A stretch of DNA of 64,000 bases from Desulforapulum autotrophicum (GTDB lineage: Bacteria > Desulfobacterota > Desulfobacteria > Desulfobacterales > Desulfolunaceae), in the NCBI GenBank assembly GCA_020723285.1, contig DYJE01000004.1, positions 62,001 through 126,000 on the forward strand, given 5' to 3'. Below, one piece after another: positions 1 through 64,000 of the stretch. Within the stretch, counting starts at the first letter, position 1, and every line of letters starts with the position of its first letter. Position numbers and translations under genes: made by a program. Under the pieces are notes generated by a model that was not told the origin of the DNA, searched no databases, and was given only the letters and a program-made list of their open reading frames with translations.

Positions 1-69
1 ATTCAGTCTGAAACCATAGCTCAGCGTTTCGAGGCTTTGAATGAAAGTGAAGAGACGAACAAGGAATAA
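1..69 (+). CDS. RemA/DUF370 family protein, C-terminal end only
   Basis: The first 69 bases read in frame 1 as the last 22 residues of a protein ending at TAA (67-69). The segment IQSETIAQRFEAL resembles the C-terminus of the DUF370/RemA family, small DNA-binding regulators whose members end in a stretch like VQPETVAHRL. DUF370 genes commonly sit directly before gmk, as here, with only three bases to the next start. The body of the gene is outside the window, so the family call rests on a short tail plus gene order. Confidence 0.6.
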   Translation: MQSETIAQRFEALNESEETNKE

Positions 70-72
70 GTC

Positions 73-651
73 ATGGACCGGAACGTGAAACGAAAGGGCC
101 GGCTGTTTGTCATTTCCGCCCCGTCGGGAACGGGCAAGACCACGTTGTGCCGTCTCCTGATGGATGCCTTCAAGGGGATCTCGTATTCCGTGTCCCACAC
201 CACCCGGAAGCCCAGGGAGGGCGAGGTCCAGGGAAAGGATTACCATTTTGTGTCCATTCCCGACTTTGAGCGGATGATTCATGACGGCGGACTGGTGGAA
301 TGGGCGAAAGTCCATGACAATTATTACGGCACGTCCCTTGCGTTCATCACGGACAGCCTGGAAAACGGCAGAGACATTCTTCTGGACATCGACGTCCAGG
401 GGGCGGCAAACATCAGGACCGCCTACCCGGAGGCGGTGACGATTTTCATCATGCCGCCGTCATTGGACGCGCTCAAAGAGCGGCTGGAAAAGCGGGGGAC
501 GGACAGGCCCGAGGTCATCGCCACACGTCTTGGCAACGCCGTGACGGAAATGGCCCGGAAAGAGTTTTACACCCATGTGATCGTCAACGATTGTCTTGAA
601 ACGGCAAAAAACGAGCTTTTTTCCGTGGTGCGCTCGTATCTTGAACCCTGA
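73..651 (+). CDS. gmk: Guanylate kinase
   Basis: Phosphorylates GMP (and dGMP) to GDP with ATP in the cytoplasm. The P-loop is at residues 16-24 (APSGTGKTT), followed by the GMP-binding stretch SVSHTTRKPREGEVQGKDYHF (about 39-59) and the LLDIDVQGA segment near residue 100. At 192 residues it is slightly shorter than the E. coli enzyme (207) but complete. The ATG at 73 is preceded by AAGGAAT, which overlaps the end of the upstream gene and suggests co-transcription. The RemA-gmk order is common in bacteria. Confidence 0.97.
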   Translation: MDRNVKRKGRLFVISAPSGTGKTTLCRLLMDAFKGISYSVSHTTRKPREGEVQGKDYHFVSIPDFERMIHDGGLVEWAKVHDNYYGTSLAFITDSLENGRDILLDIDVQGAANIRTAYPEAVTIFIMPPSLDALKERLEKRGTDRPEVIATRLGNAVTEMARKEFYTHVIVNDCLETAKNELFSVVRSYLEP

Positions 652-689
652 TAAAATGACGGTTGAAGCATAAGATCCTGAGAGGCAAA

Positions 690-1484
690 ATGAGACAGGA
701 AAAAAAGAACAGGCGGAAGCAGGACGGGGCAGGTGACCGCAAACAGCCTGAGACGGAAATCATATACGGTATCAATCCGGTCATCGAAACGATCCGCGCC
801 GGGAAACGGCGGGTTTTTGAACTGTTCATACCCGAAGACCGTCATGCGGAGCGCATTGATGCCATAGCCCGTGAAGCGGAGGCTCTGGGCATCGAGGTTC
901 GTCGCACCGTCGCGTCCCACATCCGGACACTGGCCGGAACGGAATTTCACCAGAACGTGGCGGCCCGTGTCAGCGGTTTTCCCTTTGCGGATCTGGGCGA
1001 TGTGCTTGATCAGCCGGGGGATGCCCCGCCGTTTCTGCTGATTCTTGACGGCGTGGAAGACCCCATGAACCTGGGCGCTCTGGCCCGGACAGCCCTGGGG
1101 GCCGGTGTGGACGCCCTGCTGATCGCCAAGGACCGGGCGGCCCTGCCCACGCCTACGGCAGTGAAAGCCTCTGCCGGGGCCCTGGAACACCTGAAGGTGG
1201 TGCTGGTCACCAACATCAGCAGCACGATCAAGGAACTGAAAAAAGAGGGATTTTGGATCACGGGTCTTGAAGGAAACGCGGAGACGGCTCTTTACGATTG
1301 CGATTTCACCACCGCCCTGGCCCTGGTCATCGGTGGTGAAGGCAAGGGACTGCGGGACCTTGTGGGAAAAAGCTGCGATACCCTCGCCTTCATTCCCCAG
1401 AAAGGTCCGGTCAATTCCCTGAACGCTTCGGTGGCCGGGGCGCTGGCCATGTACGAGGTGGTGCGGCAGCGGATTGGACAGTAA
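690..1484 (+). CDS. rlmB: 23S rRNA 2'-O-ribose methyltransferase, TrmH/RlmB (SPOUT) family
   Basis: Predicted to methylate a guanosine ribose in 23S rRNA using S-adenosylmethionine. An N-terminal L30e-like substrate-binding domain (IYGINPVIETIRAGKRRV) precedes the knotted SPOUT domain. The three SPOUT motifs are visible: LDGVEDPMNLGALARTA, LVIGGEGKGL, and IPQKGPVNSLNASVAGALAMYE. I chose ATG 690 because a GAGAGGC sequence lies just upstream; a TTG at 663 would add nine residues. Family members also include TrmH-type tRNA methyltransferases, so the exact target is inferred. Confidence 0.9.
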   Translation: MRQEKKNRRKQDGAGDRKQPETEIIYGINPVIETIRAGKRRVFELFIPEDRHAERIDAIAREAEALGIEVRRTVASHIRTLAGTEFHQNVAARVSGFPFADLGDVLDQPGDAPPFLLILDGVEDPMNLGALARTALGAGVDALLIAKDRAALPTPTAVKASAGALEHLKVVLVTNISSTIKELKKEGFWITGLEGNAETALYDCDFTTALALVIGGEGKGLRDLVGKSCDTLAFIPQKGPVNSLNASVAGALAMYEVVRQRIGQ

Positions 1485-1517
1485 AAAAGTCAACAACCTT
1501 TTGAAAGGACACATACC

Positions 1518-2735
1518 ATGCAAGGACAAAAAATCACGAAGAACAGCGACGGAAGTCTGAACGTTCCCAACGACCCCATCATTCCCTACATCGAAGGTGA
1601 CGGCATCGGGCCGGATATCTGGAAAGCCAGCCAGCTGGTCATCGACGGTGCCGTGAAAGCGGCTTACGGCGACGCCCGGAAAATTCACTGGATGGAACTT
1701 CTGGTGGGCGAAAAGGGTTTCGAGAAAAAAGGCGAATGGCTTTCAAGGGAAGCCCTGGCTGCCATGGAAGAATACGTGGTGTCCATCAAAGGGCCCCTTA
1801 CCACGCCGGTGGGTAAGGGCATCCGGAGCCTCAACGTGTCCATCCGCCAGAAGCTGGACCTTTACGCCTGCGTGCGGCCGGTCAGGTACATCGATCCGGT
1901 GCCCAGTCCTATGAAAACCCCGGAAAAAGTGAATATGGTGATTTTCCGGGAAAACACCGAGGATGTTTACGCCGGTATCGAATACGAGGCGGGCAGCGTT
2001 GAATCGGAAAAAGTGGCGGCTTTCCTTAAAAACGAACTGGGCGCGGACCTGCCCGAACACGCCGGGATAGGTATCAAGCCCATGAGCGCCGTGAATTCCA
2101 AACGCCTGGTAGCCAGCGCCATCCGTCATGCCATCGACAACAAAGCGCCCAGCGTGACCCTGATGCACAAAGGCAATATCATGAAGTTCACCGAAGGGGC
2201 CTTCAGAACCTGGGGTTACGAAGTGGCCAAAGAGCTTTTCCCCGAACAGACCCTCACCGAGGACGAACTCTGGGACACTTACGACGGCAAAGCCCCGGAA
2301 GGCAAAGTGGTCATCAAGGACCGCATTTCCGACATGCTGTTCCAGCAGGTTCTTTTAAGGCCCGATGAGTACAGCGTCATCGCCTGCCCCAACCTTAACG
2401 GTGACTACATGTCCGACGCCCTGGCAGCCCAGGTGGGCGGTCTCGGCATCGCTCCCGGAGCCAACATCGGCGACACCTGCGCCGTGTTCGAAGCCACCCA
2501 CGGAACCGCCCCCAAATACGCCGGTCTCGATAAGGTGAACCCCACGTCCCTGATTCTGTCCGGGGCCATGATGCTGGAGTACATGGGCTGGAAAGAAGCC
2601 CACGACAAGGTCATCGAGGCGGTTCAGAAAACCATTAAAAAAGGCGTGGTGACCTACGACCTGGCACGCCAGATGGACGGCGCGCGGGAAGTGAAATGCT
2701 CGGAGTTCGCGGCGGCTGTTGTTTCTGAAATGTGA
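1518..2735 (+). CDS. icd: NADP-dependent isocitrate dehydrogenase
   Basis: Oxidatively decarboxylates isocitrate to 2-oxoglutarate. At 405 residues it matches the E. coli-type homodimeric enzyme. The substrate-binding loop [19 protein letters not shown] carries the serine regulated by phosphorylation in E. coli, although no kinase gene is in the window. The cofactor region [15 protein letters not shown], with the later Tyr and Arg of [10 protein letters not shown], matches the NADP-type rather than the NAD-type pattern. A ribosome-binding site (AAAGGA) lies upstream. The next gene begins at or just after its stop. Confidence 0.96.
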
Positions 2736-2749
2736 TTTCAGATAAAACA

Positions 2750-3574
2750 ATGATTCTCAAACGGCTGTACACTTCAATAAAAAACGCGGTATTCCCGCCC
2801 CGGTGCATGGCCTGCCGCCGTCTTTTCACACGGATGGAGCATGCCATTGGGCATGGGTGCAACACGGAAGATACGGGTGCAGACTCATTTCGAAAGCTGA
2901 TGGCGCCGTTTGTCTGTGACGATTGCCTGCCGCAGTTCACCGCCATCGAATCGCCGGTTTGCCCGAAGTGCGGGATGATGTTTCGGGAGCGGGTGTCCGA
3001 TGATCATCTCTGCGGTGAATGCCTGACCGGCGTGCGGCATGTGGATTATGCAAGGGCTATAGGTGTTTACGACCGGTCTCTGATGCATGCCATCCGGGCG
3101 TTCAAATACAAGGGGCGGACCCAGCTGGCCCGGCCCCTGGGTCGCATGCTTTTTGAACTTTATGGAAGGTGTTACGGACGCGGCGGAGACTTGCGGACGC
3201 CTCCGGATCTGATCATGCCGGTGCCCCTTCACCGAAGGCGGTTCAGGGAGCGGGGATTCAATCAGGCATATCTGATGATCAAGGAATGGCCCGGATTGAT
3301 GACCACCGGCCACGCTTGGGATTCCCATGTTGTGCGTGACGGAATGATCCGTAAGCGACGGACGAAACCCCAGGCCGGACTGGACAAAAAACGCCGGAAA
3401 GAGAATATCAGGGGAGCTTTTGCCGTTTCTGCGGACACGGACGTGAAGGGCAAGCATGTGCTCCTGGTCGACGATGTCTACACCACCGGGGCCACCGCCG
3501 AGGAATGCGCACGGGTGCTTAGGGCCTCCGGCGCGTCGGTGGTGGATATCCTGACCGTTGCGAGAACCCTGTAA
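2750..3574 (+). CDS. ComF-family phosphoribosyltransferase-like protein
   Basis: A type I phosphoribosyltransferase-fold protein of the ComFC/GntX family; in naturally competent bacteria members take part in DNA uptake, elsewhere the role is unknown. The N-terminus holds a zinc-ribbon-like set of cysteine pairs (CMAC, CDDC, CPKC, CGEC). The PRPP-binding motif HVLLVDDVYTTGATAEE is near the C-terminus. ATG 2750 gives the usual family start (MILKRLY...FPPRC). An in-frame GTG at 2732 overlaps the icd stop and would add six residues; neither start has a convincing Shine-Dalgarno sequence. Confidence 0.85.
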   Translation: MILKRLYTSIKNAVFPPRCMACRRLFTRMEHAIGHGCNTEDTGADSFRKLMAPFVCDDCLPQFTAIESPVCPKCGMMFRERVSDDHLCGECLTGVRHVDYARAIGVYDRSLMHAIRAFKYKGRTQLARPLGRMLFELYGRCYGRGGDLRTPPDLIMPVPLHRRRFRERGFNQAYLMIKEWPGLMTTGHAWDSHVVRDGMIRKRRTKPQAGLDKKRRKENIRGAFAVSADTDVKGKHVLLVDDVYTTGATAEECARVLRASGASVVDILTVARTL

Positions 3575-3595
3575 TGTGATGAGGATTGGAAATCC

Positions 3596-4378
3596 ATGAA
3601 GGCCGGTATCGTACAGTTCGATGTGGAGTCTGGAAACGTCCGGGGCAACGTCGGAAAAGCGGTCATGGGTATAAGGCGGCTGGCGGAGCGTGGTGCCTCG
3701 GCGGTTCTGCTGCCCGAAATGTGGACCTGCGGATTTGACTACAGCCGCATGGCCGACCACGCGGCCCTGACACCGGAAATTCTCAAAGACCTTGCGGCCC
3801 TGGCCCGGGAATGCCGGGTGACCGTGGCCGGTTCCCTGCCCGTTCTGGACGGGAGGGCGGTGAAAAACACCCTGGTCTGTATCGGAGACAACGGCACGGT
3901 TCTATGCGATTATGCCAAGATCCATCTTTTTTCACCGGGAGGCGAGCACGAGCATTTCATGGCCGGAGCCGATCCGGCGGTCTGTGACATGGTTCTCGGA
4001 AAAACCGGATTCATGATCTGCTACGATCTCCGTTTCCCCGAACTCTGCCGGAACCTGGCCCTTTCAGGCGCAAAAATCATCATGGTCGTGGCCCAGTGGC
4101 CCCTTGCCCGGGCGGCCCATTGGGAAACCCTGTTAAAAGCACGGGCCATCGAAAACCAGGTGTATGTCCTGGCCGCCAACCGCTGCGGTGAAGACGGGAA
4201 ACAGGCCTATGCCGGACGGTCCATGATCGTGACGCCCTGGGGAGAAATCCTGGCGGAGGGCGGGTCGGATGAAACGGATCTTCTGGCTGATATCGATCCT
4301 GCCGAGGTGGACCGGGTACGCTCGGCCATCCCCTGTTTTACGGACCGGCGGCCTACGGTTTACGGGGAACGGGGATGA
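3596..4378 (+). CDS. Carbon-nitrogen hydrolase (nitrilase superfamily, omega-amidase-like)
   Basis: Predicted cytoplasmic amidase. The catalytic triad of the superfamily is complete: Glu41 (LLPEMW), Lys108 (DYAKIHLF) and Cys142 (MICYDLRFPEL). The 260-residue length and the DLRFPEL and IENQVYVLAANRCG segments fit the Nit2/YafV omega-amidase branch, which hydrolyses 2-oxoglutaramate-type compounds or deaminated glutathione, rather than true nitrilases. The stop overlaps the next start by four bases, so the two genes are probably translationally coupled. Confidence 0.88.
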   Translation: MKAGIVQFDVESGNVRGNVGKAVMGIRRLAERGASAVLLPEMWTCGFDYSRMADHAALTPEILKDLAALARECRVTVAGSLPVLDGRAVKNTLVCIGDNGTVLCDYAKIHLFSPGGEHEHFMAGADPAVCDMVLGKTGFMICYDLRFPELCRNLALSGAKIIMVVAQWPLARAAHWETLLKARAIENQVYVLAANRCGEDGKQAYAGRSMIVTPWGEILAEGGSDETDLLADIDPAEVDRVRSAIPCFTDRRPTVYGERG

Positions 4379-5151
4379 TCGAAAAAAACGAAAACGGTTT
4401 CCATTATTTTCAGTTTCCACACATGGCGGAACACGCCGGGGTGGTTCACGGCCTGTTCACGCGAAAAGGCGGATTCAGCGAAGGACCGTACCAGGGACTC
4501 AACATGGGCACGGGAACCGGGGATTCGGATGATGCCGTGGGCCGGAACAAGGACGCCCTTTGCGGGTACATGGGATCTGAGCATCTTGTGTATCTGAGAC
4601 AGGTCCATGGAAAGGACGTGCTTTGCTGGGACGGCGATGCTGCGGAAGACGCAACGGTCGCCGAGGCTGACGCGGTGATCACCGACCGGCCCGGCGCGCT
4701 TCTCATGATCAAGACAGCGGACTGTCAGGCCGTGCTGCTGTTCGATCCGGTGAAAAAAGTGGTGGCCAACATCCATTCGGGCTGGCGTGGTAGTGTGGCC
4801 AATATCATCGGGAGGACACTGTCGGTGATGACGGAACGTTACGGCTCCGATCCTGCCGATGTCCTGGCCGGGGTGGGGCCGTCTTTGGGGCCTTGCTGCG
4901 CGGAATTCGTGAATTTCGAGCGCGAGCTGCCGGAGGCGTTCTGGGCTTTCGGCGACCGCCGCAGGCATTTCGATTTCTGGGGCATCAGCCGGGACCAGCT
5001 GGAAAAAGAAGGTGTGGCCGCAGGCAACATCCAGGTCAGCGGCCTGTGCACAGCCTGCCCTGACAACAAGGATTTGTTTTTTTCCTACAGACGGGATAAA
5101 TTGACGGGTCGGCTGGCCAATGTGATCGGCCTCAAGGATCTGAAACGGTAA
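4375..5151 (+). CDS. pgeF: PgeF/YfiH family protein (multicopper-oxidase-fold hydrolase)
   Basis: Member of the YfiH/LACC1 (DUF152) family. Studied members are purine nucleoside phosphorylase/adenosine deaminase-like zinc enzymes or peptidoglycan editing factors; older annotations say polyphenol oxidase or laccase. The conserved metal ligands are present: His78 (RQVHG), Cys117 (TADCQAV) and His134 (NIHSGWRG). The GPSLGPCCAEF segment is also typical. The gene starts inside the ATGA overlap with the amidase gene. The substrate is not decided by the sequence. Confidence 0.88.
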   Translation: MIEKNENGFHYFQFPHMAEHAGVVHGLFTRKGGFSEGPYQGLNMGTGTGDSDDAVGRNKDALCGYMGSEHLVYLRQVHGKDVLCWDGDAAEDATVAEADAVITDRPGALLMIKTADCQAVLLFDPVKKVVANIHSGWRGSVANIIGRTLSVMTERYGSDPADVLAGVGPSLGPCCAEFVNFERELPEAFWAFGDRRRHFDFWGISRDQLEKEGVAAGNIQVSGLCTACPDNKDLFFSYRRDKLTGRLANVIGLKDLKR

Positions 5152-5168
5152 ACTAAAAAAGGACCGCT

Positions 5169-5996
5169 GTGTATGTGCAGGCGGGATTGAAGGATATGCC
5201 ACAGGAAAACGCGAAGGTCATCTGGAACAGGGCGGTGTCGAAAAACACCATGCACATGGGGCTTGACTGCCGCAAGGCCTGCCGGGACGTTCTTCCCGGT
5301 CAGTTTGTCATGGTGCGGACGGGCTCGCGGGTCGATCCGCTGCTTCGGCGGCCTTTTTCAGTTCATCAGGCCATCAAGGACCAGGGGAAAATCACGGGCA
5401 TCGAGCTGCTGTACAAAGTGGTGGGTTCCTCCACCGAGCGGATGGCTGCCCTGAAAGAAGGTGATGCACTGGATCTGGTGGCCCCTCTGGGACAAGGCTT
5501 CAGGCTGCCGGACCATGTTGCGAACGTGATGCTGGTGGGTGGCGGGATCGGTGTGGCCCCCCTGATGTATTTGGGGTCGTGGCTTGTGGAAAAGGGCCTA
5601 TCACCTTTGGGTGTCCGGGTGATCATCGGTGGCCGGAACCGGGATGACGTGCTGTGCGGTGAACGGTTTTCCGCCATGGGCATGGATGTCCGCCTGGCCA
5701 GCGATGACGGCAGTGTGGGGGAAAAAGGGCTGGTCACCGGTCTTATGGAAAAAGCCATGGACGAAGCAAAACCGGACCTCGTCTACACCTGCGGCCCCCA
5801 TGGCATGCTCCACGCTGTGGCGGATATCTGTGAAAAAAGGGACACGGCCTGCCAGGTTTCGGTGGAAACCCTTATGGCTTGCGGTATCTGTGCCTGTCTG
5901 GGCTGCGCCGTCCACAAACGGAACGATGACGGGTCTTACATGCATGTGTGCAAAAACGGGCCGGTGTTCGATGCCCGTGAATTGTCCTGGGCTTAG
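5169..5996 (+). CDS. pyrK: Dihydroorotate dehydrogenase electron-transfer subunit (PyrK type)
   Basis: Ferredoxin-reductase-like FAD and [2Fe-2S] subunit that, in class 1B dihydroorotate dehydrogenases, passes electrons from PyrD to NAD. It shows the flavin motif LLRRPFSV, the nucleotide-binding GGGIGVAPL, and the C-terminal cluster motif CGICACLGC with a fourth cysteine in HVCKNGPVF. GTG 5169 was chosen because AAAGGA lies six bases upstream; ATG 5196 is the alternative. No pyrD is adjacent, so pairing with a distant PyrD, or another flavoenzyme role, is inferred. Confidence 0.82.
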   Translation: MYVQAGLKDMPQENAKVIWNRAVSKNTMHMGLDCRKACRDVLPGQFVMVRTGSRVDPLLRRPFSVHQAIKDQGKITGIELLYKVVGSSTERMAALKEGDALDLVAPLGQGFRLPDHVANVMLVGGGIGVAPLMYLGSWLVEKGLSPLGVRVIIGGRNRDDVLCGERFSAMGMDVRLASDDGSVGEKGLVTGLMEKAMDEAKPDLVYTCGPHGMLHAVADICEKRDTACQVSVETLMACGICACLGCAVHKRNDDGSYMHVCKNGPVFDARELSWA

Positions 5997-6013
5997 GAAA
6001 AGGATTGTTCATC

Positions 6014-7051
6014 ATGCCCATTGAACTGACATCCCGGGTTCGCGCCGCTGGCTGAGCGGCGAAACTTGATCCGGGGGTCCTGGAGAGAATCGTCAGCGGT
6101 CTTCATGTGAGGAGTCATCCCGATCTCCTGGTGGGGATCGATGCGCCCGACGACGCCGGGGTGTTCCGGATCAACGATGAAACGGCCCTGATCCAGACCC
6201 TGGATTTTCTGACACCCATCACCGACTCACCCTATGATTTCGGCCGGATCGCTGCGGCCAATTCCCTGTCCGACGTGTACGCCATGGGCGGCGTTCCCCT
6301 GACAGCCATGAACATCGTCTGCTTTTCCGTGGACGAGTTTCCCGAAAGTGTACTCCGGGAAACCCTGGCCGGCGGACTCGACATGATCCACGAAGCCGGG
6401 GCCGTCTTGGTGGGCGGACACAGCGTGGACGACAAGGAGTTCAAATACGGCCTTTCCGTGACCGGCAAGGTTCATCCGGGCCGGATCCTGACCAACGGCG
6501 GGGCGAATATCGGCGACCGGCTGATACTGTCCAAGCCCATCGGCACCGGGGTTCTTTCAACGGCCATCAAAGGCCGCTTTGCCGACGCGGAGGCGGTGAA
6601 GCTTCTGGTCGAGACAGCCGGAACGCTGAACAGGAAGGCCGCGGACATCATGCTCCGGTTCAGGCCCAGCGCCTGCACCGACATCACGGGCTTCGGCCTT
6701 GCGGGCCATGCCCTGGAAATGGCGGTGAACGGGCGGAAAATCATACGCATAGACAGCCGGGCCGTTCCGGTGCTGGCTAAAGCCAGGGAATACGCATCCA
6801 TGGGCCTTCTGCCCGCCGGAAGCTACAAAACGCGGGATTACTGCGGAAAAAAAATCAGAATTTCATCCTTGGTGGACCCGGTGACTGCGGATCTGTTGTT
6901 CGACCCTCAGACATCGGGGGGGCTGCTTTTCGCCCTGCCGCCCTCGGAAGCCGGATTGTGTGTCTCCATGATGGATGGCGAAGGGGTTCCCGGTGTGATT
7001 GTCGGAGAAGTCAGCGCCGAGGATTCCTGCGGAGGAATTGATGTTGTGTGA
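6014..7051 (+). CDS. selD: Selenide, water dikinase (selenophosphate synthetase) with selenocysteine encoded by TGA
   Basis: Makes selenophosphate from selenide and ATP for selenocysteine and selenouridine synthesis. The frame opens at ATG 6014 and reads MPIELTSRVRAAG, then TGA at 6053-6055, then AAKLDPGVLERIVSGL and the rest of SelD. In SelD the catalytic Cys/Sec sits exactly there, before a conserved Lys (xxGCxxK in Cys forms), so the TGA is read as Sec14. Total length would be 345 residues. Conserved ATP-site segments follow (DDAGVF, NSLSDVYAMGG, LVGGHSVDD, TDITGFGLAGH, DPQTSGGLLF). AAGGA lies about ten bases before the ATG. A start at GTG 6107, after the catalytic residue, would give an inactive protein and is rejected. 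Confidence 0.93.
6053..6084 (+). promoter_or_regulatory. Sec codon with candidate bacterial SECIS hairpin in selD
   Basis: The TGA at 6053-6055 is followed about 15 bases later by a small hairpin: TCCGGG (6070-6075) can pair with CCTGGA (6079-6084, one G-U pair), leaving the apical loop GGT (6076-6078). A GGU at the loop tip next to a short upper stem is the feature recognised by SelB in the E. coli fdhF element. The structure was folded by eye and its stability was not calculated. Confidence 0.6.
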
Positions 7052-7117
7052 AACTTCCGGTTGACAGGTTTTACGGCGGGAGTCGGGTTCGGCCCGGAGC
7101 ACAAGCCAGATTAAACG

Positions 7118-7146
7118 TTGACTTGATTCAATTCCTGTGTTAGGTG
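7118..7146 (+). promoter_or_regulatory. Weak candidate sigma-70-type promoter before the F0 genes
   Basis: TTGACT (7118-7123) lies 17 bases before TAGGTG (7141-7146), about 70 bases upstream of the first F0 gene. The -35 is good and the -10 is poor. It is listed because a promoter is expected in this 160-base gap after selD, not because the match is strong. Confidence 0.3.
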
Positions 7147-7211
7147 CTGTTCTTTAATGTGAAAGCTTGCAATATGTTTGTCAGTCGAACGAAGCCCGGG
7201 CACAGGATCAG

Positions 7212-7430
7212 ATGAAACGAGAAACGGTGCGGACCTTCAAGGATCTTGCCTATTACAGCAGTCTCGGGCTGCAGGTGGCCCTGTCGATTTTCATCGGTCT
7301 TTTCTTCGGCATCTGGCTGGACAGGACCTGGGGGACACACCCGCTGTTCACCCTGATATTCCTGGGGTTCGGCATTGCGGCGGGGTTCAAGAACATATGG
7401 CTCGCATTGAAGAAGAGTAAAACCATGTGA
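7212..7430 (+). CDS. AtpZ/AtpI-like small membrane protein
   Basis: A 72-residue protein with two predicted membrane helices (about residues 16-34 and 42-62) and the GIWLDRTWGTHPLFTLIFLGFGIAAGF pattern of the AtpZ/AtpI family. Members sit at the head of ATP synthase operons and have been linked to c-ring assembly or Mg2+/Ca2+ transport. ATG 7212 has AGGA just upstream and gives the usual family start MKRETVRTFKDLAYYSSLG; a longer frame begins at 7167 but adds an atypical N-terminus. Confidence 0.82.
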   Translation: MKRETVRTFKDLAYYSSLGLQVALSIFIGLFFGIWLDRTWGTHPLFTLIFLGFGIAAGFKNIWLALKKSKTM

Positions 7431-7448
7431 CGGGAAAGACGACGAACC

Positions 7449-7841
7449 ATGAACGTTCAGCAGAGAATTCTCGATTTTGTCAAACGCTGCAACTGGTTTC
7501 TTTTTTTCGTTGGAAGCGCCTTCGCCCTCATCAATCAATCCCCGAAGTTCGCAGCGGGTTTTTTGGCGGGTGGGCTCATTGTAACGGCGAACTTCCATCT
7601 TCTGGCGCGAACCCTCAAGGGGTCTCTTGCCCCGGGGCGTCTTGCGTCAAGCAACGTGGTTCTGGCCAAGTATTACATCCGCTTTTTCTTCAGCGGTTTG
7701 ATAATTTTTTTTCTTATGTCCAGGCATGTCGTTGACCCGCTGGGGCTGTTGATCGGGCTCTCGGTCGTGGTTGTAAGCATCACACTGGCAACGCTGTGTG
7801 AACTAACGAAACACATTTTCAGGGAGGCAGTTGAGGGATGA
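7449..7841 (+). CDS. atpI: ATP synthase subunit I (AtpI family)
   Basis: A 130-residue protein with four predicted membrane helices, of the ATP synthase I family encoded just before subunit a. It is thought to assist assembly of the c-ring. The start is ATG 7449, 18 bases after the previous gene, and its stop overlaps the atpB start (ATGA at 7838). Sequence conservation in this family is low, so the assignment leans on topology and gene order. Confidence 0.78.
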   Translation: MNVQQRILDFVKRCNWFLFFVGSAFALINQSPKFAAGFLAGGLIVTANFHLLARTLKGSLAPGRLASSNVVLAKYYIRFFFSGLIIFFLMSRHVVDPLGLLIGLSVVVVSITLATLCELTKHIFREAVEG

Positions 7842-8530
7842 GTCATCCGTTTATGTTTCTGGTCGATTTATTTGATGTCAATGGGACCCTTTACCATTAC
7901 GCCCATTTATACAAACAGGTTCCGTACACCTGGCTGATCATGATCATCCTGATCACCCTGGGTGTCCTTGCCGCAAGAAAACCCACGCTCATTCCTTCCA
8001 AGGGTCAGAACGTTTTCGAACTTGTGATCGGGGGCATTGAGGATTTCATGGTGGACATCACCGGTGAAGAAGGTCGCTGGTTCCTTCCCCTTGCCGCCAC
8101 CATCTTTATTTTCATTTTCGTCAGCAACCTTTCCGGGCTGATTCCCGGTTTCTTTCCTCCCACGGCCAGCATCAACACCAACCTGGGATGCGCCCTCGTG
8201 GTTTTCGTGTTCACTCATTACCTGGGTGTGAAACATCATGGCGTGCATTACGTCAAGCACTTCATGGGGCCGGTGTGGTGGATGTCACCCCTCATCATGC
8301 CCATTGAAATCATCGGCCACTTGGCCCGCGTTCTCTCCCTGACCTTCAGGCTTTTCGGCAACATGGCCGGTCACGAACTGGTTCTCATGATTCTTTTCAT
8401 GCTGGCCGGTCTTTATTTCGCTCCGCTGCCCATCATGGCGCTGGGTATTTTCGTCGCCTTCGTTCAGGCGTTCGTGTTCTTCCTTTTATCGATCATCTAT
8501 TTCTCAGGGTCCATCGAGCACGCTCATTAG
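7838..8530 (+). CDS. atpB: F0F1 ATP synthase subunit a
   Basis: Stator membrane subunit that forms the ion half-channels against the c-ring. At 230 residues with several membrane helices, it carries the essential arginine in the conserved helix segment RVLSLTFRLFGNMAGHE. The C-terminal helix (FVAFVQAFVFFLLSIIYFSGSIEHAH) is typical. It overlaps the preceding gene by four bases and is followed about 100 bases later by atpE. The subunits b, delta and F1 are not nearby, so the complex is encoded in split loci. Confidence 0.95.
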   Translation: MSHPFMFLVDLFDVNGTLYHYAHLYKQVPYTWLIMIILITLGVLAARKPTLIPSKGQNVFELVIGGIEDFMVDITGEEGRWFLPLAATIFIFIFVSNLSGLIPGFFPPTASINTNLGCALVVFVFTHYLGVKHHGVHYVKHFMGPVWWMSPLIMPIEIIGHLARVLSLTFRLFGNMAGHELVLMILFMLAGLYFAPLPIMALGIFVAFVQAFVFFLLSIIYFSGSIEHAH

Positions 8531-8636
8531 ACTCCTGGGAACGGATATACGTTGTACTGTGTTCAGTCGGCTTTAGAAAATATGGGAAATTGGAAGAAGC
8601 CGGGAAATTAACTTATTTCATTAAGGAGAAGTGAAG

Positions 8637-8912
8637 ATGGAAGCATTACAGTTTTTCGTGGTCAGTTCATTCGCAGCAGCCCTTGCTATCGCTATCGCCG
8701 CTTTCGGTTGCGGTCTTGCTCAGGGTATGGGTCTCAAGGCAGCCGTTGAAGGTATCGCAAGAAATCCCGAATCTTCAGGTAAAGTAACGGTGACCATGCT
8801 CATCGGTCTCGCCATGATCGAATCTCTCTGTATCTATGCTCTGGTTGTTGCTCTCATTCTGATCTATGCACATCCCCAGGCAGCCGCGATTGCTGAACTT
8901 CTTGCAAAATAA
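8637..8912 (+). CDS. atpE: F0F1 ATP synthase subunit c
   Basis: Two-helix proteolipid, 91 residues, forming the rotor ring. The ion-binding carboxylate is Glu62 in [14 protein letters not shown], and the loop ARNPESSGK is typical. ATG 8637 is preceded at eight bases by AAGGAG; a GTG at 8631 is too close to that site. Gln29 and Glu62 are 33 residues apart and Ser63 and Tyr67 follow, matching Gln32, Glu65, Ser66 and Tyr70 of the Na+-binding Ilyobacter c-ring, although the position of Thr67 there is Leu64 here. Coupling-ion choice is therefore open. Confidence 0.95.
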
Positions 8913-8946
8913 GGTTTTCATCTGAAAATCTTGATGGCAATCCAAA

Positions 8947-8979
8947 GGGGTTGTACCTGTGAGGGTACAACCCCTTTTT
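8947..8979 (+). terminator. Rho-independent terminator of the F0 operon
   Basis: An 11-bp perfect stem, GGGGTTGTACC (8947-8957) with GGTACAACCCC (8964-8974), has a six-base loop and is followed by TTTTT. It lies 34 bases after atpE, so the transcription unit ends without any further ATP synthase gene. Confidence 0.93.
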
Positions 8980-8995
8980 GCATGGAAAAAGGCAC

Positions 8996-9024
8996 TTGAC
9001 CCTTTGAAACGGGGCGATTATAGT
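8996..9024 (+). promoter_or_regulatory. Sigma-70-type promoter of the FHA gene
   Basis: TTGACC (8996-9001) and TATAGT (9019-9024) are separated by exactly 17 bases. The site lies directly after the atpE terminator and about 130 bases before the FHA-domain gene, leaving a leader of roughly 120 bases. Confidence 0.7.
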
Positions 9025-9152
9025 AGGCAACGTGACATTTCCAAAAAAAACTCCAGACCACATTTGGATTAGGAATCATAAGCCTTTCAAGGCTTTTCCT
9101 CGATCGTGAGCTGATTAGAACGAAAGAGCCCTGCTCTCCGGGAGGAACCGAC

Positions 9153-9896
9153 ATGCCCAACCTGAGGTTGATGTTTGATAACAAGCTGATTGATCAATAC
9201 GCCGTGGAATACGGGAACCCCCTCACCATCGGCCGTAAGGAAACAAATCACATCGTGATCAGCAATCTGGCCGTCTCCTCAAACCATGCACGGGTTGAAT
9301 TCAAGGATGACGGCGTCTACATCAGCGATATGGAAAGCAAGAACGGGACTTTTGTCAACGGCAACACCATCATGACCTGCCGGTTGAAAGACGGCGATGA
9401 AATCATCATCGGCAAACACAAACTGCTGTACTCCGAGTCCGACGGCGGTAAACGGGTCTATCCCGGCGGGCCGGCCGGAGCGCCCACGTCCGCTCTCGAC
9501 TCCACCATGGTTCTTGACACCAGCCGTCACAGGGACATGCTGTCCAATATTCTGACCGGATCAAAAAAAGCCGATGGGGCCAAACGGAAAACACCCATTC
9601 CCGTCCTTTTATATATCAAGGGCGGCGAGGGAAAGGTCGTGCTCAGGAATAAATTCACCCGCATAGGCAAGGAAGACACCAACGACATCGTTGTCAAAGG
9701 GTTGTTTGTCGGGGCAAGGGCCGCCACCGTGACAAAGCGCAGCGACGGGTACTTCATCTCCCACATGAAAAGCTGGGCCAGGACCTGTGTCAACGGCGAG
9801 AAAGTCAAGGAAGCCAGAAAGCTGGAGCACGGCGACATCGTCACGCTGGGCGGTCTCACCATGAAATTCCTGTCCAAACCCAAGAAAAACGCCTGA
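9153..9896 (+). CDS. Double FHA-domain protein
   Basis: FHA domains bind phosphothreonine peptides. The first (about residues 22-75) has all key positions: Gly-Arg 27-28, Ser43 and His45 (SSNHARVEF), and Asn64-Gly65 followed by Asn69-Gly70. The second (about 163-220) has RIGKEDTNDIVV and CVNGEKV but GARAATV in place of the Ser-x-x-His phosphate-binding loop, so it may not bind phosphate. No kinase or secretion genes adjoin it. A GGGAGGAA sequence precedes ATG 9153. The partner is unknown. Confidence 0.88.
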   Translation: MPNLRLMFDNKLIDQYAVEYGNPLTIGRKETNHIVISNLAVSSNHARVEFKDDGVYISDMESKNGTFVNGNTIMTCRLKDGDEIIIGKHKLLYSESDGGKRVYPGGPAGAPTSALDSTMVLDTSRHRDMLSNILTGSKKADGAKRKTPIPVLLYIKGGEGKVVLRNKFTRIGKEDTNDIVVKGLFVGARAATVTKRSDGYFISHMKSWARTCVNGEKVKEARKLEHGDIVTLGGLTMKFLSKPKKNA

Positions 9897-9949
9897 AACC
9901 CTGTTTCGATTCGGGATGTTTGCCAGAGTTGTTTTCGTTCGGAACAGCT

Positions 9950-12811
<2,862 letters not shown>

Positions 12812-12813
12812 GG

Positions 12814-13827
12814 TCAGATCATGCCTTTCATGTGGACAGCCTGCGTTGCAGCAAGGCGGACAGCTTCAAGGAGGCTTGTGGGGTCGGCCAGGCCATGCCC
12901 TGCTATGTCATACGCCGTGCCATGATCCACCGAGGTCCGGATGATGGGAAGGCCCAGGGTGGTGTTGACCCCGTCTTTGAAGTGGAGAAGTTTGAAGGGG
13001 ATCAGGCCCTGATCGTGGTACATGGAGACCACCACGTCAAAACGACCCTGAGCCGCATGAACATATACCGTATCCGGCGGATGGGGGCCGCTGACCTCGA
13101 AACCCTCGTCTCTGACCATGGACAGGGCCGGGAGGATCAGGGATTCTTCTTCATGTCCGAACAGGCCTTCTTCTCCGCCATGGGGGTTCAGGGCCGCCAC
13201 GGCGATCCGGGGTTTCCGGATGCCGAATTTTTTCCGTAAGTCGTGGCCGGTCACGCGGAGGGTGTCGGCAATGGCCTGCTGTGTGATGGATTCCGCCACC
13301 TTATTTAAAGGAATATGGATGGTGACCAGAACCACGGACAGGGTTTTTCCACTCATCATCATGACAAAACGGTCCGCTCCTGTCCGTGCGGCGATCATTT
13401 CCGTATGACCGTGGAATTCCGATCCGGCTTTTTTCATGGCCAGCTTGTTGATGGGGCAGGTGGCCATGGCATCGATGCGGCCTTCCATGGCGAGATCGGC
13501 GGCTGTGACAATATAACGGATCATGGCCTGCCCTGTCCGGATTGTGGGAGCACCGTAAACGAGCTCGTCCGGCTGGAGATCCGACAGAACCAGAACGTCG
13601 GGGCGGTCTGCCATGAAACGGCACTCATCCATGGAGGTAATGGCGTTGAAACGGGTATGGATTCCGGCCCGTCTGATTTCTTTTTCAAGGACGTTCACAT
13701 CGCCGAGAACCAAAGGTCTGCATATGGATCTGATATCTTTGGAATTCAAGGCTTTAACCAGAATTTCAGGTCCGATTCCGGTGGGATCACCCAACGTGAT
13801 GCCGATGACAGGCAAGGGCTTGGTCAT
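12814..13827 (-). CDS. pdxA: 4-hydroxythreonine-4-phosphate dehydrogenase (PdxA family)
   Basis: NAD-dependent oxidation of 4-hydroxythreonine 4-phosphate in DXP-dependent vitamin B6 synthesis. Typical PdxA segments are GITLGDPTGIGPEI, the metal-site GHTEMIA (His), AALNPHGGEEGLFG, MYHDQGLIPFK and VDHGTAYDIAG. Its 337 residues are full length. Some PdxA-family members act on other substrates (PdxA2), so pathway identity is slightly open without the other pdx genes. Confidence 0.92.
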   Translation of the reverse strand: MTKPLPVIGITLGDPTGIGPEILVKALNSKDIRSICRPLVLGDVNVLEKEIRRAGIHTRFNAITSMDECRFMADRPDVLVLSDLQPDELVYGAPTIRTGQAMIRYIVTAADLAMEGRIDAMATCPINKLAMKKAGSEFHGHTEMIAARTGADRFVMMMSGKTLSVVLVTIHIPLNKVAESITQQAIADTLRVTGHDLRKKFGIRKPRIAVAALNPHGGEEGLFGHEEESLILPALSMVRDEGFEVSGPHPPDTVYVHAAQGRFDVVVSMYHDQGLIPFKLLHFKDGVNTTLGLPIIRTSVDHGTAYDIAGHGLADPTSLLEAVRLAATQAVHMKGMI

Positions 13828-14416
13828 GGATTTATCCTCAGTGATTCAAGGGATTATGGATTACGGTATCATCAAGCCAAAAAAATGGGATTATACCTGC
13901 GGACGGATAAAAGAAAAATGAAAAAATGAAAGAGGTAAAAATGTATTGACAATGAGTAAACCACGGAAAGGATAGGGGTTGTTTTTCAGTGATTTTTAAT
14001 GGGGTTCATTTAAGAAAAACCGATTAAATCGGAGTAAAACAGCGAGAATCAGAGTTCTTCCGTTGTGCTCCATCATGAAGCTTTTCCATGAATCCCCCTA
14101 ATAATACTTGCAAAAACAACCGGGTGAAAATAGGTTGTATTTCGAAAAGGTTGTGGAATGTATAGAATAATATTTAGTTAAAACAGGATATTAATTAAAT
14201 GTTTCGAACCATGTTCAGCTGGTCGAAAAATTCAGATCTTCCGGCTTGACTCGGTTTCTTCTTTATCCTAAAAAGTTCTTCACATCGTTCGGAGTGCCTG
14301 ACGATCTCCGAAATCCAGTAAAAACCGCAGAGTTTCGACGACATAAAGTCATAATTATATTTTTGGTTTTTTATTAACTTTTTTTAATCGTCTTTTTTTG
14401 ATGAGAGTGATTATTT
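13828..14416. other. Intergenic region between pdxA and the dnaA-like gene
   Basis: This 589-base gap separates divergent genes and is AT-rich, most strongly in the last 70 bases before the dnaA-like gene, with runs of A and T. TTGACA occurs at 13946-13951 without a good -10 at normal spacing. I looked for DnaA boxes (TTWTNCACA). Only imperfect ones were found, such as TTCTTCACA near 14276 and TGTGGAATG near 14152, with no cluster, so no origin is called. No reading frame here looks like a gene. Confidence 0.5.
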
Positions 14417-15781
14417 ATGGAATCTGTCTGGGCAGAAGTTAAATCAGCAATCAAAGAACAAATCCCAGGTCATAGTTTCCGCATGTGGATTGATCCCATT
14501 CAGTTTTCAAGAGGCAGCGATCAGCGGATCGTTCTGGGCTGCCCGAATTATTTTTCCAAAAAAAGAATTGAAAACCAGTACAGTGACCTGATCCGAACGG
14601 AAATCAGGAAAATGTTCGGAACGGGCTGGGAGCTTGTGCTTGAAGTCACGGCCAAAAGCCACAAGAAAAATTCGGAGAAACACGCAGGTTCGTCTTTTCC
14701 AGTTTCAAACCAGCTCGTTCTTCCTAAAATCGGAAATCCGGTGATGCACAGCGGCCGGATGCTCAGAGACCATTTTACCTTTGACGAGTTCGTGGTGGGC
14801 AGCAGCAATGATTTCGCCTATTCTGCGGCCTTGTCTCTGGCCATGGGAGCCCAGACCCGCAACAGCAGCCTTCTTCTGATGAGCGGAACGGGCATGGGCA
14901 AAAGCCATCTTTCACAGGCCATCGGGCACTACATCGCCAAAGAGAAACCGGCGGAAAGGGTTTACTACATCACGGCGGAAGACTTCACCAACGAGATGAT
15001 CGGCTCGCTCAAGAACAACACATCCCACCAGTTCAAGGAAAAGTACAGAACCCGCTGTGACGTCCTTCTGCTCGAAGATATCCAGTTTCTCACAGGCAAA
15101 GAGCACACTCAGGTGGAGCTGGCCATGACCCTGGACCATCTGTTCGAGTCGGGCAAAAAAATCATGTTCAGCAGCAGTTGTCTGCCTTCGGACATCCCCA
15201 GGATGAACGATCAGCTCAAGTCCAGATTTTCGTCGAGCATCATCTCGCATATCGATGCGCCGGATTTCAAGACACGGGTCCGGATACTGAAGAAAAAAGC
15301 CGCCCGCGAGAACTGCCGCATCCCCGACGGAATCATCGATTACCTCGCGGGAGAGCTGACAGGGGATGTCCGCCAGCTGGAAAGCGGGCTTGTGGGGGTG
15401 ATCGCCAAGTCCAGCCTTCTCGGAGTCCCCATCGACATGGAGCTTGCGGAAAGCGTGGTCAGGAACATTGCAGTGGCGCGGAAAGCCATCACCATCGATC
15501 TGATCAAGGAAACAGTATCCAGGGAATACGGCATTACCGTTCCTGAAATGATTTCCAAGTCACGCAAACAGACCGTGGTCCGTCCCAGGCAGATCGCCAT
15601 GTACCTTTCACGGAAGTACACGGACCAGACATTGCAGGCCATCGGCAAGAGCTTCAACCGGTATCATGCCACGGCCATGCATGCGGTGGGCTGTATCGAA
15701 AAGTCCATGAAAGAGGAAGTGGCTGTCAAAAAACATATTGATTATATTTCTAAAAAGCTTGAAACAGGAGTTGCCCGTTAG
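14417..15781 (+). CDS. dnaA: Divergent chromosomal replication initiator DnaA (or DnaA paralogue)
   Basis: 454 residues with DnaA domain order. An N-terminal domain I (WAEVKSAIKEQIPGHSFRMWIDPI) is followed by a linker and an AAA+ ATPase with Walker A around Lys162 (SGTGMGKSH), Walker B LLLEDIQFLTGKEHTQVEL and sensor LKSRFSSSI. A C-terminal helix-turn-helix domain (RPRQIAMYLSRKYTDQTLQAIGKSF) closes it. Two classical signatures differ: the usual Walker B Asp-Asp reads Glu-Asp, and the DNA-box-reading GGRDHTTVxHA reads NRYHATAMHA. It has no dnaN, recF or gyrB beside it. It may be the sole initiator of a lineage with altered boxes, or a second DnaA. Confidence 0.85.
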   Translation: MESVWAEVKSAIKEQIPGHSFRMWIDPIQFSRGSDQRIVLGCPNYFSKKRIENQYSDLIRTEIRKMFGTGWELVLEVTAKSHKKNSEKHAGSSFPVSNQLVLPKIGNPVMHSGRMLRDHFTFDEFVVGSSNDFAYSAALSLAMGAQTRNSSLLLMSGTGMGKSHLSQAIGHYIAKEKPAERVYYITAEDFTNEMIGSLKNNTSHQFKEKYRTRCDVLLLEDIQFLTGKEHTQVELAMTLDHLFESGKKIMFSSSCLPSDIPRMNDQLKSRFSSSIISHIDAPDFKTRVRILKKKAARENCRIPDGIIDYLAGELTGDVRQLESGLVGVIAKSSLLGVPIDMELAESVVRNIAVARKAITIDLIKETVSREYGITVPEMISKSRKQTVVRPRQIAMYLSRKYTDQTLQAIGKSFNRYHATAMHAVGCIEKSMKEEVAVKKHIDYISKKLETGVAR

Positions 15782-15806
15782 ACTTGGGATTCCTGATCGT
15801 CTCTCC

Positions 15807-15847
15807 ATCCGCCTGCCCCAGCGGCCCCATGTTCTTCTGAGGCGGAT
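15807..15847 (+). terminator. Hairpin after the dnaA-like gene, possible terminator
   Basis: ATCCGCCT (15807-15814) pairs perfectly with AGGCGGAT (15840-15847) around a 25-base loop, 26 bases after the stop codon. It has no U-run, so termination is only a guess. Confidence 0.3.
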
Positions 15848-15964
15848 CATTAATTTGCAGTGCTGTGTTTTTCGCGATGCAAAAAATCGTCAAGGTATGA
15901 TATAGTCTTAAACATCATTAAAGATCCATCCGCAGAGTTTGTTGTTTTTCAGGAGTGTTTATTC

Positions 15965-16141
15965 ATGGAATTGAAACATGATTGTTGCAACAGAAGGATG
16001 TTCGAGCATTACGAAATCGCTTTGAAAAGTCTTGACAAGGCCAGTGAAATAGCACTGAAGCTGGGCATTTATCCCGAGGAGATTTTAAGGATGAAAGAGC
16101 TTGAGGTCAAAGAACTGAAGCAGCATTTTCTGAACAGGTAG
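15965..16141 (+). CDS. Small hypothetical protein, 58 residues
   Basis: I do not recognise this family. The frame from ATG 15965 is preceded by AGGAGTG at normal spacing. It encodes a mostly helical acidic/basic peptide with a His-Asp-Cys-Cys-Asn stretch near the start (MELKHDCCNRR) and heptad-like leucines in ALKSLDKASEIALKLGI. The frame remains open upstream to 15860, but the ribosome-binding site favours 15965. It ends 14 bases before the GlcD-type gene and is probably co-transcribed with it. Confidence 0.55.
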   Translation: MELKHDCCNRRMFEHYEIALKSLDKASEIALKLGIYPEEILRMKELEVKELKQHFLNR

Positions 16142-16155
16142 CGTTCCTTAAGGCC

Positions 16156-17538
16156 ATGACCCTCTCGCCATCTCTATTCAAAGAACTCAAGGACATCGCA
16201 GGCCCCGGAAATATCACTGCTGAACCCGAAGATCTGGCGTGCTACGCCTATGATTCCATCACCCGTGGAGCCTCTCCCGACGCCGTCATCTACCCCGGTG
16301 ACACATCTCAGGTGTCGCGGATCATGGCCCTTTCGACCCGCGAAAAGATCCCCGTGACACCCAGGGGCAGCGGCTCCGGCATGACCGGAGGCTCTCTCCC
16401 CGTTTCGGGCGGCATCGTCATGGTCATGACCCGATTCAGGAAAATTCTCGAAATCGATACGGACAATCTTGTCGCACGGGTGGAGCCCGGCGTGATCACA
16501 GGGGACTTTCACAAGGCCGTGGAAGAAAAGGGCCTTTTTTATCCCCCCGATCCATCGAGCTCCGCGTTTTCCACACTGGGCGGCAATGTGGCTGAATGCG
16601 CCGGTGGTCCCAGGGCCGTGAAATACGGTGTGACCCGGGATTACATTCTGGGGCTCACCGCCGTTCTTCCCGGAGGGACGGTCATCCGCACCGGCGTGAG
16701 GACGGCCAAGGGTGTGGTGGGCTACGATCTGACCCGCCTCATCACCGGCTCGGAAGGGACCCTGGCCGTGATTACGGAAATGACGGTCCGGCTTCTTCCC
16801 AGGCCTGAAACGGTGAAAACCATGTCGGTGATGTTTCCCAGCATGGATCTGGCCGCAGAAACCGTCAGCCGGATCATGCGAAGCGGCATCGTGCCCCGGA
16901 CCGTGGAGTATCTGGACAAAGGGGCCATCGCCTGCGCCCAGAATTACACGGCCCTTGATATTTCTGACGACGTGCAGGCGGTCCTGATCATCGAAACCGA
17001 CGGTCGCCCTGAAGACGCCGAATTCTGCATGGAAGGTCTGGTCAGGATCTGCAGGGACAACGGGGCCATGGAAATCAGGACTGCGGAGACAAAGGAGGAA
17101 AAAGAGCGGCTGTGGGCCGCGCGTAAAGCCGTGTCTCCGTCCCTTTACATGTTCGGCCCGGACAAGATCAACGAGGATATCGTGGTTCCCCGGAGCCGCA
17201 TTCCGGACATGGTCCGCCGCATCGAAGAATTGAAAAAGGAAACGGGGCTCACCATGGTGAGTTTCGGGCACGCCGGTGACGGCAATATCCACGTGAACGT
17301 GATGCTGGATAAAACGGACAAAATCCAGCGTGAAAAGGCCGAATACGCTGTGGATGCCATATTCGACCATACCCTTTCCCTGGGGGGCACCCTTTCCGGC
17401 GAACACGGGGTGGGAACCACCAAAATGCCCTACCTTTCAAAGGAACTGGGGCCCGCTGAAATCGATCTGATGAAACGGATCAAAAAGGCCTTCGATCCGG
17501 AAAATCTGTTGAACCCGGGCAAAATATTCAAACCCTGA
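16156..17538 (+). CDS. glcD: FAD-linked oxidase, GlcD / D-lactate dehydrogenase type
   Basis: Oxidises a 2-hydroxy acid (D-lactate, glycolate or 2-hydroxyglutarate) with FAD. The N-terminal FAD-binding type 4 domain shows PVTPRGSGSGMTGGSLPVSGG, PPDPSS and NVAECAGGPRAVKYG. The C-terminal FAD-oxidase domain ends with the conserved GHAGDGNIHVN and LSGEHGVGTTKMPYL. Its 460 residues are the size of GlcD alone, with no fused Fe-S domain. No GlcE or GlcF partners are adjacent, so the electron acceptor and substrate are unsettled. An FAH-family gene follows after about 50 bases. Confidence 0.9.
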   Translation: MTLSPSLFKELKDIAGPGNITAEPEDLACYAYDSITRGASPDAVIYPGDTSQVSRIMALSTREKIPVTPRGSGSGMTGGSLPVSGGIVMVMTRFRKILEIDTDNLVARVEPGVITGDFHKAVEEKGLFYPPDPSSSAFSTLGGNVAECAGGPRAVKYGVTRDYILGLTAVLPGGTVIRTGVRTAKGVVGYDLTRLITGSEGTLAVITEMTVRLLPRPETVKTMSVMFPSMDLAAETVSRIMRSGIVPRTVEYLDKGAIACAQNYTALDISDDVQAVLIIETDGRPEDAEFCMEGLVRICRDNGAMEIRTAETKEEKERLWAARKAVSPSLYMFGPDKINEDIVVPRSRIPDMVRRIEELKKETGLTMVSFGHAGDGNIHVNVMLDKTDKIQREKAEYAVDAIFDHTLSLGGTLSGEHGVGTTKMPYLSKELGPAEIDLMKRIKKAFDPENLLNPGKIFKP

Positions 17539-17590
17539 TTGACGTGATGTTCGCCTCGCACGGAAATCGTTAAAAAGGAGAGTGTCTGTC

Positions 17591-18388
17591 ATGCGCGTCA
17601 TGCGATGTCTGGATTCGGAAGGAAACGTCCGCCTGGGTACGCCGGCAGGGCCGGATGCGGCGGAAGAGCTGAGATTGACAGAAAACGGCGGCTATGAACG
17701 AACCGGCCGGATGGTCACCCTAAAAAAATACCTTCCCCCCGTCGAGCCCCCGGCCGTGTTCTGCATCGGCCTCAACTACCGTGACCACGCCGGTGAAACA
17801 GGCATGGCGCCGCCCGAATACCCCATCGTGTTCATGAAAAATCCGGCGTCGGTCACCGGTCACCTTGAACATATCGTCCTGCCGTCGTCGTGCAGGGACC
17901 CCCTTCAGGCGGACTACGAAGTGGAACTGGCCGTGATCATCGGGAAAGCCGCGAGGAACGTCGGCCGTGACGAGGCTCTGTCCTATGTGAAGGGATACAC
18001 CGTGGCCAACGACGTTTCAGCCCGGATCTGGCAGAAAAAAGCCGGCGGAGGTCAATGGGTCCGTGGAAAAAGTTTCGATACCTTCTGCCCACTGGGACCG
18101 TATCTTGTCACCGCCGACGAAGTGCCGGATCCCGGAAACCTGGAGCTGGCCCTGACACTGAACGGCACGGTCATGCAGAACAGCCACACGTCCCGTATGA
18201 TTTTTTCCGTCGCCGAACTCATTTCGTATCTTTCCGAAGACACGACGCTTTTGCCGGATACGGTGATCCTTACCGGAACGCCCGAAGGGGTGGGTTTCGC
18301 CCGGAAGCCGCCGGTATTCCTTCAGCCCGGAGACCATCTTGAACTGACTGTGGGGCATTTGGGAACGCTTGAAAATCGTGTGGTCTGA
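17591..18388 (+). CDS. Fumarylacetoacetate hydrolase family protein
   Basis: Predicted metal-dependent C-C hydrolase, isomerase or decarboxylase of the FAH superfamily. Family signatures are FCIGLNYRDHAGE, PIVFMKNPASVTG, the metal ligands in ADYEVELAVIIG, YTVANDVSAR, KSFDTFCPLGPYLV and GTPEGVGFA. ATG 17591 is ten bases after AAGGAG; a GTG at 17582 is too close to that site. Following the 2-hydroxyacid oxidase, it may work on a 2-oxoacid or oxaloacetate-type compound, but the family is too broad to say. Confidence 0.88.
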   Translation: MRVMRCLDSEGNVRLGTPAGPDAAEELRLTENGGYERTGRMVTLKKYLPPVEPPAVFCIGLNYRDHAGETGMAPPEYPIVFMKNPASVTGHLEHIVLPSSCRDPLQADYEVELAVIIGKAARNVGRDEALSYVKGYTVANDVSARIWQKKAGGGQWVRGKSFDTFCPLGPYLVTADEVPDPGNLELALTLNGTVMQNSHTSRMIFSVAELISYLSEDTTLLPDTVILTGTPEGVGFARKPPVFLQPGDHLELTVGHLGTLENRVV

Positions 18389-18408
18389 TACACATCTGGC
18401 CGGTCGGG

Positions 18409-18446
18409 GTCAATGCCGTTTAGGGTTTTGAGGAAACGGCATTGAC
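18409..18446. terminator. Perfect 13-bp hairpin between convergent genes
   Basis: GTCAATGCCGTTT (18409-18421) pairs fully with AAACGGCATTGAC (18434-18446) around a 12-base loop. It lies between the ends of the FAH gene and the phospholipase-like gene. The A/T-rich stem base could serve either strand, but there is no extended U-run, so it may be a bidirectional terminator or an RNA-stabilising hairpin. Confidence 0.5.
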
Positions 18447-18460
18447 GAATAGGGTGCCGA

Positions 18461-18928
18461 TCATGGAAAATGGTTGAACTCTTCACAGGGGTCGGGGTTC
18501 TCTTCGAAATACAGCTGGATTTTTTCATCGGCCACCGCTTCTTCCGCAGGTGTCAGTGTTTTATATCCCCGGCCGTAATCCCATCCGTATCCCCAGCGGT
18601 AGGACGTGTCGTAATAAGGGGAACCCCCCATACGGACACCAACGTAAAAAAGTTCGCCGACCACGGCGCTGTGGGTTTTTTCAGTGATGCATTTTTTGAA
18701 GGCGCGGTCCGCGTTAAGCCGGTCGCTGTATGTGCCGCCTTTCCAGTAGGCGATGTCGTGGGTCAGGCAGCAGTCGCACCATAAATCGGGATTGCAGGGG
18801 ATGCCTTCGGGGACAGAGGAACATCCGTCAAAGATGAAGTCGTAGATTTCCGTGTTGGCAGCCCGGGCGTTGCCCATCCATCCCAAGGCCACGGCAAGTA
18901 CCGTCAGAAGAACTGATAGCCATTTCAT
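18461..18928 (-). CDS. Secreted phospholipase A2-like protein
   Basis: A signal peptide (MKWLSVLLTVLAVALGWMGNARA) precedes a compact cysteine-rich domain. The core CDCCLTHDIAYWKGG, with His57-Asp58, then RLNADRAFKKC, matches the Cys-x-x-His-Asp-x-x-Tyr and downstream Asp pattern of prokaryotic phospholipase A2. The usual family also has an early Ca2+-binding loop, and DGCSSVPEG may fill this role. It follows the lipase foldase gene directly: an in-frame ATG at 18949 overlaps the foldase stop (ATGA), while ATG 18928 has AAAGGAG upstream. I call the latter and note the former. Catalytic activity is inferred. Confidence 0.7.
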   Translation of the reverse strand: MKWLSVLLTVLAVALGWMGNARAANTEIYDFIFDGCSSVPEGIPCNPDLWCDCCLTHDIAYWKGGTYSDRLNADRAFKKCITEKTHSAVVGELFYVGVRMGGSPYYDTSYRWGYGWDYGRGYKTLTPAEEAVADEKIQLYFEENPDPCEEFNHFP

Positions 18929-18945
18929 TTTTGTCGTTTCTCCTT

Positions 18946-19977
18946 TCATGTTTTCACCAGGGGACGCTCCCATTCGGTGAAGGTTGATGTTTTGAGGTCG
19001 AGGATCTTCTTCGTTTTTTCTTGAGAAGAAAGATCGGTTTCTTTTTCGATCAGTTTCACCGAACGGTTGAATTCCAGAATCCTCCGGTTCAGTGAGTCTT
19101 TTTGACTGTCCAGGGCGGCGAGCCGGTCCGCCGATTCTTTTCCGTATCGTTCTTCCCGGAGGGCAAACATTCCGTTTCGATCCCCCGACTGACGCATACG
19201 TTCTATTTTTTCATCAAATTCGTTATCTTCCCGGGTCATCGCTTCTTTAGCGGCCCAGATGTGGGGGCGTTTTTCTGACAAGGATCGGAGTGCTTCCGCC
19301 TTTTCAGCGGCGGACATGGAACTGTTGTTCTGAATCTTGGTTTTTTCGATCAAGTATCGATCGGCCGCTTCCTCATCCCCGAAAAAAAGGGCGGCGATTT
19401 CCTGGCCCATCGTTTTCCGCCGCAATGCTATGCGTTCTGCCAGGATGTTTTCAAAACGCTCGATGCCCTCTTTCCGGCTGCCGGAATCCGTCATTTCCGA
19501 ACCGTCCGACAGGGATTGGCGGTACGTTTTGTAGCTCCGCCATATGTCAAGGGCCTCTTTCCGGGCCTCTCCTTTGAGGACCATGCCGATCACCTCTTCA
19601 ATCCTTCCGGAGCAGATGTCCAATCCTTCGTCGTTCACCGCCATGAGAAAAAAATCGAAAAACCGGCGGATGTCCCTTGAACGGACAAGATGACCTTCCG
19701 GCGTCATCCTTAGCGATCCGTCGATATCCACATCGGCCAGGTAGGACCGTAAGGGGCCATAATGGGATCTGTTGTTGTATTCCTCAATGGTCATGGGGTG
19801 TTCAGGTATATCTGACGGTGCGGCCTGCTCATGAAGAACCGCGGGGATATATTCCCTGATGCAGGCCTTATCAGTGAGCTTCTCTGCATGGAGCTTGTAA
19901 TATATGAACGGGCCCATAAGAAGTCCAAGGGCACCCATGACGGTACACGTGACAATGGTTTTTTTCTTCAATTCCAT
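18946..19977 (-). CDS. lifO: Lipase-specific foldase (steric chaperone)
   Basis: Membrane-anchored periplasmic chaperone needed to fold family I lipases before type II secretion. The N-terminal anchor (TIVTCTVMGALGLLMGPFIYYKL) is followed by a long, charged, helical domain. The Lif signature RxxFDYxLSAxGE appears in slightly changed form as RRFFDFFLMAVNDEG near residue 90. Its 343 residues fit the family. It lies 75 bases after the cognate lipase gene on the same strand, the classical lipase-foldase order. Confidence 0.87.
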   Translation of the reverse strand: MELKKKTIVTCTVMGALGLLMGPFIYYKLHAEKLTDKACIREYIPAVLHEQAAPSDIPEHPMTIEEYNNRSHYGPLRSYLADVDIDGSLRMTPEGHLVRSRDIRRFFDFFLMAVNDEGLDICSGRIEEVIGMVLKGEARKEALDIWRSYKTYRQSLSDGSEMTDSGSRKEGIERFENILAERIALRRKTMGQEIAALFFGDEEAADRYLIEKTKIQNNSSMSAAEKAEALRSLSEKRPHIWAAKEAMTREDNEFDEKIERMRQSGDRNGMFALREERYGKESADRLAALDSQKDSLNRRILEFNRSVKLIEKETDLSSQEKTKKILDLKTSTFTEWERPLVKT

Positions 19978-20052
19978 GATCCTTTGTCATGCTGTTTCAA
20001 TTGAAGGTGGAGCCCGCAAATAAAACGCGAATCTCCACTGCGAGAGTGATGA

Positions 20053-21132
20053 TCAGCGTCCGGCTTTCTGGAGTCTGTTGGCGTGGGCGCGGAAAACCGA
20101 CACGGGGTCGGCGGCTGATGCGCTGACGATTCCCATGAACTGATTGATTTCGTCCACGTGGCTCCAGTAGTAGCTGGTGCTGATCACTTTGCCGAAGCGG
20201 GCGCTGGAAACGGGGATGAAACCGTCGGCATCCCCTTCGTATCCGTAGCTCAGATTCATGTAATTTGTAGTGTACATGATGATATCTGTGGGATCGAAGG
20301 CGGTGGCCCATCCGTTTCCGATGTTTCCGGTCCAGGAGTAGTAAAGGATCGCTTCGGAACTGGATGTGGACATGACGTTGCCAAGGCCGTCTCCGGCGTA
20401 GGCCCCCTCGGCTGCCCCGCCTTCACCGTATACTCCCGCTCCTTTGGGAAGACCTTCGGAGGGATAATCGGCGTTGAATTTCGTGATGACCGGCTGCGAG
20501 AAGTCGTAAAAAACAGCGTCGGAATCAGAATCGCCCACAAACCCGAAAAGGCCGGATACGATGGAGATGAAATCGCCCGACAGGTCGAGAAGGGTGCTCA
20601 GCACAGCCTGATTCGTGTCGTTGAGAACCATGTAGTAATCCGCCACAGGTGTTCCGAAATGGGGGCCGGCGATGGAGGTGAACGACGCGACGGGATTGGT
20701 CTTTCTGGCGGCTTTCGCTGCCTGGGCCATCCAGCGGATCGCCAGACGCGATGTGGTGGCGCCGTGGCTGTGGGCGATGATGTTGACCTTTTTATAATTG
20801 TATTTGGCCATCAGCGTGTCCAGCTGGTTTTTCAGGTCCGCCGCCCGTTCCTCGGTGCTCTGCCAGGGATTTAAGGGGATGAAGTGGGTTTTCTGGTATG
20901 TGATGCCGCTGGTGAGGCCGATGGAATAAGCGGATTCTTCCAGGGCTTCTTCGATTTTGTAGAAGTAATTGATGTCCATCCCCAGAATGTTGTCCCAGCT
21001 GAAAACACCGGGCACCAGGACGATGGGATATTGGGTGTAGGTCTGGCCTCTCACGGTCAGAATACCGGCCGACGCCTGACCGGAAACGGCCAGAAACACG
21101 AGGGCTGCAAAAAAAACGGTGTATCGTTTCAT
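20053..21132 (-). CDS. lipA: Secreted triacylglycerol lipase, family I (foldase-dependent)
   Basis: Exported 359-residue lipase with signal peptide MKRYTVFFAALVFLAVSGQASA. The oxyanion region YPIVLVPGVFSWDNILG, nucleophile Ser122 (IIAHSHGATTSR), Asp303 (GDADGFIPVSS, also the calcium region) and His325 (YYWSHVDEINQ) match Pseudomonas/Burkholderia lipases. ATG 21132 was chosen because AAAGGAG lies at good spacing and the signal peptide follows; an upstream in-frame ATG at 21204 adds a hydrophilic stretch. The gene heads a lipase-foldase-phospholipase set and lies behind a sigma-54 promoter candidate. Confidence 0.93.
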   Translation of the reverse strand: MKRYTVFFAALVFLAVSGQASAGILTVRGQTYTQYPIVLVPGVFSWDNILGMDINYFYKIEEALEESAYSIGLTSGITYQKTHFIPLNPWQSTEERAADLKNQLDTLMAKYNYKKVNIIAHSHGATTSRLAIRWMAQAAKAARKTNPVASFTSIAGPHFGTPVADYYMVLNDTNQAVLSTLLDLSGDFISIVSGLFGFVGDSDSDAVFYDFSQPVITKFNADYPSEGLPKGAGVYGEGGAAEGAYAGDGLGNVMSTSSSEAILYYSWTGNIGNGWATAFDPTDIIMYTTNYMNLSYGYEGDADGFIPVSSARFGKVISTSYYWSHVDEINQFMGIVSASAADPVSVFRAHANRLQKAGR

Positions 21133-21233
21133 GGTTTCTCCTTTGTTCCTTCCTTTTGACGCATTGCCGTGTTGATAAGGTCTGTTTGTGGTGGTTTTAA
21201 ACATTCGGTGCGCATCCGATCAATTTTGTGTAA

Positions 21234-21250
21234 CGCAAATTGGATGCCAG
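21234..21250 (-). promoter_or_regulatory. Sigma-54 (-24/-12) promoter of the lipase operon
   Basis: Read on the minus strand the site is CTGGCATCCAATTTGCG. Against YTGGCAYGNNNNTTGCW it differs only at the G after the Y and at the final W. The invariant GG and GC are ten bases apart. It lies about 100 bases before the lipase start on the correct strand. Lipase operons of Pseudomonas alcaligenes and P. aeruginosa are known to be sigma-54 dependent, which supports the call. Confidence 0.7.
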
Positions 21251-21429
21251 TTTGGATGTGCTGGATAACAATCTGTTATTTAACGATTTTTAGAATGCTT
21301 GGCACAGGTGCGGTGGCATAACTCTTTTTATATAAATCTGATGCGGCGGATTGGAAATACGTATGAAACATCATGATTTCATACTGTTGTCTGGAATATA
21401 ACAAAAGTTATAGGTATGGCGAGGGTTAT
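21251..21429. other. Upstream region of the lipase operon
   Basis: AT-rich non-coding stretch directly upstream of the -24/-12 site, where activator-binding sites for a sigma-54 promoter would be expected. I see no clear long palindrome. No open frame here looks like a gene. Confidence 0.35.
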
Positions 21430-21519
21430 AAACCGAACCGGGCTTTGAACCTGTCTTTGGCCACGTACACCGTTTCCTTGACGTAGAGAAACGGAAGCAA
21501 ATGGCGGGCGTTTGCGATG
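21424..21519 (-). pseudogene. Remnant of an alpha/beta-hydrolase gene (3' end only)
   Basis: Bases 21433-21519 align without gaps to 22672-22758, the 3' end of the intact alpha/beta-hydrolase gene further right, at about 90% identity (9 differences in 87 by eye). On the minus strand the frame is conserved and reads IANARHLLPFLYVKETVYVA and onward to a TAA stop near 21424, paralleling IANARHMLPFLNVKETVYAA in the intact gene. Sequence to the right of 21520 is unrelated. It is therefore the last 30 codons of a paralogue whose body has been deleted. Confidence 0.8.
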
Positions 21520-21635
21520 GGTCAGACTCTCATTTGTCGGGTTTCAAAAAAACAGACAAATGATCCGATCCATTAAATAATCGAAGGGTTATCCTGAATC
21601 AGCAGTCAACTGTGAATGGAATGGAACCCCTGCTG

Positions 21636-22529
21636 TCAGTTATTTTTCGGTGGACTGTTTGTCAGTCTCTGGACGGCTTTTTCGAGCTCAAGGTTGAACT
21701 CCACGGGGCTGGCCAGCATCAGGAAGTGATCGGCCTTTTTCAGGACCACCGCATCGAATGACATCATATGACGCCGGTTGGCCGCAACGTCCACGGGCCA
21801 GAGATCGCCGTTAATGGTGATGACGGGAACCCGGATTGTGTCAAATGACCTGGCCAGATCGCCTGTAATGTATTGTTTCATCATGTCGTCCATGGCGCTC
21901 ATCGCCACGGCCGGAGGAGCGGCCGCCATGTCTGAAAGGATCCATTCCCTCAGGTTGGCATCGGTATCCGGATGGAACATGGGCTGCACGAAACCACGGG
22001 TGCCTGTTTTAAAATCCTTGCGTAAGGGGGCTGTCATCTCAGCAACCATGGCTTCTGTCATGGGGTATTCGATGTTTTCCAGGGTATCCACGCCGATGAG
22101 CCCGATCACCCGGTCCGGCATGAGCCGGGCAGCTTCACCGATGACAACGCCACCCATGGAATGGCCGATGAGGATCAGTTTTGTACTGCCTGTGGCGTCA
22201 GCCACGGCCTTGACGTCTTCTCCGAAGGATTTCATGGTGAATCTGCCTCGGTCTGATCCAGAGTGGCCGTGTCCGGCGAGATCAAGGACGATGACCCGGT
22301 GCTGTTTTGAAAGAGCCGGAATCTGCTCCCGAAAGTACCTCCCGTCACAGCTCCATCCGTGAACGAAGATCAGTGCGGGTTCACCCTGGCCGAACACTTC
22401 ATAGGAAATCGGGGTGCCGTCTTGGGATACGGTCATTCGGGGACATTCCGCGGCAGCGTACCCGGAATGAACCAAGACGGTAAGGATCATTAACAGAAAA
22501 AAGATAGGCGACCTGAACTTGTTTTTCAT
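21636..22529 (-). CDS. Exported alpha/beta hydrolase
   Basis: 297 residues with an N-terminal signal sequence or anchor (SPIFFLLMILTVLVHSGYAAA). The fold is complete: oxyanion HGW at about 57-59, nucleophile Ser124 in IGHSMGG, acid in TINGDLWPVD and His in KKADHFLML. The closest general type is a small-molecule esterase or haloperoxidase-like hydrolase acting in the periplasm. It lies between the hydrolase remnant and another alpha/beta hydrolase. Substrate unknown. Confidence 0.85.
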   Translation of the reverse strand: MKNKFRSPIFFLLMILTVLVHSGYAAAECPRMTVSQDGTPISYEVFGQGEPALIFVHGWSCDGRYFREQIPALSKQHRVIVLDLAGHGHSGSDRGRFTMKSFGEDVKAVADATGSTKLILIGHSMGGVVIGEAARLMPDRVIGLIGVDTLENIEYPMTEAMVAEMTAPLRKDFKTGTRGFVQPMFHPDTDANLREWILSDMAAAPPAVAMSAMDDMMKQYITGDLARSFDTIRVPVITINGDLWPVDVAANRRHMMSFDAVVLKKADHFLMLASPVEFNLELEKAVQRLTNSPPKNN

Positions 22530-22664
22530 GGATGGTGCTCCTGTGTTTTTTAATTACGGTCATGGGACGCCCTGCTGACGAGGGTGTCCTCAATGGACGA
22601 TGAAAGACGACGGTTAGGAATTTTTTCAGTCACGTTCATATACCTCAGCCAAAACAGTCGGGAT

Positions 22665-23606
22665 TCATGATCCGAACTGGGTTTTGAACCAGTCTTTGGC
22701 CGCGTACACCGTTTCCTTGACGTTGAGAAACGGCAGCATGTGACGGGCGTTTGCGATGCAGATGAAATCGAAGGGATGTTTCATGCGCTGGATGATCTGG
22801 CGCATGTACTCCACCTGGATGACTTCGTCGTTTTCACCGGTGATAAGGGCGGCCTTGAAATCCCGTTCATTTTCGAGAAGAGACGTTTTCCAGGAATAAA
22901 TGTCGGCCAGAGTTCCGATGGAGTACTCCCAGACGATAAGGGAATCGTAATCGATGAAATCCGCGAAGGCGTTGCCGCTGATGAGGGCGTTGACATCGAT
23001 GAACGAACGGAAATCGATTTTGAAATCCGGCAGGAACATCCGGGAAAACCGCAACGTGTTCCAGCCGTAGAGCGTGAAGAAGTCCGGCGGATATTCCGAA
23101 AGAAACAGGGTGTGGCAGAGCAGGGCACGGATTCGCGGGTCGTTTTCCGCACAGGCCATGGCCAGGGGCGCGCCGATGGAGCAGCCGAAGAATCCGATGG
23201 GACCTTTGAACGACCGGGAGAGCACGTCCACCACCTCTTTCATGTCCGAAATCACCTGACTGACCGTATAGACGCCCCGTTCGCCGCCGGAATAACCGTG
23301 CCCCCGGAGATCCGCGCCCACCACGTTGAATCCCCAGGTGGAAAGCTTGAACAGGAATTCGCAGTACATTTCCGAATAGGTCCCGATGCCGGGGAGGAAC
23401 ACGATCACCGGATGGTTTTTATCGCTTTCGTAGAGTTCGAGGTGTATGGGGACACTGCCGACGCTGATATGCTTCCGTTTGGCGATAAAAGGGGCAAGCC
23501 CCAGGACGTTCATGAGAATCAGCCGCAGTTCTTCAGGGTTTCTGGCTCTGTCGAGCATGCGCCGGGTCGCGTCGATTTTCTGTTCAGATAGATGAATCAT
23601 GGCCAC
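22665..23606 (-). CDS. Cytoplasmic alpha/beta hydrolase, monoacylglycerol-lipase-like
   Basis: 313 residues without a signal peptide. LPGIGTYSEMY forms the oxyanion strand, VVGADLRGHGYSGGERGVY is the hallmark of monoacylglycerol lipase/lysophospholipase relatives, and the nucleophile is Ser143 in FFGCSIGAP. The acid and His probably lie in ITGENDEVIQV and IANARHMLPF. The nucleophile elbow is GCSIG rather than GHSMG. A decayed copy of its 3' end lies about 1.2 kb to the left, so the locus has undergone duplication. Confidence 0.82.
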   Translation of the reverse strand: MAMIHLSEQKIDATRRMLDRARNPEELRLILMNVLGLAPFIAKRKHISVGSVPIHLELYESDKNHPVIVFLPGIGTYSEMYCEFLFKLSTWGFNVVGADLRGHGYSGGERGVYTVSQVISDMKEVVDVLSRSFKGPIGFFGCSIGAPLAMACAENDPRIRALLCHTLFLSEYPPDFFTLYGWNTLRFSRMFLPDFKIDFRSFIDVNALISGNAFADFIDYDSLIVWEYSIGTLADIYSWKTSLLENERDFKAALITGENDEVIQVEYMRQIIQRMKHPFDFICIANARHMLPFLNVKETVYAAKDWFKTQFGS

Positions 23607-23633
23607 GTTTCATGTTTGAGAAAGTATGCAGTT

Positions 23634-24548
23634 TCAGTTGTTTTTTGCCTGGAGGATGTTCCGGGTGACCAGGTTCACCAGCCCCCAGATTCCGGCGGCG
23701 TCAAGGCAGCGCTCAATGGACATGTCGAAGAGAACGTCCACGGACGCCTCGAACTCGTTGTCTTTTTTCCATAGCAGGTAGTATAGGGGAACCCTTGGAA
23801 AAGGGAAAAAGACGTAAGCCGCATCGGCCATGTCCACCGGTTCTCCGTGAAGAAGCCGGGCCGCTTCTCCGAAATCCCTGAGATTGTCTTTGTATCGCTG
23901 GACCAAAGGACCCATGTTCAGGGCGTGGGGACCTTTGAAAAAATGCCCCTCCTTGAGGTCCTTGGTGCTGATCAGTCCCTTGCCTTTGGGGTACAGGGCG
24001 TCCACCCGGTTGAAATACAGAAGGGTGATCAGTTCAAGCAGCGGATCGTTCACCGCTTCCCAGCCGGAGGGGGCGTGTTTTTTCAGGCAACGTTCATTGA
24101 AATCGATGAGGATGTCCCGGTTGAGAAAGGGAAAGACGATGCCGGAAGGCTTTGCCTCGGTCAGGGTGAAATGGGACAGGGCCGCGATGTCCCGTCTGAC
24201 GAGGCTGTCCCAGTATTCGGGGGGGACGGCGATGTCCTGACCCTGGGGTGTCAGGGCCGGAGGATTCTGGGAAAGCCTGCGTTTCTGCATGTCCAGGAAA
24301 CCGGCGCTGTAAGGGTAGGGACCCATCCTGAAATTTTCACATGGAAAAAGGTCGCAGTGGCACATGCAGTAACTGACGTTGTTCAGCTGGGCGCATTCAA
24401 GGATGGGGCATCCCGCGCCGAACAGCCGTTTCTGCACCTCCAGCTTGGAGGAAGCCTCCCTGCTCGTTCCGGCTCCGCAGGTCGAACAGGTTCCCATGAC
24501 ATTCAACCTGCATACATCGCAGTTTATTCCACATGCTCCTGTTGCCAT
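23634..24548 (-). CDS. Cysteine-rich DUF3795/DUF3786-type protein
   Basis: The N-terminal 75 residues hold a dense cysteine set (CGINCDVCRLN, CSTCG, CPILECAQ, CMCHCDLFPCENF) like DUF3795, probably binding an Fe-S cluster or zinc. The rest resembles DUF3786, a domain of unknown function common in strict anaerobes such as sulfate reducers and methanogens. It has 304 residues and no signal or membrane segment. Its neighbours (hydrolase, hybrid kinase) give no functional hint. The domain assignment is from memory of motif spacing, so it is moderate. Confidence 0.65.
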   Translation of the reverse strand: MATGACGINCDVCRLNVMGTCSTCGAGTSREASSKLEVQKRLFGAGCPILECAQLNNVSYCMCHCDLFPCENFRMGPYPYSAGFLDMQKRRLSQNPPALTPQGQDIAVPPEYWDSLVRRDIAALSHFTLTEAKPSGIVFPFLNRDILIDFNERCLKKHAPSGWEAVNDPLLELITLLYFNRVDALYPKGKGLISTKDLKEGHFFKGPHALNMGPLVQRYKDNLRDFGEAARLLHGEPVDMADAAYVFFPFPRVPLYYLLWKKDNEFEASVDVLFDMSIERCLDAAGIWGLVNLVTRNILQAKNN

Positions 24549-24646
24549 GAACGGTCTCCTGACGCGGTTCGGTTCTATGAAATAAGCGGTTTAATGTGTC
24601 CTATGGTACCAGATCATGAACGATATGCCAAAGGAATATCTGACCG

Positions 24647-26974
24647 TCACCTATCCTCGTGGGGAAAAGGGGCTTCCCGGGCGGCCCGGACCTTTTCGGC
24701 AAGATCCCTGACGGTAAACGGTTTGGGAAGAAAAACCACGCCTTCGTCAAGGACCCCGTGGTGGGCGATGACGTTGGCGGTGTAGCCGGACATGTAAAGG
24801 CAGCGCAGGCCGGGTTTGATGCCGGACAGTTTTTTCGCCAGTTCTTTTCCGTTCATGCCCGGCATCACCACATCGGTGATCAGAAGGTCGATGGGGCCTT
24901 CGTGGTTCATGGCGAGATACACGGCGTTTTCCGGATTGTTGGCGGTCAGGACCCTGTAGCCCAGCTGTTCGAGAATGGATCGGCCGATATCGAGGATCGA
25001 TGCGTCGTCTTCCACAACAAGGACGGTTCCAGAGCCTTTCACGGGTTCGGAAACCGGTTCGGCGATGGCATCCTGAATTATGCCGCTGTGGGCGGGCGGG
25101 AAATAGAGTTTGAACGTGGAACCCTGGCCCGGTTCACTGTAGACATGGATGAAACCGTTGTTCTGTTTGACGATGCCGTACACCGTGGCAAGCCCCAGGC
25201 CGGTTCCCCGGCCCACACCCTTGGTGGTGAAGAACGGTTCGAAAATCTGGCCCAGTGCGTTTTCGCTGATGCCGCATCCGTTGTCGCTGATGGAAAGCAT
25301 GGAGAACGTGCCGGGATAGAAGCCCGCGTGGCCGTTGCAGTAAGCTTCGTCGATTTCGATGCTCTGGGTTTCGATGGTGATCTTGCCCACCCCGTCAATG
25401 GCGTCTCTGGCGTTTACCATGAGGTTGGCCAGAACCTGGTCAATCTGCGAGGGATCGATAAGAACGGGGGGCAGCTCGCTGCCGGGTATCCATTCAAGGT
25501 CGATGTCCTCGCCGATGAGCCTGTGCAGCATTTTCAGCATGCCGGATATGGCGTTGTTGAGGTTGATTTTCCGGGGGCTGATGGTCTGTTTCCGGGCAAA
25601 GGCCAGGAGCTGACGGACCAGACTTGCCGAACGCCCGGCCGCATCACGGATGGAGCTGATCCGGGCCTTGGCCGAGGAATCGAGCGCGTTGTTCATGGTC
25701 AGAAGTTCGGCATTCCCCATGACCACGGACAGCATGTTGTTGAAGTCGTGGGCGATGCCTCCGGCCAGATGACCCACGGCTTCCATTTTCTGGGATTGAC
25801 GGAGCTGGTCCTCCAGGCTGGATTTTTCCTGTTCCGCCCGTTTCCGTTCCGTGATGTCCACACCCATGAGAATGATATGGGGGCATTGTCCGATGGACAC
25901 GATTTCCGAGGACATGAGGAGGGTGTGGTTTTTTTTGCCGATATCCTGAATGAATAGTTCTTCATCTTTGAGTTTGCCGCCGGTCATGAAAATGGTTTTT
26001 ATGTCCCGGTACTGGGTTTCCGAGACCCAGAGATCGATTTCACCGGAAGTCCGGCCGAGCATCTCTGCGGGGGAATAGCCCAGAAGAGCGCAGAACGAAT
26101 CACTGACATCGGTGAACCGTCCGTTGGGCAGGTCCATGAGGGCGATCAGGAGGGGGCTTCGCTGAAATATGGTGGAAAATTTTTCTTCCGATTCCTTGAG
26201 CAGAAGATTTGAAGCCAGGAGTTCCTTCCGGGTTGTTTCAAGACGTTCATTTGTTTTTTTCAGGTCGTCTGCAGTGGCCTCCATGCGGGCCAGGGTGGAA
26301 GATAATTCGCCGTTCACCGATTCCAGTTCCCTTTTCTGCTGCAGAACCATGACTTCCGCCTGGGTCCGATCTTCAATTTCATTTTTCGCTTTTTCAAGGG
26401 CCCTTCGGTTGATGGAAAACACGCTGAAGGCCGCGATGGTTGAGATGAGGATGGCCACGGTGTTGTCCGCCAGAACATCGATGATGACATAGTGCGGCAG
26501 GTTGAAGCGGTCAGGGCTCATGGTGACGATCAGAAAAAGAAAAAGGATGTTCATGCCCCCGTATATAAAAAATACGGGTGTCTTCTCCTTGACGGAAAGA
26601 GGCAGGATGCTCAAGAGACAGAAAACATAGGCAAAAGTGTCAAGCTGGGACACGATATGGCTTTCATCGAAAGCGATGATGGTCCAGATGGTCAGCTGGT
26701 TGGCAATAATGATCAGCTGGGTTGAAAATGAAAAATGGCCACGGATCAGAAGAAGCAGGGCGCACGGAACGAACAGGATGCAAAGCGCGATAAGGCCGAC
26801 GATGGTGTTGTTGGTGGGAAAACCGTTGTGCTGAATGTAAAGGGTGTAGGCCATGATGATGAAAAGCATGACCATATTGAACACATAGACCCCGAAAAAA
26901 AAACGGGCTCGCAACTGAATATCGTAATCCTGGTCTTTATACCGGGACAAGATTTTATCGAAGGGATTACCCAT
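24647..26974 (-). CDS. Membrane hybrid histidine kinase (PAS-HisKA-HATPase-REC)
   Basis: 775 residues. Six or so membrane helices occupy about 28-190, then a coiled coil (200-260), one PAS domain (265-380), HisKA with phospho-acceptor His409 ([16 protein letters not shown]), HATPase motifs ([35 protein letters not shown]) and a C-terminal receiver with Asp701 ([13 protein letters not shown]). The AHDFNN box is typical of NtrB-like hybrid kinases. No response regulator gene adjoins it, so output goes to a distant partner or stays within the protein. Confidence 0.9.
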
Positions 26975-27074
26975 GGCACTTCCCCATGACGGAAGTTCTC
27001 CTGTCTTATCGTTTCATGTGACAAGACAATAACAGGAAAAGAAAAGACCGTAAAGATCTAATTTCATGGGTCTT

Positions 27075-27989
27075 TTACAGGGAGTCCATCTTTTTCCGGG
27101 ATTTGAAAAAGAAAAAACCCACGATGCCGAAGGTGGTGACCGGAGACAGCCAGATGGGGATGTGAACGTCGAAACTGTCCGCCACCATGATCAGACCCAG
27201 GAAAAGGATGGAGTACATGGCCCCGTTTTTCAGGTACAGGTAGCGTTTGATACTGTCCACGTTTCTTACGGTGAATTCCCGGACCACAAAGGCCCCGATG
27301 CCGTTTCCGATGAGAATGAGGGGGACGGACAGCGTGAAGGCAAATGCCCCCAGAACACCGTCGATGGAAAACGTCGCGTCGATGACTTCCAGGTACATGA
27401 TTTTGCTCCAGTCGGACATCCGGCTGCCGATCAGTTCCTGCTCCACTTTTTCCGCATGCTCCCTGAAGCCGTGGGTGATGAAAAAGGCCGAAGAACCCAC
27501 CACGGCGCTGAATCCCATGAGGGTGCTTTTTTTCAGGGCAAACCATACGAGAATCGCCAGTATCAAGGAAACCACGGCGAAAAACCAGCCTCCCTGACGG
27601 TGAATGAAAGCTTCGCCCGGAAGGCCGTAATGCTTGGGTTCAAGAAAAAGCCAGTGGAAGAACAGGAAGATCAGGAACGTGCCTCCGCCGATGAGAAGGA
27701 TGGGGGCCGAGGATTTGACCGCAGCCAGCACGGCGGGATCTCCGCTGAACGTGGCCGTGAGTGCGCCCATGGGTCCTAAGGATGGCACGGTGGCCCAGAC
27801 GATCAGCCAGGGAAGCAGTCCCCGGATGAGAAAGACCGCGAAGAGAAGTCCCCAGAAAAGAAACCAGCGCCGGGCCCATTGCTGCATGGTGGAAAGGACC
27901 TGGGCATTGATGATGGCGTTGTCGATGCTGGATATGGTTTCGAAAAGGACGAGGCCTGTGACGACGATGCCGGCTGAGATGAAATCCAT
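27075..27989 (-). CDS. DUF475 integral membrane protein (TerC-like superfamily)
   Basis: 304 residues with about eight or nine predicted membrane helices. The acidic intramembrane motifs FETISSIDNAIINAQVL and YLEVIDATFSIDGVLGAFAF, each with Glu/Asp beside Asp-Asn or Asp-Gly, are those of the TerC/DUF475 group, linked to metal-ion export or tellurite resistance. The ion is not known. It is separate from the kinase by about 100 bases in reverse order. Confidence 0.82.
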   Translation of the reverse strand: MDFISAGIVVTGLVLFETISSIDNAIINAQVLSTMQQWARRWFLFWGLLFAVFLIRGLLPWLIVWATVPSLGPMGALTATFSGDPAVLAAVKSSAPILLIGGGTFLIFLFFHWLFLEPKHYGLPGEAFIHRQGGWFFAVVSLILAILVWFALKKSTLMGFSAVVGSSAFFITHGFREHAEKVEQELIGSRMSDWSKIMYLEVIDATFSIDGVLGAFAFTLSVPLILIGNGIGAFVVREFTVRNVDSIKRYLYLKNGAMYSILFLGLIMVADSFDVHIPIWLSPVTTFGIVGFFFFKSRKKMDSL

Positions 27990-28140
27990 GGGGCGTTTTT
28001 CCTGAGAGTATCCTTTAAATGTGTTGATCGATGCTGCATCCGATGCTTGAAAACGCAGACACCATGACAGGAAAAAACGTGAAAATCAAATATTTTGTCC
28101 ATGAAAATCGGCGTGACGCTTAAAACGACATCCGGGTTGT

Positions 28141-29175
28141 TCAGTGTCCAGGACGGAGGGAATTGAGCTGTGTGCTTGTCCGGTAGGGATCTTCGAGTGG
28201 GCCGTTCCCGCACTTCGGGGTCCAGTCCGGGTCCCAGAGGGGGATGTTTTTGAGGCCCTCGGTGTATGAAAAATCGATGGCGTTTTCAGGAAAACCCGCG
28301 ATCAGCTCATAGCCCACATGGCTTCCGGTGTAGTTCATGACAAACCATAGACCTGTGTCACGGTCTTCCACATTGAAAATTTCGATTCCGAAACATTGAA
28401 TCAAAGGGTCTCGGATCATCTGGATGGATCCCGGAGTCCAGGTGTAAGGATCCGGCGAACCCAGGGAGCGCCCCGCAGTGTGGGCCAGGAGCATGGGGTT
28501 GGCGATGCCGGTGTAACGGTGATAGTTACCCCGGATGTTGCCCTGAATGTCGTTGGTCCCGATGATGACGCGGCGGAGCTGGTCTTTTTTTCCGTCCGTC
28601 AGGTCGCCGTCGAATTCAAAGCGGATGATCTGGCCGTTGATATACATGGGCTTGTCCGGGTTTTCTCCAAATCGGAAGCGGTCGATCCACAAATCCCAGT
28701 CGGTGTGGTTGGTATTGGCTGTCAGGGTTTTTTCTGGATTTGACGCATCGAAACCCCCGTTGCCCCAGGGTTTGAGCGTGGCGCTGTTTTGTGGGGCCAT
28801 GGTGTTGAAATCCGAGGTGATTTTGGCGAAGGTGAAATTGGCGCCGTTGTTGTAGTTTTGGACGTCATAGAAACCTTCGAAACCTGAAAGTCCGGCGGCC
28901 GGGGGATTGATGCGCATGTCGCCGGACGTCCGGTGGTAATATCCCGCCTTGAGGTCGATGGAGCCGTATACGGCTGCATGCATGTCCAGGAACAGGCGCA
29001 GGGTGTCGTTCTCATGATAAAAGGATTCCAGGGTGATTCTTGAAAACTGGGCCTCGGTTTCCGCAAGTTCCGTGTCATTCATGAGGAGGATTTCTGCGGC
29101 GCATGGCAGAATGCGGAGGGTCTCAAAGCCGGAAGCCACGCTCAGAATAATGATGAGAAAATTCAATTTTTTCAT
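28141..29175 (-). CDS. Secreted or outer-surface protein of unknown function
   Basis: 344 residues starting with a signal-like segment (MKKLNFLIIILSVASGFETLRILPCAA). The mature N-terminus MNDTELAETEAQF, followed by LRLFLDMHAAVYGSIDLKAGYYHR, resembles the start of some Gram-negative outer-surface proteins that open with MNDxELxxxxAQ. The remainder is rich in aromatic and Asn residues with NGQIIRFEFDGDL and TGLWFVMNYTGSHVGYEL, suggesting a beta-rich fold. I do not recognise an enzyme motif. No partner genes are coupled to it. Confidence 0.6.
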   Translation of the reverse strand: MKKLNFLIIILSVASGFETLRILPCAAEILLMNDTELAETEAQFSRITLESFYHENDTLRLFLDMHAAVYGSIDLKAGYYHRTSGDMRINPPAAGLSGFEGFYDVQNYNNGANFTFAKITSDFNTMAPQNSATLKPWGNGGFDASNPEKTLTANTNHTDWDLWIDRFRFGENPDKPMYINGQIIRFEFDGDLTDGKKDQLRRVIIGTNDIQGNIRGNYHRYTGIANPMLLAHTAGRSLGSPDPYTWTPGSIQMIRDPLIQCFGIEIFNVEDRDTGLWFVMNYTGSHVGYELIAGFPENAIDFSYTEGLKNIPLWDPDWTPKCGNGPLEDPYRTSTQLNSLRPGH

Positions 29176-29783
29176 TTAATTACCTCATAGTAATAAGATA
29201 ATGCCATTTTTTTACAAGAGTATAGAGTGATCTATCTCAATAAATTGCAAGACCATAATAAACGATAATTTGTCTAATCCGGCTTCCCGGATGATGGGTG
29301 ACAACCGATGGCATGGCATGGGCGGAGCACGATAAGATGGCCGAAGTAAAAGCTGCCCGCGTTTTGGATCAATGCGTTAACGGCTCAGATGGCATGGAAG
29401 AGGTGTGTGACAGTATGGGTGTATCGTGAGAATTTGTGGAGAGCATAAGGTAATGTATAGTCATTGTCAATTGTAATTTTCCATATGTTAAAATAAAATT
29501 TAACGGAGTATGATACACAAAATCAAAAAATTCAATCAAATGATTTAAATAATTGAACTATCTGTTAATAAACAGATTAGGATGATATTTGCATGATTGT
29601 ACAGCTTTAGATCTTAAGAAAGGCCGGAAGATATCCTGAGTCATTGACTTTTTGAAACACCGTAAAGCCATGCCATTGAAAAGGTGACATGCCTGTTGTG
29701 TTTAGGAATTTTCTGGCATAGAACATGTATTCCCATTACCCTGGGCTGACCCTAATAAGAACACCACAGAACTGACGGAAAAC
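29176..29783. other. 608-base intergenic region, AT-rich
   Basis: The region lies between divergent genes. Its flanks are AT-rich, but 29281-29430 is closer to genome composition and holds a 30-codon frame (29337-29429) beginning MAEVKAARVLDQCVNG. This has no ribosome-binding site and no recognised relative, so it may be gene debris. I see no clear promoter pair, terminator or repeat. Confidence 0.35.
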
Positions 29784-30650
29784 ATGCGGATGAAAAAGAA
29801 CAGGATCGTTTTATGGGTTATCACGGCTGTTGCCGTGGGCGTCATGTGCGGCAAGGCCTGGGCCCGGCTTGATCTGGGTGTGGAGGCTTATAATGACGGA
29901 CGGTTCAAGGACGCCATGGATATTTTCATTCCCCTGGCCATTCTGGACGATGACCAGGCCAGGCGTTACCTTGATCTGATTTTCGAAAAAGGGGTCAAAG
30001 CCTACGCTCAGGGAGATGATCAGACAGCGCTTCTGATATTTCCCAAGCTTTCCAAATACGGGAAGAAAGACGCTGAAACCTATTTGACGAAAATGGCGGA
30101 AAAAGGGGTTTCGGCCTGTAAAAAGGGTCGTTACGACATCGCGCTGACCCTTCTTAGCCATTTTGCGGCTGAGGGTGATGCGGTTTCTCAGTATTGGCTG
30201 GGCCGCATGCATGAAGACGGCACAGGTGTTGAAAAAGACCCGCTTAAAGCCTCGGCCTGGTATAAAAAGGCCGGGGAAAAGGGGCATCCCGACGCCCAGT
30301 TCAGGGTTGCGGAAATGCTGCGACATGGAAAAGGTGTGAAGAAAAATGAAATCATGGCATTGTCGCTGTACAAGCTTGCCGACAGGCAGGGACATTCCGA
30401 GGCACCGGTGGCGCTGGGTGAAATGTACGAAACCGGGACAGGCACCCCCAAAGACCCGGCCCTGGCCTACATGATGTATAAAAAGGCCTATGACCGGGGG
30501 AACGCAGAAGGCGCGTTTCATCTGGGGAGCCTTTACCGCCGGGGACTGGGGGTCCGGGCGGACCAGGACATCGCGGCCACCTTGACCCGTAAAGGGGAAG
30601 AACTGATCAGACACCCGAAACAAAAAAGCACACACGAGGAAAAACCATGA
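29784..30650 (+). CDS. Exported Sel1-repeat protein
   Basis: 288 residues; after a signal peptide (RIVLWVITAVAVGVMCGKAWA) comes a helical solenoid. At least four Sel1-like units are seen from about residue 130, for example YWLGRMHEDGTGVEKDPLKA, VAEMLRHGKGVKKNEIMAL, LGEMYETGTGTPKDPALA and LGSLYRRGLGVRADQDIA. More degenerate helical pairs come before them. Sel1 proteins act as protein-interaction scaffolds. Its stop overlaps the start of the large exported protein by four bases, so the two probably work together in the envelope. Confidence 0.85.
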   Translation: MRMKKNRIVLWVITAVAVGVMCGKAWARLDLGVEAYNDGRFKDAMDIFIPLAILDDDQARRYLDLIFEKGVKAYAQGDDQTALLIFPKLSKYGKKDAETYLTKMAEKGVSACKKGRYDIALTLLSHFAAEGDAVSQYWLGRMHEDGTGVEKDPLKASAWYKKAGEKGHPDAQFRVAEMLRHGKGVKKNEIMALSLYKLADRQGHSEAPVALGEMYETGTGTPKDPALAYMMYKKAYDRGNAEGAFHLGSLYRRGLGVRADQDIAATLTRKGEELIRHPKQKSTHEEKP

Positions 30651-33600
30651 CGCGGAGAGCTGTTTCCCTTTGGGGATTTGTTGTGGCGGTCATCATTTTT
30701 ACGCAAGGAATCGCCGCGTCGGATGACAGCCTGACGCCCGTTCTCCCTCCTCCTGTTGAAATAACGACAGAAAACATCGCCTCCTGCTATGCGGGCGATG
30801 ATTATTCGACACAGATCAGCGCCACGGGCGGCAGCGGCGATATCGTTTTTTCTGCGGATACGTTGCCAGCATTTTTAAAGATCAAAAAAAACGGTCGGTT
30901 AAAAGGGCGTGTGATGTCCCCGGCCGATGAATTCCGCTTGACCATTATCGCAACCGATAAAAAGTTCAAAGAGCACGGCGCACGCCGAGACTATACGCTG
31001 ACCGTGTATCCGGCCATGGAAATCCACGAATATGAACCGAAGGCCGCGACAGCGGGTTATCCTTATCAGCACAGATTCCACATCAAGGGCGGTTCGGGTA
31101 CGCTTCGCGCCGTTGCCGAGGGTCTGCCCGACGGCCTTTCCATGGATGGGGACGGCATCGTATCCGGGACGCCGTCGGCCAAGCCCGGAAGATACACCTG
31201 TGTTTTAACGGTCAATGATCTTGGGCCTCTGGGCAAGACACTGAAAAAAAAATTCAAGCTGAAAGTCTACCCTGAGCTGACCGCCGAATGCCAGAATCCC
31301 GGCCCGGTTCTCGTCCGCAGCCGTTTGACGGTCCCGGTCAGAGTGTCCGGTGGCAGCGGATCGTACAGATTTTATTCAACGGATCTTCCCCAGGGTCTGA
31401 CCGTATCCTCCTCGGGCTCTGTACAGGGAACGGTGGATGTCAGGAGGGGCCGTTATCCGTATACCCTCCATATCGAAGATAAAAAAACAGGCATCGTTCG
31501 GGCAGAAAAACAGGAAATCACGGTGGTGGATTATTTTCCCGATGTCTACGAGGCCATGAACGACGACGGGTTTGACACGGGAAACCATGTGGGCGACGGA
31601 GCAGGACCCCAGCATCACACCCTGGACAAACCCGGCGACCGGGATACGGTCACGATGGATTTCGGGTCAGCCGGGGAAGGTTCGGTCATATGTATCGATG
31701 TCCGGAACGGCGTGGAGACATCAGGTCTCTTCCTGACATTATACAACGCGGCTCACGACGTTGTTGCGAAACTCCGGTCTGATCATTCGCTCCAGTATTT
31801 TTTTACCTGTGAAAAAAACGGTGTCTATTACGTGCGTTTTGAAACGGGCGCTGAAAAAACAGGGGATTTTACTTTTGAAGCCCGTATCATGGGAAAAGCC
31901 GTCACCCTTTCAAACGAAACCCTGGCCGATGTTTCAAGGGTCTACGACAGGCCTCAAAAACTATCCGCCGCAGACGGCAGCGGTTCGCACCGCTTTTCGC
32001 CTGTTGACCTGCCGGATGGGCTTGATCTTGACCCGGATGGAATCTTAAACGGCAGGGCGGCTGTGCCGCCGGGGCAGTATCCGGTGAAAATCCGGGTGGA
32101 TGACCGTCTGTATCCTGGGATATTTCATGAAAAGGAATACACGATTTCGGTGGTGGATTATTTCCCGGATGACTATGAGAAAGCCGGTGATCAGGATGTT
32201 TCAACCGCCAATACTTTGAAACCGGGAGATCCGCCTCAAAACCATACGTTCAACACCGTGAATGATGATGATGTGATCAAAATCGATCTGGCCGGCATTC
32301 CGGACTCCCATGTCATTCGTGTTGAAACCGTGGCCGCGTCGTCCAGTGTTAAGCCGGAATTGGGACTTTTCGACGCTTCAAACACCCGGTTTCAGAGCCC
32401 CGAGGGTGTGGAACCCGAAGGGCAAACCGAGGCTTTTTTTCAAAAGAAAGCCATGGATGCAGTGTTTGTCAGGATCAAGGAACCGGAGGGGAAAACAGGC
32501 GAATACCGGATTCAGGTGCGGGATATGGGCTCCTGTGTGACGTTTGCCGGGATCGCCGTTCCCGATGCATTGCGCCGGGGGGCGTATACCCATAAAATCA
32601 CCGCAGAAAACGGCAGCGGTCGTTATCATTTCACCGCTCGGAATCTTCCGGGGTCTTTGGCCATGGATGGGGATGGGGTCATTCAGGGTCAGCTCGATCT
32701 TGAGCCCGGTCGTTACCCGATTTCCGTCACTGTCGAGGACAGGGGTTATCCCGGAACGTCCGCTGAAAAAGATGCGGTCCTTTGTGTGGTGGATTATTTT
32801 CCGGACGCCTTTGAAAACATGGGCGATAGCGATCACCACACGGCCAACGCGCTGGTTCTGGGAAGCGGGGAGCAGAAGCACACCTTTCACCGGGCCGGAG
32901 ATGTGGATATGATGCGGCTGAACCTGGAACAGTGCAGGCCGGGCGATGTGATCCGCGTGATCGTTCCGGGGGCTGAGGAAGGCGGTGCACTGACCCTTGA
33001 ACTCCAGGATCTTTCAGGAACCGTTCTGGGCAGAGCCGAAAGGACGGACTCAAAGGAAACGATCCGGATCGTTCATATCTGTCAAAACCCCGGCGTACTG
33101 TATCTGAAAGCTGTAGAGACCCATAACGGCCCCGGATGTTACTCCGTCAGGGCCGACCATTGCGGGCCGAAAATCGAACTGACGGAAGCCGCCCTTCCTT
33201 ATGGCGAAAGTGACGCACACTACTCGATGTTCCTAAGAACCCGAGGGGGTACAGGGAAAGTTTCGTACAGCGTAAGCCAGGGGGCCTTGCCGGAAGGGCT
33301 GAATCTCGATGAAACCACTGGGGAAATCTCCGGCCGGAACAGGACCTGGGGGCACACCGGTTTTTCGGTGACGGCTAAAGACGTGCAGTTTCCGGAAAAC
33401 AGGGATACGCGGACATTCAGCATGGAAACCTACATGGGCCGGAAACTGGACGGAACGGCCATTGTCGAGTTTCCCCATTATGTCAGCGGGGCTTTTTCAT
33501 GGGATGAGCAAATTTGCAGCACCACGGCTTTTCCCGGCCGGATCGAAGGTGGAACTCCGGGCCATCTCCGTTACCGCATGGTATCCCACAACATCCCGCC

Positions 33601-33790
33601 CGAGCGTTTTGGCATCCGCTTCGATGAAGAAACAGGGTGGTTAAATATCAGCGAAAAAATCCCTCTGGCCTGCAAACAATACACGGAAACGGATCTTTTC
33701 GCCGAAATTCGGGTTGAAGACAGCGTCCACACCAACAACACCTTCACCATCCGTTATGAGATGCCAGTCCGCTGTTTCAGCGACTTTTGA
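30647..33790 (+). CDS. Large exported modular protein with putative Ig and PPC-like repeats
   Basis: 1047 residues with a signal peptide (AVSLWGFVVAVIIFTQGIAA). It alternates two module types. Putative Ig domains carry signatures such as GSGxxxF, LPxGLxxxxDGxxxG and GxYPxxIxVxD. Three longer modules begin VVDYFPDxxE and include GDxDxxTANxL and HTFxxxGDxD, resembling bacterial pre-peptidase C-terminal (PPC) domains, at about 288-400, 505-615 and 720-830. No catalytic domain is seen, so an adhesin or surface scaffold is likely. The 3' end overlaps the convergent gene by 14 bases. Start codon ATG lies in the ATGA overlap with the Sel1 gene. Confidence 0.8.
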   Translation: MTRRAVSLWGFVVAVIIFTQGIAASDDSLTPVLPPPVEITTENIASCYAGDDYSTQISATGGSGDIVFSADTLPAFLKIKKNGRLKGRVMSPADEFRLTIIATDKKFKEHGARRDYTLTVYPAMEIHEYEPKAATAGYPYQHRFHIKGGSGTLRAVAEGLPDGLSMDGDGIVSGTPSAKPGRYTCVLTVNDLGPLGKTLKKKFKLKVYPELTAECQNPGPVLVRSRLTVPVRVSGGSGSYRFYSTDLPQGLTVSSSGSVQGTVDVRRGRYPYTLHIEDKKTGIVRAEKQEITVVDYFPDVYEAMNDDGFDTGNHVGDGAGPQHHTLDKPGDRDTVTMDFGSAGEGSVICIDVRNGVETSGLFLTLYNAAHDVVAKLRSDHSLQYFFTCEKNGVYYVRFETGAEKTGDFTFEARIMGKAVTLSNETLADVSRVYDRPQKLSAADGSGSHRFSPVDLPDGLDLDPDGILNGRAAVPPGQYPVKIRVDDRLYPGIFHEKEYTISVVDYFPDDYEKAGDQDVSTANTLKPGDPPQNHTFNTVNDDDVIKIDLAGIPDSHVIRVETVAASSSVKPELGLFDASNTRFQSPEGVEPEGQTEAFFQKKAMDAVFVRIKEPEGKTGEYRIQVRDMGSCVTFAGIAVPDALRRGAYTHKITAENGSGRYHFTARNLPGSLAMDGDGVIQGQLDLEPGRYPISVTVEDRGYPGTSAEKDAVLCVVDYFPDAFENMGDSDHHTANALVLGSGEQKHTFHRAGDVDMMRLNLEQCRPGDVIRVIVPGAEEGGALTLELQDLSGTVLGRAERTDSKETIRIVHICQNPGVLYLKAVETHNGPGCYSVRADHCGPKIELTEAALPYGESDAHYSMFLRTRGGTGKVSYSVSQGALPEGLNLDETTGEISGRNRTWGHTGFSVTAKDVQFPENRDTRTFSMETYMGRKLDGTAIVEFPHYVSGAFSWDEQICSTTAFPGRIEGGTPGHLRYRMVSHNIPPERFGIRFDEETGWLNISEKIPLACKQYTETDLFAEIRVEDSVHTNNTFTIRYEMPVRCFSDF

Positions 33791-36700
33791 TCGTTATTTT
33801 CGGTGATGCCGCACCGATGGTCTGATCCGAGAACGCCTTGAACGACGGGTAACCGCTTTTTTCAAACCGACCCTTGGTCCATGACCCGGTAACATCGAAC
33901 GTGGTGGTTTCCCCTTTTTTTGAAGTCCGCTTCTGCCAGCCTCCGAAGGCATTCTGAGCTGTTCCGTCTGAAGGAAGGGTGGATTCCAGGGAATACCCCT
34001 TGGGAATTATGAGCTGGACACGCTTGATCAGCCGTGTGGGATAGGAAATGATAAAATCGGTTTTTCTTTCAAGAACGGGTTGAACTTCCAGATAGTAGGA
34101 CATCCATGCATCCGGAAGGGCAAAGGAAACACGGTCGCCGTTTTTTTCACACAGTTCTTTCACGTCATAGGCAATCTTAAATACCAGATCTTTTGTATTC
34201 GAATCCATATTTTCAACGGCCAGGGCCACCGAGGCGCTTTTCGGAATTTTGTCGGAATAGAGCTTTTGAATCCAGTTCGTGTAACTGACCTTATCAACCG
34301 ATGAAAGGTAATCCCGCATCATGGCGGCGGCATAACCTTTGAAGGCGATATTTTCCTCGATGGACAGTTCAAGGGTTTCTGAAACACGGGCCTTCATTTC
34401 CACGTCAATCCATGTCGAATCCTCCGTGTATTGGGGAATCGTGCTCAGATGGGAGGCCCCTTCAGCGAGGATCAGGGCTTTCTGGCCGGAAAGACCCATG
34501 GGGATATGGTTGAGCATATCCAGGTGTTTGGATGTTGTATCGATATAAAAACCAGCACCGGCTTCGGGGATGTAATTGATCATGTGGTTGAACTGGCCCA
34601 GTGAGGGGAGACTTTCAACGACCGTTTCGCCGGTATTGACAAGGACCAGGGACGACGGGATGGATACAGCCTTGAGCATCTGGTGGAGAAGGACGGCATG
34701 GTCTTTACAGTCGCCGTATTTTTTTTCAATGGTGACCCGGGACGTGTTGGGAATGATGGCGCGTTTTCCGAATTCGATCGCTTTGTATGTGTATTCGGAC
34801 TGGATATGTGAAATCAGCGTCCTGATTTTATCCTCCCTGGTTTTGGCCCGTGCGGTGAGCGCAAGTGCCAGTTTTTTTGTTTTTTCGTCAAGGACCAATT
34901 TGGCGGCGATGTCGTTGAGGTATTCATCTCCAATGGCCTGCCAGGTTTTTCCGGCCCCGGCGAGTTTTACCATGGGAAGAAATTCGTCTGTCTTTCCCTG
35001 GAACGGTTCCCATAGGTATACGGGCGGATGGGTCATGGTCCAGGCCAGGCCGTTTTCGACAGGAACGATATCCGGTGTGTTGAATGTGCTCCGGGAGATG
35101 AACTTCGTATCACCTGTGACGAATAACGCCGAATACTGTACGGGCCTTGAAGCGGACAGGGTGTCTGAATGATAGATGAATTCTTTGCCGCTGTTTTTCC
35201 GGGTGCTGATCAGTTCAATGGTGTAGCCGGGTTTTAAATTGGGGATGGGAATGTTCAGTATTTTATCGTGTGTGGCCATGTCGGTTGAGTGCTTGTCCAG
35301 AATATAGTAATCGGAACTGTCACCCGAACTGACCTTTTTCCCTGTTTCGTCGATCACGACCAGGCTGTTCACATAAAGACTTTCAGACAGGGGATCAAAA
35401 TCGATTTCTATGGTGCTGAACGCCGACACGCCGCTTTTATCCAAAAGTTTTATTTTTCTGTAGGTGGTCGTTCTCTGTTCCACATCTTTTACATAATGTA
35501 TTCCCCTTATGATGCTGATGTAATACGCGCCGTAATCCGCATCATTCCCATGGCCGGGACTTTGCTTCAGTTGTTCAACGATGACATCGGGAATGGGCAC
35601 GGGTTCGATGGGCGTCTTTATCGACGAATTGTTGCCCTGGCCTATGATGCCGGATATGTGCTGGAGATAGTTTTTAGCCTGGGGGTCTTCCGGCGATTCT
35701 TTCAGAACGAGTTCAAAGGACTCCTTGGCTTTGTGATACCACCGGAGGTTGATTTCCGCTTCTCCTTTCAGGTAATACGCGTCCGAGAGATACAGTTTCC
35801 GGGTTATCAGGTCATCAGCCACGGTGATCACGTCCTTGTACTGTTCCATGGCATTTAAATTCCGCGCAACGGCAAAGGAGATGTCGGCTTGAAACGGAAT
35901 GCCCTTCTGGAGGTTTAGAAGGAAATTCACAGCGTCCCTGTATTTGCCCTGATCGTGAAGAAGGGCGGCCTTTTTCAGATGAACGTCAATGGAGCTGTCT
36001 TTGCGGACATAGGATGCAAAAGCGGGTTCAATGTCGTTCCATAGCCGCAATGTTCCCAGAAGATCGGCATATTCTATGAAATCACTGTCGTTGCGATAGT
36101 CTTTTTCAAACAGCGACCGGTAAGCCGCGAGGGATGGAGCGTTCATGTCGAGTTTTTTCATCAGCCAGGCTTTCCATGACAGAATCGTCAGGTTTTCCGG
36201 ATGGAACTCGTCGTGTTTTTCAAGGTATTCAAGACCCTTTTTGAATTCCCCGAGCGCGGAGTAACAGGAGAGAGATGAGGCCAGATAGGCGTCTCTTTCC
36301 GTATCGAGATCCGTGGCTTTCATGTACCAGGTGAGAGCTTTTTCATAGTTTTTGGCTTTGTAATAAAATGAAGCGAGGGAGGAATCAAACGACGCCTGGG
36401 CTTTTTTAAAAGCCGCCGGCAAGGAGGCGGGATCAAATCCGGCGGGCTGTCTGCCATGGAGGGTGAAAGACTGATAAAGCTTATTGGACAGAACGTTGAT
36501 GTCCGTATTTTTTTCATTGGTCCATGCGGCTATCATGTATGCTGTTTCATGATCGATGATAATTCTGATGGCGAAATCGTTGGGGATTTTGTCTATGACC
36601 CGGTGATAGTTCAGGGTGTAACCTTTGGCCTGGGCATTTTTGATTTCTTTCAGGTTGGTGATGTTCTTGTCTGATGAAGCGATGTCCAGGGTATTGAGAA

Positions 36701-38225
36701 ACGCTGAAAGAATCACGTCGGACGCGACGTTTTCCCGGCCGATGTAGCCTGGGACCACGATGAAAAGGCTTCCATTTTTTTCACCTCCGATTTCCGCTTC
36801 CGGATTGTATTTCGCCAGATCCGTCCATTTAGCCCACCCTTGTCCGGCCAGAGAGAGGGTGTAGTTGAAAAAGGGGGACGAGAAGGATTCAAGGGGCTGA
36901 TATTCGGTGGAATAAAATTCCTTGTTTTTATCGATAAACTGAAAGCCCCCGAAAATCTTTTCAGATGCTGCAACCATCTGGTCTTTGCCCAGCGACGGAG
37001 CCATGGTGACAAGCTGATAGGCCATGCCGTTTTTTATGATATTCCAGAAACGGTAAGACAGATTCTGGCCGCCCAGGATTGCGTCGACATCCCAGCTAAA
37101 TCCCTGGATGCCGTTCAGCGAACAGTCTTCACCTTCTGATATCCGGCAGTCTGATGCCAGGCTCTTGATATTGCCTTTGGAGTACTCGACAAGTTTTTTT
37201 AAGGATAACCCTTTGTCCACTCCGATAATTTCGGGGATAATCATGAAAACCATCTGGGGGTTGGACGTGATCAGGCACAGCTTGGCATTGGGATTGACGT
37301 TTGCGGAATCCATTTTGACCCAGCCCGCATGGGGGGCGGTGTATGAGAAGTTGTAATCGTCTAACCGCCATGTCTCCCCTTTTTCCGACGAGTTGCCGAT
37401 CAGGGCTTTTTCCATGTGTTTTATAAAGTCAACCGTCACCTGATATTCAATGTCACTGGAAAGACTGTTGAAGGCTTTTCCGGCAGGGGCGTCGATAAAA
37501 TCCGCGCAACCTTCAAGTTCTTCATCGGAATGGTTTCTGAAAGAGAACAGCGAATCGATCAACCGTTTCCGGGTCGCTTTTTTTTCGATCTGTTCGCGGT
37601 TCTTCTCAAATTCAGTCTTCACTTTGTCCAAGAGGGGCTGAAGGGGCGTGGACGTCAGCTTCGACTGCATTTCCATTCTGAAAATGGCCAGATCGTACTC
37701 CAGTTTTACGAGGCGCTTCACGGTTTCCGCAGATTTCATGTACCGCTGAATCAGCGAAAGCCGACGGGGCGATGCCTGAAGGTTCATGATATCCGACTCA
37801 AATTCTTCTTTTTTAGTCAGTTCATCCGGATTCAGATCCTGGATGGAGTGTTGAGTGATTCGCTGTCCCAAAGGCGAGTCGTACCAGGCGATCACCTCTT
37901 TGATCTGGGCTTCGGACATGTCCGCCTTGATCCGGTCATAATACATTTTTCTGATATCGGAGATAACGATGGCATTTTTAAGGATACGTTCAACTTTTTC
38001 GAGCTCCCTGGGTTCCGGCGTTTTATGGTTCGCGGCAATTCTTTTGACGAGGATTCCGCGGAATAAACCGGGGAGAAGCGAGACTTGTCTGTCGATATCG
38101 GATGATTTTAAAAGGTTGTCGATGAGATCGTTATTCGAAAAGGCCCCGGATGAAGCCGATTGATACATGATGGACACTCCAAGAAAGCAACACAATAACC
38201 CTAAAAACGTGACCCGTCGTTTCAT
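33777..38225 (-). CDS. 1482-residue DUF2059 / TPR / DUF3857-transglutaminase-like protein
   Basis: A signal peptide starts the protein (VTFLGLLCCFLGVSIMYQSAS). A DUF2059-like segment (MSEAQIKEVIAWYDSPLGQRI, near residue 110) is followed by a middle region of unknown fold (280-600). TPR-like helical pairs lie around 610-860, then DUF3857 and a transglutaminase-like core. The core shows the Cys in KYGDCKDHAVLLHQML, His in GQFNHMINYI and Asp in FYIDTTS, the full catalytic order. DUF3857-transglutaminase proteins are usually 600-700 residues, so this one is doubled in size by its N-terminal half. Role unknown; periplasmic or outer-membrane location is inferred. Confidence 0.82.
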   Translation of the reverse strand: MKRRVTFLGLLCCFLGVSIMYQSASSGAFSNNDLIDNLLKSSDIDRQVSLLPGLFRGILVKRIAANHKTPEPRELEKVERILKNAIVISDIRKMYYDRIKADMSEAQIKEVIAWYDSPLGQRITQHSIQDLNPDELTKKEEFESDIMNLQASPRRLSLIQRYMKSAETVKRLVKLEYDLAIFRMEMQSKLTSTPLQPLLDKVKTEFEKNREQIEKKATRKRLIDSLFSFRNHSDEELEGCADFIDAPAGKAFNSLSSDIEYQVTVDFIKHMEKALIGNSSEKGETWRLDDYNFSYTAPHAGWVKMDSANVNPNAKLCLITSNPQMVFMIIPEIIGVDKGLSLKKLVEYSKGNIKSLASDCRISEGEDCSLNGIQGFSWDVDAILGGQNLSYRFWNIIKNGMAYQLVTMAPSLGKDQMVAASEKIFGGFQFIDKNKEFYSTEYQPLESFSSPFFNYTLSLAGQGWAKWTDLAKYNPEAEIGGEKNGSLFIVVPGYIGRENVASDVILSAFLNTLDIASSDKNITNLKEIKNAQAKGYTLNYHRVIDKIPNDFAIRIIIDHETAYMIAAWTNEKNTDINVLSNKLYQSFTLHGRQPAGFDPASLPAAFKKAQASFDSSLASFYYKAKNYEKALTWYMKATDLDTERDAYLASSLSCYSALGEFKKGLEYLEKHDEFHPENLTILSWKAWLMKKLDMNAPSLAAYRSLFEKDYRNDSDFIEYADLLGTLRLWNDIEPAFASYVRKDSSIDVHLKKAALLHDQGKYRDAVNFLLNLQKGIPFQADISFAVARNLNAMEQYKDVITVADDLITRKLYLSDAYYLKGEAEINLRWYHKAKESFELVLKESPEDPQAKNYLQHISGIIGQGNNSSIKTPIEPVPIPDVIVEQLKQSPGHGNDADYGAYYISIIRGIHYVKDVEQRTTTYRKIKLLDKSGVSAFSTIEIDFDPLSESLYVNSLVVIDETGKKVSSGDSSDYYILDKHSTDMATHDKILNIPIPNLKPGYTIELISTRKNSGKEFIYHSDTLSASRPVQYSALFVTGDTKFISRSTFNTPDIVPVENGLAWTMTHPPVYLWEPFQGKTDEFLPMVKLAGAGKTWQAIGDEYLNDIAAKLVLDEKTKKLALALTARAKTREDKIRTLISHIQSEYTYKAIEFGKRAIIPNTSRVTIEKKYGDCKDHAVLLHQMLKAVSIPSSLVLVNTGETVVESLPSLGQFNHMINYIPEAGAGFYIDTTSKHLDMLNHIPMGLSGQKALILAEGASHLSTIPQYTEDSTWIDVEMKARVSETLELSIEENIAFKGYAAAMMRDYLSSVDKVSYTNWIQKLYSDKIPKSASVALAVENMDSNTKDLVFKIAYDVKELCEKNGDRVSFALPDAWMSYYLEVQPVLERKTDFIISYPTRLIKRVQLIIPKGYSLESTLPSDGTAQNAFGGWQKRTSKKGETTTFDVTGSWTKGRFEKSGYPSFKAFSDQTIGAASPKITIKSR

Positions 38226-38599
38226 TCGACACTCCCAAATTTGAAGCAGAAAAGAACTGAAAACAATGAAGACAAAGAACGGTATGTAGTATAAATTTTC
38301 AAATCGTTCCAGACATTTCTATGTCTGGACTTAGGCTTCTGGGAAGGAAACGGGTTGCTGATTGTCCGGGCTGTTGCCTGATGAGGCATGTTTTGTGCGG
38401 CAATGAGGCGCGGTTTCTTCGTCGGCTTTCCGGTAATGAATATGAAAAAAATCCTTGACACCTCAAACGGCTTTTTATAAATAACAATCATTATATAACA
38501 TAAAATATATAACAAATGTTGTCTTTGCCGGGTGGCCGTTCGGCATGCCCATCGTAGCCAGTGACGGACTTGATCAACGGATAAATGAAGGAGATGACC
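38226..38599. other. Divergent intergenic region with hairpin and AT-rich promoter
   Basis: The gap holds a perfect hairpin CCAGACAT-TTCT-ATGTCTGG (38309-38328) and the promoter of the decarboxylase-like gene. A direct repeat of TATATAACA lies at 38492-38500 and 38506-38514, just after the -10. No coding frame is supported. Confidence 0.45.
38455..38483 (+). promoter_or_regulatory. Sigma-70-type promoter of the acetoacetate-decarboxylase-like gene
   Basis: TTGACA (38455-38460), a perfect -35, lies 17 bases before TAAATA (38478-38483); the overlapping TATAAA at 38476 is an alternative -10 with 15-base spacing. The leader would be about 110 bases and includes two TATATAACA repeats that could bind a regulator. 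Confidence 0.55.
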
Positions 38600-39394
38600 A
38601 TGGGATTTGTAAAGTCATATGAGGAAATCATGGCCCATATGCGGCCTACAGCTGATTTTTACGACGCTGAAATGCTGAACGTATTCTGGGAAACCCCTCC
38701 CGAGGCGGTGAAGAAACTCCTTCCGGCACCTCTGGAACCTGCGGAGCATCCTGTGGCCATGGCGTTCGTCGCGTGGTATCCGGCCACGAATTTTGACGTG
38801 ACGTACCGGGAAACAGCCCTGTTCATCATGGCACGGTTCAGGGAAACCGAAGGCAGTTACTGTCTGTCCATGTCGGTCACCAGCGACATGGCCATGGCCG
38901 CAGGGCGCGAGATGTTCGGTTTTCCGAAAAAGATGGCGGACATCCATTACCATCGCGATGGCAACACGGTGCACGGATGGGCCGAGCGAAGAGACATCCG
39001 GTTCATGGAGATTTCCGCAACCCTGGACGGTGAGTTCAACAGCCCGGATGCGGCGGAACTTCTGATGAAAAAGGGAATTCAGGATGATGGATCGTTCAGC
39101 GGAAAGGCCTTCAATTTCAAATATTTTCCCGCGCCCGAAGGCGGGGCCTTTGACTATCAGCCCCGGTTGGTGATCCAGGAAACGCTTTTCAGGCCATCGG
39201 AGATCCTGTTGGGTAAAGGAGCCATCACGATCACCCCCTCGCCCTACGATCCCTGGATTGATGTGCCGGTGGTCCGCATGCTGGGTGCCATGTACACCCG
39301 GGGAAACAACTCCATGCTTGGCGGCAGGGTGGCCGCAGAATCTGATTTCATGCCGTTTCTGCCCCATGCGTTCCTGAAATGGGATGTGAAATAG
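38600..39394 (+). CDS. Acetoacetate decarboxylase family protein
   Basis: 264 residues. The Schiff-base lysine pair is present at 110-111 in AAGREMFGFPKKMADI, matching the adjacent lysines 115-116 of Clostridium acetobutylicum acetoacetate decarboxylase. The family includes true decarboxylases and enzymes using the same lysine for aldolase-type or other chemistry, so the substrate is open. ATG 38600 follows AAGGAG by six bases; ATGs at 38585 and 38594 lie in or on that site. It stands alone as a gene. Confidence 0.85.
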   Translation: MGFVKSYEEIMAHMRPTADFYDAEMLNVFWETPPEAVKKLLPAPLEPAEHPVAMAFVAWYPATNFDVTYRETALFIMARFRETEGSYCLSMSVTSDMAMAAGREMFGFPKKMADIHYHRDGNTVHGWAERRDIRFMEISATLDGEFNSPDAAELLMKKGIQDDGSFSGKAFNFKYFPAPEGGAFDYQPRLVIQETLFRPSEILLGKGAITITPSPYDPWIDVPVVRMLGAMYTRGNNSMLGGRVAAESDFMPFLPHAFLKWDVK

Positions 39395-39470
39395 GGCCGT
39401 GTGACTATAGACAAAGATCAAGGGCACTTCGCTCGGATTCTGTATGCAATAAGTCTCAATATTTTCTGAT

Positions 39471-40520
39471 TCACGCAATGGAACGAGAAGGTATGGATAA
39501 CGGCTTACGCATGTTACAAATTTTGCATAGCTGGTGTTCTGAATATGAATCCGAAAAAGTTGCGTATGTTTGACCGTTCCAGATTTCATCAAGCGTATTA
39601 TTGTAAATATTCCCGAAATTACCAAGTGTTCTTCGAAGCTCATCGGGTGCACAACAAACGTTGAAACGACCGGAATGGTCTATCCATGCTTCTTTACCGA
39701 TAAATGGACATTCGCCGCCCGGGGCGATATCATCGGGTTTTTCGACGTTTAAAGGGAAAAAGTGCTCAAGTTTAATGGATTTGCCGTTCAGTCGTTTTTC
39801 GGCTTTGGCAATATAGGTGCAGATGGAGACACAACGATTCCATCTTTGGATTGCGTCACCATTCCTTCGCAGAGAAAGATGCGTTATCTCTTTAAAATGA
39901 GGCCAGAGGTGATGGCCTTTCACACGGTCAAATCCAAGCTTGATGGCCATTCGGACCAGATCGGGGATTTCATCGAGATTCATTTCCATGAATGTGAGCT
40001 GAAGGGTCAAGTTGCAATAGTGCCCACTATTGGCTGCAATACTGTCACGCATAGCAACCAGGGCCTGCGCATTTTTCATGTGGGAGTTCAGGGAGGTCCC
40101 TACCATGATTTTTTCCTGGGTTTTTTCGCTTGACCCATTCCAGGATATTTTGATGTCGCTGCCTATGGGAAGGATCTTTTGGCCCCAATAATCCACATGA
40201 TTTTTCTTTCCTTTGATGGGGAATGTCCCATTGGTGGTCAGGTTGATTTTCAGATTCAATTCCCGGCAAATGTCGACGAGTTTTTCAAAATGGTTGTATA
40301 GGAGCGGTTCTCCCATGGTAGAGGGGATGATTTCCCTGACGCCCAGATGCGCGGCCTGGCGGATGATGGATTCCATCAAGCGTTCAGGCATCATGGGACG
40401 AATTGCTCTGCCGTTCTTTCTGGAATAGATGGAATGGTCCTCGCACATGATGCAGTTGAGATTACAATGGTCCGGGTTCGTATCGAGGGTCATTCTCCAT
40501 AATTCTCGATTTGATTTCAT
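39471..40520 (-). CDS. Radical SAM enzyme with SPASM domain
   Basis: 349 residues. The radical SAM cluster motif is Cys19-x3-Cys23-x2-Cys26 (CNLNCIMC), followed by a GEPLL stretch. The C-terminal SPASM-type auxiliary-cluster region has Cys in GGECPFIGKEAW, FNVCCAPD, and CKICNMR with the usual GNIYNNTLDEIWNG. Such enzymes modify peptides, sugars or aminocyclitols. It is the last gene of the carbamoyltransferase cluster, overlapping the glycosyltransferase gene by four bases, so a sugar or small-molecule substrate is more likely than a peptide; no precursor-peptide gene is seen. Confidence 0.85.
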   Translation of the reverse strand: MKSNRELWRMTLDTNPDHCNLNCIMCEDHSIYSRKNGRAIRPMMPERLMESIIRQAAHLGVREIIPSTMGEPLLYNHFEKLVDICRELNLKINLTTNGTFPIKGKKNHVDYWGQKILPIGSDIKISWNGSSEKTQEKIMVGTSLNSHMKNAQALVAMRDSIAANSGHYCNLTLQLTFMEMNLDEIPDLVRMAIKLGFDRVKGHHLWPHFKEITHLSLRRNGDAIQRWNRCVSICTYIAKAEKRLNGKSIKLEHFFPLNVEKPDDIAPGGECPFIGKEAWIDHSGRFNVCCAPDELRRTLGNFGNIYNNTLDEIWNGQTYATFSDSYSEHQLCKICNMRKPLSIPSRSIA

Positions 40521-41809
40521 ACAAATTCCTTGTAGAGGGTTTCAAGTTTTTCAAGATGTTCATCCAAATCCGGAATCTGACCGTCGTCGGAATAAAGATA
40601 GCCACGCCGCCCCAGTTTTTCTGCAAGAAAGGGGGCATCACGAAGACGCTGCATCTGGGATGCCAGGCTGTCCGGTGACCGATGGGCGAACAGGAGTCCG
40701 TTTACGTGATGCTGAACGTATTCGGCCATTCCGCCAACGTCGGCAGTGATTACGGGAATCCTTGCCTGTTGGGCTTCATGGATAACCAGAGGTGAGTTTT
40801 CTGTCCAGATCGACGGCACGACGATGGCGTCCACATGATCAAAAACATCAGGAACGATGTCGTTGTTTTTATACTCGTGCATCCATTCCACTTTTTTTGA
40901 AGTTCCATGCGTTGCCTGGTCTGCGATTTTTTTGAGGGCTTGGGTGATTTCCCCTCGATCACGCCCCCAGATTCGTAGCTGACATTCGCCGTTGACGCTT
41001 CCAAGGGCTTCGATAAGCTGGTTGACCCCTTTGGAAGGGATGTGGGTCCCGATATACCCGAATGTGAACGGTTCATGGCCGTTTCGTGACCGGTTCCGGA
41101 GCCGCGTTCGGTCAAAGCCGTAATCCATGTACATTGTTTTTTCTTCAAGATGGCTGAAACAGGATGTGAATCTTTTTTTGAGATACCGCGACGGGGAGAT
41201 GAACAGATCCACCTGATCGGCCACGTCTTTGATGTGATTCATTCGTCGTTTGACCCAGTTCTCCCAGAAATACCGGTCCTGCGTTTCCTCCTTTGGATCT
41301 CCTGAAAAATATCTTGAGTAACAGCGGCTGGCACAGGTCCGGTTTTCCTGTTTTTCACAGACCGCCCACAGGTTGCCCTCCTCTGCGTCCATCTGCATGA
41401 ACTGGCCCCTGGGGCACATCAGCCAGAAATCGTGCAGGGTGAATACGATGGGGATATTTCTTTTTTTTGCCTCGAACACCAGCGAGGTCGACAGATGGTT
41501 GAGATGGCCGATGTGGACGATATCCGGCCGGATTTCATCGAGCATGGCCGCAAACCTTCGGTCTATGACATCGACCCGGTATCGGTCCTTGTGCCGTGGA
41601 TTGTTGACGAGGCGCAATCGAACCCCCGGTTCGGAGGCATCCTGCTCATGGCGGATATCGCCGTCATATCTGAACGGGTCTTCTTCCCTGGTAAAAACGT
41701 GAACTTCGTGCCCCCGTCGTGCAAGTCCCTGGCAAATGGTTTGAGAGTAAACTTCAGATCCCGCATTGTATCGCATGGGATATCCATGAATGACTTTGAT
41801 AATTTTCAT
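40517..41809 (-). CDS. GT4-family glycosyltransferase
   Basis: 430 residues with the GT-B fold: N-terminal KVIHGYPMRYNAGSEVYSQT (acceptor side, Gly-rich loop) and C-terminal donor-binding domain with FGYIGTHIPSKGVNQLIEAL and the EX7E motif ENSPLVIHE. It transfers a sugar from a nucleotide sugar with retention of configuration. The 4-base overlaps at both ends (with the epimerase upstream and the radical SAM gene downstream) tie it to the cluster. Confidence 0.9.
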   Translation of the reverse strand: MKIIKVIHGYPMRYNAGSEVYSQTICQGLARRGHEVHVFTREEDPFRYDGDIRHEQDASEPGVRLRLVNNPRHKDRYRVDVIDRRFAAMLDEIRPDIVHIGHLNHLSTSLVFEAKKRNIPIVFTLHDFWLMCPRGQFMQMDAEEGNLWAVCEKQENRTCASRCYSRYFSGDPKEETQDRYFWENWVKRRMNHIKDVADQVDLFISPSRYLKKRFTSCFSHLEEKTMYMDYGFDRTRLRNRSRNGHEPFTFGYIGTHIPSKGVNQLIEALGSVNGECQLRIWGRDRGEITQALKKIADQATHGTSKKVEWMHEYKNNDIVPDVFDHVDAIVVPSIWTENSPLVIHEAQQARIPVITADVGGMAEYVQHHVNGLLFAHRSPDSLASQMQRLRDAPFLAEKLGRRGYLYSDDGQIPDLDEHLEKLETLYKEFV

Positions 41810-42723
41810 AGGGCGTTCCGAATTTCCGTCAACTGTTTTCTAAAGGTTTCGACAAACATGGTGATTCCGGCCTGGGGGCTGATTTCCGCCCTCCAGCCCA
41901 GTACTTTGCGTGCACGGTCAGGACATCCGACAAACCGGCTGACATCGTATTTTCTGGGTGGTGCTTCGACGATCGTTGAGGTTGTTTTTGCTGCAGCAAT
42001 GGCCATTTTTGCTGCCAGTTCAAGGGTTGTGGGAATGCCGGGCAGAAGGTGAAGGGCGGGCAGATTTGCAACCCCAGAATCCAGGAGTTCAACAATTCTT
42101 AGAATTCCTTTGGCCACATCTGAAACGTGTGTGAAGTCAAAGGTGTTTTGTCCGCCGTCCACGCGGAGGGATTCCCCAAGAACCGCAGCACGGCAAAAAG
42201 CGGGCAGGACACGATCCGGGTGATCAAATGTGCACCCGTATACATTGGCAAGCCTTACGACGGCAGTGTTCAAACCCTGTTTCCGTGCTTCAAACGCGGC
42301 GTCTTCCATGGCTTTTTTTGAACGGCCATAAATGTTGACGGGTTGGAGAGGCGTGGATTCCTTGACCGGTAAGGAGTTGGATTCTCCGTAGACTTCCCGG
42401 CTGCTTGCGACAAGAACCCATGGTTTCAAAGGGCTCTGCACGGCAAGATCCAATAGGGTGCGGCTCGCCTTTGCATTGGTTTTCCAGCACAGATCCGGAT
42501 TGTTCTGGCCATGAACCACCCGTGATACGGCTGCAAAATGGATAACACCATGGCAGCCTTCCATGGCTTTTCCCATCTGTTCAGCCTCACAAATATCCCC
42601 TCGAAATGTTTTTTGCCGGGAACGCAGATCTATTCCCTTAACCCTGAATCCAAGGTTTTCCAGCTCCGGCCATACGTACCGGCCGACAAGCCCTTCATGT
42701 CCTGTGACTAAAATTGTTTTCAT
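41806..42723 (-). CDS. NAD-dependent epimerase/dehydratase (sugar nucleotide)
   Basis: 305 residues, extended short-chain dehydrogenase fold. The NAD-binding TGHEGLVGRYV lies at the N-terminus. The catalytic Ser is in LVASSREVYGES and Tyr-x3-Lys is in NIYGRSK. GalE-like enzymes convert UDP- or dTDP-sugars; the exact reaction cannot be told. It starts about 50 bases after the carbamoyltransferase and overlaps the glycosyltransferase by four bases. Confidence 0.88.
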   Translation of the reverse strand: MKTILVTGHEGLVGRYVWPELENLGFRVKGIDLRSRQKTFRGDICEAEQMGKAMEGCHGVIHFAAVSRVVHGQNNPDLCWKTNAKASRTLLDLAVQSPLKPWVLVASSREVYGESNSLPVKESTPLQPVNIYGRSKKAMEDAAFEARKQGLNTAVVRLANVYGCTFDHPDRVLPAFCRAAVLGESLRVDGGQNTFDFTHVSDVAKGILRIVELLDSGVANLPALHLLPGIPTTLELAAKMAIAAAKTTSTIVEAPPRKYDVSRFVGCPDRARKVLGWRAEISPQAGITMFVETFRKQLTEIRNAL

Positions 42724-42774
42724 GAAAAATCCTTATGCAATAAAGGTCGGTTTGAACGACAGATGCCGCTCAGA

Positions 42775-44436
42775 TTAAAGATAACGAAGTTTGGATTGGC
42801 CGAGTTTTTCAATCCATAACGCATCAAGCCCGATGGCCCGACCAGAACGCAGGGCATCGCTTATATCCTGAACGATCGGTTCACCGCTCTGGTTGAACGA
42901 TGTGTTCAGAAGCCCATGAATCCCATACTTGTCCCTCAGCAGAACAAGAAGCCTGTATATGGATGACAATTCAGCGCTTTTATTTCTGACTATTTGCGCC
43001 CGGACCGAGCCATCCGCATGAGCAACACCTTGGAAATGGGGGAGCCATGAGGCGTTTATTTTCCACGCCCCGGACATGAATGCTCCAAGGCAACTGTGTT
43101 GACGATATTCCTCAAGACACGTCTTGGCCGTATCCTCAAGCATGATGGGGGAGACGGGACGATACCATTCCCTTTTTTTCATCACTTCGCTGATGTGTTT
43201 TCTGAGTTCGATGCTGTCCGGTCTGGCCAGAATGCTTCTGTGGCCAAGGGCCCGGGGGCCGCATTCTCCATGACCGATAACGGTGCCGATCACCTTTCCA
43301 TCAGCGATCATTCGGGCGATTTCATTGATGGTGGTATCGGATACAGGGCGTGATGTTGATTCGCTTTTTCCAGGACTACGGACGATAAACGGAGAACATT
43401 TTTCAATGTGTCTTCGTTCCTGCCATTCGGCCATAGCCGCGGCCCCCAAAGCCAAACCGCTGTCGCAGGGAGCAGGGGGGACAAAAATATGGTCGAAACC
43501 CACTTCATTTTCGATTCTCACGTTTGTATGGATATTCAACGCTGCGCCACCGGAATAATGAAGATGGGCGCAGGAGGTTTTCTTTTTCCACTGCCCGATG
43601 AAATCGACGATTGAATGTTCAAAGTCCATCTGCATGCATGCAGCTATGTCGGCACAAACGGTATGCCTTGTCGGATTCTGGGTTTTTTTCATCGTTTCGA
43701 TGAGATCCTGAAATAATGGAGTCAGGCGATGACTTCCCGCTGAGTTTGATGATAGACACTGGATGAGGGCAACAAGATCGGAATTTGCCGTGCCATGCCC
43801 TGAAAAGCCCATGAGCTTGCCCGGCATGGACAGGTGGTCTTCGGCCCGAAGACCGAGTATGGCTTGGGAAAGCATGCTTGCATTGAAATGGTTCACCACT
43901 CTTTTCAGGCTGTCCCAATCATAGGAAAGGCAACGAAGATTCCCTTGATTGTATGTCCAGACTGAATTTGCGGAAACAGATGCACCACCATCGATGTGCA
44001 GAAGAAGAGAATTTTCGGAAAAAGTACCGCAGAAGGGCAGACAACTTGAGATATGGGCCAGCTCATGACTGATCGCCCACCCCTGTGTTCGGGGTTCTTT
44101 CAGGTAGCCTTTCGTTTCGATATGACAGGGGACCATGATATCCTCCGGCTTAAACCCTTTGGGCACGGTCATGGACAGGCTTTCCGATTCGCTGGTGAAT
44201 GAATCGCCGTAGAAGGAACTCACAAGGATAAAACGGATTTCTTCGTTTGGTACAAGAAACGGTCGAAGCAATGCATCGAAACACATGGACAGATTTCCAT
44301 CATGCTTGGTGCGTGAAAATCGTTCTGCGGGAAGATGCGCTATCACAACCCCATTTCTGATCAAGGCGATGCCGTGATCGTGGGCATGGCACGATCCGCT
44401 TTTGTCCGGAATACCGTGGATGCCGACTGTCAGCAT
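42775..44436 (-). CDS. NodU/TobZ-type carbamoyltransferase
   Basis: O-carbamoyltransferase that uses carbamoyl phosphate and ATP to put a carbamoyl group on a sugar or antibiotic hydroxyl. From ATG 44436 it has 553 residues. The Kae1-like N-domain shows HDHGIALI, AERFSRTKHDG, the metal-ligand region HELAHISSCL and LLHIDGGASVS. The C-terminal part has the family signature GHGECGPRALGHRSILA and LLNTSFN. GAAGGAG lies eight bases before ATG 44436; a longer frame to 44472 lies inside the upstream gene. The start overlaps the end of the WG-repeat gene. Confidence 0.92.
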   Translation of the reverse strand: MLTVGIHGIPDKSGSCHAHDHGIALIRNGVVIAHLPAERFSRTKHDGNLSMCFDALLRPFLVPNEEIRFILVSSFYGDSFTSESESLSMTVPKGFKPEDIMVPCHIETKGYLKEPRTQGWAISHELAHISSCLPFCGTFSENSLLLHIDGGASVSANSVWTYNQGNLRCLSYDWDSLKRVVNHFNASMLSQAILGLRAEDHLSMPGKLMGFSGHGTANSDLVALIQCLSSNSAGSHRLTPLFQDLIETMKKTQNPTRHTVCADIAACMQMDFEHSIVDFIGQWKKKTSCAHLHYSGGAALNIHTNVRIENEVGFDHIFVPPAPCDSGLALGAAAMAEWQERRHIEKCSPFIVRSPGKSESTSRPVSDTTINEIARMIADGKVIGTVIGHGECGPRALGHRSILARPDSIELRKHISEVMKKREWYRPVSPIMLEDTAKTCLEEYRQHSCLGAFMSGAWKINASWLPHFQGVAHADGSVRAQIVRNKSAELSSIYRLLVLLRDKYGIHGLLNTSFNQSGEPIVQDISDALRSGRAIGLDALWIEKLGQSKLRYL

Positions 44437-45776
44437 GAAGCGATCTCCTTCAATCCCTGAAAACGCCGCCATTCAGTCAATTGAGATCCGTTTGAAAAGA
44501 AACACACACCGTCAAGGTACCCGACCCAGTCGTCGGGTGTGGGATGGTGCAGCCCCAGATGATCAAACAAACCGGCGATAAAAAAATCATGGGTAATCAA
44601 TAAGGTCGGCCTGTCTTTCATGGATTGCTCAGCGAGACTCATCATATCTCTGCAACCGTCGATAAGTGGCCGAAATCCTTGACCATGACCTGTATTCAGA
44701 TAATGCAGGGCGGCTTCCCAAAAATTTTCCGGTGTAAGGTGGCTCTGGTTCTGGACCGTATCAGTAAAAGGGCCTGGGTTTCCAAGGAGAGATGTTTCAA
44801 TGATTTCCGAAACGTTGATCGGGGTTCCAATGCCATGAGAAAGATGACGACATGTATCGACACATCGTCCGATCGGGCTGGAGATCAAGGCCCAAGCAGG
44901 TTCCTTTCTTCCAAGAATCTGTCCGAGGGACTGCGCTGCGAACTGCCCGTTCCTGTTCAGCTTCGCATCATCACCCCACTCCCCCTGAGGGATTGGGTCG
45001 CGTTCGGCGTGCCGCAGGATCAGGGCGACCCTTTCCCCTCGCGCCATCCGATCCACGATTTCCTGGATATGCACATCCGGCATTCGGGCCGGTAAGTGTT
45101 TATAATGGCCGTTTTCCATCAGCCTGATCCATTGGCCCTCCTTTGTTTTGCACAGCGAGAAGCCATTGTAAAAGGGCTCAACCCATTTGAATCTATGTTC
45201 ATAGATGGGCTGCCCATGTTTGTTGATATGGAAGGCCCCCTGTTTATCCCGGACCACGGCAAATCCTTTATGGAATACATCGACGTTTTCAAAGGAATGG
45301 TTATGAAGGGGGCTGCCGTCGTCATTTATATGATATGCAACATTGCCGTGGCGGACAGCGGCGATTCCGTAGCGGAAATCCCCGACGTAGTCGAATCGTT
45401 CATCATAAAGGGGGGTAAAGGAGTTGTTGATATGAAAAAAACCTTTGGCATCCTGAACCACGCAACGTCCTTCCTGAAAGTTTCCACTCCAGATGTATCG
45501 CTGTGAATGAAAAACCTTACCCGTTGTATCGATATGGAAATAGCCGGTGTTATCACGTACAGTGGCAATGCCTTGGTAAAAGCCGAATGTTTCCTGATAG
45601 CGATCCGTATACAAGGGCGCTCCATCCATGGTGATATGGTATGCTCCGGATTCGTCACTGACTGCGGCAAGGCCTTCTGGGTCGTGGTAGCTCATGGCTC
45701 GTTTGAATGTTTTACCAAAACAGAGATGACCATTGACCAGAAAACCGGTTTCTTCTTGATTTAATGTTGGTTTCAT
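44430..45776 (-). CDS. WG-repeat / histidine-phosphatase fusion protein
   Basis: 448 residues with two parts. Residues 34-220 hold about five units of roughly 38 residues with the pattern GxAxVRDxxGxFHIxxxGxPLYxxRF, a WG-type repeat expected to form a beta structure. Residues 248-448 are a histidine phosphatase domain: LRHAERD with catalytic His256, ISSPIGRCVDTC and a second catalytic His396 in LLITHDF. The phosphatase may dephosphorylate a sugar phosphate for the downstream enzymes. No signal peptide. It is the first large gene of the cluster, 66 bases after the DUF4258 gene. Confidence 0.82.
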   Translation of the reverse strand: MKPTLNQEETGFLVNGHLCFGKTFKRAMSYHDPEGLAAVSDESGAYHITMDGAPLYTDRYQETFGFYQGIATVRDNTGYFHIDTTGKVFHSQRYIWSGNFQEGRCVVQDAKGFFHINNSFTPLYDERFDYVGDFRYGIAAVRHGNVAYHINDDGSPLHNHSFENVDVFHKGFAVVRDKQGAFHINKHGQPIYEHRFKWVEPFYNGFSLCKTKEGQWIRLMENGHYKHLPARMPDVHIQEIVDRMARGERVALILRHAERDPIPQGEWGDDAKLNRNGQFAAQSLGQILGRKEPAWALISSPIGRCVDTCRHLSHGIGTPINVSEIIETSLLGNPGPFTDTVQNQSHLTPENFWEAALHYLNTGHGQGFRPLIDGCRDMMSLAEQSMKDRPTLLITHDFFIAGLFDHLGLHHPTPDDWVGYLDGVCFFSNGSQLTEWRRFQGLKEIASC

Positions 45777-45842
45777 TTTTTGTTATATCCTTAAATACGT
45801 TGATTGTTTCATCGTGCCCTTTCGATGAATCAAGATATCACT

Positions 45843-46118
45843 TTAACGCAAGTGGCTGATTCGACGACAGACTCTGAACACTGTGATGATGCATGTATCA
45901 TTGCAAACAACACCCACGGGGGCGCATTTTTCAGCCTTGTCAAGTAAACCAGTGGGGTAAACTTTTCTTTTCCGAAGTGTTTGGATATGGCGTATATCCA
46001 ATAAGTACCTGTTCGCATTTTGTTGAAGCACCTCGCCTTCCTGAAGAACTAGATTGACAATGTCCTGAGAGATAGCGCGTTCTTTCATCCGTTTTTTTGC
46101 GTGTAAGCTGTATTGCAT
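45843..46118 (-). CDS. DUF4258 family small protein
   Basis: About 91 residues from ATG 46118, which has GAAGGAA upstream; a longer frame reaches 46133. The segments YSLHAKKRMKERAISQDIV and the final strand CIITVFRVC are those of DUF4258, a small basic fold related to RelE/BrnT-like toxins but of unproven function. No antitoxin-like partner is adjacent. It is the first gene downstream of the -24/-12 candidate and is probably in the same transcript as the carbamoyltransferase cluster. Confidence 0.7.
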   Translation of the reverse strand: MQYSLHAKKRMKERAISQDIVNLVLQEGEVLQQNANRYLLDIRHIQTLRKRKVYPTGLLDKAEKCAPVGVVCNDTCIITVFRVCRRISHLR

Positions 46119-46165
46119 TGTTATTCCTTCCATGTTCGTTCTTCACAATTTTTAAAATGTCCATT

Positions 46166-46181
46166 TGCGTGAATCATGCCA
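46166..46181 (-). promoter_or_regulatory. Candidate sigma-54 promoter of the carbamoyltransferase cluster
   Basis: On the minus strand the site reads TGGCATGATTCACGCA. The invariant GG and GC are ten bases apart and TGGCAT-G matches the -24 box; the -12 box has AC where TT is usual. It lies about 50 bases before the DUF4258 start and about 170 bases from a divergent sigma-54 activator gene. The context raises a moderate match to a plausible one. Confidence 0.5.
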
Positions 46182-46348
46182 TGTTCTATGCCCATACATC
46201 ATTATGGGGTATGAATTTATAATATCAGTAAGTTGTATCCTGATTGATTTGATTGTCAGATAATCTTTAGTTGCTTAAAATTCATTTTTAAAATATCATA
46301 ATTGATTATTAATTCAAAAATGACCATTATATAAATCCGGGGGAGAAT

Positions 46349-48310
46349 ATGGCTGAAGAAAAATGGACCTTTGTAACCGCCTATTTTAGGAACCACGGGA
46401 TTGCGTATTTTGAAATGATTATAAAAGCCTTGGCTGAAAAACCGATGGGGCATAAGGATTTATTGGAGGGATCAAAGGGATGTTTTGATCAAATCGGACT
46501 TGTCAGGAAAAAAGAACCGAAGTTTTGCAAGAATATCGATCAATATATCTATCTTGTCCCTATGGGATGTAAAGATAACAACAAGTTCCATACGGCTGAG
46601 TATCATCCCTGGCACAAAAAAGACTCGGATCGATTACATCAAAGCTTGAAAGAAGAATATCGTGAAAAAAGAGCCGAAGTGATTGAACGATTTGACAAGC
46701 TCTTAGACATAGCAGAAAAAATTGAAGGGCAAACCCCTAAGCTACCACCTCTCGATTATATTGATCTTGCATTACAAAATTCGTGGCGACCTGATCAGAT
46801 GCATGACTTATGGCAGATTGTCCATGAACTTCCATTGTCGCAGCAAATCAAGTGGTTTGAACGTTATTCTCATTTCAAGGATCATATTGCGTCAGGACCG
46901 TGGGATGAGATCAAGGATAGCAAAAAGGAAATAATGATCGTTGAAATTGGAAGCCCTGGAATGTCTGACGATGATATTTCATCATGGGGCCCCTCTCTTA
47001 ATGATTGGATTGATACGTTGTCCATGGAAAAAAAACTGGGGGTTGGCCTCTATGGAACGGGAACCCACAATGAGCTGGCGTGGAGATATTTGAAAAAACG
47101 CAAAATCAAGCTCAAACAGACCGTTTTTTTTGATGTGAAAACGAAAGCGTTCAAAGAAGAAGCGAGACGATTCAGATCGTTTCAGATACACAGCGCCCTT
47201 GAGGATTTAATTCAACAGGAAAAACCGCCAGCACCCGGAACGGATTGGTATTCAAAGGAAAGACAACAAGCCCAAAAAAAACTTCAATTGTATAAAGAAT
47301 GGGGTGACCTTTTTTCCATCGTTGTTATCGGGAATCGCGGGACTGGAAAATCGAGAATGATCCGGGAAGTTTTTATAAATAATGATAAAAACAGAAACGA
47401 TCAACACAGTGAAATCGTCGAAATTAACTGCGCCGCTGTCCCTGAATCCCTTGCAGAATCAATATTCTTCGGTCATAAAAAAGGCGCGTTCACTGGTGCA
47501 GACAATGATGAACAGGGCGCCTTTGGTCGTCTTAAGAAATATTACGATAAGACTCAGGATTATGGTGTGTTGTTTCTCGATGAATTCCACCACCTTCCCC
47601 AAACCATTCAAAGCAAACTCCTCGTAGCCCTTCAAGCAGATAGCGATGGTATGTATACATACACACCCTTGGGACATACCGAATCCAGTAAAGTTAAATT
47701 CCAAATGATTCTGGGGACAAATCAGCGGGAAGAAAAATTAAAAGGAGGGGGCTCTCCATTATTCAGGGACTTTCTCGATAGAGTGCTGCAACGAAAAGTC
47801 TACCTTCCGGATTTGGAACAATCTGAAATCATTTCCGCCTGGAGTGCCGTATGGAAACGCATGAATTTCAGTCCTGAAGTCGACGATCCTCTTGTGGGGG
47901 ATCTTGGGGAAGAATTTAAACAGTGGCTGAAAACATTGACGTTCCCCGGCAATTTTCGCGATCTGGAAAGGCTGACCATTCTGACGGCTGATAGTATTCG
48001 TGAAAACAATCGCGAAGCAATTGATCACGAAATATTAGGCAACCTCAAGAAGACGGTTAGCAAGGATGGAGCCTGGACGGAACTATCCATGGAGCCACAA
48101 AACAAAACATATTCCAACATCCCGAATATGATTGAACTTGAGCCTGAATGGTACAGCCACCTAAAGAGCACTGAAAAAAAGATTAGATTCTATTTGGCCA
48201 ACAAACTTATTGATCACTTTGGCGGTAAGCAGGCTGCGGTTGACGCGGTAAGAAAAACCTCAAATCAATTTAGCATCTCAACTTTAAATAGATGGTTGGC
48301 TAAAGCATAG
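46349..48310 (+). CDS. Sigma-54-dependent activator (bEBP) with unrecognised N-terminal half
   Basis: 653 residues. The central AAA+ domain has Walker A at 328-335 (GNRGTGKS), an intact GAFTGA loop at 379-384, Walker B LFLDEF (about 408-413) and an arginine-finger segment RDFLDRV, so it should remodel sigma-54 polymerase. The C-terminus (HFGGKQAAVDAVRKTSNQFSISTLNRWL) looks like a Fis-type DNA-binding helix pair. The first 300 residues match no receiver, PAS or GAF domain I know. They include a possible Rossmann-like stretch (EIMIVEIGSPGMSDDD then VGLYGTGTHNELAWRYLKKR). GGGGGAG precedes the ATG. The gene is visibly richer in A/T than its surroundings. Confidence 0.87.
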   Translation: MAEEKWTFVTAYFRNHGIAYFEMIIKALAEKPMGHKDLLEGSKGCFDQIGLVRKKEPKFCKNIDQYIYLVPMGCKDNNKFHTAEYHPWHKKDSDRLHQSLKEEYREKRAEVIERFDKLLDIAEKIEGQTPKLPPLDYIDLALQNSWRPDQMHDLWQIVHELPLSQQIKWFERYSHFKDHIASGPWDEIKDSKKEIMIVEIGSPGMSDDDISSWGPSLNDWIDTLSMEKKLGVGLYGTGTHNELAWRYLKKRKIKLKQTVFFDVKTKAFKEEARRFRSFQIHSALEDLIQQEKPPAPGTDWYSKERQQAQKKLQLYKEWGDLFSIVVIGNRGTGKSRMIREVFINNDKNRNDQHSEIVEINCAAVPESLAESIFFGHKKGAFTGADNDEQGAFGRLKKYYDKTQDYGVLFLDEFHHLPQTIQSKLLVALQADSDGMYTYTPLGHTESSKVKFQMILGTNQREEKLKGGGSPLFRDFLDRVLQRKVYLPDLEQSEIISAWSAVWKRMNFSPEVDDPLVGDLGEEFKQWLKTLTFPGNFRDLERLTILTADSIRENNREAIDHEILGNLKKTVSKDGAWTELSMEPQNKTYSNIPNMIELEPEWYSHLKSTEKKIRFYLANKLIDHFGGKQAAVDAVRKTSNQFSISTLNRWLAKA

Positions 48311-48744
48311 ATCACGTCAATCGATTCCATAACTCTGGGAACACCGGGATTTTCGGTCCGTACGACAGAATAATCGTCCGATTGTGTAAGGAACGGGCCA
48401 TGTTGCATGGATTGCCGACAGCTGAACGGCCGCCATTCAACGCATATCACTAAAAAATGGCCCGATCCTTCATTCGATGTTGGATGTTGATGGCGTCGTA
48501 AAAAGTCCCATATGCGGCGTTATAGTGTTTGGCCAGACACTCGACATACTATATGTATGCCTTCGCGCCTGGCCAAACACTATGCCTTGCCTCTGGGCCT
48601 TTTTCCATAGCCATCGGGCGACTTTTTACGAGTCCATCGATGTTGGGCGTTGGATGTTCGACGTTCATTCGTTCCGGCCTGCGTCACCGCCCCTTTACAT
48701 CGTAACCATCGCCAGCCCTTTCATCATTCATAACCGATCATTCA
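48311..48744. other. Intergenic region carrying a palindromic repeat element
   Basis: No gene is supported in this gap between the activator and the convergent CoA-transferase gene. It is occupied mainly by the 150-base palindromic element (listed separately), flanked by short degenerate repeats of the type GATGTTGG and GTTGGATGTT at about 48474-48488 and 48637-48665. Confidence 0.6.
48489..48638. repeat. 150-bp palindromic element (REP/MITE-like)
   Basis: The terminal inverted repeats are GATGGCGTCGTAAAAAGTC (48489-48507) and the complement of GACTTTTTACGAGTCCATC (48620-48638), matching at 17 of 19 positions. Inside is a second inverted repeat, TAGTGTTTGGCCAG (48523-48536) against CTGGCCAAACACTA (48569-48582). 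The tip between the arms is about 32 bases. It has no coding capacity. Such nested palindromes are either non-autonomous mobile elements or REP-type repeats; I associate the CGTAAAAAGTC ends with Desulfobacterota genomes, from memory only. Confidence 0.75.
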
Positions 48745-50070
48745 TCAAAGCCAGCCGTTCTTTTTCGCGCCCTCGGTCAGTTCCTCCCGGAACGCCGGAT
48801 GGGCGATGGCGATCAGGGCTCTGGCCCGGTCGGGAATGCTCTTGAACCGGAGGTTCGCCACGCCGTATTCGGTGACCACGTACTCCACGTCGTTTCTGGA
48901 GGTGGTGACCACGGTGCCCTCGGGAAGGACCGGAAGGATCTTGGATTTTAGTTTGCCGTCCTTGTCCGTGTAAGTGGCGTTCAGAGCCAGGATGCTTTTG
49001 CCACCGTTGGACAGCCTTGAGCCGTGGACAAAGTTCACCTGACCGCCGGTGCCGCTGTACTGGCGGGTTCCGATGGATTCCGACGCGGCCTGGCCGGTGA
49101 GGTCGAACATCAGGGCGTTGTTGATGGAAATCAGGTTGTCGTTTTTGGCGATCTCAAGGGGGTTGTTCACCTTGGCGATTTCGTGGAACTCCAGGTCCAT
49201 GTTGCCGTCGATGAAATCATAGAATTCCTGGGTTCCCACGCAGAACGCCGCCACCACCTTGTGGGGCTTGTAATTTTTCCGGCTTCCGTTAAGCACCCCC
49301 GCCTTCATCAGTTCCATCACCGAGGGGGTCACCACTTCGGCGTGCATGCCCAGATCCTTTTTGCCTTTGAGCAGGTGGCCGATGGCGTTACCGAGACCGC
49401 CGAAACCCAGCTGGATGGTGGCACCGTCGGGGATCATGCCGGCGATGTGTCCGGCGATTTTTTCCTCGGTTTCGGTGATGACGATCTCGGGGACCTCGAA
49501 CACCTTCGCGTCATGCTCGATGATGCAGTCCACTTCCGACACATGGATTCTGAAATCCTCGCTGTTCATCCGGGGAAAGTTGTTGTTGACTTCGATGATC
49601 ACCGTGTCGGCCTTGCGGATGGTTTCACGGCTGAGAAAGGATCCGAACAATGATCGGGTCATGTAGCCGTTTTCGTCCGGTGGTGTGGCCACCGAGGTCA
49701 CCACGTTGAAGTTCCCCTGCTCGGTGTATGCGGCCACATCACCCAGATGCTGGGGCACATAGGCCGAGACACCGAACTCCATGCACATCCGCTCCACCGG
49801 TCCCACAAACATGGTTTCGATGCTGAAGCTCTCTTTGTTTTCAGGGGCCATGAAACCGTAAAACCCCAGGGCGTAGCCCAGGGCCAGGGTCACGTTCTTC
49901 ACGTCTCCGGCCCGTTCGGACAGGGCTGTGCAGAATCCGGGAGGGATGCAGGTCCCGCCGGAAAGGGCAATGCGGTCGCCACTTTTGATCCGTGCCGCCG
50001 CTTCCTGCGCCGTCATGCGTTTGGTCTGATACTCGTCCTGCCAGGTGGTTGTTTTCTTGACTGCTGTCAT
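48745..50070 (-). CDS. Acetyl-CoA hydrolase/transferase family (acetate or 4-hydroxybutyrate CoA-transferase)
   Basis: 441 residues from ATG 50070, preceded at seven bases by GGAG. Family segments are GDRIALSGGTCIPPGF, VATPPDENGYMTRS, IPDGATIQLGFGGLGNAI, CVGTQEFYDFIDGN, SIGTRQYSGTGGQVNFVHGS and TEYGVANLRFKSIPDRA. These enzymes move CoA between acetate and another acyl-CoA such as butyryl- or 4-hydroxybutyryl-CoA. The gene stands alone on the minus strand. The acyl substrate is not readable from sequence. Confidence 0.9.
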   Translation of the reverse strand: MTAVKKTTTWQDEYQTKRMTAQEAAARIKSGDRIALSGGTCIPPGFCTALSERAGDVKNVTLALGYALGFYGFMAPENKESFSIETMFVGPVERMCMEFGVSAYVPQHLGDVAAYTEQGNFNVVTSVATPPDENGYMTRSLFGSFLSRETIRKADTVIIEVNNNFPRMNSEDFRIHVSEVDCIIEHDAKVFEVPEIVITETEEKIAGHIAGMIPDGATIQLGFGGLGNAIGHLLKGKKDLGMHAEVVTPSVMELMKAGVLNGSRKNYKPHKVVAAFCVGTQEFYDFIDGNMDLEFHEIAKVNNPLEIAKNDNLISINNALMFDLTGQAASESIGTRQYSGTGGQVNFVHGSRLSNGGKSILALNATYTDKDGKLKSKILPVLPEGTVVTTSRNDVEYVVTEYGVANLRFKSIPDRARALIAIAHPAFREELTEGAKKNGWL

Positions 50071-50391
50071 GCGTGACTCCATTTTCAAAGCAATGAATAA
50101 AAAAATTAAAGATGGATCGCTCCATTTGTTAACATTAACGTAAACGTGAACTATTATGATAAAACAGCGCCTGTGGCAATCTTTTTTTTATGCACCTTTC
50201 TTTGAAACCGGCGGATTTCAAGGCCGGTCATGGCTGAAGTCCCCTTTGGAATATTTTTTGGGGTTGACGGCCTGTTTGGATGCGTCTATTATGAATAAAA
50301 ATATATAGTTATTATCCAGTGTGAGCTGCGCTTCAAGCATTCCCCCCTTTATTTGATTCAAACAAAAAAACAAAAACCCGAATGGTGAGCC
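50071..50391. other. Divergent intergenic region between CoA-transferase and chemoreceptor
   Basis: AT-rich, 321 bases. Apart from the promoter candidate for the chemoreceptor I see no repeat, terminator or small gene. Confidence 0.4.
50265..50293 (+). promoter_or_regulatory. Sigma-70-type promoter of the chemoreceptor gene
   Basis: TTGACG is followed after about 17 bases by TATTAT, roughly 100 bases before the chemoreceptor start. The coordinates may be off by one base. Confidence 0.5.
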
Positions 50392-52401
50392 ATGAAACTT
50401 ACGATCAGAAACAAACTGCTATTGTCGTTTTCCGCGTCCATCATTGTGCCTGTGGTCCTGATCTGTGTCCTTCTGGGATACAGGATACTCCAGAACTCCA
50501 AACAATCGTTCATCGTGTCCACCCGGAACGAATTACGCCAGGTGAGCGGGACCATGAACCTGTTTTTCCAGGAAGCGGGATATAATGTCATTCGCCTGGC
50601 CCAGCACGACGTGATGCAGGAAGCGGACGACACCCTGCCCAATTACACGACAACCACGGAAAAACGGAAAGACGACTACAACGCCATCGGCGGTGCCACT
50701 CAAAAGATCCATCAGGTGTTATTGCGGGTGGATCAGGCTCATCCTGCATATATTGAAGTTTTTATGGGAATCGAAACCGGCGGATTCGTCTCGTCCCTGT
50801 CTTCGGAAATGCCCGCAGGTTACAACCCGGTCAAGCGTCCCTGGTACACGAAAGCCGTTAAGAGCGGCACACCAACCACGTTGTCCGACGCCTACCTTTC
50901 CACCACAGGTGACGTCACCATTTCCATCGTCTCCCCCATCAAATCCCGGCAGGACGGCAGGCTCCTGGGCATGGCGGGTATCGATGTGTCCCTGAAAAAA
51001 CTGACGGACATGGTGGAAACCATCAAGATCGGCGAAAACGGTTACGTGATCCTGGCCCAGAACGACGGCACGATTCTGGCCCATCCGAAAAACCGTGAGT
51101 CCCTTTTCAGGAAATTCAATGAGATGAGCGACGAAGGACTTAAGACTCTGGGAACGGTCACCGGGGAAAGTGCGGAGGTCGTCATGAACGGTCAGTCCTG
51201 GGTGGCCGGGATTTTCGAGTCGTCCGAACTGGGGTGGAAATTCATCGGGCTTGTTCCAAAATCCGAACTGATGAGGGATTTCTACAGCATGCTGAAAATC
51301 ATGTTGGGCGTGTCCCTGGTGGTATTTGCTGTTTTCATGGCTCTGGCCCAGTATATGGCCGCCAGCCTGACCCGGCCGATTCTCACTGCCACAGGGATGC
51401 TGAAGGAAATCGCTCTGGGTGAGGGGGATCTGACCAAAACTCTGACGGTATCTTCCAATGACGAGATCGGTGAACTTGCCAGATGGTTCAATCAGTTCAT
51501 CGGCAACATGCGGCGGGTTGTCAGTGATATTTCGGGGACCACGGCATCGGTCAACCGTTCGTCGGAGTCTCTGCTTTCCATCGCCGGAAGCCTTGCCGCA
51601 AACGCCAGGGAAACATCCAGCAAATCCACAGGGGTGGCGTCTGCGGCCGAAGAAACCGGCACAAGCATCTCCTCGGTGGCGAGTTCCATCACTGAAGCCA
51701 CATCCAGCATCAACGTGGTGGCCAGTGCAGCGGAAGAGATGAGCTCCACCATCAACGAAATCGCGAGGAATTCCGAAACGGCGCGGCAGATATCTGAAAA
51801 TGCCGTAACCACCGCCGTCAACGCGTCGAAAAAGATGAACGATCTGGGTGACGCGGCCCGTGACATCAGCAAGGTGACGGAAGCCATCAACGAAATATCG
51901 GAACAGACCAACCTTCTGGCGCTGAACGCCACCATCGAGGCGGCCCGTGCCGGAGAGGCGGGCAAGGGCTTCGCCGTGGTGGCCAATGAGATCAAGGAGC
52001 TTGCCCGCCAGACCGCCGGAGCCACACAGGACATCAAGGCCCGGGTCGAGGGCATTCAGAAAACCACCGGCGAAACGGTGACGGAGATCGATCAGGTATC
52101 CAGGGTGATCACCGACATCGACGCCATCATTTCCACCATCGCCACGGCCATCGAGGAACAGACCGCCGCCACCAGGGAAATCGCGGGAAACGTGGGCCGG
52201 GCGTTTCACGAGCTTGAAACCGTCAGCCGGAACGTGGTTCAGGGTGCCGAAGTGGTCCGGGTCATCGCCAAGGATATCGGGCTTGTGAATCACGCGTCGG
52301 TCAAAATGTCTGAAGACAGCCGGGGTGTCAGCGAAAGCTCGGGTGAGCTGAAGAACATGGCCGGCGAGCTTCAGAAAATCGTCAATCTTTTCAAAATATG
52401 A
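50392..52401 (+). CDS. Methyl-accepting chemotaxis protein with dCache sensor domain
   Basis: 669 residues: TM1 (about 10-30), periplasmic dCache domain (about 40-285), TM2 (about 298-320), HAMP (to about 375) and a long cytoplasmic signalling domain whose hairpin tip is EQTNLLALNATIEAARAGEAGKGFAVVANEIKELA. The sensor has Tyr144, Arg149, Trp151, Tyr152, Tyr168 and Asp198, closely matching the Y-R-W-Y-Y-D residues that bind the amino acid in dCache receptors such as PctA, so an amino-acid ligand is predicted. No C-terminal CheR-docking pentapeptide is seen. It stands as a single gene. Confidence 0.93.
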   Translation: MKLTIRNKLLLSFSASIIVPVVLICVLLGYRILQNSKQSFIVSTRNELRQVSGTMNLFFQEAGYNVIRLAQHDVMQEADDTLPNYTTTTEKRKDDYNAIGGATQKIHQVLLRVDQAHPAYIEVFMGIETGGFVSSLSSEMPAGYNPVKRPWYTKAVKSGTPTTLSDAYLSTTGDVTISIVSPIKSRQDGRLLGMAGIDVSLKKLTDMVETIKIGENGYVILAQNDGTILAHPKNRESLFRKFNEMSDEGLKTLGTVTGESAEVVMNGQSWVAGIFESSELGWKFIGLVPKSELMRDFYSMLKIMLGVSLVVFAVFMALAQYMAASLTRPILTATGMLKEIALGEGDLTKTLTVSSNDEIGELARWFNQFIGNMRRVVSDISGTTASVNRSSESLLSIAGSLAANARETSSKSTGVASAAEETGTSISSVASSITEATSSINVVASAAEEMSSTINEIARNSETARQISENAVTTAVNASKKMNDLGDAARDISKVTEAINEISEQTNLLALNATIEAARAGEAGKGFAVVANEIKELARQTAGATQDIKARVEGIQKTTGETVTEIDQVSRVITDIDAIISTIATAIEEQTAATREIAGNVGRAFHELETVSRNVVQGAEVVRVIAKDIGLVNHASVKMSEDSRGVSESSGELKNMAGELQKIVNLFKI

Positions 52402-52543
52402 GAAACGACCATGCCCTATAGCCAACATTTGGAGCGACACCGCCGTTCAGATGAGGTATAGACCCTTTCAGGGAATTTATATGGGGGCGCGATCACGCAT
52501 CCCATCATCAGAACGCGGGACGAATATTTGCCAGGATACGACG

Positions 52544-53920
52544 ATGTCATTTGAACGACTCGGGCTTCGGCCTGAACTTATCGAAGCTGTAAAAACAAGA
52601 GGTTATTCAGAGCCCACACCCATTCAGGTTAACGCCGTTCCGGTGATCCTCGAAGGCCGGGACATCATGGCCCAGGCCAGGACAGGCACGGGAAAAACCG
52701 ACGCCTTCGGTCTGCCCATGGTAGAGCTTCTCGCCGGTGAACCGGGAGAACGGGGCCGGAGCGCGCCCAGGGCTCTGGTCCTCGTACCCACACGTGAGCT
52801 GGCTCTCCAGGTGGGGGATTGCGTCAAAGGCTATGCCCGGCGTGTGTCCCTGCGCTGCACCGTGGTGTATGGCGGTGTCCGCATCGAACCCCAGATCGAA
52901 CGTCTGAAACGGGGGGTGGACATCCTGGTGGGCACGCCGGGCCGGCTGCTGGACCTGGTCTACCAGAAACGCCTGGACCTTTCCCGCATCGGATTCCTGG
53001 TCTTCGACGAAGCGGACCGGATGCTGGACCTGGGATTCAGCCGTGAAATCAACGCCATCCTCGAACGGGTGCCCACAGAGCGTCAAACCCTTCTGTTTTC
53101 AGCCACGTACACCCAGGATATAAGGGCCCTTGCCGCAGAAGTCCTGAACGATCCCGCCGGAATCACCGTATCGCCGGACATCGCCGTGGCGGAACCGGTG
53201 ATTCAGAAAGTGCACAGGGTGGCCCAGGCCAACAAGAGGGATCTCCTGGTTCATCTGATCAGCACTTGTGGCTGGGACCGTGCGCTGGTGTTCACCAGAA
53301 CCATCCACGGAGCCAACCGCCTGACGGAACGGCTGCAAGGGCGGGGCATCAAAACCGCCGCACTGCACAGCAGCAAGAGCCAGAGCGTCCGCACCCGGAC
53401 CCTTGAACTGTTCAAGAACGGCGAAATCCGTGTTCTCGTCGCCACCGACGTGGCGGCGCGGGGGCTTGATATCACCGGGCTTCCCTGTGTGGTGAATTTC
53501 GACATGCCCAACGTTCCGGAAGATTATGTCCACCGCATCGGACGAACAGGAAGGGCCGGGGTGACCGGTCTGGCGGTGTCACTGGTCAGCCCCGAGGAAA
53601 AACGATTCCTTGAGGCCATTGAAAAGCGTCTGGGGCAGACGATCTCCGTGGAAAAAATTGAAGGATTCACCGAGGGGTGCGATGTGCCGGATTTTGTGCT
53701 GTACCGGCCCGGCAGCGCGACCAGTGAGAAAAAAGCGTCCCGTGAAATCAAAAACCTGGTCCGTAAACGGGAGGAAGCCAAAAATCCCGCCGCTGAATCC
53801 GGGAAAAAGGGAACTCTATCAACTCCAAAGAAACGCTGGTATGCCGAGCCGGGTAAGAAAACCGTCAAACCGGCGGGCAAGGCCGGCAAACCCGGCCCAC
53901 GAGCCCGCAGGCCGAAATAA
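52544..53920 (+). CDS. rhlE: DEAD-box ATP-dependent RNA helicase, RhlE-like
   Basis: 458 residues from ATG 52544 (AGGATACGACG upstream; the frame is open to 52451 but the family start MSFERLGLRPELIEAVKTRGY begins here). All motifs are present: Q motif PTPIQ, ARTGTGKT, PTRELA, FDEADRMLDLGF, FSAT, VATDVAARGLD and HRIGRTGRAG. The lysine- and arginine-rich tail binds RNA. Such helicases act in ribosome assembly and RNA decay. RhlE is the closest general type, though relatives such as CsdA or SrmB are hard to exclude. Confidence 0.92.
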   Translation: MSFERLGLRPELIEAVKTRGYSEPTPIQVNAVPVILEGRDIMAQARTGTGKTDAFGLPMVELLAGEPGERGRSAPRALVLVPTRELALQVGDCVKGYARRVSLRCTVVYGGVRIEPQIERLKRGVDILVGTPGRLLDLVYQKRLDLSRIGFLVFDEADRMLDLGFSREINAILERVPTERQTLLFSATYTQDIRALAAEVLNDPAGITVSPDIAVAEPVIQKVHRVAQANKRDLLVHLISTCGWDRALVFTRTIHGANRLTERLQGRGIKTAALHSSKSQSVRTRTLELFKNGEIRVLVATDVAARGLDITGLPCVVNFDMPNVPEDYVHRIGRTGRAGVTGLAVSLVSPEEKRFLEAIEKRLGQTISVEKIEGFTEGCDVPDFVLYRPGSATSEKKASREIKNLVRKREEAKNPAAESGKKGTLSTPKKRWYAEPGKKTVKPAGKAGKPGPRARRPK

Positions 53921-54141
53921 CGGAACTGATTTCATCATTTCCGACAAACAGTCGGGCGGACAAGGGTCGTCCGTTCTTCCTTCTTGATTTGCCGGTGTAT
54001 CTCTGTTATTCATCCTGGACTTCTGGAACGGGATTCCGTTTTTCCGTTCACAGCCTTGCGCCTTTTCTGAACCGGATCATGCGTCTATGGTTTATTCAGG
54101 AACGGAAACGTCAACGATAAACCATTCCGGGGAGGGGAGAT

Positions 54142-54723
54142 ATGCGGAAAACCATTTTTTACACACCGGTTCTGAGCAGGGCCATGCACTACATTGCGCG
54201 GGCGGTACTCGCAGCGCTTGGGTGGGGATACGAAGAAACAGGCAACAGGCCCCCCAAATACGTGGTGATCGCGGCACCTCACACCAGCAACTGGGATTTT
54301 TTCTACACCATGCTGGTGGCGTTTGCCCTGGACATCAAGGTCTACGCCATGGGCAAAAAATCGCTGACCGAAGGCCCCTTCGGCCGACTGATGCTCTGGT
54401 TCGGCGTCATCCCCATTGACCGGGACACATCCAACAATGTCGTGGCACAGACCATAGAAACGTTCAACAGCCGTGACGAACTGATCATCATCATTCCACC
54501 GTCGGGAACCCGGAACAAGGTGGCGTACTGGAAAACGGGATTTTATCACATCGCCCATGGTGCCGGGGTTCCCATCGCCCTGGGTTACATCGACTACAAA
54601 CGGAAAAAAGGCGGACTCGGCCCCTTTATCACGCCCACCGGCGACATCGACAGCGACATGAAGCGCATCAGGGCCTTTTACCGTGGCGTGACCGGAAGGT
54701 ATCCCGAACGTCAGCTGGGATGA
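54142..54723 (+). CDS. Lysophospholipid acyltransferase-like protein (PlsC superfamily)
   Basis: 193 residues. The acyltransferase HX4D motif is HTSNWD, followed by GKKSLTEGPFGRLMLWFGVIPIDRD and the acceptor-site block IIPPSGTRNKVAYWKTGFYHIA. In most members the latter reads PEGTR; here the Glu is replaced by Ser, as PSGTR. It is a short form lacking extra membrane helices and likely acts on glycerolipids or lipid-linked acceptors at the inner membrane. A GGGGAGGGGAG tract precedes the ATG. Confidence 0.83.
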   Translation: MRKTIFYTPVLSRAMHYIARAVLAALGWGYEETGNRPPKYVVIAAPHTSNWDFFYTMLVAFALDIKVYAMGKKSLTEGPFGRLMLWFGVIPIDRDTSNNVVAQTIETFNSRDELIIIIPPSGTRNKVAYWKTGFYHIAHGAGVPIALGYIDYKRKKGGLGPFITPTGDIDSDMKRIRAFYRGVTGRYPERQLG

Positions 54724-54837
54724 CCGGCTCCGGCGTTCTGAGTGATTGAATATGGGATCGTTGTCTGCCATTTCGAAAATTAGGCCGCGACGATCCTCGA
54801 AACATCATTCCCCAGATCGGTTCTTCGAACGAAATCC

Positions 54838-57192
54838 TTAACCATTCCGGTTTTCCTCATGCATGGTGTTCCATGCTTCGGTTAAAAGCAGCTCATAGCC
54901 CTTTTCTGTGTGGGTTCTGACATCCTCCATCTGTTTTTCCACCACGGACTCCCAGAGTTCCCAGTTTTCAAGAAGGTTGTTCATGACGTCCGCAACGGCC
55001 AGGGTGTCTTCGGGATCGATGGGGATTCCCGCTGAAAGGACTTCCGCGGCTCCGGCAGCTGAGGGATAGAGAACCGGCACATGGTGCTGCATGGCTTCAA
55101 GGATCACCATGCCGAAAGGCTCGGCCCTGGACGTCACAAGAACGGCACAGGCGTTTCTGAAGGCTTCGCCCCTTTTTTCCCAGGCGAGGGGACCCCTTAC
55201 ATCGTACAAACCTGAATACCGGGGAAAAAGATCCTGGAGTTCACCGTTTCCAAAAATCCGGAACTTGCAACCGGGTTTGAGTATCGCCAGACGCTCCGCG
55301 ATGCGGATGAAAAGGTCCGGGCGTTTCTGCTCTGTGATCCGGCCTGTGAAAACCACATGGGCAGACTCGAAATCCCCCATGGTGGCGGGTGAAATTTCCT
55401 CATCGGACAGGGGGTTGGGCATGACGGTGATTTTCTCGGGGACGATTCCGTATCGGCCTGTGATCACATCCGCTGTTGTCCGGCTGGGGGTGACGACCCG
55501 GTCCGCACGTTCGGCCCCTTTCTGTTCAAGGCGTGCAAGGACCGTGTCCATGGAACCGGGCCTTCGTTCGTATTCCGTGGAATGGAAATGGGCGGCCCAG
55601 GGTTTTTGCCTCAGTTCCGCCGCCGCCTGGGCCGCGCTGAAGGTCACCCAGTCATGGGCATGAATGATGTCGAATTCTTCATTGCGGCAGAATGCGACGA
55701 ATTTGCGTTTGAATTCTTCGGAGAGCCGGAGGATCCCCGCGCCTTTTTTAAGGCCTGCGGAATCTGACACAAGGGTGTGGCGTGAAGGAGGCTGCCCCGG
55801 ACTGTAGGGTGAAAAGCTGCTGCCGTATACACCTCCGGCGGTGGTGTAGGGGGAAACCATATCCCCGCCCGAATGTGTCCCGCCGTAAGGCGAAAAGGGG
55901 CGGCTGTAAGGTGAGGCATCTTCCTGAAAACGGAGGGGAATGCCCAGGGATACAACGTCGACTCCGCAGTTGAAGGGGTTCGGCAAAAGGGACTCTTCCG
56001 CCCAGGGGACGACGACGGTGAGGCGAACCCCGCGTTTGTTCAGGTTTCTCACCAGATGATAGGCTGCCGTCCATGTTCCGCCGGCCACAAAGGGCGGGAT
56101 TTCCCACAACAGCATCAGAACCCGGACTCCGCTGGGGGCGGGGCCGTGAAGGCTCACCAGTTCATCCATGATCCCGTCATCGAAAAAAGCGTCACGCCAG
56201 CCGTTGATCAGGGGCCAGGGCAGGGTGGCCCTGTCGAAGACCGCCCCCGCAAGGTCCGCTCCCTGGATGTTCATCCGAAGCACCCGGGTCTGATGGAGCA
56301 CAGCGTTTTTCAGGTTTGAATGTTCAAGGCTCGCCCCCGCCAGATCGGCGTAGGTGAGATCAGCCCCTGTGAGATGCGCGCCGTTGAAACAGGCCCCGTT
56401 CAAACGTGTGTTGACGAAACGGCAATCGTTTAAAATGCACCCGGAAAAATCGGCGTCTTCAAGAACCGCGTCGGTGAAATCAAGCCCCGTGAGATTTCGT
56501 CGGGAGAAATGGACGTTTTTCAGCGAAACCCCTTGCCAGGTCACCTGGGAAAGGGTTTTAAGATCCAGGTTGCGCACCGCTTTTTCCACGGCGATCTTGA
56601 TGTTCCGGAGGACTTCGCTGTCACGTTCCAGACGGGCCATGGCCACCAGCGACGACAGGGCCTGAAGGTGGTATTCCTTTTTATCCGGCATAAAAAAATG
56701 CTGAAGCCCCACCACACCGACAATCCGCAGCCGCGCATTGTCGTCGGCCGTGTGGATGAGGAGGTCCTTGAGATCCCCGGCAGCCCGTTCCACCCGGTCT
56801 TTTTTTCGTGTGTCCAGATAATTCCGAAGGCCGACGAAGGTCCCAACAAGGGCCACCAGCGTGGTGACAAGGGGCCCCACCGAGGCGAAAAGGCTGCTTA
56901 AGAACTGACCCTGGGATTCGTTTTTGATCTTCAGATCCATGACTTCCTGCTTCGATTTTTCAAGATCAAGCTGATGGTTCTGGAGCGGCCCCAGTTCGGC
57001 TGCGATGCGGTTCACGTTCCGGGTGGTTTTGTAGGTGGCGAAGGTCTGAAGGCCTGCAAGAACAACGATCAGGATGAAGAGGTAAACGGAGAGCGGAATT
57101 TCAAGGGGCTTTTTTCCCGTTTCACTTTGGCGGGAACTGTCTGCGTCAGGAGGGGTGACCGTTTTCTTTTCAAGGGTTTTCGGCTCTTTCAT
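54838..57192 (-). CDS. Membrane pentapeptide-repeat / GT4 glycosyltransferase fusion
   Basis: 784 residues. Two predicted membrane helices (about 33-52 and 103-122) flank a short coiled coil (75-95). A helical segment (130-210) comes next, then pentapeptide repeats (about 222-325, e.g. LTGADLTYADLAGASLEHSNL) and a GT4-type GT-B glycosyltransferase from about 356. The GT part shows LLWEIPPFVAGGTWTAAYHL, HAHDWVTFSAAQ, VVFTGRITEQKRPDLF and the EX7E motif EPFGMVILE. A Ser-Pro-Tyr-Gly-rich insert with repeated SPY lies near 425-470. The GT part resembles glycogen/starch-synthase-like enzymes. GGAG precedes ATG 57192. I know of no standard protein with this layout. Confidence 0.85.
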   Translation of the reverse strand: MKEPKTLEKKTVTPPDADSSRQSETGKKPLEIPLSVYLFILIVVLAGLQTFATYKTTRNVNRIAAELGPLQNHQLDLEKSKQEVMDLKIKNESQGQFLSSLFASVGPLVTTLVALVGTFVGLRNYLDTRKKDRVERAAGDLKDLLIHTADDNARLRIVGVVGLQHFFMPDKKEYHLQALSSLVAMARLERDSEVLRNIKIAVEKAVRNLDLKTLSQVTWQGVSLKNVHFSRRNLTGLDFTDAVLEDADFSGCILNDCRFVNTRLNGACFNGAHLTGADLTYADLAGASLEHSNLKNAVLHQTRVLRMNIQGADLAGAVFDRATLPWPLINGWRDAFFDDGIMDELVSLHGPAPSGVRVLMLLWEIPPFVAGGTWTAAYHLVRNLNKRGVRLTVVVPWAEESLLPNPFNCGVDVVSLGIPLRFQEDASPYSRPFSPYGGTHSGGDMVSPYTTAGGVYGSSFSPYSPGQPPSRHTLVSDSAGLKKGAGILRLSEEFKRKFVAFCRNEEFDIIHAHDWVTFSAAQAAAELRQKPWAAHFHSTEYERRPGSMDTVLARLEQKGAERADRVVTPSRTTADVITGRYGIVPEKITVMPNPLSDEEISPATMGDFESAHVVFTGRITEQKRPDLFIRIAERLAILKPGCKFRIFGNGELQDLFPRYSGLYDVRGPLAWEKRGEAFRNACAVLVTSRAEPFGMVILEAMQHHVPVLYPSAAGAAEVLSAGIPIDPEDTLAVADVMNNLLENWELWESVVEKQMEDVRTHTEKGYELLLTEAWNTMHEENRNG

Positions 57193-57481
57193 GGCAGCTC
57201 CCTTTTCGGCGTTGGTTTTACGGTATTAAAATGGATGATTGTTCTTTTATATTGAACCGATACCATATCCCCCGGGTTCTTTCCAGCATGAAAGTGACAC
57301 CGGGCCCGTTAAGGCGTTGAATGTGATGAGATGGCTGGTGTGCGGAGCGTTTAAGAGCATGCCATTGGATTGTGTTGTTGTTTTTTGGGCATGTTTTTGT
57401 TAGTTTAAAGACTCAATTTATACGTCTGATTCTTGCCATATCGAATTAATATTTTTTACACCGTTATACATCTCACGAGTG

Positions 57482-59632
57482 ATGCCGATGAACCGGGATC
57501 GTTTTATCATCAAAGCTGTTTCAGGTTATCTGATGTTCGGGCTGTGCTGGATTTTTCTATCGGACAGTCTGCTTTCAGCCGTGTCGAGTCCTGAGGTCAT
57601 GGCGGAACTGTCCATGGTCAAAGGGGTTCTGTTCATTCTCATCACGGGGCTTCTGATGTATTTCGCGCTGAAGGGTATCCCCGATGTTGAAAAGAATAAC
57701 AGAAGGTCGGGTGACGAAGCCTGGCAGGGATTCCGCCGTATTGAAAGGGCTCCTTTGTGGGCCGCTCATGGTTTTGCCGTGGCGGTGTCTTTCGGTATGC
57801 TGCTTCTTCGCATGAAAATCGCCGTGTCTTTCGGCGAAAGGCCCATGCTGATCCTGTTCATGATGCCGATCATACTCAGCTCGGCCCTGGGAGGACTTGG
57901 GCCGGGGCTGACGGCCACATTTGTTTCTACGGCTGGAATAGATTTCTTCGGTATTCCACCCCTCAGGAGTTTTAAAATTCATGCAGCCCACGATTTTTTC
58001 CAATGGTTCATTCTTGTCGTCAGCGGGATCATGGCCAGCTATCTCTGCGAACTGCTTCACCGGGCAAGGCGTCTGGCGGACGAGCGGCGCATTCTTCAGG
58101 AACAGGCGCAGGCGCGTCTCCGGCAGAGTGAGGAACGGTTCAATCTTGCCATGATGGGGGCCAACGACGGCCTCTGGGACTGGAACATGGACACCGACGA
58201 GGTCTACCTCTCTCCGCGATGGGCCGCCATGCTCGGTTATGATGACCACGAACTGGCACACCATCTCGACACATGGAAAAAAGTCGTCCACCCGGACGAT
58301 ATGCAGAGGACCCTGGCTCTGGTGAACGACATCGTCAAAGGGAAGCGGGACCGGTTTGATGCGGAGTTCCGGCTCAGGCACAAAGGCGGTACATACCTCG
58401 ATATTCTGTCCAGGGCCTTTCCCGTCCGGGATGAAAATGGCCGCATCGTCCGCATGGTGGGAACCCATGTGGACGTGACCGAACGGCGCAGGGCGGAAAA
58501 AGTTCTGAAGGAAAGGGAGGCGATGCTCGACAAGACCAGTCGCATGGCCAGGGTCGGCGGCTGGGGATTTGACGTAGCGACAGGACACGGGACCTGGACC
58601 GATGAAGTGGCCCGGATTCACGATCTTGAACCTTCTGTGGAAACGGACGTCCGCACCGGGTTGAGTTTTTTCCATGGCGAACATCTCGATGCCATTCAGG
58701 CCGCCGTGCGGGATGCCATCGAAAACGCAACGCCTTACGACCTCGAACTTCAGCTGGTTTCAGCCAAAGGCCGCGTGAAATGGGTCAGGACCGCCGGTTA
58801 TCCTGTGACGGAAAACGGAAAGGTGGTCCGGGTGGAGGGCATCATCCAGGATATCAGCGACAGAAAACAGGCGCAGCTTGAACTACAGGCGCTGAACATG
58901 GATCTGGAACGGCGTGTGGAACAAAGGACCCATGAGCTTTCAGCCGCCAACGAAGAACTTGAGAGCTTCGCCTATGCGGTGTCCCATGATTTACGGGCAC
59001 CGCTGAGAGCCATGAGCGGGTTTTCCCAGGCGTTGGTGGAGGATTACGGAGACCGGCTGGACGGTGAGGCCCGAGTCTATCTGGACCAGATCGTCACGGG
59101 AAGCCGTCGCATGGGCGAGCTGATCGACGGTCTTCTTGCACTTTCCCGCAGCACACGGAGCATGCTGACCCTGGACCGGGTGGATCTGTCCGACGTGTCC
59201 ACGCGGATTTTAGAAAACCTGGCAAGAGACGATAAAAACCGGAACGTGAACTGGGACGTGGAACCGGGGCTTGCCGCCACCGGTGATGCGGCCATGCTCG
59301 ATGCGGTGATGGCCAATCTTCTGGGAAATGCGTGGAAATACACGTCTCGCACGGAAGACCCGTGGATCCGGGTGCATTCCGGGTTCATCGAGGGAAAGAT
59401 GGCGGTCTGCGTGTCCGACAACGGGGCCGGGTTCGAGGAAAATCATAGTAAAAAGCTGTTTCAGCCGTTTCAGCGCCTTCACCGTCAGGATGAATTCCCG
59501 GGTATCGGAATCGGTCTTGCCACAGTCCGGCGTATTGTGGTCCGGCATGGGGGAGAGATCCGGGCCAGGGGCTGGGTGGACCAGGGGGCGTCGTTCTGTT
59601 TCAGACTGCCTGAAGACGGCTGCAATGAATAA
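57482..59632 (+). CDS. Membrane sensor histidine kinase with two PAS domains
   Basis: About 716 residues. The membrane part (1-195) ends with a KdpD/DUF4118-like helix bundle (LFMMPIILSSALGGLGPGLTATF). Two PAS domains follow (about 215-345 and 350-465), then a short coiled coil and HisKA with His502 (VSHDLRAPLRAMSGFSQAL) and HATPase (VSDNGAGFE, GIGIGLATVRRIV). The kinase half is of the phytochrome-like type that signals to a stand-alone receiver, and such a receiver is encoded 16 bases downstream. The first codon is uncertain between ATG 57482 and 57488. Confidence 0.9.
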   Translation: MPMNRDRFIIKAVSGYLMFGLCWIFLSDSLLSAVSSPEVMAELSMVKGVLFILITGLLMYFALKGIPDVEKNNRRSGDEAWQGFRRIERAPLWAAHGFAVAVSFGMLLLRMKIAVSFGERPMLILFMMPIILSSALGGLGPGLTATFVSTAGIDFFGIPPLRSFKIHAAHDFFQWFILVVSGIMASYLCELLHRARRLADERRILQEQAQARLRQSEERFNLAMMGANDGLWDWNMDTDEVYLSPRWAAMLGYDDHELAHHLDTWKKVVHPDDMQRTLALVNDIVKGKRDRFDAEFRLRHKGGTYLDILSRAFPVRDENGRIVRMVGTHVDVTERRRAEKVLKEREAMLDKTSRMARVGGWGFDVATGHGTWTDEVARIHDLEPSVETDVRTGLSFFHGEHLDAIQAAVRDAIENATPYDLELQLVSAKGRVKWVRTAGYPVTENGKVVRVEGIIQDISDRKQAQLELQALNMDLERRVEQRTHELSAANEELESFAYAVSHDLRAPLRAMSGFSQALVEDYGDRLDGEARVYLDQIVTGSRRMGELIDGLLALSRSTRSMLTLDRVDLSDVSTRILENLARDDKNRNVNWDVEPGLAATGDAAMLDAVMANLLGNAWKYTSRTEDPWIRVHSGFIEGKMAVCVSDNGAGFEENHSKKLFQPFQRLHRQDEFPGIGIGLATVRRIVVRHGGEIRARGWVDQGASFCFRLPEDGCNE

Positions 59633-59648
59633 AAAAAGGAGATGAACG

Positions 59649-60092
59649 ATGACGGGCAAGACCATGCTGCTTGTTGAAGACGACCCCCAGGATGAAATGC
59701 TGATTTTGAGGGCGCTGAAAAAGGCCCATGTGGCCAACACCATCGACGTGGCCCGTGACGGGAGGCAGGCTCTGGACTATCTGTTCCGGGAAGGTGAGTT
59801 CGCAGGGCTTGCGGATCGCGAATTGCCCACGGTGGTGATTCTCGATATCAACCTGCCCAGGATATCCGGTCTTGATGTCCTCAAAAAGATTCGCGATGAT
59901 GAGCGGACAAAGACCATTCCCGTGGTGATTCTGACGTCGTCCGATGAAGAGGAGGACCGGCTTCGGAGTTATGCAAACGGAGCCAATAGTTTTGTCCGAA
60001 AACCCCTTGAATTCAATGAGTTTGCCGACAAGGTCGGATCACTGGGCATATACTGGCTGGCCATCAACGAACCTCCTGGGGGAAAGCGATGA
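59649..60092 (+). CDS. Single-domain response regulator (Rcp1-like)
   Basis: 147 residues, only a receiver. The acidic pocket is LLVEDDPQDEM, the phospho-Asp lies in VILDINLPRISG, and the Thr/Ser and Lys sites are in VVILTSS and FVRKPLEF. The acidic insertion and GLDVLKKIRDDERTKTIPVV are typical of cyanobacterial Rcp1-type regulators paired with phytochrome-like kinases. AAAAGGAG lies upstream. The stop overlaps the next start by four bases, so it probably shuttles phosphate between the two kinases. Confidence 0.93.
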   Translation: MTGKTMLLVEDDPQDEMLILRALKKAHVANTIDVARDGRQALDYLFREGEFAGLADRELPTVVILDINLPRISGLDVLKKIRDDERTKTIPVVILTSSDEEEDRLRSYANGANSFVRKPLEFNEFADKVGSLGIYWLAINEPPGGKR

Positions 60093-63000
60093 ACGCATAT
60101 AAGATCTTGATGATCGAAGACGAGGAGGCGGACTATCTCCTGATCCGGCGTCATATCCAGAAAAAGGGTTTTCATGGGGAAATTCACTGGGTCCGTGATG
60201 CTGAAGGCCTTGCCGGAGCCCTTGTCCGGGGCGGATGGCACCTTGTTCTGTCCGATTACAAAGTGGCGGGTCTCGATTTTCCCGCTGTGCTCGATCTGGT
60301 GCTCCAGAACCTGCCGGACGTTCCGGTGATCATGGTTTCCGGCAGCGTGGGCGAGGAAACGGCTGTGGACCTTCTGAAAAAAGGACTGTGCGATTTTGTT
60401 CTCAAGGACCGTCTGGAACGTCTGGTCCCCGCCATGGAGCGAAGCCTTGAAGAACGGCGTGAAAAAAGGAAACGTCGGGAGATCGAGGCTGAACTCCGAA
60501 AAAAGGAGCAGCTGATGGCGGCCATCCTTGACGGAACTCCCGATGCGGTGTTCGCCAAGGATCTTATGGGGCGGTACCGGTTGTTCAACAGTGCCGCAGC
60601 CCGTTTCACAGGCCAGACGGCTGAAGGCATTATCGGAAAGGACGACACCCATCTGTTTGAGCCGGAAACGGCCAAAGCCGTTATGGCCCAGGACCGTATA
60701 ATCATGAGTGGAGGGTCGCTGGTTGTTCACGAGGAACGAATCTTGCCTTTCAATAAGGAGGAACGGACCTTTCTTGTCAGCAAGGGGCCGATCTATGATG
60801 AGGCGGGGTCTGTCAGCGGACTGTTCGGGATCTCGCGGGACATCACGGAACGGAAAAATATCGAGGAGGCCCTTAAGGCCAGTGAAGCCTGTTTCAGGGC
60901 CTATGTGGAAAGCGCTCCCATGGCCATTCTTGTGGCCGACTCAAAGGGTCGGTTCCTTGACGCCAACCCCATGGTGACAACGCTGCTGGGTTATGACAAA
61001 GACACGCTTCTTGCCCTGGAGGTCTCGGATATCGCACCGGCCGAGGATTTGTATGACGTTCGAGGGGACTACCGCCGTATGATTCTGACGGGCCATCTCG
61101 AAGGGGAATACCGGATGTGCCGGTCGGACGGTGGAATCATCTGGTCCATGCTGAAAGGGGTCTGTATTGGTGAGGACCGATATATGGCCTATTTCCAGGA
61201 TATCACGGCGCAGAAGGAGGCCGAGAGGCGAAGGCAGTTCACCACCCGTCTTCTTGAACTGGTTCACGAACATACGGACATTCAGGATCTTATCTGCGAA
61301 TTCGTTAATGAAATCAAGGAATTCGCCGATTGCGACGCGGTGGGCATCCGGGTTTTAGATGACGAGGGGAATATTCCCTATCAGGCTTACAACGGTTTCA
61401 GTCCGGGATTTTTCGAGTCGGAAAGCCCCCTGTCCATCAAGTCGGATAAATGCATGTGCATCAACGTGATCAAGGGGGATACCGACCCCAGCCTTCCGTT
61501 TTATACCCCCGGCGGCTCTTTTTACATGAACGGAACGACGGCCTTTCTGGCCACGGTGTCGGAAAAGGACAAAGGGGAAACCCGGAATGTCTGCAATGCC
61601 GTAGGGTTTGAGTCGGTGGCTCTGGTTCCGTTTCGGAGCGAGGGCCGGATTCTGGGCCTGATCCATGTGGCGGACAGGCTGGAAAACAAGGTCCCGCTGA
61701 ATCTGGTTGAAACTCTGGAACGGGCGATCATGCAGCTGGGGACGGCGTTCCAGCGGTTCCAGGCCCGACGGGCGATGCGTGAAAGCGAGGAACGGCTGAG
61801 GTCCATCATCGACAACTCCGGGTCTATCATCTGGGTCAAGGATCTTGACGGGCGGTTCACCGTGGTCAATGCCTATATGCTTTCCGCCTTGAACCTGAAA
61901 AGCGAGGAGGTTCTGGGGAAAACAGTGTATGACCTTTTTCCCGCAGAGGTCGCCAGGGAATATGCGGATAACGACAGGCAGGTCATCGCGTCAGGACGTG
62001 CCCTGGACGTGGAGGAACGGGCGGTTCTGCCCGATGGCCCTCATGTGTTTCTGTCCGTGAAATTCCCTTTGCGCGGGCCCGACGGAGCTGTGTCCGCCAT
62101 CAGTGCCATCTGCACCGATATCACCCGGATCAAGGCGGTGGAGGAGTCTCTGAAAGTGCAACACGAAAAATTCAGGAACCTGTCCCTGGAATACCGGGTC
62201 CTTCTGGACAATGTCCCGGACGGCATTGTTTATCTGGCTCCCGATGGCCGGATCCGCTGGACCAATGCCGCCGCCAACTCTTTTTTCAGGATGGACGGCG
62301 ATGCAGTCTGCCGGGGAAAGATCTGTCATGAAGCATTCTGGGGGTGTGAGAGTGCCTGTCCCGATTGTCCGGTGATGAAAAGCGTCCAGACCGGGCGGAA
62401 TGAAAACGGTGAAATGGGGTCATCCGACGACGAGCGGAAATATGAGGTCAGGGCCGTACCCATCAAGGATGAGGCCGGGACGGTGAAAGGCGTGATCGAA
62501 ATCATCCGGGACATCACCGAGCACAGGAAACTTGAACAGCAGTTCCGCCAGGCCCAGAAAATGGAGTCCATCGGCACACTTGCAGGCGGGGTCGCGCATG
62601 ATTTCAACAATATCCTTTCGGCTATTCTGGGTTATGGCGAAATCGTTCTGGACACTCTGGACGATGATGCTCCCCAGCGTGAGGGTATGAACGCCATCAT
62701 CGAGGCGGGGCTGAGGGCCGCCCACCTGACCAAGGATCTGCTGCTGTTTAGCCGGAAACAGGTCAGTGAAAAAAACACGGTGGACATCAACTCCGTGATC
62801 GAACGGATTGAAAAATTTATCCGGAGGATCATCGGCGAGGATATTCAGTGCAGGACACAACTCTACCGGAAGCCGGTGCTGATCAACGCAGACGCCCATC
62901 AGATCGAGCAGGTGCTGATGAATCTCGCCACCAACGCCCGGGACGCCATGCCCGAGGGCGGCGTGTTCACCATCACCACGGACATTACGGAACTGGACGA

Positions 63001-63700
63001 AGATTTTATGGAAGCCCACGGTTTCGGTTCACCGGGCCGCTATGTCCGGATGACCGTTTCAGATACGGGCAAGGGCATGGAAAGGGGAACCCTCGACAAG
63101 ATGTTCGAGCCCTTTTTCACCACCAAAGAAATGGGTAAAGGCACAGGGCTCGGACTCGCGGTGGTCTACGGGATCGTCCGGGATCACCAGGGCTATATCC
63201 ACGCCTACAGCGAACCGGAGCATGGAACGGTGTTCAATGTCTACCTGCCTGTTGAGGAGGGCAAGGAGTATTCAGCATGGCAACCCATTGTGAATCAGAA
63301 ACCCGCGGGCGGGAATGAGGTGATCCTTTTGGCAGAAGACGAGGTGTCTGTACGGAAGTTGTTTTCCACGGTTTTAAGGCGCAGCGGCTATACGGTGATC
63401 GAAGCGGTGGACGGCGAGGATGCGGTCAGAAAATTCAAGGAGCAGGCGAACTCGGTCGATCTTTTTGTTTTCGATCTGGTCATGCCCAGGCTCGACGGTA
63501 AAAAGGCCTTTGAAACCATACGGGAACTGAAATCCGATGTGAAGGGTATCTTTGTCAGCGGGTACGCGCCGGAAAACATCAGGAGTCAGGATCTGTTCGA
63601 CCTTCGGGCCGAGGTTCTCTACAAGCCTGTTTCGCCCAGGGATCTTCTTTCCAAAGTGAGGAGGGTTCTCGATGGAAGGAAGGAAGACGTGTATCCTTAA
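60089..63700 (+). CDS. 1203-residue hybrid histidine kinase REC-PAS-PAS-GAF-PAS-PAS-HisKA-HATPase-REC
   Basis: Soluble multi-sensor kinase. An N-terminal receiver (Asp56 in LVLSDYKVAG) is followed by two PAS domains (about 145-370), a GAF domain (about 385-550) and two more PAS domains (about 565-825). HisKA has His837 (AGGVAHDFNNILS), HATPase follows, and a C-terminal receiver has Asp1129 (FDLVMPRLDG). The fourth PAS has five cysteines (741, 746, 753, 757, 760), a spacing that could hold a metal or Fe-S cluster. It has no membrane segment. The start lies in the ATGA overlap with the single-domain regulator. Confidence 0.92.
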   Translation: MNAYKILMIEDEEADYLLIRRHIQKKGFHGEIHWVRDAEGLAGALVRGGWHLVLSDYKVAGLDFPAVLDLVLQNLPDVPVIMVSGSVGEETAVDLLKKGLCDFVLKDRLERLVPAMERSLEERREKRKRREIEAELRKKEQLMAAILDGTPDAVFAKDLMGRYRLFNSAAARFTGQTAEGIIGKDDTHLFEPETAKAVMAQDRIIMSGGSLVVHEERILPFNKEERTFLVSKGPIYDEAGSVSGLFGISRDITERKNIEEALKASEACFRAYVESAPMAILVADSKGRFLDANPMVTTLLGYDKDTLLALEVSDIAPAEDLYDVRGDYRRMILTGHLEGEYRMCRSDGGIIWSMLKGVCIGEDRYMAYFQDITAQKEAERRRQFTTRLLELVHEHTDIQDLICEFVNEIKEFADCDAVGIRVLDDEGNIPYQAYNGFSPGFFESESPLSIKSDKCMCINVIKGDTDPSLPFYTPGGSFYMNGTTAFLATVSEKDKGETRNVCNAVGFESVALVPFRSEGRILGLIHVADRLENKVPLNLVETLERAIMQLGTAFQRFQARRAMRESEERLRSIIDNSGSIIWVKDLDGRFTVVNAYMLSALNLKSEEVLGKTVYDLFPAEVAREYADNDRQVIASGRALDVEERAVLPDGPHVFLSVKFPLRGPDGAVSAISAICTDITRIKAVEESLKVQHEKFRNLSLEYRVLLDNVPDGIVYLAPDGRIRWTNAAANSFFRMDGDAVCRGKICHEAFWGCESACPDCPVMKSVQTGRNENGEMGSSDDERKYEVRAVPIKDEAGTVKGVIEIIRDITEHRKLEQQFRQAQKMESIGTLAGGVAHDFNNILSAILGYGEIVLDTLDDDAPQREGMNAIIEAGLRAAHLTKDLLLFSRKQVSEKNTVDINSVIERIEKFIRRIIGEDIQCRTQLYRKPVLINADAHQIEQVLMNLATNARDAMPEGGVFTITTDITELDEDFMEAHGFGSPGRYVRMTVSDTGKGMERGTLDKMFEPFFTTKEMGKGTGLGLAVVYGIVRDHQGYIHAYSEPEHGTVFNVYLPVEEGKEYSAWQPIVNQKPAGGNEVILLAEDEVSVRKLFSTVLRRSGYTVIEAVDGEDAVRKFKEQANSVDLFVFDLVMPRLDGKKAFETIRELKSDVKGIFVSGYAPENIRSQDLFDLRAEVLYKPVSPRDLLSKVRRVLDGRKEDVYP

Positions 63701-64000
63701 TACCCAGTGTAACCGCCTGCGGAAGGGTTCTGAATAGAAAAGAGCCAGTCTAATGCCGATGGCTGGGGGGACGGCTTTTTATGGAAATGACGGGCTTGTG
63801 ATGTAACATACAGAAATAGAAAGGAGTTATGGATGAAAATAGGAGGGGTGTTTTTTTGGCACACCGCTTGCTATAAAGAAAGTCAAACATGCGGCGAGGA
63901 TCAAGCCACCACCCCTGACATGATCCGGACCACGAAACCATTGCAAGTCTCCTCTCCTCCAACCGGGGACATACCGGGGATGGGATAAAAAACGGCAACC
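63701..64000. other. Right-edge non-coding region
   Basis: No gene is supported in the last 300 bases. A weak hairpin, GCCG at 63763-63766 with CGGC at 63774-63777 followed by TTTTT, could terminate the kinase operon. After it lie a near-consensus sigma-54 promoter and a leader of at least 120 bases for a gene that begins outside the window. Confidence 0.45.
63857..63872 (+). promoter_or_regulatory. Near-consensus sigma-54 (-24/-12) promoter
   Basis: TGGCACACCGCTTGCT, preceded by a T-tract, matches TGGCACG-N4-TTGCW at every position but one (A for G after TGGCAC). GG and GC are ten bases apart. Transcription would run to the right, off the window. It is the best sigma-54 site in the sequence. 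Confidence 0.85.

Follow-up and report, generated by a model that had tools for sequence, protein, structure and literature searches.

A carbamoyltransferase operon of Desulforapulum autotrophicum is a variant of a mobile radical SAM cassette that may serve in phage defence

The operon located at 39471–46118 on the minus strand of a 64-kb stretch of Desulforapulum autotrophicum DNA (the whole stretch analysed, hereafter the window) almost certainly belongs to a cassette of genes for an epimerase, a GT4 glycosyltransferase, a radical SAM (rSAM) enzyme, a WG protein, and a phosphatase, and this cassette moves horizontally between lineages. We interpret the operon as an inducible, carbamoylating variant of this mobile biosynthetic cassette and are inclined to think that its product is used in biological conflict, foremost in the chemical defence against phages. 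That the cassette makes a small molecule is likely; phage defence as its role we consider evenly balanced.

The reading of the sequence and its open reading frames showed six intact, tightly packed genes, all on the minus strand, and the Pfam domains and motifs bore out the gene set, the positions, and the short overlaps and gaps given in a sequence-only reading of this DNA. The first gene encodes a DUF4258 protein of 96 aa (45843–46133; Pfam PF14076, 32 bits at a cut-off of 25), for which the start at 46118, preceded by AAGGAAT, is better placed. After a gap of 66 nt it is followed by the gene of a WG beta-propeller fused to a histidine phosphatase (44430–45776; Pfam WG_beta_rep 48.7, His_Phos_1 44.8) and then by that of a NodU/TobZ-type carbamoyltransferase (42775–44436; Carbam_trans_N 76.9, Carbam_trans_C 152). 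The longest frame of the latter starts at 44472, but the ATG at 44436, downstream of AAGGAG, is preferred, which gives an overlap of 7 nt with the fusion gene. A gap of 51 nt precedes the gene of an NAD-dependent sugar epimerase/dehydratase of the SDR type with a YGRSK motif (41806–42723; Epimerase 146.5). Overlaps of 4 nt (ATGA) connect this gene to that of the GT4 glycosyltransferase with CPRG and EX7E motifs (40517–41809; Glycos_transf_1 89.8, Glyco_transf_4 78), and the GT4 gene to that of the rSAM/SPASM enzyme (39471–40520; Radical_SAM 39.3, SPASM 42.2).

In the fusion protein, the WG propeller is N-terminal (approximately 45048–45776) and the phosphatase, with the motifs RHAE, SSPIGRC, and THD, is C-terminal (approximately 44430–45040). 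The AlphaFold model of the WG part has a pLDDT of 93.8 and finds propeller matches among the PDB structures; over 46 aligned rows, the WG protein of the operon, which is of the FHI type, shows 36–45% identity and 18 invariant columns. The residues E337-x7-E345 of the GT4 protein are invariant across five relatives. Its match to PF20706 ("GT4-conflict", 46.6 bits) was rejected as generic GT4 similarity, because Glycos_transf_1 scores 89.8. The rSAM protein contains the motif CNLNCIMC and the C-terminal SPASM cysteines, and falls under the cut-off of every NCBIfam rSAM family; the identities of a tungsten cofactor maturase (74.6 bits versus a cut-off of 380) and a viperin (NF038283, 26.4 bits versus 180) were rejected.

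Both Carbam_trans domains together with the metal-site and ATP-site motifs (SHELAHISS, DSGLALGAA, GPRALGHRS, and NTSFNQSGEP, aligned with TobZ) place the carbamoyltransferase in the NodU/TobZ family. It has the domains and catalytic motifs in common with the O-carbamoyltransferases of this family but lies on a separate branch and far under the cut-off of the NodU nodulation equivalog (NF041651, 132 bits versus 1000). It is 39–43% identical to the enzymes of five other cassettes. Its identity to the two best homologues from the same order that are not part of a cassette is 28–29%, and the cassette enzymes resemble one another more than they resemble the non-cassette ones. The intact O-carbamoyltransferase motifs are consistent with the carbamoylated product suggested earlier, and the product of the operon is probably a glycosylated metabolite that is O-carbamoylated here.

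The genome search with an rSAM alignment yielded 178 confirmed relatives, of which 80 loci were fetched, so the initial view that the cluster had no known counterpart did not hold. The WG-phosphatase protein used as a lone query found no matches in the genome scan. The cassette occurs in at least ten phyla, among bacteria and some archaea, with GT4 and rSAM proteins at 45–66% identity (GT4, 46–66% across loci; rSAM, 45–55% across phyla), and the window operon has the orthologous rSAM/SPASM and GT4 genes adjacent on the same strand. In the 82 loci covered by our composition counts, the rSAM gene is accompanied by genes for GT4 (78), WG (77), a methyltransferase (62), a phosphatase (44), an epimerase (34), and a carbamoyltransferase (6). 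As GT4 and WG are found in 78 and 77 of these loci, the coupling of the genes is not a matter of chance. The WG gene is always on the strand of the rSAM gene, at a median spacing of −11 nt. Fusions of GT4 with rSAM (33 loci), of epimerase, GT4, and rSAM (3), and of WG with a methyltransferase (57) were also found. The functional coupling proposed at the outset is thus kept across phyla, and the genes stay together in related genomes instead of being scattered. Most copies encode an O-methyltransferase fused to WG; the window copy has no methyltransferase and, like five others, has the related carbamoyltransferase. Its WG-phosphatase fusion is unique among the 82 loci, and DUF4258, also the first gene in the cassette of locus L012, was not found in the other loci compared.

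The distribution of the cassette is patchy: among 390 genomes of the class to which the window belongs, 5 carry it, each from a different family. In the rSAM tree, where phyla are mixed, the window protein groups as sister (100/100) of 13 rows from Gammaproteobacteria and Bacteroidota and not of the other Desulfobacterales. The epimerase and GT4 are 54–59% and 62–66% identical, respectively, to those of the gammaproteobacterial cassettes (L017–L030 for the epimerase). No empty site was found; the CoA-transferase next to the operon has relatives in three genomes (G016, G026, and G007), with no shared synteny.

The closest published counterpart is the Undecim Cluster of Wolbachia prophage WO (WD0611–WD0621), named in 2022, for which host interaction was proposed and relatives were reported in Rickettsia, Cardinium, and Phycorickettsia only (PMC9203015). 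For the core, high expression, lateral transfer, and a duplication in one obligate strain have been reported (PMC9203015, PMC4683655, PMC12801941). The epimerase, the GT4-rSAM/SPASM fusion, and the WG-containing protein of this cluster are in the same order as in the window; the WO rSAM is 50% identical to that of the window, and the WO GT-rSAM protein matches 84 loci. Meanwhile, the Undecim Cluster has a WG-methyltransferase where the window has the carbamoyltransferase and the WG-phosphatase fusion. UC1, the dioxygenase, the ABC exporter, the threonine aldolases, the UDP-glucose dehydrogenase, and the permeases are all missing from the window operon, which is therefore not an Undecim Cluster in the strict sense of eleven genes. 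An "aminoglycoside synthesis" label for the Rickettsia homologues was not found in the literature searched and was set aside.

The exporter-bearing Undecim version suggests the next choice after phage defence: the cassette might make a secreted natural product (an antibiotic, a toxin-like compound, or a signalling glycoside) acting as an effector against competitors or eukaryotic hosts, with defence islands merely collecting mobile cargo. Homologues of the Undecim exporter, threonine aldolase, or dioxygenase genes accompany the cassette in seven loci (L025, L027, L031, L047, L062, L078, and L088). Many carriers are symbionts or intracellular bacteria, including Wolbachia, Aquarickettsia, Arsenophonus, Endobugula, and Simkaniaceae, and enzymes with this carbamoyltransferase fold act in the decoration of antibiotics (TobZ, GdmN, novobiocin). 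We consider this alternative rather unlikely. The window operon has no exporter, immunity, or NRPS/PKS gene, and the placement of the relatives described below speaks for more than generic cargo.

In the sister gammaproteobacterial group, 5 of 12 separate loci fall within or next to type I restriction, Dnd, McrBC, SIR2-HerA, or GmrSD genes. The cassette stands between hsdM-hsdS-SIR2-HerA and hsdR in L020, between hsdM-hsdS-GIY-YIG and hsdR in L026, between McrBC and hsdR in L091, and between DndCDE and an integrase in L030; HsdR-like and GmrSD genes are near it in L016, and in L028 it follows tnsA/B, i.e., it is Tn7 cargo. Carriers in this clade include Pseudoalteromonas lipolytica (L026), Marinomonas (L017 and L019), and Alteromonas (L028). 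Between hsdS and hsdR, the cassettes keep the same orientation, with the SIR2-HerA pair nested there as well, and a viperin above the curated cut-off is encoded within the L012 operon and near L051 and L070. It is the hsdS–hsdR placements and the viperin inside the L012 operon that argue against mere accumulation of cargo. The cassettes of L020, L026, and L091 have the same core genes as the window and the closest rSAM clade to it; they differ in having a methyltransferase, in lacking the carbamoyltransferase and the sigma-54 activator, and in their defence loci. The flanks gave 328 PADLOC model matches per 108 proteins versus 23 per 108 in control regions of the same genomes, and the flanks in other phyla gave 121 per 101 proteins, all these counts being inflated by redundant models. 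Ten such genomes together have 22 HsdR_N genes, 3 of which adjoin the cassette versus 0.13 expected. This enrichment over the control makes the cassette a candidate anti-phage system; the sequence-only reading did not contain the association of the closest relatives with defence loci.

It should be noted that several relatives of the key clade (L017, L018, L019, and L022) sit among metabolic or ordinary genes. The window is not in a defence island either: the operon has acetoacetate decarboxylase, CoA-transferase, chemotaxis, and helicase genes as neighbours, and no recognised defence gene adjoins it. PADLOC-DB 2.0.0 found no described system in the operon, its sole hits being weak cross-matches to viperin and the RtcR core, and it has no fitting model for the carbamoyltransferase, the GT4, or the WG protein. 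Prokaryotic viperins (pVip) are likewise radical SAM enzymes in a defence setting, but the window enzyme is a SPASM protein. The literature searched did not describe the cassette within defence loci, which is not proof of absence, and gave no relevant paper linking WG repeats with radical SAM, glycosyltransferases, or defence.

That the cassette modifies a surface glycan, lipopolysaccharide, or glycolipid, with possible effects on phage receptors or envelope properties, is improbable. An SDR epimerase and a GT4 are typical of such pathways, and exopolysaccharide or LPS roles were proposed for the Wolbachia homologues (PMC9203015). However, the operon has a single glycosyltransferase and no Wzx flippase, Wzy polymerase, initiating transferase, or exporter, unlike an O-antigen or capsule cluster. 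The radical SAM partner is obligate, and the cassette moves between lineages with different envelopes (archaea, Planctomycetota, Chloroflexota, and Proteobacteria). The absence of polymerase, flippase, and NRPS/PKS genes had been correctly recognised for the operon from the start, and we found no aminoglycoside, capsule, or lipid hallmark in it. More improbable still is a pathway in which the rSAM/SPASM enzyme modifies a ribosomally made precursor peptide and GT4 glycosylates it, even if peptides are frequent SPASM substrates and the rSAM has weak profile similarity to the ScmF and PqqE families. With operon gaps of at most 66 nt there is no room for a precursor gene, and the only small gene, DUF4258, is missing from most relatives; neither an RRE peptide-binding domain (Pfam) nor a RiPP precursor was found.

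A sigma-54-dependent activator is encoded divergently on the plus strand (46349–48310; Pfam Sigma54_activat 100.6 bits); it was not mentioned in the sequence-only reading. It is probably the regulator of the operon. Its AAA core (residues about 320–545, with KKGAFTGADN bearing the GAFTGA motif) is like that of RtcR/PspF, and its best NCBIfam match is RtcR, at 114.6 bits and under the cut-off; the PADLOC RtcR_PspF1 match (169 bits) covers residues 277–639 only. RtcR is the sigma-54 activator of RNA repair (PMC7790460, PMC9650030), but the sensor domain of the window activator, an N-terminal part of about 300 aa with no Pfam match, is not recognised as RtcR/CARF, and no rtcA or rtcB was seen adjoining the gene. 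Since the model of this domain (pLDDT 37) is unusable, an RNA-damage signal is a guess. A related regulator adjoins the cassette in L023, its N-terminal part scoring 22.9 bits for Pfam RtcR at a cut-off of 23.1. The weight-matrix scan, used because a loose sigma-54 consensus gave fewer matches in the whole window than chance, showed a −24/−12 promoter-like site, ATGGCATGATTCACGCA, at 46166–46182 on the minus strand, approximately 48 nt ahead of the ATG at 46118. It ranks fourth over the two strands of the window taken together and is the sole strong site in this intergenic region; upstream of the L023 and L097 cassettes, no site of equivalent top rank was found.

For the product of the operon, we propose the following route. 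The SDR enzyme would supply an NDP-sugar, GT4 would move its sugar onto a small acceptor, and the rSAM/SPASM enzyme would then modify the glycoside; this succession is suggested by the fusion of the three in some relatives. The WG propeller may hold the acceptor or an intermediate for its fused partner, and the histidine phosphatase would take off a phosphate. The NodU/TobZ-type enzyme would O-carbamoylate the hydroxyl that most relatives O-methylate, with the RtcR-like activator turning the operon on, perhaps upon RNA damage.

As the cassette is found among virus-defence genes in several marine bacteria, it may make a virus-protective small molecule. More tentatively, we suggest an undescribed, phylum-spanning form of chemical defence, in which GT4, rSAM/SPASM, and the WG protein would build a phage-blocking molecule that is methylated or carbamoylated depending on the lineage. 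The window copy would be switched on by an RtcR-like sensor, and the Undecim Cluster would be the symbiont version used for virus defence or inter-element warfare. Should the cassette prove to be a defence system, a small-molecule pathway with new chemistry (rSAM and GT4, with decoration by carbamoyl or methyl groups) would join a field in which nucleases and toxins dominate. The presence of the core in culturable marine bacteria, in restriction and Dnd loci, and beside viperin in other phyla makes an intractable question of symbiont biology testable.

The operon of six minus-strand genes (39471-46118) proposed by the sequence-only reading was borne out, all frames being intact. Its members are DUF4258, a WG-repeat/histidine-phosphatase fusion, a NodU/TobZ-type carbamoyltransferase, an SDR sugar epimerase, a GT4 glycosyltransferase and a radical SAM/SPASM enzyme (rSAM). 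With the carbamoyltransferase start placed at 44436, which is preceded by a good ribosome site, this gene and that of the WG/phosphatase fusion overlap by 7 nt, and ATGA overlaps join the epimerase, GT4 and rSAM genes; translationally, these genes are tightly coupled. Sequence comparison showed that the active-site motifs of the enzymes are intact. In the proposed pathway, the SDR would provide a sugar donor, GT4 would attach the sugar from it, rSAM would alter the glycoside, the phosphatase would take off a phosphate and the carbamoyltransferase would add a carbamoyl group; we infer the order of these steps, the acceptor and the product. Elsewhere in the window, part of a 5.4-Mb genome, the minus strand encodes a GT4 glycosyltransferase fused to pentapeptide repeats (54838-57192), an uncommon domain combination with no relation to the operon, and a protein of 1482 aa in which DUF2059, TPR, DUF3857 and transglutaminase-like regions are combined (33777-38225).

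Searches with the WG protein covered 58 relatives, then 292 genomes from the order, and yielded four loci that share the GT4 and rSAM genes and in which WG is accompanied by an O-methyltransferase. A profile built on the resulting five rSAM proteins and run against species genomes gave 178 relatives, of which 80 were fetched (45-55% identity). They come from Proteobacteria, Planctomycetota, Chloroflexota, Cyanobacteriota, Myxococcota, Bacteroidota, Verrucomicrobiota, Chlamydiota, Nitrospinota, Ignavibacteriota and archaeal bins; the relatives L029, L032 and L038 are from Desulfobacterales, the window's own order. Among 82 rSAM loci, GT4 was present in 78, WG in 77, methyltransferase in 62, phosphatase in 44, epimerase in 34 and carbamoyltransferase in 6, all lower bounds owing to contig ends. 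WG always lies on the rSAM strand (median spacing -11 nt). Fusions join WG to methyltransferase in 57 loci, GT4 to rSAM in 33, epimerase to GT4 and rSAM in 3, and WG to phosphatase in the window only. In loci L061, L072 and L090, one protein of ~1100 aa comprises epimerase, GT4 and rSAM/SPASM. The patchiness of the cassette within the class (5 of 390 genomes), the intermixing of phyla in the rSAM tree and the rSAM copies on plasmids and phage indicate horizontal transfer. Three Desulfobacterales carry near the cassette a conserved ~440-aa protein without a Pfam match (L012:1-864, minus; L013:12262-13647, plus; L014:4370-5680, minus), which in L012 and L014 is transcribed divergently from it and which may have an accessory or regulatory function.

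A tblastn search with rSAM matched Wolbachia phage WO and three Arsenophonus plasmids. The WO gene is part of the Undecim Cluster (WD0611-WD0621), in which the epimerase, a GT-rSAM fusion and the WG protein follow the same order as in the window; the claim of no known counterpart was therefore wrong. Roles in polysaccharide synthesis, methylation, antibiotic production and export have been proposed for this cluster (PMC9203015), and its functions were still called unknown in 2025 (PMC12801941); this relative has no established product.

The window operon has a carbamoyltransferase and no methyltransferase. Five other cassettes (L035, L039, L061, L072 and L090) encode carbamoyltransferases 39-43% identical to that of the window, whereas the best non-cassette homologues in the same order reach 28-29%; by this comparison, the enzyme is a cassette component, not one that merely happens to lie there. 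The methyl and the carbamoyl group look like alternative decorations of one scaffold. Carbamoyltransferase-bearing cassettes often have a second, different radical SAM/SPASM protein adjoining that enzyme (L035:783-2902, L039:15324-16847 and L061:10589-11818), which the window lacks. The AlphaFold model of the WG domain (46 relatives; pLDDT 93.8) resembles beta-propellers, among them BamB and designed ones, at a TM of ~0.5. A histidine is invariant or almost so in most aligned repeats, suggesting a face that binds a ligand or a metal. Since the fusion partner of WG is a methyltransferase in most loci and a phosphatase in the window, the predicted role of WG is to present substrate to the partner enzyme.

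Upstream of and divergent from the operon lies a sigma-54 activator (46349-48310) with GAFTGA and an AAA core nearest RtcR/PspF, which was absent from the earlier gene list. A simple matrix scan found a -24/-12-like site, ATGGCATGATTCACGCA (46182-46166, minus), in the ~215-nt gap ahead of the DUF4258 gene; it ranks fourth among such matches in the whole window on both strands. The top-scoring sigma-54 promoter-like site, TTGGCACACCGCTTGCT (63856-63872, plus), lies at the right edge. A similar divergent regulator, its sensor part just short of the Pfam RtcR cut-off, adjoins the Thiomargarita cassette L023. The same kind of scan found no matching sites in L023 or another cassette locus, L097, which leaves control of the window operon by sigma-54 likely and RNA damage as its signal only a guess.

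The rSAM tree gives full support to a sister relationship between the window protein and 13 rows from gammaproteobacteria and one Bacteroidota. Neighbour genes were named from Pfam and PADLOC matches and sequence reading. In this clade, the cassette lies between hsdM-hsdS-SIR2-HerA (L020), hsdM-hsdS-GIY-YIG (L026) or McrB/McrC (L091) and hsdR-ygjP, between an HsdR-like gene and GmrSD (L016), between DndCDE and an integrase (L030, with L033 as an identical second contig), beside Tn7-like genes (L028) or by an integrase (L024); the remaining cassettes sit amid ordinary genes. L030 and L033, from one BD1-7 clade genome, share matching 21-kb segments (DndCDE, cassette, integrase), as if the element had been duplicated. 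In Marinobacter, an RHS-repeat protein with a terminal NucA/NucB-type nuclease domain (L022:3-5999) lies directly upstream of the cassette. The 108 flank proteins gave 328 PADLOC model matches, compared with 23 for 108 control proteins encoded far away in the same genomes and 121 for 101 flank proteins in other phyla, all three counts being inflated by redundant models. Ten of these genomes together contain 22 HsdR_N genes, 3 of which lie beside the cassette, against 0.13 expected (Poisson 0.0003). Viperin genes above the curated cut-off occur in three phyla, at a short distance from the cassette in L051 and in L070 and inside its operon in L012 (1647-2555, between DUF4258 and GT4; NF038283, 286 bits). 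PglZ and BrxL genes flank L014 and L029, and BrxL flanks L055. Domain searches of the flanks recognised no defence gene neighbours of the window operon, and an empty site for it was sought and could not be shown. On the neighbourhood statistics of the window operon's relatives, the cassette is a candidate for a role in defence.
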